From NCBI GenBank assembly GCA_017428925.1, contig JAFRPY010000121.1, positions 1-33,982 of the forward strand: a stretch of DNA of 33,982 bases, written 5' to 3'. Source of the DNA: Prevotella sp. GTDB lineage: Bacteria; Bacteroidota; Bacteroidia; Bacteroidales; Bacteroidaceae. The notes under the pieces were generated by a model, which saw only the letters and a program-made list of their open reading frames with translations, ran no database searches and was not told where the DNA came from. The position numbers and the translations under genes are program-made. Of this stretch, positions 1-33,982 are shown piece after piece. Each line of letters starts with the position of its first letter. The first letter of the stretch is position 1.

Positions 1-533
1 GTCGTACCCCAGGCATGGACGGATGCCAACTGATAGCGGTTACGTATCTCATAAAGGCGACCATACTTGATGTTGAACTTGCTCATCACCTCTGCCATTG
101 TATAATGGGTTTTGTGAGTAACACCTTCAGGGGCTTTCTCACTGGCTGGTGTCATGCGGCACTTGGCTCTCTTGTTCACGTTGCCCGTCTCTGGCTTGGC
201 AGTAGTTATACTCTTCTTCTTTTCCCTTTTGTTATTGTTAGAAGGAAGGGATGAAGAAGGTAGCACGACATTACCACCTTGCCTTTGGGCAAAGTCTGTA
301 AGTTCCTGTAGGCTGATGCGTGTCATCCGCTTGCCGAGGTTGACGGCTTTCAGTCTGCCGGAGGCAATAAGCAATCGCACCATCTTAGTGCTGACACTGA
401 TGGCGACGGAGGCATCCTTCACGGACAGAAGGATGTTAGGGATTTGGATAATCCGCTCTCGCTCGGCCATCCGAGAACAAGTTCTCATGGCTCTCGCTGA
501 CTCGCGGATTTGTGAAGTTTGTTTCTTGCCCAT
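1..533 (-). CDS. Helix-turn-helix (excisionase-like) DNA-binding protein, partial
   Basis: The frame is open from ATG at 533 leftwards to the window edge (177 codons), so the C-terminus is missing. Residues about 31-85 (ILLSVKDASVAISVSTKMVR ... GKRMTRISLQEL) read as a MerR/excisionase-type helix-turn-helix of the kind that recognises a site, followed by a basic low-complexity linker (SSSLPSNNNKREKKK). A second helix-turn-helix-like stretch (YTMAEVMSKFNIKYGRLYEI) begins near residue 145. Two-HTH proteins of this type are common in Bacteroidales integrative and mobilizable elements, where they act in excision or its regulation. ATG 533 is chosen because no other Met codon lies between it and an upstream in-frame stop at 603-605. 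Codons are consistent with coding throughout, while the opposite-strand frames here lack protein character. No integrase is visible in the window. The family call is by eye. Confidence 0.75.
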   Translation of the reverse strand, partial: MGKKQTSQIRESARAMRTCSRMAERERIIQIPNILLSVKDASVAISVSTKMVRLLIASGRLKAVNLGKRMTRISLQELTDFAQRQGGNVVLPSSSLPSNNNKREKKKSITTAKPETGNVNKRAKCRMTPASEKAPEGVTHKTHYTMAEVMSKFNIKYGRLYEIRNRYQLASVHAWGT

Positions 534-821
534 ATCGAGTAATTTTGTCAAATTCTGCCGTTTCTCGGGGGATGGTCCCTGACGGAAACCAATTAAGCGG
601 ATTTAAGGGGAAATAAGGTGATTTAAGGGAACACCCTACGAACCCCCTGCTCATCCACCCGAGGTACAATGGCGGTACAAAATTACTCTAATCGGGGCAA
701 ATCTGCAATAGGCGAAGAATAAGGTTAGTTAAGCGGAGTTAATTGTGTAACAGTGTTTTACGCGATTTGATTTAAGGTTTGTTTCGGTCTGTTTTGACCC
801 AATTTAATCGGTGAAGAATTC
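534..821. other. Intergenic region between mobile-element edge and surface-protein operon
   Basis: No coding frame is convincing here. The stretch holds three copies of GATTTAAGG (600-608, 620-628, 769-777), the first two exactly 20 bp apart, and a direct repeat GGTACAA (663-669, 674-680). These could be binding sites for the adjacent HTH protein or part of an element end. No inverted terminal repeat or tRNA-like attachment site was recognised. Confidence 0.4.
678..709 (-). promoter_or_regulatory. Candidate Bacteroidales promoter for the HTH gene
   Basis: On the minus strand TAATTTTG (678-685) matches the Bacteroidales -7 box TAnnTTTG. An ATTG at 706-709 lies 20 bp upstream, the expected -33 spacing. 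It would leave a leader of roughly 140 nt before ATG 533. Confidence 0.35.
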
Positions 822-3800
822 ATGTGGAATTATTTCAAACTTGCCACGTTCAATGACGACCGGTTCAACGACTATATGAAGTCATACAACCGTCTGCACC
901 GTGGCCAGTATCTGGAGGTGAAGAAGGGTGACGTGATGGTCCGCGTCCCGTATTACCAGCTACCACTGATTTTTGGCGGATGCTTTGGTTCAAGCGGATG
1001 GCCATCTGCTTCATATCAGGATCACAGTCTGAATTATTCGAGACGAGGCTTTGCTTCGTCAATTGGCGCCAAGGAGATGAAGGCGAACGTCAAGGATGGC
1101 GAATACCGCTGGATACCTTATGCATCCAACCTGCTGTTCTTCCGACTGCTGGGTAGCGAGCCTATTCCTAATTTTAACACCGTACTACCTTTGAAGCCCC
1201 TGGCTTTCAACAGATTCTCAGGGCAATACGCCAACAGTTATCCCAACCCCTGGAACTCTGACAACCAGTATGTTGTGGATCGCGACGTATTTGACGTAAA
1301 GGAATCATTAAGTAAGGTGACCGGTTTCAAGGCATCCTCCTATCGAGTTGATTCCTATGACCTGACAACGGGTGAATATAGGATGCTCAATCGTGGTGGC
1401 GGACCGTGGAAAAATGAAATGCAGATTGGTTCTGGCGGCGTTTACAAGAATTTGGCCGATGCCTATGATGCCAGTGCCACAATCCGTTCAACAGAGCAGA
1501 ACAACTTCGACAAGCCCGTCACACAGGCACTTATGTCAAGGACGAGCGATGGGATGGTGCTGAAACTTGTATATTCAACGAAGATTTACAAGGCCAATCA
1601 GTACTACGACGGCAAGTATATCACGGCTGTTTCTTCTGGCGACGACTTCATGTCAGCCGAAAACAAGAGTAAAGGCCATTATGCGGATGCCACGAAGGTG
1701 ATTATCGACAAGTCGTTTGCTGATGCACGGGTGAAATCCACGGCAAGCTGGTTCCGAGGTTTCAATAACCTCACGACTATAGAGGGTATCAGTAATCTGA
1801 ACACCTCTGCCGTCACAGACATGTCGGAAATGTTTGCGGGTAACTTCTCGTTGCAGTCACTTGACCTCACATCGTTTGACACGCAGAACGTGACGAATAC
1901 AGGATATATGTTCTCATTCTGCGAGAAATTGGAGACTCTGAAACTTGGTTTCAGCCTGCCAAAGGTAACGAATATGGAGAACATGTTCTATCGCTGCGGG
2001 TCACTAAAGACTATTGACATGGCTGATGTTGGAGGCTATGATGTCACAAACACTTATGGCATGTTCGAAGGTTGCAAGAGTCTGACGACACTTCACATTG
2101 ACAACTTCTCGCCCAACAATGTGAGACGCTATGCCAACATGTTTGTTGACGTGCCAAGCAACATAACTATCCACTATGCTTACGATTTGGACAAGCGCAT
2201 ACGCGACCAGTTCCCATCTGGAGCTAAACTGGTGGTTGGCAGCAATCCATACAAGGCTGTATATGTACAAACCGTCGATCGCACCCACCAGCTGATGTTC
2301 GTTAGAAACAGCACCGACTTCAGGAAGAGCCAGAATTATAACATCACGGCAAACGGAGTCACTTACAGAAATGCGACGGTGAAAGATGTGTGGACTGCCG
2401 AGCAAGTGACCAATACCGGCGACAAACCCGGATGGGCTGATGTTGCTTCGAAGATCGAAAAGGTTATTATCGACAAGTCATTCATCGCCTCGCCACAGAC
2501 CACCAAGCAGTGGTTTGCCGGATTTACCAGTCTGACCGAGATACAGGGCTTGGAGAACCTCAATACAGAGGAAGTGAAGAACATGAACAAGATGTTCCTC
2601 AACTGCGAGAAGGTGCAGGAACTGAATGTCAAGGATCTGCAAACAAAGAATGTGGAAGACATGTCGGAAATGTTCCGCGGTTGTAAAGCCTTGAAGTCTA
2701 TCGATGTCAGTCGTTTCAATCACAGCAAGGTGAAGACCATGAGCAGCATGTTCCGCGATTGTGAGAATCTGGCCAGCATAGAGCTTTTCAACAATCTCTA
2801 CGAAGGTATGACAGATCGTAACTTTGACTTGATAGAGATGCCCATTGAAGACATGAGCTATATGTTCTATAACTGCAAGAGCCTGAAACAGCTCAAGATT
2901 GGAGCTACCTTCGATTCACGTCGTGCCACAACGATGAGAACTATGTTCGGTGGCTGTACTCAGCTTGAGCGTATCGACAACAGCAGCGGCTACTTCAGAA
3001 CCGACAATGCAGAAATCCTGGAGTACATGTTCTCAAGGTGCAGCAGTCTGAAGGAGCTCAACCTTTCGCAGTTCAATATGGGTAAAGCCAAGCGCACGGC
3101 CTATATGTTCAGTGAATGTAGTTCGCTGCAGAAGCTGATTCTCGACCACATGACGCTGGAAAGCATCGTTGACAACAACAAAATGTTCAATGCTGTCCCG
3201 ACCGATTGCTACATCGAGATGCTGGCTTCCACCTACGAAGGCACGACGAACATGAAGACGATGCTACCCAAGAGTGTTTACGTCAACCTGAAGCTGGTAT
3301 ATCCTGTCTGGGTACTCAAAGTGGAGGATGGAAACTCCAAGAAACTGGTGTTCCTTGCTTCTAACTCCACATATAATGATGGAGGCATGTGGAATGGTCA
3401 TAAGATTGTTGGCGTCTATTCTGGTATGCGCGCACTTGAAAACCATAATTGGACAAGAAAGGACGGAACGGAGATCTCAAGCGTCGTATTCGATCCATCC
3501 TTCGCCCAGGTAAGCCCGACGAATACCACCTATTGGTTCAATGGTCTTACAAACCTGACGAAGGTTGAAGGATTGCAATATCTGAACACCTCAGAGGTTA
3601 CGTCAATGTATGGCATGTTTGAGGGATGCAGCAAGCTCGAATCACTGCCCTACCTGAATACGCTGAACACAGGAAAGGTCAAGAACATGACGAATATGTT
3701 CCGGTTATGCCAGAAGCTTTCGGCTGCTGACGTATCCAACTTCAACACGGCGGCTGTTGAGAGCATGAACCACATGTTCTCATTCTGCCAAAATCTGACA

Positions 3801-5888
3801 GTTTTGAATGTCAGCAAGTGGAATGTCTCCAACGTACGCGACATGGAAGGCATGTTCTCAGGGTGCTATCGTCTTACTACATTGGGTTTGGCCAACTGGA
3901 ATCCCGTCAATGTTACAACCATGAAGGAAATGTTCCTCGAGTGTAGATTATTGACGGAATTTGATTTCTCGGGATGGGAGACGAAAGATCTGCAGGATGT
4001 AAGTGGATTATTCTGGAACTGTAAGTCATTGCGGAGCCTGAAGTTTGGCAACGGACTTAACCTAAGCCAACTGAAGGGGAAACAAGAGAAAGCCTTCTTG
4101 GGTGTTCGTGATGTTGCCGTTGAATTGCCGATTACCAAGCAGTCAGTGCTCCGCGAGCAGTTTGTTTCCAAACTGGGCTTCATTGAGGGCGACACTGGTT
4201 GGTTCGTCATGTCGAATGACGAGAAGAAAGAAGCACCCGAGAATGTTGCGCAGGCCATCCTTACGGGCCGAAGGCTTAACTTCTACTACGGCCCGCTGCG
4301 CAAAGAAGGCGGCACTTACGGTGGCAATACGGTCACGAAGGTGTGGAGCGGCTCTGTGGTGACCGACAAGCAATATTCTTCTGATGCATGGCGCAACAAG
4401 ACTGACGGCATAGCATCTCAGGTGCTGACTGTTGAAATTGACAAATCGTTCGCGAATGTCAAACTCACATCCATGGACAACTGGTTCAGAGGATTTAGCA
4501 GTCTGACAGAAATCAATGGGCTCGAGAATATCAACACGTCCAGCCTGGAATCGATTAGTAGCTTGTTTGAAGACTGCCCGTCGTTGCAGACCATTGACTT
4601 GTCCAAGTTCAATCCACAGAATCTGAAGGGAATGGCCATGGGAAGTCTATTCAAAGGCTGCTCGTCGCTGAAGGAGATTGACCTGTCGCATCTCAAGACT
4701 GGAGAAGTGACATCGATGTCTAACCTGTTCTCTGGATGCAGTTCACTGGTGAAGGTCAACCTCTCGGGATGGAATACCGCCAAGGTGACCGCCATGAACG
4801 GTATGTTTGCCGATTGTAGTTCGTTGAAGGAGTTGGATCTCAGCAGTTTCGATACGAATGTAGAGTCCAGCACCACCAGCATGTTCAAGAACTGTACCCA
4901 GCTGGAGATGTTGATTGTAGGCAGCAACTTCACCTTCAACAAGCTCACCAGGACAAACAGCAAAGTCTTCACTGGTGCAAACTTTATCTATGTGATGGTG
5001 AAACCGACATCCGCTCTGTCAACAGTAAAGGATGCTTTCATCAACAAACTTGGCTTTGTTGATGGGACCACAGGTCGTATACTTACCTCAGACATCAAGT
5101 GTGCTCAGGCTGTCTGGACAAAAGAAAATGGCACTATGACCTTCCTGTATGGTTATCAGTATAAGTCTGGCGATAAGTATAAGGGAGCGACTATTACCAA
5201 TGTTTGGACTTCCAATGCCAACCCATCCAATGCAAGTAAATGGAGGGCAGAAGTGAAGGACTATCTGACGAAAGTAGTTATAGATGACTCATATGTGAAT
5301 GTGTCTGTACATAACACCTCAGGGTGGTTCATGGATTGCACGAAATTAACCTCTATTCAAGGGCTAAAGAACTTGCATACAAACAACACCTCTTCGATGT
5401 TCAGGAATACAGGCTTTGTTGAAATCAACATATCCGAATTGGACACTAAGATGGTAAAAATGATGAATGCCATGTTCCTTAATTGTACTTCTTTGAAGAC
5501 AGCTATATGTAATGTCAACACAGAGAACCTCACCTCTATGTACCAAATGTTCCGTAATTGCAGCTCGCTTAAGGATGTTATCCTGAGTAGTTTCAAGACA
5601 TGGAATGTTACGGATATGGGACAATTGTTCTATGGATGCACCAGTCTGTCTCACATCTATTTAGGTGATAGCTTTAGCACTTTGAACGTAACGAATTATT
5701 CGAATTGCTTCACGAACGTAGAGCCTGAGAATTTAGAAATACGTTGGCGTGGTAATAATTTCTATAAATCTGCAACTGATTATGTTGTTGACAACCTTTG
5801 GACGATACGCGAGGAACAGTTGAAGAAACTGGGATTAAGTGGATGCTCAGAGACAACAGATTCAAGAACTAACGTAAATTACTACTAA
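822..5888 (+). CDS. BspA-like leucine-rich repeat surface protein (DUF285-type repeats), 1688 aa
   Basis: The protein is built almost entirely of repeats of the pattern MFxxCxSLxxLxLSxFxTxxVTxM, typical of BspA/DUF285 adhesins of oral and gut Bacteroidales. Repeats are grouped into five large modules. Each opens with a strand rich in Y/G/W, then VxIDxSF, then WFxGFxxLTxIxGLxxLNT, at residues about 291, 546, 887, 1203 and 1484. Residues 1-250 are a different, unrecognised domain. ATG 822 is the only Met after an upstream in-frame stop (795-797), yet the N-terminus MWNYFKLATFNDD carries no signal peptide. No C-terminal sorting domain is seen. The FN3-like secreted protein starts 12 bp downstream, so the two are probably co-transcribed. 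Likely role is adhesion, if it is exported. The missing signal may mean the 5' end was lost when the neighbouring element arrived. Family assignment is firm; export and function are not. Confidence 0.85.
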   Translation: MWNYFKLATFNDDRFNDYMKSYNRLHRGQYLEVKKGDVMVRVPYYQLPLIFGGCFGSSGWPSASYQDHSLNYSRRGFASSIGAKEMKANVKDGEYRWIPYASNLLFFRLLGSEPIPNFNTVLPLKPLAFNRFSGQYANSYPNPWNSDNQYVVDRDVFDVKESLSKVTGFKASSYRVDSYDLTTGEYRMLNRGGGPWKNEMQIGSGGVYKNLADAYDASATIRSTEQNNFDKPVTQALMSRTSDGMVLKLVYSTKIYKANQYYDGKYITAVSSGDDFMSAENKSKGHYADATKVIIDKSFADARVKSTASWFRGFNNLTTIEGISNLNTSAVTDMSEMFAGNFSLQSLDLTSFDTQNVTNTGYMFSFCEKLETLKLGFSLPKVTNMENMFYRCGSLKTIDMADVGGYDVTNTYGMFEGCKSLTTLHIDNFSPNNVRRYANMFVDVPSNITIHYAYDLDKRIRDQFPSGAKLVVGSNPYKAVYVQTVDRTHQLMFVRNSTDFRKSQNYNITANGVTYRNATVKDVWTAEQVTNTGDKPGWADVASKIEKVIIDKSFIASPQTTKQWFAGFTSLTEIQGLENLNTEEVKNMNKMFLNCEKVQELNVKDLQTKNVEDMSEMFRGCKALKSIDVSRFNHSKVKTMSSMFRDCENLASIELFNNLYEGMTDRNFDLIEMPIEDMSYMFYNCKSLKQLKIGATFDSRRATTMRTMFGGCTQLERIDNSSGYFRTDNAEILEYMFSRCSSLKELNLSQFNMGKAKRTAYMFSECSSLQKLILDHMTLESIVDNNKMFNAVPTDCYIEMLASTYEGTTNMKTMLPKSVYVNLKLVYPVWVLKVEDGNSKKLVFLASNSTYNDGGMWNGHKIVGVYSGMRALENHNWTRKDGTEISSVVFDPSFAQVSPTNTTYWFNGLTNLTKVEGLQYLNTSEVTSMYGMFEGCSKLESLPYLNTLNTGKVKNMTNMFRLCQKLSAADVSNFNTAAVESMNHMFSFCQNLTVLNVSKWNVSNVRDMEGMFSGCYRLTTLGLANWNPVNVTTMKEMFLECRLLTEFDFSGWETKDLQDVSGLFWNCKSLRSLKFGNGLNLSQLKGKQEKAFLGVRDVAVELPITKQSVLREQFVSKLGFIEGDTGWFVMSNDEKKEAPENVAQAILTGRRLNFYYGPLRKEGGTYGGNTVTKVWSGSVVTDKQYSSDAWRNKTDGIASQVLTVEIDKSFANVKLTSMDNWFRGFSSLTEINGLENINTSSLESISSLFEDCPSLQTIDLSKFNPQNLKGMAMGSLFKGCSSLKEIDLSHLKTGEVTSMSNLFSGCSSLVKVNLSGWNTAKVTAMNGMFADCSSLKELDLSSFDTNVESSTTSMFKNCTQLEMLIVGSNFTFNKLTRTNSKVFTGANFIYVMVKPTSALSTVKDAFINKLGFVDGTTGRILTSDIKCAQAVWTKENGTMTFLYGYQYKSGDKYKGATITNVWTSNANPSNASKWRAEVKDYLTKVVIDDSYVNVSVHNTSGWFMDCTKLTSIQGLKNLHTNNTSSMFRNTGFVEINISELDTKMVKMMNAMFLNCTSLKTAICNVNTENLTSMYQMFRNCSSLKDVILSSFKTWNVTDMGQLFYGCTSLSHIYLGDSFSTLNVTNYSNCFTNVEPENLEIRWRGNNFYKSATDYVVDNLWTIREEQLKKLGLSGCSETTDSRTNVNYY

Positions 5889-5900
5889 ACGATAACGGAA

Positions 5901-8201
5901 ATGAGATATACGTCAGTTATTATAAGCATCGCACTGCTGCTGGCTTTCACGATGACGGCCGGCGCACAGGTGGCCGACACCACGGTGGTGAACAACAACG
6001 CGACGACGCCCAACCCGCACACCACGGTGAAGCGGGAGCGCGTGGTGCCGCTGGTGACCACGAAGATCAAACTGCTCACCCGCACCTACGGCGACAGCAT
6101 CGTGCTGCGCTGGGCAGCCGAGGACTACGTGTCGTATAAATACCTCGCACAGTACGGCGTGAACGTGCTGCGCGTGCCGCACGACGCACGCGGCGGACTG
6201 ACCATCGACACGCTGGCCTACGCGCTGAAGCCGCTGACGCTCGACGAGTTCCGGGCGAAGTATCCGCCGACCGACTCAGCAGCACTGGTGCCGCAGGGCG
6301 TGCTCTACGGCGAGGCCGAGAACCGCCATAAGTATAACGAGAGCGTCATGGGCCGCACCACCGAGTACAATGCCGACCAGGACCTGTCGTACGGCTTCGC
6401 GATGCTCGTGGCGGAGTGGCGCAAGGACCTGGCCGAGGACATGGCGCTGCGCCTGACCGACCGCAACGTCGAGCCGGGCATGACCTACGACTACTACATA
6501 CAGCCCACCGTCTGGGAGAACGGCGGCCGCCTGATCTTCGAGCCGGGTGTGGCCGAGGGGGTGAAGAACGAGCCGTACGTGCCCAAGGCCTTCGACCCCG
6601 TCATGGCCGACTCGCTGTCGAACCCCTACACGCTGACCCTGGGCTGGTGGGATCATGAGCACTCGAGCTACGAGGTGGAGCGCCGCATGGTGAGCACGCT
6701 GAAAGGCGAGCCGCGCAACGGACAGTGGCAGCGCATCACGACGAAGCCTTACGTGCCGATGGTTGAGCAGCCCGAGGGCGAGGACTACTGCCTCATAGCC
6801 GACTCGGTGCCGGAACTGGGAATCTACGAATACCGCATCCTGGGCTACGACGCCTTTGCCGACCTCTCGGCACCTACGCAGGGACACCGCGTCGTCGTGC
6901 GCGACGTCGAGGCGCCGTCGGCACCGGTGCTGAAGCAGATTGTGCTGGAGCGTCCCGACGATGACGACCCGATGGCAAAGGTCATCGCCCACGTCATCTG
7001 GGAGAAGGCGGTGCTGGAGGACGACCTCGTGGGCTACTGCGTGAACTACCAGAGCACGCGCTCCACGGGCGGCCAGTGGACACTGCTCAACGACGACATG
7101 ATTGCTCCGCAAGACACGCTGTTCACCGTCGACATGACGGGACGCTCGACGGGCTTTATCTACATCTCTGCCTTCGACGACTCGGGCAACGAGAGCCGGT
7201 CGTTCGTGCAGCAGATAGCACTGCGCGACTGGAAGGCACCCGACGTGCCCGACTCGCTGACGGCCACCGTCCAGCTGCCTGAGATCGACACGCTGCAGGC
7301 CATGAGCACGAAGCATGCCTACGTCATCCTGCGCTGGAAGCCTTGCCCCGACGACGACATCGACTACTACGACATCGCCTTCGCCAACGACACCACCCAC
7401 ACGTTTGTGGTACGCAACGAGGGCGGCATCCGCGAGACGGCGTTCGTCGACTCGCTGGCGCTCGACGCCAACCAGCAGTACGTCTACTATCAGGTGCGCG
7501 CCGTCGACTACTCAACGAACGTCGGCCCGTGGAGTCCGTGGATAGAGGTGGCCCGACCACACGTGACGCCACCCACCGAGCCTCACATCGACAACTCGAG
7601 CCACTCCGACGAGAAGGGCATGCACATGGAGTGGATAGTGGGTACGGATGCCGACATGACCTACCACGAGGCGTTCCGCCGCGTGGGCGACGAGGGCGAG
7701 TGGCAGCTCATAGGCCGCTACGACCAAGACTCGCTGCGGCAGGTGGGCTATCGCATCGTGATCGACGACAACCCTCCCTTCGACCGCGAGCAGCGCTACT
7801 ACTACTATGTGGTGTCGCACAACCAGTCGCCCTTCACCACCAACAGCCTCGCCATCAGCTGGCTGCACCGCGGACCGAAGGTGTGGCCGGTGGACCTGAA
7901 GCTGTTCGGCAACTACGATGAGAAGACGGGCGTGACACGCCTGGTGTGGGAGCGCGGCCAGCTGCCGAAGGAACTCGACGGCATTGATTACTACTACTGC
8001 ATCTACCGCAAGGGACCGGGGCAGGCCGACTTCGAGTTCGTGGTGAGCGTGCCGAAGACCGACGCCGAGTACACCGACCGCCTGCTGCGCAAGGGCGAAC
8101 AGGCGGAGTACTACCTGCAGTTGCAGTGGCGCGACGGCCGCCAGAGCAACATCTCGAACATTGTAAAAGTAGGAGCTTCGCAATTGACAATTGATAATTG
8201 A
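5901..8201 (+). CDS. Secreted fibronectin type III-like multidomain protein, 766 aa
   Basis: A classical signal peptide (MRYTSVIISIALLLAFTMTAGA, cleavage before Q23) is followed by several FN3-like beta-sandwich modules. The recognisable ones begin near residues 335, 442, 553 and 652. Each has a proline-rich lead such as APSAPVL or PPTEPH, an LxW core, and a closing YYYxVxAxD strand. No catalytic motif is seen, so a structural or binding role on the outer surface is the best inference. The gene is visibly more GC-rich than the upstream repeat gene and the body of the lipoprotein gene downstream, which suggests separate histories within one operon. The last residues, QLTIDN, are encoded by an AT-rich intergenic-type repeat (8181-8213) that also supplies the stop codon. 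Confidence 0.8.
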   Translation: MRYTSVIISIALLLAFTMTAGAQVADTTVVNNNATTPNPHTTVKRERVVPLVTTKIKLLTRTYGDSIVLRWAAEDYVSYKYLAQYGVNVLRVPHDARGGLTIDTLAYALKPLTLDEFRAKYPPTDSAALVPQGVLYGEAENRHKYNESVMGRTTEYNADQDLSYGFAMLVAEWRKDLAEDMALRLTDRNVEPGMTYDYYIQPTVWENGGRLIFEPGVAEGVKNEPYVPKAFDPVMADSLSNPYTLTLGWWDHEHSSYEVERRMVSTLKGEPRNGQWQRITTKPYVPMVEQPEGEDYCLIADSVPELGIYEYRILGYDAFADLSAPTQGHRVVVRDVEAPSAPVLKQIVLERPDDDDPMAKVIAHVIWEKAVLEDDLVGYCVNYQSTRSTGGQWTLLNDDMIAPQDTLFTVDMTGRSTGFIYISAFDDSGNESRSFVQQIALRDWKAPDVPDSLTATVQLPEIDTLQAMSTKHAYVILRWKPCPDDDIDYYDIAFANDTTHTFVVRNEGGIRETAFVDSLALDANQQYVYYQVRAVDYSTNVGPWSPWIEVARPHVTPPTEPHIDNSSHSDEKGMHMEWIVGTDADMTYHEAFRRVGDEGEWQLIGRYDQDSLRQVGYRIVIDDNPPFDREQRYYYYVVSHNQSPFTTNSLAISWLHRGPKVWPVDLKLFGNYDEKTGVTRLVWERGQLPKELDGIDYYYCIYRKGPGQADFEFVVSVPKTDAEYTDRLLRKGEQAEYYLQLQWRDGRQSNISNIVKVGASQLTIDN

Positions 8202-8213
8202 TTATTATGATTA
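8181..8213. repeat. AT-rich TTGATAATTGA-type short repeat
   Basis: CAATTGACAATTGATAATTG and the following ATTATTATGATTA form a quasi-palindromic repeat at the end of the FN3-like gene. A related copy lies at 9095-9125 at the end of the next gene. In both cases the repeat supplies the stop codon of the upstream gene. Confidence 0.6.
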
Positions 8214-8326
8214 CCTTTACATGGTTGAAACATCCGTCGACATCCGTGATTCTATTAAATTGTTGATCCGTATTTAAAATATATCAGTGTAATCTATGTA
8301 ATCTGTGGGCAAAAAATAATAACGAT
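8202..8326. other. Intergenic spacer with degenerate direct repeats
   Basis: This 125-bp spacer has no gene. It holds CATCCGT direct repeats (8230 region) and AATCTATGTAATCTGTGGGC (8291-8310), a low-complexity motif of the type scattered in Bacteroidales intergenic DNA. Confidence 0.4.
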
Positions 8327-9100
8327 ATGAAACGAATAGGCATACGAATCATCCAGCTCGTGGCACTTCTCCTCGGAGGGGTCGGGGGAGGGCTTACGTC
8401 CTGCGGCGACTACTGGGAGGGGGGCGACCCGCTGCCGGCCCGCACCATGCACCTGCCACGACGCGTGGTCAACATGATGGTGGGCGACCAGTACCAGATA
8501 CCCGTGGTCTTCAACCCCGACGACCTGACCAACAACGCCGTGTGGTGGCAGATGCAGTATCCCGACGTGGCATCGGTGAAGGACAACGTCGTCACCGGCA
8601 TCAGTGAGGGCGTCACCCTGGCCTACGCCATGAGCGTGAACGACCGACTGCAGGACTCCTGTCTGGTGAACGTCATTCCGGAGGCCTACCTGAACCCACG
8701 GCAGTACCCCTACGACATGGTGATCTATGCCGACGTGACCATTCACGGCAAGAAGTACACCAAGGACGATGAGGAGCAGATGATCATCGCGGCCTACAAC
8801 GAGACCGAGCTGCGCGGCATCGGCAAGATGCGGCAGTGGCAGGGACGCGACTACCTGGAGCTGCGCATCTGGAGCCCGTTCGAATACGGCGACTTCATCG
8901 ACCTGATGTGCATCTACCGCGGACGCGCCCTCGTGGAGCTGTTCCCCGACCAGATGGTGTTCGACGGCATGGCCCACGGCACCCTCTCGAACCTCTACCC
9001 CCTCGTGCTCGACGACAATGCCGAGGAGTACTCCTTCGGCTACGAGATGGGCGAAAGCACCTACGACGAGGACGAAGAACAGGAAGCGGTGGGAAGTTGA
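8327..9100 (+). CDS. Big_2-type (Ig-like) lipoprotein, 257 aa
   Basis: The N-terminus MKRIGIRIIQLVALLLGG followed by LTSC is a lipoprotein signal with Cys near residue 26, so the protein is probably membrane-anchored and surface exposed. Residues about 45-125 fit the bacterial Ig-like group 2 pattern: VGDQYQIPVVFNP, then VWWQMQYPDVASV, then VVTGISEGVTLAYA. The C-terminal half (VIYADVTIHGKKYTKDDEEQ ...) is not recognised, and the C-terminus is strongly acidic (YDEDEEQE). It sits between the secreted FN3-like protein and another lipoprotein in the same orientation, so a shared surface assembly is plausible but unproven. Start ATG 8327 is well placed for the signal peptide. Confidence 0.8.
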   Translation: MKRIGIRIIQLVALLLGGVGGGLTSCGDYWEGGDPLPARTMHLPRRVVNMMVGDQYQIPVVFNPDDLTNNAVWWQMQYPDVASVKDNVVTGISEGVTLAYAMSVNDRLQDSCLVNVIPEAYLNPRQYPYDMVIYADVTIHGKKYTKDDEEQMIIAAYNETELRGIGKMRQWQGRDYLELRIWSPFEYGDFIDLMCIYRGRALVELFPDQMVFDGMAHGTLSNLYPLVLDDNAEEYSFGYEMGESTYDEDEEQEAVGS

Positions 9101-9125
9101 TAATTGATAATTGATAATTTATCAT
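9095..9125. repeat. AT-rich TTGATAATTGA-type short repeat, second copy
   Basis: Three tandem units of TTGATAA/TTGATAAT occupy the end of the Big_2 lipoprotein gene (its TGA is inside the repeat) and run up to the next start codon at 9126. Confidence 0.6.
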
Positions 9126-11669
9126 ATGAAAAAGATGGCTAAAATATCCGTACGCGTGACAAAGAACATCACCCTGGTGCTTTGTTACCTTGTTACTTTG
9201 TCGTTGACGGCCTGCACCCTCTTCATCGACGAAGAGGACCTGCCGGAAGAACTGCCCACCTACGAGGGTACGGGGTATGACGAAAGAGTAACACAAAAGA
9301 CTGAAGACTTTGAGGTTACCTATCAGTACAAAGAAACCACAATGACCCTGAATACGGATGACGAGTTGATGAAATATCTCGTGGAAGTAGAGGAAATAGA
9401 TTCCTCAGGTGCTCATAGACTCTATTTCGATGGTAACACCCCGGAACATCTTATTCCGAGGGTAGGCCAGTGCATTGTCAGTAATAATACCGAAAGATTT
9501 AAATATGGTCTTTGTGACATGGTAGGTATCTCAAAGAAGAAGGATGGCCGCTACTATGTACTTAGCAAGCATACTGACGTAAAGGACGCCTTTGAATACT
9601 TAAAGTTCAAAGCAAACGTACCTGTAGGAAAGTATCTTGATGAATACGACGTTTACGATGATGAAGGAAATTTCATTATGCATGTTGACAACCGCAAACC
9701 TGCAACCGCTCGTAATAACGGTCCGGCAAAGGTGATGGCGGCCGATGACGCTGATGACGACCACTTGAATGTGAATATTCCTTTCGACATTCCAAATGAT
9801 AAGATAATACCGACTCTTAAAAGATTCGGAGCTAAAGACAATGAACGTGTAGAGGCAAAAATTATAGGCGGAATCACTGGAAAGGTTTATTTTGAGGCAG
9901 ACTTTGATTGGGACGAAGGCTTTTACTTTGATCTTAAACTGAAAGACGGTGCCTTTGAGATAGGAGTTGACATCACTGTAACATTGGGAATGACTGAGTC
10001 CAAGAAGATGTTTGGTAATGACGACTTGCTTAATGGACGGGTAAAAATAACGGCGGGACCCATTGTCATTGTGCCTGTTTTTGGTTTCTCTTTCAATTTC
10101 AAACTCAACGGTACGCTTTCGACTTCAATATCGTATAAGAAACCATTTGAGTTCTCGGTAGGTTTCAAAGATGGGGATTTTTCTGCTTCAAATGACTCTG
10201 GTGAAGGCGAGTTTGAGGCGAAATTCGAAGCAAATGCAACAGCCAGTCTGCCAATCGTAAAAATCAGTGTAGGCTTTGGATTGTTCACCTCTGATCTATC
10301 TCTACGAGCGGAACTTTATATACAAAATGTTATCAAGACGGGTCTGGCCAGTGGCACTCATAATCTGACAAAAGGAGATATTGACATACAACTTGAGCCA
10401 AAACTCACCTGTCATGTTGAAATTGGATTCGCTTTAGCTCTTGTAGGTAAGGGTAGACTTATTTCGGCAGTTCTTGACAAGGTAAAAGAAAGTGTCAAAA
10501 AAGTTTCCGAAGCTCGTACTAAACTTGAGAATTATGCTAATGGACCAATGTGGTCAGAGTTGTTAGATTTCAAAAATGGCAAATTAGGAGATATCCGTCC
10601 AGAAGTTTTAGAAGAAATCGAGAAACAATTAGGAGGTACTACTGGTGAAGCACGTTCATCATTACTTGATGTATTGATTGAGCAGAAAGCTCAGGAAGTA
10701 GAGAATCTGCCAACAACTGAGGATACAGAACATCCAACTCATGTAATGAGTGACGAAGACAGGGAAAAAGAATGTGTACTTCGCCTAGGCCCGTTCTATC
10801 CTGAATTGTTGAAGTTCAATCCTTATTTCGAACGGTATCTCTTCCCTCGTATCCAATCAGGCTCATTCCGAGTTGGACGAGTTTGGAACCAGACACAGGA
10901 CCAACTTGTTTTCAAGGCGGAGTATATCCTTGACGACCCAGGGTTGTTCTCCATGGTTCGCGACATATATCCATGCTTTCTTGTCAAGTATGGCAATGAG
11001 GAAATCGGCCTGTTTCAGCTCGACGAAGCAATTCCTGCTTTCAAGAGTAAAGGTAAACGCTACTCCATGTGGCTAAACGGTCTATCTGAAAACATGAGCT
11101 ATACGTGTATACCATGCTACATGCTGAAGGGTGAGGAGCGTCCCAATATATGGGACAAAGGAATCACCTTCTCGACCGTAACCCCATCACTGTCAATTAC
11201 TGATTTTGTAGTAACGCAGAACACTCAGAACAGCAAATACGACAGCGAAGGCAACATCACTGACACCTACTATACGTATAAATTCGATACTTATACCAGC
11301 GTTGTGGGCTCGCGCAACGTCTCGGAATGGGGCATTATGGATATGCACGATAATAATGAAAATACAAGAGCTCATTACTCGAAATCAGCAACTTTAAAAA
11401 GTGGGCGATACATTCATCATTGGTCTGTTAAAGATACAAAAAAATCAAAGATTAAAATTTGGTTGAAACCTTTCGTCTTCGCCAAGGACAACAACAAGTC
11501 TGACTGGAGCGAGGCAAAGTTTTATGCTGATTATGAGCAGACCATTCAGTCCGACTATGACTTTAGTGATAGCAAGGAGAACAGCTACATCCCCGCCTGG
11601 CAGCAGCCTGAGTACACGCTGCAGCTCGACTCCGTCAGCTTCGAGCCCGACAACTACGCCGAGTACTAA
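9126..11669 (+). CDS. Large surface lipoprotein of unknown function, 847 aa
   Basis: ATG 9126 is preferred to the TTG at 9111, which lies inside a repeat. The protein starts MKKMAKISVRVTKNITLVL and has a lipobox LTAC near residue 30, followed by an acidic tether (TLFIDEEDLPEELP), a surface lipoprotein signature. The middle (about residues 240-440) is rich in alternating hydrophobic beta strands, for example KVYFEADFDWDEGFYFDLKL. A short helical, charged stretch follows (VLDKVKESVKKVSEARTKLE). I do not recognise a family. The first 130 bases and the last 90 bases are GC-rich like the upstream genes, whereas the body is AT-richer with different codon choice, suggesting replacement of the central part. 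It is the last gene of the four-gene surface operon. Confidence 0.75.
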   Translation: MKKMAKISVRVTKNITLVLCYLVTLSLTACTLFIDEEDLPEELPTYEGTGYDERVTQKTEDFEVTYQYKETTMTLNTDDELMKYLVEVEEIDSSGAHRLYFDGNTPEHLIPRVGQCIVSNNTERFKYGLCDMVGISKKKDGRYYVLSKHTDVKDAFEYLKFKANVPVGKYLDEYDVYDDEGNFIMHVDNRKPATARNNGPAKVMAADDADDDHLNVNIPFDIPNDKIIPTLKRFGAKDNERVEAKIIGGITGKVYFEADFDWDEGFYFDLKLKDGAFEIGVDITVTLGMTESKKMFGNDDLLNGRVKITAGPIVIVPVFGFSFNFKLNGTLSTSISYKKPFEFSVGFKDGDFSASNDSGEGEFEAKFEANATASLPIVKISVGFGLFTSDLSLRAELYIQNVIKTGLASGTHNLTKGDIDIQLEPKLTCHVEIGFALALVGKGRLISAVLDKVKESVKKVSEARTKLENYANGPMWSELLDFKNGKLGDIRPEVLEEIEKQLGGTTGEARSSLLDVLIEQKAQEVENLPTTEDTEHPTHVMSDEDREKECVLRLGPFYPELLKFNPYFERYLFPRIQSGSFRVGRVWNQTQDQLVFKAEYILDDPGLFSMVRDIYPCFLVKYGNEEIGLFQLDEAIPAFKSKGKRYSMWLNGLSENMSYTCIPCYMLKGEERPNIWDKGITFSTVTPSLSITDFVVTQNTQNSKYDSEGNITDTYYTYKFDTYTSVVGSRNVSEWGIMDMHDNNENTRAHYSKSATLKSGRYIHHWSVKDTKKSKIKIWLKPFVFAKDNNKSDWSEAKFYADYEQTIQSDYDFSDSKENSYIPAWQQPEYTLQLDSVSFEPDNYAEY

Positions 11670-11888
11670 TGTTGAGCGAAGAGTTGAGAGCCAGTGCTGA
11701 TGATAAGGACCTAACTTATTGGTTTTAAAGAAGATAAATCAACTCTCGAATGTCATGAACACCCAGAATATATACGGCCTGCAAGGCCAGCAAGCACTTA
11801 GCCCAGGGCGTTGCCCTGGGTATTGGGTACGACCATCGACGCGCCCTGCTTCCTATGATTCTATCCAAACATTTTTAGTTAATAATCA
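11670..11888. other. Intergenic region carrying a REP-like palindrome
   Basis: No gene is seen. The stretch holds the palindrome at 11802-11820 and the unlocated downstream end of the IS110 element near its right side. Confidence 0.5.
11802..11820. repeat. REP-like palindrome, copy 1
   Basis: CCCAGGGC-GTT-GCCCTGGG is a perfect 8-bp stem with a 3-nt loop. It is preceded by AAGCACTTAG and by a smaller GGCCTGCAAGGCC palindrome. A second copy in opposite orientation lies at 13326-13344 on the far side of the IS110 element, sharing the flank AAGCAC-TAG. Confidence 0.8.
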
Positions 11889-12950
11889 TTAATTCAATTG
11901 AATCTCCGTCATAGCTCTTCCCATGGTTCTGATGTACTCATGATCCTGTTCATAATCCATGTCGTTATGAATGAGTGAGAAGACGAGGTGTATGAGCTTG
12001 TTCCTTGCATTGTTGATGATGATGCCGTATGGCTTTCCCTTGTCTTTCAATCTGAGGTAGTAGGCGTGGTATATACCATTTTCCCTGAGCGTCCATTCAG
12101 CCGCCTGTGTGAGGTAAGCCTTGAGCAATGAGTTGGAATAGCATTTGACGTGTGCCTTCTTGTCCACGCTGGTTCCTGATGTGTCCCTGAAGGCTGCGAT
12201 GCCGTAGTAGGATGCCATCCTGTTTGCCGTAGTAATCCCCTTGAAGTTGTTACTGTAGGCGATGAGCGCCGTGGCGTTGACGATTCCCATTCCGCTGACA
12301 GATGTGATATGCCTGTAGTTCCTGGCCAGTTCCTCGTCCCCCTTGATCAGTTCGAGAATCTGCCGTTCACACTCCTTGATGCTCTTTTCGAGCGCCCTGA
12401 TGCTCTTGCGGTCATCTCGCAGGATGAAGCTCACGGACTTGCTTTTGGCCGCCGTGTCACCCAGATGCGACATGCGGACCTTCTTCTCCGTCTTCTCCTG
12501 TACCAGCTTGTGGCGGTACTGCAGCATCGCCTTCAACTCGCGCACGGTGTCGCAGGGTGTCTCGTAGATGACGGCCTTGTCCATGTGCCGCATGGCATAC
12601 TCGGCAATCATCAGCGAGTCGGACTTGTCATCCTTACCCTTTCGCACGCCCATGCTGCGCTTGATCTGCAGTGCACTCTCGCGCCAGATGTCAAGATCCT
12701 TGGCATAGATGTAGTCGCACAGGCAGCGGTCGTATCCGCCCGTGGTCTCGCAGCAGAACAGGACATCATCCAGCGTCACCCCTTTTATCAGGTGACGCGC
12801 CCACACAAGCATACGGCGGAAGCCCATCGGGCGGTTCTCGAATGTTTCGTAGCCCAGTTTCTGGACGCCCTGCAGCGCATTCTGCACGTCAATTGCGCTT
12901 GCATCGATCTTTTCTTTGGAAATATCGATGCCGATGATGATTTTTTTCAT
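11889..12950 (-). CDS. IS110-family transposase (DEDD recombinase), 353 aa
   Basis: N-terminal MKKIIIGIDISKEKIDASAI carries the first Asp of the RuvC-like DEDD domain, with ETTGGYD and DKSDSLMIAEY further along. A coiled-coil linker covers about residues 150-200. The C-terminal Transposase_20 domain contains SVSGMGIVNATALIAYS and ASYYGIAAF ... SGTSVDKKA, where the catalytic Ser is expected. At 353 aa the protein is full length for the family, with no frameshift. Such enzymes are guided by a structured RNA encoded in the element, and a good candidate lies directly upstream (12951-13150). They join DNA through a Holliday-junction-like intermediate. The start codon ATG at 12950 is unambiguous. 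Confidence 0.92.
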   Translation of the reverse strand: MKKIIIGIDISKEKIDASAIDVQNALQGVQKLGYETFENRPMGFRRMLVWARHLIKGVTLDDVLFCCETTGGYDRCLCDYIYAKDLDIWRESALQIKRSMGVRKGKDDKSDSLMIAEYAMRHMDKAVIYETPCDTVRELKAMLQYRHKLVQEKTEKKVRMSHLGDTAAKSKSVSFILRDDRKSIRALEKSIKECERQILELIKGDEELARNYRHITSVSGMGIVNATALIAYSNNFKGITTANRMASYYGIAAFRDTSGTSVDKKAHVKCYSNSLLKAYLTQAAEWTLRENGIYHAYYLRLKDKGKPYGIIINNARNKLIHLVFSLIHNDMDYEQDHEYIRTMGRAMTEIQLN

Positions 12951-13150
12951 ACCTTTGCACCGTTCTTAATTACAGGAAGCGATTGACTGAAGGAAAGCTG
13001 TCTGTGACTATTACTTTAATTAGGCTCCGAGCCTACCTTCCTATTTGGCATTTGCAGCTGGAAATCCGGAGGGCCTGCAACAGGGCTTGAGCTCATGGCT
13101 TTCAAGGGCAATTAGGGTGACCTCCGGCAGTCAATCCTTCCTTTCTACAA
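12951..13150 (-). ncRNA. Candidate IS110 bridge RNA
   Basis: This non-coding segment just upstream of the transposase has nested complementarity. An outer stem pairs GGAAGCGATTGACTG (12975-12989) with CAGTCAATCCTTCC (13128-13141). An inner stem pairs CCGGAGG (13066-13072) with CCTCCGG (13121-13127). Local hairpins occur at 13021-13035 (TAGGCT-CCG-AGCCTA), 13074-13084 (CCTG-CAA-CAGG) and 13086-13106 (CTTGA/TCAAG). Size, position and a multi-loop design match known IS110 bridge RNAs with target- and donor-binding loops. The strand is assumed to be that of the transposase. Loop-to-flank complementarity was not established. Confidence 0.5.
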
Positions 13151-13441
13151 CAAAGGTAAGGAATAACTCGCATATCTCGTCTTTTCTTCGTGTATTGAAC
13201 GTTTTTTATTTTAAGAGTTTTGAGAACTCTTATTTCTGGCTGCAAAGTTAAAGTAAGGGCAAAAGCATTTCCTGTGCGACAAAGCTTTTGCCCTTTCAGG
13301 GCGAATATTCTTTGTTTGCGTGTTACCCAGGGCGCTGCCCTGGGCTATGTGCTTACTGCCCCTTTGGGGCGCTTCTGCAGGAAGTTAACATGCTTCCGAA
13401 ACTTCAAAAAATAGAAAACAAAAACTTTTGAATTGAAAAAT
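13151..13441. other. Non-coding stretch with hairpins and REP-like DNA
   Basis: No gene is convincing. It contains hairpins AAGAGTT/AACTCTT (13213-13231) and AGGGCAAAAGC/GCTTTTGCCCT (13256-13294), then the REP-like palindrome at 13326-13344 with a GCCCCTTTGGGGC companion (13358-13370). The IS110 boundary is probably around 13230-13260. Confidence 0.5.
13326..13344. repeat. REP-like palindrome, copy 2 (inverted relative to copy 1)
   Basis: CCCAGGGC-GCT-GCCCTGGG is followed by CTATGTGCTT. Read on the minus strand it gives AAGCACATAG before the palindrome, matching copy 1 at 11802-11820 in reverse orientation. Confidence 0.8.
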
Positions 13442-14069
13442 ATGATTAAGCATCAAAGCAATAGCATCCCCCCGCGAGGAACGAAGGGAGAGCTACACGC
13501 TCCGTGTCCTCCTGGCCACGCTGCTGGCCATCGTCAGTACCGCTAACGTGTGGGCTTTTTTCCCAGAGAAGCCCACATCAACGTTTGTAGAAATCGATGA
13601 TGTCGGCTACTATTTAGACGAGTCGAATCACACCGCAGCCATTTACGAAATGGACTACAAGCTCACCCGATGTGTTATTCCGGAAACCATCAATGTAGAA
13701 GGGACATCGTACACGGTCAACGAATTGATATTGATGAACGTGGATAAATCAAAACAGAACGTGAACATCTTCCTGCCAAAGACCGTCACAAAGGTGGGAC
13801 ATATTTCGGCCGTCCTTCAATCTCACCCATGGGACGATTATAGAAGGGATTACATAGAAATCTACGAAAGCATAGATGGTCAAATCAATCTGTATGTAAC
13901 AGCCGACTATCCCGATATTGACCTGAGATACCCCTTTAGTGACGGCGAAATCAATATCTACCTGCTATGCTATGACTACAATTCATTCAAGGAACCAAAG
14001 AGTTACAGCACGTCGTACACTTTTTATCAAGGATACTCCGATGGCAAATATTACTACTCAAATCCTTAA
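13442..14069 (+). pseudogene. Small secreted protein with frameshift inside the signal peptide
   Basis: The main frame (GTG at 13548 to the stop at 14067-14069) encodes 173 residues starting inside a signal sequence. Upstream in the same frame lies TLRVLLATLLAIVSTANVWA, an obvious signal peptide, but this frame has no usable start codon. ATG 13442 begins MIKHQSNSIP in another frame. Dropping one C from the run of six C at 13468-13473 joins the two into a normal N-terminus (MIKHQSNSIP then REERRESYTL). The mature part (VEIDDVGYYLDESNHTAAIY ... ) resembles the start of Bacteroidales secreted proteins with leucine-rich or beta-strand cores, but no family is certain. The stop lies 12 bp before the IS982 terminal repeat, so the 3' end may also be truncated. 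It is either a decayed gene, a contingency locus, or a sequence error. Confidence 0.65.
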
Positions 14070-14080
14070 ACAAGATATCT

Positions 14081-15109
14081 TAACGTGAGTTCGACGAAAT
14101 ATAACTGTCTGAAAAATTTGGTGATTAGCGAAAATTGTTGTAACTTTATAGTGCAAATCAAAAGTTTCACAAACAATAATCGCTATAATCACCGAGGACA
14201 AAGTTACGGAATTATTTTGTATTGCCGACGATTTCTGCAAGTTTTTTGATGCCATGATGGAAAAATATACCATAAAGGAGGCTAAAAAGCGCAATTATCA
14301 CCGTGATTCGACGCTGTCGAAGTCGGAAGTGATGCTCATCATGATACTTTTCCACGACTCCGGCTACCGCTGCCTGAAGCACTTCTATCTGGAATCTGTC
14401 TGCAAGCACATGCGCCATCTGTTCCCTCGCGTTGTCTCATACAACCGGTTTGTGGAGCTGGAGCGCGATGTGGCCGTTCCGTTGGCGCTGTTCGTCAAGA
14501 AAGTGCTGCTTGGCAAGTGTACGGGCGTGAGTTTCGTTGACAGCACACCGCTCCGGGTGTGCAGGAACCAGAGAATCCACATGCACAAGGTCTTCAGGGG
14601 AATCGCCCAAAGGGGCAAGTGTTCCATGGGCTGGTTCTTCGGGTTTAAGCTGCACCTTATCTGCAACGAGAAGGGAGAGCTGCTCAACTTCATGATAACG
14701 CCGGGAGATGTGGATGACAGGAAGCCTCTCGAATACAAGGCTTTCGTGGAGTTCATCTACGGGAAACTCGTCGCAGACAAGGGATATATCGGCAAGAACC
14801 TCTTTGAAAGGCTTTTCGTCGACGGCATACAGCTCATCACGAAGCTGAGGGACAACATGAAAGGCGCGCTGATGAGCGTCTCTGACAAACTGCTGCTCAG
14901 GAAGAGGGCCATCATAGAGACCGTCAATGACGAGTTGAAGAACATCGCACAGATCGAGCACTCCAGGCACAGATGCTTTGACAACTTCGTCGTTAACATG
15001 CTGGGGGCATTAGCAGCATATTGTTGTTTTCCGAAAAAGCCGTGCATCAATGTTCAAAGAACATTAGACACACAGCTTGCATTATTCTGAATTCGTCGAA
15101 CTCACGTTA
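14081..15109 (+). mobile_element. IS982-family insertion sequence
   Basis: The ends are an 18-bp perfect inverted repeat: TAACGTGAGTTCGACGAA at 14081-14098 and its complement at 15092-15109. The total length of about 1.03 kb and the single DDE transposase fit IS982. No clear target-site duplication is seen in the flanks (GATATCT on the left, TTTATGC on the right). Confidence 0.85.
14254..15090 (+). CDS. IS982-family transposase, 278 aa from first ATG
   Basis: A DDE transposase with GVSFVDSTPLRVC (first D), MITPGDVDDRKPL (second D region) and KRAIIETVNDELKN (E), plus the IS982-type segment CSMGWFFGFKLHLICNEKGE. The catalytic core is intact. The first ATG (14254) gives a protein shorter than the usual 290-300 residues. 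In-frame sequence further upstream encodes a typical family N-terminus (IITEDKVTELFCIADDFCKF) reaching back to about 14185, but it has no ATG, GTG or TTG start, only ATA/ATC codons. Either initiation is at 14254 or at a non-standard codon, or this copy has lost its start. The element separates the frameshifted secreted gene from mobC. Confidence 0.88.
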   Translation: MMEKYTIKEAKKRNYHRDSTLSKSEVMLIMILFHDSGYRCLKHFYLESVCKHMRHLFPRVVSYNRFVELERDVAVPLALFVKKVLLGKCTGVSFVDSTPLRVCRNQRIHMHKVFRGIAQRGKCSMGWFFGFKLHLICNEKGELLNFMITPGDVDDRKPLEYKAFVEFIYGKLVADKGYIGKNLFERLFVDGIQLITKLRDNMKGALMSVSDKLLLRKRAIIETVNDELKNIAQIEHSRHRCFDNFVVNMLGALAAYCCFPKKPCINVQRTLDTQLALF

Positions 15110-15134
15110 TTTATGCTATTACATTAAAACAGGA

Positions 15135-15518
15135 TTACAGCTTTACTATTTTCTTGGCGATAGCATGTTGCTCACGTTTTATATCTTCGAGAAAGTCAAT
15201 AATCTTATTGCATTGCGGAAGGATTACTCGTTCATAATACAGCTTGTCGAGCATTCCTCCTATCGCCAATTCATTTGCTCTCTTCATTGCCTGGTTGAAG
15301 TTACCACCCAACCAGCTCAGTTCTTGCTGATATTTCCTGTATAGACTGACCATATCATTCAGCGCATCAATTTTTCCTACTGTGGCAATGTCGTTGAATT
15401 GCCGTACCGCATCCCTCACCATAGCACTTACACTATGGTACTTAGATGCTTTTTCCTTAAACAGTCGTTCGTCTTCAGGCGACAGCCTGACCCATAATCT
15501 TTTTGTTTTGTTATCCAT
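15135..15518 (-). CDS. mobC: MobC-like relaxosome accessory protein, 127 aa
   Basis: The N-terminus (MDNKTKRLWVRLSPEDERLF) and SVSAMVRDAVRQF form the ribbon-helix-helix-type start of MobC proteins. LSWLGGNFNQAMKRANELA (residues about 67-86) is the family signature. These proteins bind oriT and help the relaxase nick plasmid DNA for transfer. In Bacteroidales mobilizable elements the relaxase gene normally follows mobC directly. Here the IS982 right end begins 26 bp after the mobC stop and no relaxase is present, so mobilization in cis is probably lost. A TACTTTTG -7-like box (15614-15621, minus strand) and an oriT-like hairpin lie upstream. The identification is good; activity is unknown. Confidence 0.8.
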   Translation of the reverse strand: MDNKTKRLWVRLSPEDERLFKEKASKYHSVSAMVRDAVRQFNDIATVGKIDALNDMVSLYRKYQQELSWLGGNFNQAMKRANELAIGGMLDKLYYERVILPQCNKIIDFLEDIKREQHAIAKKIVKL

Positions 15519-15558
15519 ATTATCTAATCTTTTTACCGAGTCGCGAGGTAAAGAATCC

Positions 15559-15575
15559 CCAACTTTCTAAGTTGG
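15559..15575. other. Candidate oriT hairpin upstream of mobC
   Basis: CCAACTT-TCT-AAGTTGG is a perfect 7-bp stem with a 3-nt loop, 41 bp upstream of the mobC start. Stem-loops of this form next to mobC are typical of transfer origins. The nick site was not identified, and a transcript-leader hairpin is an alternative. Confidence 0.4.
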
Positions 15576-15621
15576 CAAGGTGACTTTTGAAAGGGAAACG
15601 AAGTTTGTCCGCACAAAAGTA

Positions 15622-16289
15622 CAACTTGCTTGGAATACTCCATATATAATTCTGGAACCACATGCAAAGTTAAGAATATATCTTGAAAGTCGAACTTTTT
15701 AAGTCCACTTTTTTATTGGCTAAAATCTTGACATTCATTTCGTTAACTGAATATTATTATAAATGTGTATTAGTATAAAAAACTAATAGACTAATTAGAT
15801 AATAAGATAAATGATTATTGCAAAAAAACAATAATCAACAAAAATATTGTTCAACTAATAATGTTTTATGGTAAAGGACAAAAACACTGTTATAATAATT
15901 TATTAATAATGTTTTATTATAATATAGCAAACTTCTTTTGGTATAATAATATAACGAGTGCTACTAATCTCACGATCTGTAGCACTCTGCCTGATACTAA
16001 GAATTTCTCTTAGCAATATGATGTTCTTATAAACAGCTGGGAAAAAGGCATAAAAAGTGGACTGCCCACCATGCTTTCCCTACGTCCGGCCCGACGCACA
16101 TATACACACAGTAAAGCAGCCCACGGTATGGGCTGTTTGCTGTGCTTTCGTATATGTTGAAACTGGCCGGTTTCGGGAAAGAAAGCACTTCTTCTCAGGA
16201 CTGGAGGCAACAGCGCACCCCCAATCAGGTGCAAAATTACGAAAAAACATCGTAAAACACTAATAATCACATGAAAAACTGTAAATTGT
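15622..16289. other. AT-rich non-coding region with inverted and direct repeats
   Basis: No gene is supported. The stretch is very AT-rich up to about 15955 and carries AATAATGTTTTAT twice (15857-15869, 15905-15917). It has a perfect 9-bp inverted repeat GAGTGCTAC/GTAGCACTC (15956-15964, 15979-15987), a CTAAGA/TCTTAG hairpin (15997-16013), and a GC-richer part with CAGCCCA-CGGTA-TGGGCTG (16117-16135). It may be a transfer or regulatory region. Short frames on both strands around 16010-16270 look like shadows. Confidence 0.5.
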
Positions 16290-17174
16290 TCATCTTCTTT
16301 CGTCTTTTATGGAATGGATAGGGCTTAGCCTCACTACATAAGGTATTCCTTTCCTGTCAAAGGAATAGGCTGGCCTGTTAAAACAATGTATGTTCACGTC
16401 AAGATTCTCCCTTAGGAGATCTACTGTAAGGTTTGAGTGTGGTCCATTCTCGATGCCCTACCCATGTGAGATTCCTCCATCCGGACTGATTAACAACTCA
16501 TAACTACTGTTCCTCAGGGAAAATGTCCTTGCATGCTTTGTGTTCCCGACGTTTAAGGAGTATTTGTCACCAACAATCTAGTCCATACACAATCGAAGGA
16601 AATCATCTCTATGTTCTGGAAAAGAGAATTTGCGATCAATCTTCAGTGTCTTATCATCAAACATGATCCGGAAATCCTTCCTCGACAAATTGATTTCTAT
16701 TGACTGGTACTGCAGTTTGAACAGATCCTTCATTCTTCTGATAAACTGTGCCAGGATTAGGCATCCAACGGGACTGTTCAAATACCTGTCCTCATAGACG
16801 AGCTTCACAAGTCCATCCTTCATAAACACATCCTGGACGAAATGCCATTTGTCTGTGTGGTATTCCATCAGAAGATCGAGCAGTTCATCACTATACATGT
16901 TTTGGACGACATTAAAGCTCATTGTAAATCCTTCTTTGGACATGCTTAATCTTTTCAACTTGTCAACATCGATAGCTCTATATATGAGTTTTTCAATGAC
17001 GTTTACAACTTTCTTGGAATCAGCATCCTCCCATAGAGGGTTGACTTTTCTGAAATACTTAGTCATTGTTGACGTTATTCTCTCTTTGTGGATTGGTTTT
17101 ATCCAATCCACATTCTGTTCTGAGTTCCAGCCCTCAGCGTTACAGGGCATCGCATTTGATTTTTTGGTCTCCAT
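16290..17174 (-). pseudogene. Unknown plasmid gene interrupted by two in-frame TAG codons
   Basis: From ATG 17174 (METKKSNAMPCNAEGW) the frame runs to TAG at 16578-16580, giving 198 residues. The same frame continues with protein-like sequence for 39 codons (IVGDKYSLNVGNTKHARTFS ...) to a second TAG at 16458-16460. It then runs a further 55 codons (GIENGPHSNLTVDLLRENLD ...) to TGA at 16290-16292. Read through, the product would be 294 residues. ATG 17174 is preferred to the TTG at 17198. No domain was recognised. The WYL regulator gene ends 44 bp upstream on the same strand, so the two were probably co-transcribed. Both interruptions are amber codons, one base from Trp, Gln, Glu, Lys or Tyr. 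Because TAG also ends the neighbouring 77-aa and WYL genes normally, decay is more likely than recoding. Confidence 0.65.
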
Positions 17175-17218
17175 TTTGTTCAAATTAGTTGACCACAATA
17201 TATCAATCTTCGTCGACT

Positions 17219-18352
17219 CTATGTCGACAATTCGTAATTTCTCATTGATCTTTTGAGTTTTTTTACGATTTCGTCCCTAAGTTCGCAATCAGTCAGGATG
17301 GTAACAGCGTCACCATAAGACAAAAACTTATGAACAAGTTCTTTGTTGGGGACTACCCTTATGGAAAAGATTGCACACTCATGTTCGCGGCAAACCAAAA
17401 CCTGACTATGGTGAATTGGATCGTCAATGAAGGTACGTATATATCTATGGGAAACCTGAAATTTGATGGTTACGGGATTTTTTCCTATTTCTCTATGTAT
17501 ACCATAAATGTCACTAAAGTGCGCATCCAAATCGATTTCCGTAGGTTCGTACGTTTCCTCTGTAAAATAGACTTTACGTATTCTTTCTAGTTCGATGAAC
17601 TGCAATACCTCTCCTTTTGTCATCAATACGGCTACCAGATACCATTTCTGCGCAAACTGCTTCAAGTAGTAAGGAAACACCATCACCTGGACCGATATGG
17701 AATCGTTATCCAAGTAATTTATTTCTATAGTTTTTTTCTCCATGATGGCAAGGAATAATCCCTGAAAACATTTTTGGCTGATCTTTCCTATGGCCACATC
17801 AAATTCAAGGATAGTCTTTGAACCATCCTTCAAAGGAACATCCATAGACGAGCAAAGCATCTGGATCCATTTTACTTTAGGGAAACCCTTACACCGTGTA
17901 AGCATCCGCAGGGCATATCTAAGTTCCCAACTTTGTTCCTCGCTCAAGCCAGTATCAAATATGGAGAAATCAGTTTTCTCATATCTGTATCTGATAACAC
18001 GTGAATCTTTCGTATCTCTCATTCTCTGGATCCTTATATGGTATTCGTTCGCGATTTCTGTCAAGTCTTTCAGAATAGTGTCCTTCGTTTTGACTGGGCA
18101 TATTCCCCTTTCTTCCAGACTTTCGTTTACAACATGGAGCATTTCATGAATTGTTACTCCTTCTCTCTTTCTAAGTAGGCCATCGAGTGCTTTGACTCTC
18201 AGGCAAAAATTCTTATTATCAGGCATATATAATGATTTAGTCTCAATTCTCTTTTCCAAGTCCAACATTGGGAGCAAAAAAGACCCAGATAGCAAATTCT
18301 CTTCATCATACTTTGTGGCATGTGGAAAGTCCTGGCATCCGGTACTGGCCAT
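17219..18352 (-). CDS. WYL-domain transcriptional regulator, 377 aa
   Basis: The N-terminal part (CLRVKALDGLLRKREGVTIH ... TKDTILKDLTEIANEY) is a winged-helix-like DNA-binding region. The C-terminal part has the WYL core (KKTIEINYLD ... MVFPYYLKQFAQKWYLVAVL ... QFIELERIRKV) and the trailing WCX-like extension (VTIKFQVSHRYIRTFIDDPI ... ). Such regulators sense ligands or nucleic acid and often control mobile-element or defence genes. ATG 18352 is chosen over the GTG at 18418, because a TACCTTTG -7 box (18384-18391, minus strand) sits just upstream of it. The gene is followed by the amber-interrupted gene and is divergent from a small membrane-protein gene. Stop is TAG. Confidence 0.8.
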   Translation of the reverse strand: MASTGCQDFPHATKYDEENLLSGSFLLPMLDLEKRIETKSLYMPDNKNFCLRVKALDGLLRKREGVTIHEMLHVVNESLEERGICPVKTKDTILKDLTEIANEYHIRIQRMRDTKDSRVIRYRYEKTDFSIFDTGLSEEQSWELRYALRMLTRCKGFPKVKWIQMLCSSMDVPLKDGSKTILEFDVAIGKISQKCFQGLFLAIMEKKTIEINYLDNDSISVQVMVFPYYLKQFAQKWYLVAVLMTKGEVLQFIELERIRKVYFTEETYEPTEIDLDAHFSDIYGIHREIGKNPVTIKFQVSHRYIRTFIDDPIHHSQVLVCREHECAIFSIRVVPNKELVHKFLSYGDAVTILTDCELRDEIVKKLKRSMRNYELST

Positions 18353-18383
18353 TTTACCTGGTCCAGCATAAACATTAATTCTG

Positions 18384-18391
18384 CAAAGGTA
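18384..18391 (-). promoter_or_regulatory. Candidate -7 box of the WYL regulator gene
   Basis: TACCTTTG on the minus strand matches TAnnTTTG and lies about 32 bp before ATG 18352. A clear -33 TTTG was not found. Confidence 0.4.
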
Positions 18392-18508
18392 AATGACAAG
18401 AGTGCAGTCATTCTTCACTCATAAAAGCATTATCTGGCAAAGCTCTAATAAGTTCGCATATATCATTGTGAGTCATTGTCTTTAGTCAAATGTTTGGCAT
18501 TGAAAAAC

Positions 18509-18538
18509 TTGTATATTTCGATTTTTTTTGTATCTTTG
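18509..18538 (+). promoter_or_regulatory. Promoter of the small membrane-protein gene
   Basis: TTG (18509-18511), a 19-bp spacer and TATCTTTG (18531-18538) match the Bacteroidales TTTG/TAnnTTTG promoter. It is 16 bp before ATG 18555. Confidence 0.65.
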
Positions 18539-18554
18539 TAAGATAATAAAACAG

Positions 18555-18731
18555 ATGTACAAGATAAAATTTAGTTTGTGTATGATGGTATTTGGATTCT
18601 TTTTTACGCTCGTTTATAGCATCTGCAGAGGAGTGCTATTGCTGGTGGCTGCCACTTTGAAAACAGTCGGTAAAGTATTGTTATACGTAACCGGATATGG
18701 TCATCAAAAAGCAGATAGTCATCGTCTCTGA
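18555..18731 (+). CDS. Small membrane protein of unknown function, 58 aa
   Basis: ATG 18555 follows a good promoter; the upstream TTG at 18528 overlaps the -7 box and is rejected as a start. The protein (MYKIKFSLCMMVFGFFFTLV ...) has one or two hydrophobic segments (about residues 7-36) and a basic, His-containing tail. Its last codons form the left arm of a strong hairpin (18711-18749), so gene and terminator overlap. It is divergent from the WYL gene, which might regulate it. No family was recognised. Confidence 0.55.
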   Translation: MYKIKFSLCMMVFGFFFTLVYSICRGVLLLVAATLKTVGKVLLYVTGYGHQKADSHRL

Positions 18732-18749
18732 AGTACGATGGCTATCTGC
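18711..18749 (+). terminator. Hairpin overlapping the end of the small membrane-protein gene
   Basis: GCAGATAGTCATCG (18711-18724) pairs with CGATGGCTATCTGC (18736-18749): 14 bp with one G-U. Only a weak T-rich tail (CTTTAG) follows. Confidence 0.55.
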
Positions 18750-18910
18750 TCTTTAGTCGGTTTGTATGGCGTTCTTCTCAAACTGCTTTACAATGAGCTT
18801 CATAGCATGTTCATAGTTCTTTCTCATTTATTTCAAATCATGCTTCGTCAGCTGTCGACCATGCCTGGCATATACAAATAACATCCGTTCATGCATAGAT
18901 TTTTGTCTGT

Positions 18911-18933
18911 GGAGGGGATTGTTTCACCCCTCC
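18911..18933. terminator. GC-rich hairpin downstream of the DUF2958 gene
   Basis: GGAGGGG (18911-18917) and CCCCTCC (18927-18933) form a 7-bp stem, 9 bp past the DUF2958 stop on the minus strand. No U-tract follows, so terminator activity is uncertain. Confidence 0.4.
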
Positions 18934-18942
18934 GTTAGACCA

Positions 18943-19335
18943 TTAGTGATCGTTGAAGTTACTGACGTAGTCCTGAACATAGGGACAATCAATGTCTTTC
19001 AAGGACGTTGGAGTGAAATACTCGTCGCGCTCGATACAGACTGTTCCCAATGTTACCTTCTTACCTCCCATGTTCACGTTGAAGGGTACTGCAATTTCTT
19101 CTAACTCCTTCAAAGTGAAGTAACCGAGTTCCCCTTCACCGGCACCGTTAATGACCAGCCCAAAGAACAGATAGCCGAAATCAGCATCTTCTCTTGCTTC
19201 TGTAACATACCATGTCCATGCACCAAGGGGAAGAAAGAACTTCACTATGGCTTCTGCGTTCATTCCACATTCCTCCTGGGAATAAAGGGGATGGCTTTCC
19301 AATAATTTCTTGGTTTCTTCATTTACAAGTTTCAT
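18943..19335 (-). CDS. DUF2958 domain protein, 130 aa
   Basis: ATG 19335 is preceded by GGAGAC, an unusually good ribosome binding site for this group, and is preferred to the TTG at 19341. The protein follows the DUF2958 pattern: LLESHPLYSQEE, then IVKFFLPLGAWTWYVTEARE, then FGYLFFGLV and ELGYFTLKELEEI. Function of the family is unknown, but it is carried mainly by plasmids, phages and integrative elements. It lies 11 bp after the stop of a 77-aa gene in the same operon, within the plasmid-like segment and towards the replication origin. Confidence 0.85.
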   Translation of the reverse strand: MKLVNEETKKLLESHPLYSQEECGMNAEAIVKFFLPLGAWTWYVTEAREDADFGYLFFGLVINGAGEGELGYFTLKELEEIAVPFNVNMGGKKVTLGTVCIERDEYFTPTSLKDIDCPYVQDYVSNFNDH

Positions 19336-19346
19336 ATTCAAGTCTC

Positions 19347-19580
19347 CTATTTTTTGATGAAATATTCTATTGCACTATGTACGAGGATAAAGTGTGTCCG
19401 TGTTTGCTTACATTGGTCGCTCCACGGATTGTAGAAGTCGAGCGAGAGCCCATGATATAAGTCCGGCAACTCTTTTTTGATTTTCTTGATGAGAAGCTCG
19501 TAATTTGCTTTTCTCGCGCCTTTCATCAGTTCATTCCACCTGTCGATGCCGATGGATGTGCAGTCTGTCTCTAAATACAT
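19347..19580 (-). CDS. Plasmid-type hypothetical protein, 77 aa
   Basis: ATG 19580 begins MYLETDCTSIGIDRWNELMK. The sequence is charged and globular (ANYELLIKKIKKELPDLYHG ... HFILVHSAIEYFIKK) with no membrane segment. Similar short proteins accompany DUF2958 genes on Bacteroidales mobile DNA, to my recollection. Stop is TAG, immediately followed by the GGAGAC site of the DUF2958 gene, so the pair is an operon and may be translationally coupled. No function is assigned. Confidence 0.7.
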   Translation of the reverse strand: MYLETDCTSIGIDRWNELMKGARKANYELLIKKIKKELPDLYHGLSLDFYNPWSDQCKQTRTHFILVHSAIEYFIKK

Positions 19581-20030
19581 ATTCAGTCTGTTTGTGGCAG
19601 TTGGTTAGGCCGCCGTTCCCTTGCCTTATTCTTATTCCCTTTTGTTTTAGCCATCTGGCTCAACTTCGGGATAAGATTTTACATAGCAATGAAAACAGGC
19701 TTGATAAGCTATGAAGACAAGTAATTTGTGAGAAAAGCCAAGGAATACCCAGATTTACAATCTGTGGAAGGCTTCCATGACTTTTCTCGGCAAATAGAGG
19801 GAACGGTGCTTGTCGGATAGTGCCAAGACTGTACCTTTGCGGCGTAAAAATTTGTGTCGAAGGTGTCCTTTGGCCAATACAGACTTGGGACAACGGGTGA
19901 ATAATTGTCCAAAAGGCGTATTCTTTTCCCAAAAAGTCCGAAGTTTCATAAAGCTTTATTTATTTATTATTTTTAAAGCTTTATTTATGGAAGGCGTCAA
20001 CAAACGGTTTTCAAAAGGCATTTCAAGATT
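19581..20030. other. Origin-proximal region, mostly non-coding
   Basis: No secure gene was found. A 64-codon minus-strand frame (19755-19949, MKLRTFWEKNTPFGQLF..., basic) could be a small protein, but it has neither promoter nor recognised relatives. The right end holds AAAGCTTTATTTAT twice, 25 bp apart (19950-19963, 19975-19988), an AT-rich candidate unwinding element next to the iterons. Confidence 0.45.
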
Positions 20031-20113
20031 AACTTCCGAGAAAATGCGCTGAACTTCCGAGAAAATGCGCACGAACTTCCGAGAAAATGCGCTGAACTTC
20101 CGAGAAATTGCGC
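20031..20113 (+). repeat. Four replication iterons (plasmid origin)
   Basis: AACTTCCGAGAAAATGCGC occurs at 20031-20049, 20052-20070 and 20074-20092. A fourth copy at 20095-20113 has one mismatch. Spacings of 21, 22 and 21 bp place the copies on the same helix face about two turns apart. Together with the AT-rich repeats on the left and the Rep_3 gene on the right this is a typical iteron origin. Confidence 0.9.
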
Positions 20114-20171
20114 ATTAAAATGTTAAAGGATTTAACAATACTGTATTTTTGGAACTTTAAACAAGAAAAAG

Positions 20172-20179
20172 TAACTTTG
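20172..20179 (+). promoter_or_regulatory. Candidate -7 box of the rep gene
   Basis: TAACTTTG matches TAnnTTTG and lies about 60 bp after the last iteron, so initiator binding could repress it. A TTG around 20148-20150 is a possible -33 element. A TGTGCT/AGCACA hairpin (20181-20197) follows at the start of the leader. Confidence 0.5.
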
Positions 20180-20228
20180 CTGTGCTTAGATAGCACATAT
20201 ATCAATAAGCCAGGCGGTAACTGTTGGT

Positions 20229-20291
20229 ATGGAACCCTCAGTTGGGCACGTCCGTCTGAATAATCGTAAAGCATCACAGCGTGTCATGTGA
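20229..20291 (+). CDS. Possible 20-aa leader peptide of the rep gene
   Basis: ATG 20229 to TGA 20289-20291 encodes MEPSVGHVRLNNRKASQRVM. It ends 13 nt before ATG 20305 of rep and overlaps the alternative GTG start at 20281, an arrangement that would allow translational coupling. There is no conservation evidence. Confidence 0.25.
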   Translation: MEPSVGHVRLNNRKASQRVM

Positions 20292-20304
20292 GCATTTGGA
20301 ACGT

Positions 20305-21594
20305 ATGCAACTGCATCAGAACGAAATAATATACCCTTTAAGTTTCACCCATATCTGTCATGAGCAGATTAGGTGGAGCAATAATCTCATCAACTCCCCG
20401 ATGTGTTACACCCTACTGGAAAGAAGGGTGATGTATTTCTTGACAGGCCAGGTAAAAAAGAAGTTCTTAGAAAAGGGACTGGGCATACCAGAGAATTGGA
20501 AAGACCTAGTATTCTACCTTCAGGACAAGGATCTTGGTATTATTGGAGGGAAAAAGAATGTTCCACGTACCTATGAGACACTCAGTGCCCTTGGTGGAAA
20601 GTTTTACCCTGTAAAGTACAAAAATGAAGAAGGTAATATTGTCGTAGGTAAGATTCACTGGATTGACTCTTTCTTCTATGACAAAGAGAGAAATCTCTAT
20701 GCTGTCAGGGTTTCACCCGAGATAATGAGGTATTTAATCAATCTTACTCGAGATTTTACGTCATTTGACCTTGGAACTGCTATGAGATTGAAATCACGTT
20801 TTACCCAGAAAATGTACGAACTGTGTAGTGAGTTTGGTGGTAATTTTAGGTTTTATGATAATACAGAATATCAGTTGGGTAATACATATAAAGAGCGTGT
20901 TGTACCTTTGCATATAGATTCCTTCAGAACTCTTTTCAGTTTAAATGAAGAACGGGACCTGAGAACGGGGAAAAGTATCAGGTGCTCTTCATATACAGAC
21001 TACACAGATATTCGTAGGTATATTCTAGAGTCTTCTCAAAGAGAATTGTTAGCATTGTATATGATCGGTGAGTCTAATTTGTGGTTTGATTTTCAACCAG
21101 GGCCAAAGACTGGTAAAGGAGGGAGAGTTTCCTCCATCTTCATTTATATTTACTCACGAGAGCATCCTAAAGTAGGGGAGCAACGTCCATGGAAAAAGGG
21201 CGATGATCCTCTTATTCCATTTGAAACGGTAGCATCGGTAGAAGAAAGGAAAACTCCTTATCAAAAGTTACATTCCAACATCTGGTATGGTAGTGAAAAC
21301 CTTGATATTGTAGTCAGGCAGATGCTGTCTCGCTATCTTACTAAGAGGGAGGTCGCTTACTATATGATGGAAATTCAAAAGGAATCACGGCAGCATAAGG
21401 ACAGCTATATTCAAGTTGTACAAATCTTGCAGGAGAAGGAGAACCAACCAAAGTTCTCCAAGGGGACGAGACAATACAAGCGTAACAATATCATTGATTA
21501 TGCATTGAAAGAGAATTTAAAAGTGTTTGGGTGGTCTATTCAACCACCAATTAGTAGAAGCAAAAGAGATGTAGAGCAGGATTCCTTTGAATAA
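20305..21594 (+). CDS. Rep_3-family plasmid replication initiator, about 429 aa
   Basis: The protein is a RepB/Rep_3-type initiator with tandem winged-helix domains. LLERRVMYFLTGQVKKKF lies near the N-terminus. RVSPEIMRYLINLTRDFTSF and TAMRLKSRFTQKMYELCSEF mark the centre, and DYTDIRRYILESSQRELLAL starts the second domain. It would bind the four iterons just upstream to start replication. ATG 20305 (MQLHQNEIIYPLS) is chosen; GTG 20281 would add eight residues. The C-terminal 120 residues are charged and less typical. No frameshift is seen, so the initiator may still be functional although the replicon lies in what looks like a chromosomal contig. Confidence 0.9.
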   Translation: MQLHQNEIIYPLSFTHICHEQIRWSNNLINSPMCYTLLERRVMYFLTGQVKKKFLEKGLGIPENWKDLVFYLQDKDLGIIGGKKNVPRTYETLSALGGKFYPVKYKNEEGNIVVGKIHWIDSFFYDKERNLYAVRVSPEIMRYLINLTRDFTSFDLGTAMRLKSRFTQKMYELCSEFGGNFRFYDNTEYQLGNTYKERVVPLHIDSFRTLFSLNEERDLRTGKSIRCSSYTDYTDIRRYILESSQRELLALYMIGESNLWFDFQPGPKTGKGGRVSSIFIYIYSREHPKVGEQRPWKKGDDPLIPFETVASVEERKTPYQKLHSNIWYGSENLDIVVRQMLSRYLTKREVAYYMMEIQKESRQHKDSYIQVVQILQEKENQPKFSKGTRQYKRNNIIDYALKENLKVFGWSIQPPISRSKRDVEQDSFE

Positions 21595-21597
21595 TAA

Positions 21598-21682
21598 TTG
21601 CGGATTCCTCACTGAAAAATCCAATGGTGCGAATCTGGAAAATAAACACTGATTGAAATGGAACGTCAGTGAGAATCCGCAA
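21598..21682 (+). terminator. Long inverted repeat after the rep gene
   Basis: TTGCGGATTCCTCACTGA (21598-21615) is complementary, with one indel, to TCAGTGAGAATCCGCAA (21666-21682), with about 50 nt between. It may terminate rep or mark a recombination site at the edge of the plasmid-like segment. Confidence 0.45.
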
Positions 21683-21847
21683 ATTCCTAATTCTTAAAAT
21701 CTGTAATAAAACAATAATTATTGTATAAAAAATTGCCATTACCAAATGTGAATTATCTGTTAACAAAACCTAATGCATCTTTGCGCTTTTTTATTTTTGA
21801 AAAAAAACAGCTCAAAATCAGCACAACTTTGTATATTTCAAAAAATT

Positions 21848-21880
21848 AAATCCCCGTAAGTGCTTGACTTACAGGGATTT
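21848..21880 (-). terminator. Terminator of tRNA-His
   Basis: AAATCCCCGTAAG/CTTACAGGGATTT form a 13-bp stem with one mismatch and a 7-nt loop. On the minus strand it is followed by a T-rich run (TTTAATTTTTTG), so it ends the tRNA transcript. It could also serve the plus strand. Confidence 0.75.
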
Positions 21881-21889
21881 ATCTTGAAG

Positions 21890-21964
21890 GGTGCCCGGTG
21901 GGACTCGAACCCACGACATTCAGAACCACAATCTGACGCTCTAACCAACTGAACTACGGGCACC
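21890..21964 (-). tRNA. tRNA-His (GTG)
   Basis: The cloverleaf is complete: G-1 plus acceptor GTGCCCG/CGGGCAC with C73, a D-arm with GTTGGTTAGAGC, an anticodon loop TTGTGGT giving GTG, and a T-arm GTGGG-TTCGAGT-CCCAC. The extra G-1 paired with C73 is the histidine identity element. CCA is not encoded. The 3' end faces the plasmid-like segment, which is the usual side for integration, but no duplicated tRNA end was found at the other border. Confidence 0.97.
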
Positions 21965-22002
21965 ATGTTGGTTTTGGTTGCGCTTCTTTTCAAAAGCGAG
22001 TG

Positions 22003-22034
22003 CAAAGATACGGGATTTATTTGGAATAACCAAA
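22003..22034 (-). promoter_or_regulatory. Promoter of tRNA-His
   Basis: On the minus strand TTTG (22031-22034), a 20-bp spacer and TATCTTTG (22003-22010) match the Bacteroidales promoter. Confidence 0.7.
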
Positions 22035-22112
22035 CAAATCCCGAACTTTTTTGCTTGTAGATGTGAATCTTTTGCTTTTTATGCCCTTTTTCTAGTCCTG
22101 CGGACGGGTAAA

Positions 22113-22167
22113 GCTGCTTCGCAGCGGTGCAAAGCGCTTCGCGCGTTCAAAGTGCAAAGCCTTCGGC
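22113..22167. repeat. Three consecutive mini-hairpins with TTC loops
   Basis: GCTGC-TTC-GCAGC (22113-22125), GCGC-TTC-GCGC (22134-22144) and GCC-TTC-GGC (22159-22167) follow one another, each preceded by AAA(G). They lie just downstream of the secG stop, on the secG transcript. Confidence 0.65.
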
Positions 22168-22179
22168 AGAGCAGGAAGA

Positions 22180-22662
22180 TTACTGAGCCTTTGCAGGAGC
22201 AGCGGGAGCAGCTTCCTTGGCAGCAGCAGGTGCAGCCTCCTTAGCAGCAGCAGGTGCAGCCTCCTTAGCGGCAGCGGGAGCAGCTTCCTTAGCGGCAGCG
22301 GGAGCAGCCTCCTTGGCGGCGGCATCCTTAGCAGCGGGAGCGGCCTGCTGACCAGCACCGAATCCCTGTGTATTGGTAGGATTGGTGGTCTGGGTCTCAG
22401 TGGCTACGTTCTCGAGCACGCTCTGCTCTGTGACCGACTTCGGTGCGACGTAAGCGCAGATGACGCTGAAGATCACCATTGCAGCGGCGAGGCTCCATGT
22501 GGCCTTCTCGATGACATCGGTGGTCTTGCGGACACCCATGATTTGGTTTGAGGCGGAGAAATTCGAAGAAAGACCACCGCCCTTAGACTCTTGAATGAGC
22601 ACGATGCCGATCATCAGCAGTGCTGCGATAACGATAAGAATTACGAATAATGTGTAAACCAT
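22180..22662 (-). CDS. secG: Preprotein translocase subunit SecG with Ala/Lys/Glu/Pro repeat tail, 160 aa
   Basis: SecG is the small inner-membrane partner of SecYE that helps SecA-driven export. Two hydrophobic segments (about residues 2-22 and 52-72) flank the conserved loop QESKGGGLSSNFSASNQIMG, which identifies the family. After residue 75 comes a low-complexity tail. It ends in five near-identical copies of KEAAPAAA (coded within 22190-22325), which are absent from ordinary SecG of about 75-120 residues. The gene is last in a minus-strand run after the sigma-54 activator, lptE and a TPR gene. ATG 22662 is unambiguous, 7 bp after the TPR gene's stop. Confidence 0.93.
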   Translation of the reverse strand: MVYTLFVILIVIAALLMIGIVLIQESKGGGLSSNFSASNQIMGVRKTTDVIEKATWSLAAAMVIFSVICAYVAPKSVTEQSVLENVATETQTTNPTNTQGFGAGQQAAPAAKDAAAKEAAPAAAKEAAPAAAKEAAPAAAKEAAPAAAKEAAPAAPAKAQ

Positions 22663-22669
22663 TTTTTAA

Positions 22670-23449
22670 TTATTTTTGTTTGTTGTTTTGTTTGTTATTC
22701 AATATCAATTTCTCAAGGAATCGAATTTGGTCTGCAAAGTAAGCATTTTTTTTTGGATAATTCAAATTTAAACGCTGAATAATTTCTAAAGCTTTGCTAT
22801 ATCGCCCTTGTTTTATGTAAATTTTGGCTAAAGTCTCGGTAAAATAGCCATCATCGTCGTCGTTTTCGTCACCATCGGTGAGCATTTGCACTTCTGGTGT
22901 GAAGTCGATTTCGTCCTTGAGCTGTATCTTGCCGCCCTCGTTCTCGATGAAGTTGTCGATGAGGTCCTGACCCTTCATCTCGGGTGCTGGCTCAGAGGAC
23001 GGTTCCTGATTCAGCTCGTCCTCGATGTCGAGCAGGTATGCTACATAGTCGACGGCCGCATCGGCAGGGGTGGGCTTGCGCCGCGCCACGGGTTGCTCGT
23101 CTTCGTCCTTGGGGATGGAGTCGAGGAAGTTGTCGATGAGGGCAGCGGTGCGGTCGGCGGCAGGCTGTTCCTGGCGCTTTTCCGAAACGGCGGCTTTCTC
23201 CTTGGCGGCGGGTGCCAGCTGATAGTGTCCTGCCTCGACGAGTTGGAAGAGCTTGCTGCGGTCGGTGAGGTAGATGGCCGCGCGTCGCAGCTCCTCGTCG
23301 AACGATGCATCGTGCAGCAGATAGAGGTTCTTCAGCAAGAGCAGCCGAGCGGGCTGGTAGTAAGGATGGAGCGCAAGGAGCGAGCGGAGATCGTAGAGCG
23401 TCTCCTTGTCGAACCTTTCGGGGTGCTTGATGAGTGTGGTGAGTTCCAT
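22670..23449 (-). CDS. Tetratricopeptide-repeat-like hypothetical protein, 259 aa
   Basis: The N-terminus (MELTTLIKHPERFDKETLYD ... LRSLLALHPYYQPARLLLLK) is helical. The C-terminus (TETLAKIYIKQGRYSKALEI ... LNLNYPKKNAYFADQIRFLE) is a clear TPR-type helix pair. The middle is acidic and disordered, with two similar short motifs LIDNFLDSIP and DLIDNFIENEGG. No signal peptide is seen, so it is probably cytoplasmic. Its place between lptE and secG, with tight spacing, suggests a role linked to envelope biogenesis, but the function is unknown. Confidence 0.85.
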   Translation of the reverse strand: MELTTLIKHPERFDKETLYDLRSLLALHPYYQPARLLLLKNLYLLHDASFDEELRRAAIYLTDRSKLFQLVEAGHYQLAPAAKEKAAVSEKRQEQPAADRTAALIDNFLDSIPKDEDEQPVARRKPTPADAAVDYVAYLLDIEDELNQEPSSEPAPEMKGQDLIDNFIENEGGKIQLKDEIDFTPEVQMLTDGDENDDDDGYFTETLAKIYIKQGRYSKALEIIQRLNLNYPKKNAYFADQIRFLEKLILNNKQNNKQK

Positions 23450-23475
23450 ATATTCCTTACTATCTGAAACGGGTT

Positions 23476-24033
23476 CTACCAGTTGGCAACGGTGGCGTTG
23501 AAAATCTGGTCGGTGATTTCCTTCACCATCTGCGTGACAAGTTCTTCCTGCACGGAATTGAGCGACTGCGTGGACTCATACGCCGAGGTTGCCGTGAAGG
23601 AGCGCTCGAAGTCGTCGGAGTGCTTCTTGTTGTTGGTAAACCGCACATTGACGGTCATCGACAGCTCCACCTGTGCCGAATAGCCTTCGCTCGACACCGA
23701 CTTGTTGCGCTGCGTGTACTGCGTGATCTCGCCCTCAATCTTCAGGTCGCCATTGCGCTTCACCTGTATAAGCTTAGTGTGGTTGGCGTAGATATCCTTC
23801 AGCTGGTTGTTGAAGAGCGGTCCCATGGGTCCCCACACATAGCTGGCGCGAATGGGGAAGTCCACTATCTCGATGGTCTTCGTCGTGCTGTAGTCGATGC
23901 TGGCACCGTTGAAGCTGTAGTGGGGCACGCAGGAGGTCTGCATGAAGCAGCCTAACGGCAGCCATAGCAGCAACAGCCACAAGCGGAGACTCGTGGCGCG
24001 ACTGGCGATGTGTTGGCGAAAGACTTTCTTCAT
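23476..24033 (-). CDS. lptE: LptE-like LPS-assembly lipoprotein, 185 aa
   Basis: ATG 24033 gives MKKVFRQHIASRATSLRLWL, a hydrophobic stretch and a permissive lipobox QTSC with Cys at about residue 35; the TTG at 24060 is less likely. The mature part (YSFNGASIDYSTTKTIEIVD ... PLFNNQLKDIY ... GDLKIEGEITQY ... VTQMVKEITDQIFNATVANW) follows the LptE fold pattern of a lipoprotein that plugs the LptD barrel and aids LPS insertion in the outer membrane. It lies between the sigma-54 activator and the TPR gene in the same direction, a familiar Bacteroidales order. Confidence 0.85.
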   Translation of the reverse strand: MKKVFRQHIASRATSLRLWLLLLWLPLGCFMQTSCVPHYSFNGASIDYSTTKTIEIVDFPIRASYVWGPMGPLFNNQLKDIYANHTKLIQVKRNGDLKIEGEITQYTQRNKSVSSEGYSAQVELSMTVNVRFTNNKKHSDDFERSFTATSAYESTQSLNSVQEELVTQMVKEITDQIFNATVANW

Positions 24034-24110
24034 ATATTTTGTTTCTTGTTGAATGGGCAATGCGAAGCCTTTATAGGGGCGAGGCTATTGTTACTTTTCT
24101 CCCCGCAATC

Positions 24111-25358
24111 TTATTTCTCCTTTTCGAGGCCGAACTGCTTCAACCGGCGATAGAGCGTGCGGTCGCTGATGCCCAGCTCCTGCGCAGCACGTTTGCGATT
24201 GCCGCCGTTGCGCTCGAGAGCCTTCTCGAGCATCTGTCGGCTGAGGTCGGTGAGGTTCAGGCTCTCCGGCTCTTTGATTTCCTCGGCTTCGGCATCCTCC
24301 AGGGGGAGCGACGACGACATGCCACTATTGCCGGCGACGGGCGCTACAGTCATTCCCGAGAGGTCGACAGCCTGTATGGGGTGTTGGAATCCCACGGCGC
24401 CGTTGAGCCCGCGGGCCTCGTCGAGTTGCTTGCGCAGGCTGTTCATGTCGCGACGCAGGTCGCTGACGTTGCCGCGCAACTCGTAGAGAATCTTATAGAG
24501 CAGCTCGCGCTCGCTCTCGTAGGAATGCGAGCCCTTGTCGCCAATAACGGCGAGCTGCATGCTCTCTGGGTCTTTTGGAATGTACTTCAGGAGTGTCTCC
24601 ACATCGATTTCGCGCTTCTCGCTGAGCACCGACATCTGCTCGGTGATGTTCTTCAGCTGACGCACGTTGCCTGGCCACTTGTATTGCAGCATGAGGCGCT
24701 TGGCATCTTCGGAGAGCGTGATCTTCGGCAGGTGGTATTTCTCGGCCATCTGACTGGCGAAGAGGCGGAACAGCATGAGGATATCCTCGCCGCGGTCGCG
24801 CAAGGCAGGCATCTGGATGGGGATGGTGTTCAGACGATAGTACAGGTCTTCGCGGAAGCGTCCCTCGCTGATGGCCTTCGTCAGGTTGACATTGGTTGCA
24901 GCGACGATGCGGACGTCGGTCTTCATGATCTTTTGTCCGCCCACACGGATGTACTCACCCGTTTCGAGCACTCGCAAAAGTCGTGCCTGAGTGGCGAGCG
25001 GCAGTTCGCCAACCTCGTCGAGGAAGATAGTGCCTTTGTTCGCCACGCCGAAATAACCTTCGCTCTCACCGATGGCTCCGGTGTAAGATCCCTTCTCATG
25101 ACCGAACAGCTCGCTATCGATGGTGCCTTCAGGAATGGAGCCGCAGTTGATGGCAAAGAACTTCTCGCGCCGACGGGGTGAGTTGTCGTGGATGACGCGT
25201 GGGATGATCTCCTTACCTACTCCACTCTCGCCCACGATGAGCACGCTCAAATCGGTGGGTGCCACCTGCAGGGCGACATCCAAAGCATGGTTCAACGCAT
25301 CGCAATTTCCTACGATGTTGTACCGACTTTTCACCGTTTGTAGTCTACTACTATCCAT
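24111..25358 (-). CDS. Sigma-54-dependent transcriptional activator (AAA+ and Fis-type HTH), 415 aa
   Basis: The AAA+ domain begins near residue 12 with no receiver or sensor domain before it. Walker A is GESGVGKE (43-50). The sigma-54-contacting loop is GSYTGA (90-95, a variant of GAFTGA). Walker B is GTIFLDE (109-115), and GRFREDLYYRLN carries the arginine fingers. A coiled-coil-like stretch (about 275-310) leads to a C-terminal Fis-type helix-turn-helix (NGGNRKRAAQELGISDRTLY). It should activate RpoN promoters by ATP-driven remodelling. Lack of an N-terminal input domain implies control by level or by a partner. It heads the lptE-TPR-secG run, and a TAATTTTG box (25369-25376, minus strand) lies just upstream. 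Confidence 0.92.
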   Translation of the reverse strand: MDSSRLQTVKSRYNIVGNCDALNHALDVALQVAPTDLSVLIVGESGVGKEIIPRVIHDNSPRRREKFFAINCGSIPEGTIDSELFGHEKGSYTGAIGESEGYFGVANKGTIFLDEVGELPLATQARLLRVLETGEYIRVGGQKIMKTDVRIVAATNVNLTKAISEGRFREDLYYRLNTIPIQMPALRDRGEDILMLFRLFASQMAEKYHLPKITLSEDAKRLMLQYKWPGNVRQLKNITEQMSVLSEKREIDVETLLKYIPKDPESMQLAVIGDKGSHSYESERELLYKILYELRGNVSDLRRDMNSLRKQLDEARGLNGAVGFQHPIQAVDLSGMTVAPVAGNSGMSSSLPLEDAEAEEIKEPESLNLTDLSRQMLEKALERNGGNRKRAAQELGISDRTLYRRLKQFGLEKEK

Positions 25359-25368
25359 TTTGGGGTGA

Positions 25369-25376
25369 CAAAATTA
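25369..25376 (-). promoter_or_regulatory. Candidate -7 box of the sigma-54 activator gene
   Basis: TAATTTTG on the minus strand lies 11 bp before ATG 25358. A TTG at 25400-25402 is about 23 bp upstream, a little far for -33. Confidence 0.4.
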
Positions 25377-25418
25377 CACAATTAATTCGAGATATCTGCA
25401 ATTTTGGCAGTTTTTTTA

Positions 25419-26459
25419 TCATTTCTTGGGATTCTGCTTGTCAATTTTAATAAGCAGAAGCCCAATTCCGGTCCAAATGAGTTCCCTGATGCGCACGATA
25501 AGTGCGACGAAGGTTCCGGCGCTGGCCGTCATTCCAAGTCCGTTGACCGACATCAGGAAGCCGCCTTCGCGACCACCCAACTGCAGCGGCATGAAGAAGA
25601 GCAAATTGGCAAACAGCGACGTGAAAGCCAGGATGAGCACACACTGGATGTAGTTCACCGAAGGCATGAGGATGAGCAACACGAAGAACACCTCGAGGGC
25701 AGCTCCGAAGCGGCACAGCAGTTCCAACACAACGGCCAGCACGAAACTCTTCGGATTCTGGTTGTGGAGTGCTGCTATCTGCTGGTCGACGGTGTCGAGT
25801 TGCTCGCGGTGCACCTCGATGAAGCCACGTGCCCAGCGCTTCACGAAGGGAACATGTCGGAGGATTTTCATCGCCCTGACTGCCAAACCCTTCCGATAGC
25901 CCACCATGAAAAACCACAGGCCAAGGATGCAGAACGAGCCAACGATGGTTAGGACGGTTCCCATGAAGACGTTCACGGGCCGTGTGAGGATATAGAGGAA
26001 GATGGAGATGAACCAGAACCAGAAGTGGCTGAAGATGTGAGTCATCGCATAGAGGATGACCGACGACGAGGCACGCGCGGTACCTATCTTCGGCGCCAGC
26101 TCCATCACTCTATAGGGCTCGCCGCCCATGAGGCCGCCGGGTGTGGCGTAGTTCAGGGCGAAGCCGCTGACCGTGACCTTATAGAGCCACCAGAAGGAGA
26201 ACGGCGTTGCCGAGACGGGCTTTCCCGACTCCTTCGACAACCTTGCGAGCTCCTCATTGGGCACCTGCGCCTTGATGATGACAAACCACGCCGCCGCATT
26301 GAAAACATACAAAACAGTCCATAGTGCCACTACTGCAAAGAACCAGTAGCCAGCATGCTTCAGTCCGCTCCAGACTTGAGCGAAGTCGAGCTGGGTAACC
26401 ATCACGATGAGCACCAGCAGTCCGAAGGCAAAAAAGCCGTTTTGATATTTCTTCTTCAT
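25419..26459 (-). CDS. Lysylphosphatidylglycerol synthase-type membrane protein (UPF0104), 346 aa
   Basis: A polytopic inner-membrane protein with about eight hydrophobic segments. It carries the family features [16 protein letters not shown] and [18 protein letters not shown], seen in the flippase half of LPG synthases and in stand-alone UPF0104 proteins. It lacks the cytosolic aminoacyl-transferase domain of MprF, so a lipid- or polyprenol-handling role is more likely than lysine transfer. It is downstream of the PdxA-like gene on the same strand. ATG 26459 starts [12 protein letters not shown], and the length is normal for the family. Confidence 0.85.
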
Positions 26460-26547
26460 AGATTCACCGCCGAGGCGGGGGTATTATGCAGCCGGGTTAT
26501 GAGAACGGGTTAAGAGGCTGGGGTAATAAACCGGGTTAAGAGCCGAG

Positions 26548-27633
26548 TTATGCCTCAGCTTTCGGCTCTTTCGGTTGCTCTTGTTGATCGTTCTTCTCGT
26601 TCTCGCGTCCCTCGCGCTTCTTGGGGATGGCGAAACGCACCTTCTCGCTCTCATCGCGCTTCTCGTGATAGAGCTTCGGCAGCGGATTTGCCAACGGCGC
26701 GTCGTAGTTCTTACGGTTGCGGGCAGCATCGATGACGGCGTAGAGAGCCTGACGGAACGGAGCCTCATCAACCTCGTTGTGTCCGGCAAGCTCGAACGAC
26801 GGACCGTAGCACGAAGCAGCACACGGCACGAGTAGGCCTGCCACATAGACGATGTTGTCGGCAGCAGAGAGCGCCTTCAAGGGTGCCACACCCTGATCGT
26901 AGTACATCGCCAACACGGCGTCGAACGAATGATACTTCTCGGTGCCGAAGAAGTCGCTGGCAGCAAACGGACCATAGGTCTGCTTACCCGATGCCACGAG
27001 TTTCTGGATGGCAGGCGTGATGATCTCGCGCTCCTCTACCCCATCAGCATTGGAGTTGAGGGCGAGGACAGCCACGCGCGGATTGCCCACTCGGAGGTCG
27101 CGCTTCAGCATCGCGAAGAGCATTTCGGCCTTGCGGATGATCAGGTCGGTGGAGAGCTGTGCTACGACGTCCTTCATCGACATTCCGCTGGTTGCCACAG
27201 CCACACGCAGCGGCTCGGCCATGAGCAGCTGCAGGCCTGTAGCCTCCAGGCTGGCATTGGTCTCAAGCGGACCGAGCAGGAGCGCATCGTAAGCTCCGTT
27301 CTTCATGTCGGCAACCGCCTTACCCAAGGCTTTGTCGCCTGCCTTGCGGGCTTCATCGGTGGCGTTACCCAGCTCCACTTTCACTTCCTCATCGAAACAA
27401 GTGATGAGGTTGATGCGACCGTCGCGCACCTCGTCGGCAGAGCTGATGATGCTAAACATCGTCTCCGTGCCCAGCGCCTTGCGGTGATAGGTGGCGAGCT
27501 TCGGCGAACCATAGATGACGGGCGTGCAGAGTTCCAGCATCTCCGGCTCGGCAAAGGTTTTAAAAATCAGTTCATATCCAATACCATTGGTATTGCCATG
27601 CGTGATGGCGACGCGGATTTTCTTTTCTTCCAT
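26548..27633 (-). CDS. pdxA: PdxA-like protein lacking the metal-binding histidines, 361 aa
   Basis: The fold is that of 4-hydroxythreonine-4-phosphate dehydrogenase (vitamin B6 synthesis): RVAITHGNTNGIGYELI, CTPVIYGSPKLATYH, RVAVLALN, YGPFAASDFFG, FDAVLAMYYDQG. ATG 27633 is used; the longer frame overlaps rlmN. However, key residues are gone. The histidines that bind metal in E. coli PdxA (166, 211, 266) align by eye with G150 (ATSGMSM for TTHLPL), N195 (LNSNADG for LNPHAGE) and Y245 (MYYDQG for MYHDQG). The HGTA motif reads YGPS (276-279), and the GHTE segment between residues 121 and 141 is missing. The last 30 residues are a charged tail. Catalysis is therefore unlikely, while the frame is intact, suggesting a retained pseudoenzyme or a new role. 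Confidence 0.85.
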   Translation of the reverse strand: MEEKKIRVAITHGNTNGIGYELIFKTFAEPEMLELCTPVIYGSPKLATYHRKALGTETMFSIISSADEVRDGRINLITCFDEEVKVELGNATDEARKAGDKALGKAVADMKNGAYDALLLGPLETNASLEATGLQLLMAEPLRVAVATSGMSMKDVVAQLSTDLIIRKAEMLFAMLKRDLRVGNPRVAVLALNSNADGVEEREIITPAIQKLVASGKQTYGPFAASDFFGTEKYHSFDAVLAMYYDQGVAPLKALSAADNIVYVAGLLVPCAASCYGPSFELAGHNEVDEAPFRQALYAVIDAARNRKNYDAPLANPLPKLYHEKRDESEKVRFAIPKKREGRENEKNDQQEQPKEPKAEA

Positions 27634-27673
27634 TATCTTAATTTTTTGTATAACATTTTTCCTACATAGGCAA

Positions 27674-28735
27674 TCAGCGCGGCTCACCCTGCTGACGGGC
27701 GGTGCTGAGCAGGCCGCAGGCGGCATAGATGTCCTGGCCACGCGAAGCACGGATAGTGGTGAACACACCATGAGCCGTGAGGTAGTCGCGGAAGCGCAGC
27801 ATCGTCTGCTCGTCGGCACCGTGGAGAGGCACACCGGGAATCTGGTGGAAGCGTATCAGGTTGATACGGCAGTCGAGACCGCGCAAGAGGTCGACGATGG
27901 CTTTGGCGTGAGCCATGGAATCGTTGAGTCCGCCGAACACGATATACTCGAACGACAGGCGGCGCTGGTGAGCGAAGTCATAGCCTCGCAGCAGCTCCAC
28001 GACCTCGCTGATGCTCATCGCCTTCTCGGAAGGCATGAGCTGTGCGCGCTGCTCGTGAAGTGGCGAATGCAGGCTGATGGCGACGTGGCAAGGGCTCTCG
28101 TCGAGGAATCGCTTGAGCTTCCCGCGCACGCCAACGGAGCTCACCGTGATGCGCTTCGGGCTCCACGCCCATCCCCAGTCGGCGGTAAGCACCTCGGTGG
28201 CTCGCAACACGGCATCGAGATTGTCCATCGGCTCACCCTGTCCCATGAAAACGATGTTCGTGAGCTGCTCACACTCGGGAATGGCATAGATCTGATTCAA
28301 GATGTCGGCAGCGGTGAGGTTACCGTGCCACCCTTGCTTACCAGTCTGGCAGAACAGGCAGTTCATCTTGCAGCCCACCTGGCACGACACACACAGCGTG
28401 GCACGCTCGCCGTCGGGAATGAACACGGTTTCGACGAACCGCTCTTCCTCTCGGTGAGCATCGTCGGCGCAACGCACGGGCAACAAGTATTTCACCGTGC
28501 CGTCAACGCTGTGCTGACTGTCGGCAGGCGGCATGCAGCCAACTTCGTAGGCTTCCTTCAGACGCTCGCGGTTCTGCTTGGAGAGATTGGTCATCTCGTC
28601 GATGCTCTTCACATGCTTCACATAGAGCCACTGAGCTATCTGCCCCCCCGTGAAGGCAGGCATGCCCAACGATTTTGCCACATCTTTCAGTTCGGCCAAT
28701 GTCATGCCTAAAAGGCGCTGTTTTGTGGAATCCAT
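27674..28735 (-). CDS. rlmN: Dual-specificity RNA methyltransferase RlmN, 353 aa
   Basis: A radical-SAM enzyme that methylates C2 of A2503 in 23S rRNA and A37 in some tRNAs. The cluster motif is CKMNCLFC within CVSCQVGCKMNCLFCQTG. It also has VFMGQGEPMDN and ITVSSVGV, and the catalytic cysteine region is at the C-terminus (RGQDIYAACGLL). ATG 28735 (MDSTKQRLLGMTLAELK) is preferred to the TTG at 28756. The length is normal. It is first of a minus-strand run with the PdxA-like and UPF0104 genes and is divergent from the SpoIID-fusion operon. Confidence 0.95.
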   Translation of the reverse strand: MDSTKQRLLGMTLAELKDVAKSLGMPAFTGGQIAQWLYVKHVKSIDEMTNLSKQNRERLKEAYEVGCMPPADSQHSVDGTVKYLLPVRCADDAHREEERFVETVFIPDGERATLCVSCQVGCKMNCLFCQTGKQGWHGNLTAADILNQIYAIPECEQLTNIVFMGQGEPMDNLDAVLRATEVLTADWGWAWSPKRITVSSVGVRGKLKRFLDESPCHVAISLHSPLHEQRAQLMPSEKAMSISEVVELLRGYDFAHQRRLSFEYIVFGGLNDSMAHAKAIVDLLRGLDCRINLIRFHQIPGVPLHGADEQTMLRFRDYLTAHGVFTTIRASRGQDIYAACGLLSTARQQGEPR

Positions 28736-28760
28736 GATGCATTTAGCCACTTTCAACCTG

Positions 28761-28768
28761 CAAAGTTA
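28761..28768 (-). promoter_or_regulatory. Candidate -7 box of rlmN
   Basis: TAACTTTG on the minus strand matches TAnnTTTG, about 25 bp before ATG 28735. Confidence 0.5.
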
Positions 28769-28784
28769 CAATTTTTTCCCTTCA

Positions 28785-28818
28785 TTTGAGCATTCTTCGA
28801 CTTTTTTTTGTATATTTG
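28785..28818 (+). promoter_or_regulatory. Promoter of the GT2-DUF4922-SpoIID operon
   Basis: TTTG (28785-28788) and TATATTTG (28811-28818) are 22 bp apart, slightly long but of Bacteroidales type. They lie 31 bp before ATG 28850, back to back with the rlmN promoter. Confidence 0.55.
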
Positions 28819-28849
28819 CACCTAATATTTCATAAAAACCAAAATAAAA

Positions 28850-31800
28850 ATGAGAGAACGCATAGATTGTTTCCTGCCTTGCAACGATCTCGAAGCCGTC
28901 GGCCCAATGGTCGAAGCGTTGCGGCAGAACAAAGATGTGAGAAAGATATTCCTACTCGTAGAACCTGATTTTGAAAAACATGCCGTAGCCGCAGAAGGCT
29001 GCCAGACGCTCGTCGTCGGCGACCTGCTCTCCACGGAAACCATGCGGCTCGTCAGCACGACAGCTGCCGCCGACTACATCCTGCTCAACCTGAAGACGCC
29101 GCCCGTGATGCCGGGAGCCAATGCACTGGCCCGCATGACAAGGGCTGCTGACGAGACGCAGGCAGCAATGGTCTACAGTGACTATCTGGAAGAACAGTCG
29201 GTGGGCAGCGAGAAGCGAGTCGTCAAGCATCCCGTCATCGACTATCAGGAAGGTTCGCTGCGCGATGACTTCGACTTCGGACCATTGGTATTGCTGCGCA
29301 CCTCGCTGGCGAAAGCTTGGGCGAAGGCCACCGATGCGCAAGAGCAGAATGGCGACACACGCCACGTATACCGCTTTGCCGGTTGGTACGACCTGCGCCT
29401 CTTCCTCAGTCGCCAGCAGCAGTTGTTCCATCTGAACGAGTTGCTCTACACCACCATAGAACTCGACACGCGCAAGAGCGGCGAGCGGCAGTTTGACTAT
29501 GTGAACCCACGCAACCGCGACGTGCAGATCGAGATGGAGACGGCGTGCACGCAGCATCTGGAAGCAGTACATGCGCTGGTTGACACCACCTCATATGCTG
29601 ACATCGACTTCGACGAGCAGGATTTTGCCGTTGAGGCATCGGTGGTGATTCCCGTCTTCAATCGTGCAAAGACCATTCGCGATGCTGTAGAGAGTGCACT
29701 GTCTCAGCAGACACAATTTGCGTTCAACGTCATCGTGGTCGACAACCACTCCACCGACGGAACAGGCGAGATTCTTGCCAAGTTCAAGGCGGACTCAGAG
29801 GAAGCCCAAGAGCGACTCATCGTCATCACTCCCGAGCGCAACGACCTAGGCATCGGAGGTTGCTGGAACGTGGCCATCAACGATGAACGCTGCGGACGCT
29901 TTGCCATACAACTCGACAGCGACGACCTCTATTCGTCGCCACAGACGCTGCAGCACATCGTCGACGCGTTCTACGAGCAGCGGGCAGCGATGATTGTGGG
30001 CTCATACCGCATGTGTAACTTCCAACTGGAGACACTTCCGCCAGGACTCATCGACCACCGCGAGTGGACCGATGGCAACGGCCCGAACAATGCGCTGCGC
30101 ATCAACGGACTCGGAGCACCGCGCGCCTTCTTCACACCGCTGGTCCGGCAGTTGCAGTTCCCCAACACCAGCTATGGCGAAGACTATGCGATGGGACTGG
30201 CCTTCAGCCGCCAGTGGCGCATCGGCCGCATCTACGACGAGCTGTATCTCTGCCGCCGCTGGGAGGGAAACAGCGATGCCGCCCTCTCCATCGAGAAACA
30301 GAATGCCAACAACCTCTATAAAGACCGTCTGCGCACGATGGAACTCCACGCACGCCAGATGGAGGAGAACCCGAATCGCGAGACACCGCTGACCCGCTTC
30401 TTCGACCGACAGTTGGAGAAATGGGGCGATGCCAACCGACGCTATCGCGACCTGTCGAATGTGCAGACGCGTGAGCTCTCGGCAAGCGATACAACGCTGC
30501 GCATCCAATGGAATCCAGCACGCATGGTGTCGACGGGTGCGAAGATAGACCAGAAGACCATCGGCGAGCGCCCATGCTTCCTCTGTGCGAAGAACCGTCC
30601 CACGGAGCAGTTCTCACGGACGATGACGAGCAGCGACGGCAAGCATAGCTATGAACTGCTCGTGAACCCCTACCCCATCCTGCCCATGCATTTCACGATT
30701 CCGCTGACGAGTCATGAGCCCCAACGCATCAGCGGCCATTATCCGATGATGCACCAGTTGACGAATCGCTATCCTGATATGATGGTGTTCTACAACGGTC
30801 CTCGCTGCGGTGCCTCTGCCCCCGACCACATGCATCTGCAGGCAGGCACCAACGGCGTCATCCCGTTGCAGCAGAGCTGGCCCCGACTGAGCCGGAACCT
30901 CGAAGAGGTGTTCAGCCTGAACGACGATGCCGGCATCTCGCTCCTGCGCGACTTCGTGTGTCCGGCATTCGTACTGCGCAGCAAAGACCAAGCCGACGAT
31001 GCACGGCTATTCGAGATTCTTTATCATATGCTGGATGCGGAAGAGAACACTGATAGCGCTGAACCTATGATGAACATCGTGGCTTGGCGACAAGAGGAGA
31101 CGCTTGTCTCGGTGGTATTCCCACGCCGGAAGCACCGGCCCGACTGCTATTTCGCCAACGACGCCTCGCAACGGCTTGTCAGTCCTGGTGCACTCGATAT
31201 GTCGGGACTCATCATCACCCCGCGACAAGACGACTTCGAACGTCTCACAGCCGAAGAGGCCACAGCCATTCTGCGCGAATGCAGCCTCGACGACGATGCC
31301 ATGCAGCGTCTCGCCGACCAACTGCGGCAGACGGGGAGCGAGCTCCTCAAGGCCAAGAACCAGGAACAGGAGGAGCATGGCGAGGAACCAAATGTCACCG
31401 TGGGCATTGTGAGTGCACAGCAGATACGGTTCACGCTGAACAAGCCGTACACCGCAAAAGGTGTCGACATCACAGGCACGCAGGTGGTGGAGTTTGCCGA
31501 GGGTGGCATTCTCTGGAATGGCAACCAATATCGCGAGCTGCACTTCCGGCCGAAGCGCACCGACGCATCGTTCTCGCTTGAGGACGTGGTCATCGGCGTA
31601 GGTTTCCACTGGGAGCGCAAGGAGACGCAGACCTTCCGCGGCTCGCTGCATCTGGTGGTGGAAGCCGACCAGATTTGCGCCATCAACGAGCTGCCCGTCG
31701 AACAATATCTTGAGAGCGTCATCTCCAGCGAGATGAGCGGCACCTCGTCGCTCGAGTTGCTGAAAGCGCATGCGGTCGTTTCGCGCTCGTGGCTACTGGC

Positions 31801-32650
31801 ACAGATGAAGAAGCGCGAGGAGAACAGCGACCGCCGCGACAACTTCTTCTCATTCATCAAGAAGGACGATGAACTCATCCGTTGGTACGACCGCGAGGAG
31901 CACACCATCTTCGACGTCTGCGCCGACGACCACTGTCAGCGCTATCAAGGCATCACGCGTGCCGCCAACCCGCATGTGGCAGAAGCCATCAAGGCGACGA
32001 AGGGTCAGGTGCTGATGTCCGACGGTCAGGTGTGCGACACCCGTTTCTCGAAGTGCTGCGGCGGTCGAACTGAGGAATATCAGTATTGCTGGGAGAACAT
32101 CACAAAGCCGTATCTGCAGTCGGTGGATTGTCCGTGGTGCAACACGCACGACGAGCATATCATCCGACAGGTGCTCAACGACTATGACCAAGAAACCGTC
32201 GACTTCTACGAGTGGACGGAGACCATCAGCGCGAAGCAGATTGGCGAGTGGCTGCAGAGCAAGCTCGGCATCGACCTGGGTGCCATTCAAGACCTCGTTC
32301 CTGTGGAGCGCGGCAAGAGCGGTCGCATCTGGAAACTGAAGTTCGTGGGCACACAGGGCACCTACACCATCGGCAAGGAGCTTGAGATACGCCGTGTGCT
32401 CTCGCCCACTCATCTGAAGAGCAGCTGCTTCGATGTGGAGAAACTGGTCGACAAGCTGCCGCCGTCGGTGGAGGCTGCCGCCGAGGAACACGATGCCGAT
32501 GACATCACCTTTGTTCTGCACGGTCGCGGCTGGGGTCACGGCGTTGGTCTCTGCCAGATTGGAGCCGCCGTCATGGGTGAATCAGGAAAAGACTATCACG
32601 AAATCTTAACACATTATTATAAAAATGCAGACATCAGAAAGACCTACTAA
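28850..32650 (+). CDS. Glycosyltransferase - DUF4922 - SpoIID fusion protein, 1266 aa
   Basis: Three parts are fused. Residues 1-520 are glycosyltransferase-like: a divergent N-terminal half with YSDYLEE and [10 protein letters not shown], then a family-2 domain from about 265 ([42 protein letters not shown]). Residues about 520-845 are DUF4922, with a HIT/GalT-like HxHxQ in [10 protein letters not shown] (about 657) and [13 protein letters not shown], suggesting a nucleotidyl-transfer or phosphorylase reaction. From about 847 comes a SpoIID/LytB domain with [16 protein letters not shown] (putative catalytic Glu near 960), [11 protein letters not shown] and [15 protein letters not shown]. No signal peptide or membrane segment is seen, odd for a domain acting on peptidoglycan. 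It overlaps the AmpG-like permease gene by 26 bp, so handling of imported cell-wall fragments is a good inference. Confidence 0.9.
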
Positions 32651-33926
32651 GCCTGCGGGAGTTTCTCCCTGGGCATGGGTTCCCTCGCTCTATTTCGCCG
32701 AGGGCCTGCCCTATGTGGCGGTGATGACCATCTCCATCGTGCTCTACAAACAGCTCGGACTGTCGAATGCCGAAATCACATTCTACACCTCGTGGCTCTA
32801 TCTGCCGTGGGTCATCAAGCCGTTGTGGAGTCCGTTCATCGACCTTATCAAAACCAAGCGCTGGTGGATAACAGCCATGCAGCTGCTCATCGGCGCAGCC
32901 TTCGGTGGTGTAGCATTTACGCTGCCCACTCATTTCTGGCTGCAGGGGTCGCTGTTCTTCTTCTGGGTGATGGCATTCTCGAGTGCCACGCACGACATCG
33001 CCGCCGACGGCTTCTACATGCTCGGCCTCGACGAACACAACCAGGCGTGGTTCGTTGGCATTCGCTCTACGTTCTACCGACTCGCCACCATCTTCGGACA
33101 AGGCATCCTCGTAATGATTGCCGGCAACCTGCAGGTCATCTATCGCAACAGCATAGCATTCTCGTGGAGTCTGATGTTCTATGGCGTCACGGGATTGTTC
33201 ATCGGCCTATGGCTCTGGCATAGCTACATCCTGCCTCGCCCGAAAGACGACCAGCCACGCAAGGACATCAACGCCAGCACCATCTGGAGCGAGTTCGTGC
33301 ATACCATCATCACGTTCTTCCAGAAGAAGCAGGTGCTGGTGGGCATTCTGTTCATGCTGCTCTATCGCATGCCGGAAGGTCTGCTTGCCAAGGTATCGGC
33401 CCTGTTCCTGATTGATGCCGGCCACAACGGCGGCCTGGGACTCTCACCACAAGAGTACGGACTCGTACAAGGCACCGTAGGCGTCATCGGTCTTACCCTT
33501 GGCGGCATCCTCGGTGGCATCTGCGCCGGTCGCGACGGCTTGAAGCGTTGGCTGTGGCCGATGGTATGCGCCATCACCCTACCCGACCTGGTCTACGTCT
33601 ACCTCTCCTATGCCCTACCCGACAGCCTGTTCGTCATCAACGTTTGCGTCTTTATTGAGCAGTTCGGCTACGGCTTTGGCTTCACCGCCTACATGCTATA
33701 CCTTATTTTATATAGCCAGGGCGAGTTCAAGACCAGTCACTATGCACTCTGCACAGCCTTCATGGCACTCTCGATGATGATTCCTGGTCTTTTCGCCGGA
33801 GCCTTGCAGGAAGCCGTCGGCTACCGCTCGTTCTTCATCATCGTCATGATCTGCTGCGCCGTGACATTCCTCGTCACCAGCTTCCTCAAGATTGACCCGG
33901 AATTCGGAAAGAAGAAAGAAGAATAA
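32625..33926 (+). CDS. AmpG-like MFS permease (muropeptide transporter family), 433 aa
   Basis: A twelve-segment-type major facilitator protein. [36 protein letters not shown] and [14 protein letters not shown] are hallmarks of the AmpG/acetyl-CoA transporter branch, which imports anhydro-muropeptides or related sugars across the inner membrane. Length and frame are normal. ATG 32625 lies inside the end of the SpoIID-fusion gene (26-bp overlap), indicating translational coupling and a shared pathway. The exact substrate cannot be read from the sequence. Confidence 0.88.
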
Positions 33927-33943
33927 AAGGGTTCGATGTAGGG

Positions 33944-33959
33944 ACGCGGCGTGCCGCGT
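33944..33959. terminator. GC-rich palindrome after the permease gene
   Basis: ACGCGGC-GT-GCCGCGT is a perfect 7-bp stem 18 bp past the stop, preceded by GTAGGG. It resembles a dispersed Bacteroidales palindrome and may act as a terminator. Confidence 0.45.
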
Positions 33960-33982
33960 TATTGGATGTTGCTTTTCCCCAC

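Follow-up and report, generated by a model that had tools for sequence, protein, structure and literature searches.

PdxA, represented by the NCBI equivalog profile TIGR00557 and the Pfam family PF04166, is 4-hydroxythreonine-4-phosphate dehydrogenase, and its solved structures include 1ps6 and 1ptm from Escherichia coli and 1r8k from Salmonella. PdxA2, a D-threonate 4-phosphate dehydrogenase, belongs to the same superfamily as the protein described here, and its gene typically adjoins that of a DUF1537-type kinase. Conserved pseudoenzymes, such as pseudokinases and dead metabolic paralogues, are kept as scaffolds or regulators.

PdxA is bracketed within the PdxJ route in PMC6593275, and PMC9997740 distinguishes it from PdxA2, which takes part in organic-acid catabolism. 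The latter paper is a broad survey of PLP genes in which pdxJ is the pathway marker, and its main text contains no words starting with Bacteroid- or Prevotella. In a gut-metagenome study (PMC12973552), pdxA is counted together with pdxB and pdxJ as a B6 gene, mainly in Bacteroidota. For Porphyromonas gingivalis one paper calls pdxA an essential gene and makes no mention of pdxJ in its main text (PMC3547785). The accessible parts of five other papers (PMC2689231, PMC10470040, PMC12300143, PMC6232779 and PMC5320631) contain nothing on degenerate PdxA, and no report of such a form in Bacteroidales was found in the literature searched, which was mostly open-access and was screened by title, opening lines of the abstract and selected passages.

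The protein described here differs from each of these systems. Compared with PdxA it has lost the three metal histidines, GHTE, HGTA, N283 and R292, and it ends in a C-terminal tail with no counterpart in the E. coli enzyme. It has neither the intact site nor the adjacent DUF1537-type kinase gene of PdxA2; the neighbours are rlmN and a gene for an LPG_synthase_TM protein. Like pseudoenzymes in general it has kept its fold and is under selection while its catalytic residues are lost. What differs is that the site is lost here by the single orthologue and not by a duplicate, repeatedly, with loss of the pathway.

The window locus

The window, i.e. the whole stretch of DNA that was analysed, is 33,982 nucleotides long and belongs to a Prevotella sp. 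assembly of 3.56 Mb in 122 contigs (85% complete, 5.4% contamination). The PdxA-like frame runs uninterrupted from its ATG to its stop and encodes 361 residues (Table 1). The protein scores 184 bits against the Pfam PdxA profile (cut-off 27), but only 153 bits against TIGR00557, below the cut-off of 290, and 67.5 bits against NF002891 (cut-off 583). In an AF2 model 301 residues superpose on a solved PdxA at 1.8 Å, so that the protein is predicted to keep the PdxA fold; residues 323-361 have pLDDT values below 50.

Table 1. Coordinates of the degenerate pdxA gene, its altered sites and its neighbours in the window
Feature	Position	Strand	Evidence
Degenerate PdxA orthologue (probable pseudoenzyme), 361 aa	26548..27633	-	frame, profile scores, alignment, AF2 model
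Codon of G150, in place of presumed metal ligand His166	27184..27186	-	alignment; position computed from residue number
Codon of N195, in place of presumed metal ligand His211	27049..27051	-	alignment
Codon of Y245, in place of presumed metal ligand His266	26899..26901	-	alignment
Residues 125-128, site of a gap of ~18 residues with GHTE relative to E. coli PdxA	27250..27261	-	alignment
YGPS (residues 276-279) replacing HGTA	26797..26808	-	alignment
Conserved segment near the C-terminus (residues 301-336), with the end of the last helix and the NPLPKLYHEKRDESEKVRF tail	26626..26733	-	alignment, sequence comparison
rlmN, directly upstream, 40 nt gap; conserved neighbour in the genus	27674..28756	-	profile match, locus comparison
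LPG_synthase_TM / UPF0104-type membrane protein, 88 nt downstream	25419..26459	-	profile match, locus comparison
Sigma-54 activator (AAA+ and Fis-type HTH), 60 nt after the LPG_synthase_TM gene	24111..25358	-	profile match, locus comparison
LptE, farther downstream	23476..24060	-	profile match
TPR protein	22670..23449	-	profile match
SecG	22180..22662	-	profile match

The gene is a PdxA orthologue, found at the same locus downstream of rlmN in genomes with and without PdxJ. Of the genus loci examined, 109 of 112 from PdxJ-lacking genomes and 30 of 32 from PdxJ-containing ones have rlmN upstream in the same orientation, and a sigma-54 gene lies downstream of pdxA in many loci. A gene for a DUF4837 protein is positioned between rlmN and pdxA in about half of the genus loci (72 of 149, some genomes being counted twice). 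It is directly upstream of pdxA in 30 of the 38 family loci with enough flanking sequence, and also in loci L319 and L322, but is absent at the window locus. The 28 loci compared at the level of the order have short flanks, and only five of them show rlmN upstream of pdxA; two order-level relatives that were traced further have other pdxA neighbours. One order-level degenerate locus (L322) has a gene of the EPSP-synthase family downstream of pdxA and no sigma-54 gene there. As a functional clue, the neighbourhood in the genus, family and order loci points to no partner. In E. coli K-12 pdxA adjoins rsmA, which encodes an rRNA methyltransferase, and surA, which serves envelope assembly, a loose parallel to rlmN and lptE at the window locus.

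Loss of the active site

Site positions were read from a MAFFT alignment of 144 rows, one of them E. coli K-12 PdxA. The roles of the motifs (metal ligands, GHTE, HGTA and substrate residues) are assumed here, from general knowledge and from an earlier, sequence-only reading of the window. E. coli H166, H211 and H266 correspond to G150, N195 and Y245, and H297-G-T-A300 to Y276-G-P-S279. Because T125 of the window protein pairs with E. coli K123 and S128 with S144, about 18 residues, GHTE among them, are missing. The complete set of histidines in the window protein is H12, H50, H235, H285 and H323, and hence none lies within nine residues of a lost one. Judged from the alignment, the catalytic residues are lost, and the protein would have no dehydrogenase activity.

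The six nearest relatives (L171-L176, 58-68% identical, among the best 80 of 581 matches) have open frames, and none of the six has all three histidines. The lost site is therefore not due to chance or sequencing error.

The sequence-only reading had described an unbroken PdxA-family frame that keeps the fold, has lost all three metal histidines, reads YGPS for HGTA and lacks the GHTE segment, in a tight operon with rlmN and a UPF0104 gene. This description proved correct in every particular that was checked, and the alignment does not show histidines conserved at shifted positions, which would have refuted it.

Vitamin B6 genes in the same genome

Profile searches of the genome from which the window comes gave no match to PdxJ (PF03740) or PdxS in the 85% complete assembly. 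A site-intact PdxA is encoded on contig C112 (341 bits, active-site motifs kept), adjoining the gene of an SBD_N/NBD_C (formerly DUF1537) kinase. This neighbour matches the PdxA2 layout, and the C112 protein is therefore probably not a B6 enzyme. By score it passes TIGR00557 (337 bits, cut-off 290) and fails NF002891 (335 bits, cut-off 583), so that the basis of the PdxA2 label is the adjoining kinase gene. The idea that the genome has another, intact pdxA for B6 was rejected on this ground, although the C112 copy passes TIGR00557. These were the outcomes of two further checks, for pdxJ and for another canonical pdxA, that the earlier reading had proposed. Its warning that an annotation as vitamin B6 biosynthesis would be misleading holds.

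A second degenerate orthologue, 49% identical to the window protein, is present on contig C111 (L128, L319) with rlmN, DUF4837 and sigma-54 neighbours of its own. The assembly therefore probably mixes two Prevotella-like species.

Site loss and PdxJ in the genus

The sample consisted of 150 genomes of the genus and 14 control genomes. Among the former, 144 have a PdxA-family match, 36 PdxJ and 71 PdxS. The extracted orthologues comprise 143 sequences from 142 genomes, the window's own genome giving two. Left out of the genus counts were G043 and G068 (contig-end fragments), G107 (PdxA2 only), G053 (not retrieved) and G002, G041, G096 and G133 (no match). Fourteen site positions were tabulated: HTE, H166, H211, HDQ, K274, N283, R292 and HGT.

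Where PdxJ is present, PdxA is identical to the E. coli enzyme at all 14 positions (30 of 30). Where PdxJ is absent, none of the 113 PdxA sequences has all three histidines; 54 keep none of them, 56 keep one and three keep two. All 113 have uninterrupted frames of 279-466 residues. A PdxA-family match is found in 112 of the 114 PdxJ-lacking genomes of the genus, and the 55 high-quality genomes among them all retain the orthologue, 43 of them having PdxS and 12 neither route. Counting pdxA as a B6 gene would be wrong for the 112 genomes. Five of the 14 controls have a PdxA-family match and four have PdxJ. Of the ten controls that lack PdxJ, one gives a match, and keeping PdxA without PdxJ is therefore not the usual outcome among the controls.

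Among the best 80 of 581 matches, the degenerate form occurs in the named species Prevotella denticola, P. histicola, P. jejuni, P. corporis, Hallella colorans, H. seregens, Hoylesella buccalis and Segatella paludivivens, and the intact form in Xylanibacter muris and Marseilla massiliensis.

Family, order and class

In the family (121 genomes, the window's own included) 118 genomes have a PdxA-family match and 93 have PdxJ. PdxA scores at least 353 bits in the genomes with PdxJ, except for one copy split over two contigs, and at most 308 bits in those without it, except in G162 (339), G167 (371) and G175 (373). At least one histidine is missing in 17 of 21 family loci from PdxJ-lacking genomes and four keep the histidines, whereas they are kept in 19 of 19 loci from genomes with PdxJ. 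In G174 and G200 the histidines are kept but other site residues are lost; in G167 and G175 (81% and 89% complete) PdxA looks intact. Three further genera (g2, g10 and g13) contain both intact and degenerate states. A high-quality PdxJ-lacking genome of the family, G187, has no PdxA-family match either.

In the order (149 genomes, the window's own included) all 130 high-quality genomes have a PdxA-family match and 117 of them have PdxJ. Of 16 PdxJ-lacking genomes that were followed up, the window's own not among them, nine miss at least one histidine, two (G368 and G373) keep the histidines with other sites altered, and five (G277, G314, G365, G385 and G408) have PdxA intact or nearly so. The site is intact in 11 of 11 order-level controls with PdxJ. 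In the reduced, 1.2 Mb genome G358 (L317/L320) a degenerate PdxA with an open frame scores only 44 bits against the Pfam profile. The pdxA gene of this genome adjoins an oxidoreductase gene with an iron-sulfur domain of the dihydroorotate-dehydrogenase-B type.

In the class PdxJ is missing in 7 of 197 genomes, five of which are outside Bacteroidales (G428, G471, G499, G557 and G581). PdxA of four of the five scores 362-375 bits, and that of G581 matches at E 1.6e-95. The degeneration demonstrated here is that in Bacteroidales, PdxA from elsewhere in the class being known from profile scores. Two class-level genomes with PdxJ have no PdxA-family match.

Recurrence and selection

RlmN trees imply at least 14 changes of the three-histidine state (203 of 213 RlmN-bearing loci, FastTree) or 11 (136 loci, a quick tree restricted to loci with a PdxJ status, which excludes the named loci without one); both trees are quick, their starred branches are less trustworthy, the numbers may be inflated, and change counts alone do not separate loss from gain. 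Among pairs of loci that differ in PdxJ and lie on separate supported branches, the histidine state agrees with PdxJ in seven, disagrees in none and does not differ in one (p = 0.016). The plain reading of these results is that the site was lost repeatedly, together with PdxJ.

Degenerate PdxA is under purifying selection between close relatives. In all seven degenerate pairs with dS of 0.01-0.7, dN/dS is 0.046-0.173 (median 0.079). Twelve close pairs chosen by hand fall in the same range, and rlmN in 11 of them gives 0.004-0.162. The dN/dS check suggested in the sequence-only reading therefore found purifying selection in the closest pairs, with values of up to 0.65 in deep ones. The median for degenerate pairs is 0.46 at dS of 0.7-0.9 (n = 34; 0.12 for active pairs, n = 2) and 0.36 at dS of 0.9-1.2 (n = 185; 0.14 for active pairs, n = 32), and every measured pair is below 1. 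The high values in deep pairs are partly due to saturation of dS and partly to real relaxation. Such a rise was to be expected after loss of the active site, and it is the close pairs that carry the argument for selection. Degenerate PdxA is under selection, but selection that is clearly weaker overall than on active PdxA. The window gene and the six nearest relatives found give dN/dS of 0.15-0.24, all at dS above 1.2, i.e. at large distance.

These data bear on two readings in which the protein would have no role. A decaying relic, its frame still open through chance or a recent loss, would account for the degrading residues, the much shorter forms and the deep-pair dN/dS. It is very improbable, however, given a match in 112 of 114 PdxJ-lacking genomes, 113 open frames of at least 279 residues, and the low values in the seven closest pairs. 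The degenerate state is also old, because synonymous distances between clades are near saturation. The relic, or pseudogene, was rejected on close-pair dN/dS. The other reading, that the operon needs the open frame for translation coupling or for an overlapping nucleic-acid element and has no use for the protein, finds some agreement with the tight spacing at the window locus and the gene order conserved in the family. It is scarcely credible, since close pairs combine low dN with ordinary dS, in the tail as well, and the protein persists in order-level relatives whose gene order differs.

Conserved residues and the C-terminal tail

Columns were counted over 100 main-form degenerate sequences, 13 short or odd rows being set aside; the tail and the short forms were compared using 104, with nine set aside. 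Twenty-nine columns with a conservation of 95% or more in active PdxA fall below 50% among the 100 main forms. Among them are the three histidines, N283, R292 and the HGT motif, and the residues at the lost site positions vary from clade to clade. The N-terminal region and the core of the tail are conserved to much the same degree as in active PdxA. The mean frequency of the commonest residue in the N-terminal 60 residues is 0.78 in degenerate and 0.83 in active PdxA, and in the core of the tail it is 0.83 in both. The N-terminal motif GDxNGxGYE is nearly invariant in the main forms, in which Q247, G221-P222 and N193, near the old site, are also conserved. Fifty positions are conserved across the degenerate sets of the genus, family and order. 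D179, D302, R307 and L318 are invariant in the nine short forms as well; E. coli PdxA differs at the first three of these positions and lacks the fourth.

The residues conserved near the old site, together with the predicted fold, could indicate a new, metal-free enzyme activity, the pocket having been rebuilt for another reaction or substrate, and the faster protein change in degenerate lineages would fit adaptation. A shared new activity, however, would fix new residues, whereas at 29 positions the commonest residue stays below 50%. The lost positions also differ clade by clade, which bears on shared and not on clade-specific activities. A new activity is unlikely.

E. coli PdxA stops where the tail of the window protein begins. 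In Bacteroidaceae the tail persists even in the nine short forms, from which GDxNGxGYE is largely lost; these forms align mainly in their C-terminal half, and their low identity elsewhere is possibly in part misalignment. Since synonymous change in the tails of close pairs is ordinary, the constraint acts on the protein. A search for homology of the tail to solved proteins gave no match at E up to 5. The motif is rare beyond the family: the 28 order-level sequences, a PdxA2 among them, include six that have it. The tail cannot be the whole story, because degenerate PdxA persists outside the family, where the tail is rare. In some of the short forms (L158, L160, L162 and L164) the tail extends into a conserved basic stretch, KKKGFNPAEHRRENV, which the window protein does not have.

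The near invariance of GDxNGxGYE in the main forms, and the sigma-54 gene downstream in many loci of the genus, would agree with a ligand sensor, in which dead PdxA would bind NAD(H), PLP or a sugar phosphate and regulate something, perhaps the neighbouring sigma-54 activator. But the short forms keep the tail largely without this motif, the substrate-site residues are lost in most sequences, and the degenerate locus L322 has the EPSP-synthase-family gene where the sigma-54 gene would be expected. A sensor is quite unlikely.

A probable second function of PdxA

The computed residue losses, the orthology and synteny, the association with loss of PdxJ, the recurrence, the purifying selection in close pairs, the predicted fold and the retained tail can be set beside one reading, to which we give a probability of roughly three in four: the window gene encodes a PdxA pseudoenzyme, retained for a second, non-catalytic role that PdxA plays in Bacteroidales beside vitamin B6 synthesis. 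Such a function would probably be shared by active PdxA. Several observations speak against this reading: the higher dN/dS of deep degenerate pairs, the rarity of the tail motif outside the family, the PdxJ-lacking genomes in which PdxA looks intact or keeps its histidines, the variable gene order, and the missing PdxA-family match in G187 and in two class-level genomes with PdxJ. The sequence-only reading had offered a retained pseudoenzyme or a new activity, a choice that the data support; of the two, the non-catalytic function is favored because the pocket is emptied without a new consensus. The spread of the pattern over the genus, its recurrence across Bacteroidales, its link with PdxJ loss and the retention of the tail were beyond the reach of that reading.

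In the proposed sequence of events, a lineage would lose PdxJ and switch to PdxS or to salvage. This would end selection on the active site of PdxA, whose metal and substrate residues would then drift off, differently in each clade. Selection on the remaining PdxA would continue, so that the fold and a set of residues specific to Bacteroidales (among them D179, D302, R307 and L318) would stay, as would the C-terminal tail in Bacteroidaceae. The form of the function might, as a guess, be that of a scaffold or adaptor in which the flexible tail (NPLxKLYxEKRDxSEKxRF) is the part presented to a partner molecule, either protein or RNA. In families other than Bacteroidaceae the tail is reduced, and the task would fall to conserved residues in the body of the protein.

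A wider view can be put forward tentatively, with somewhat less than an even chance of being right. PdxA of Bacteroidales would be a two-job protein whose non-catalytic job is nearly indispensable and predates the loss of the vitamin role, so that a lineage could give up the pathway but not PdxA. In Bacteroidaceae this job would be done mostly by the disordered tail, which would dock a conserved partner while the remainder of PdxA might collapse. The essentiality of pdxA in P. gingivalis is only a hint of a second function and could simply reflect a need for B6. It is of significance that an enzyme which repeatedly loses its site with its pathway, yet is hardly ever dropped, provides strong comparative evidence for a hidden second function.

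Other features of the window

Upstream of rlmN, on the forward strand, positions 28850-32650 encode a 1266-residue fusion of a family 2 glycosyltransferase with DUF4922 and SpoIID domains. A mobile island at 11889-21594 contains IS110 and DDE transposases, a WYL protein and a plasmid-type Rep3 initiator. The GC content is about 38-41% at 14-22 kb of the window and 53-59% at 22-32 kb. A 1688-residue protein (822-5888, forward strand) with seven DUF285 stretches and leucine-rich repeats of the BspA type is probably a surface protein. It is followed on the same strand by a 766-residue frame (5901-8201) that has no Pfam match and a GC content of 64%, far above that of its surroundings.
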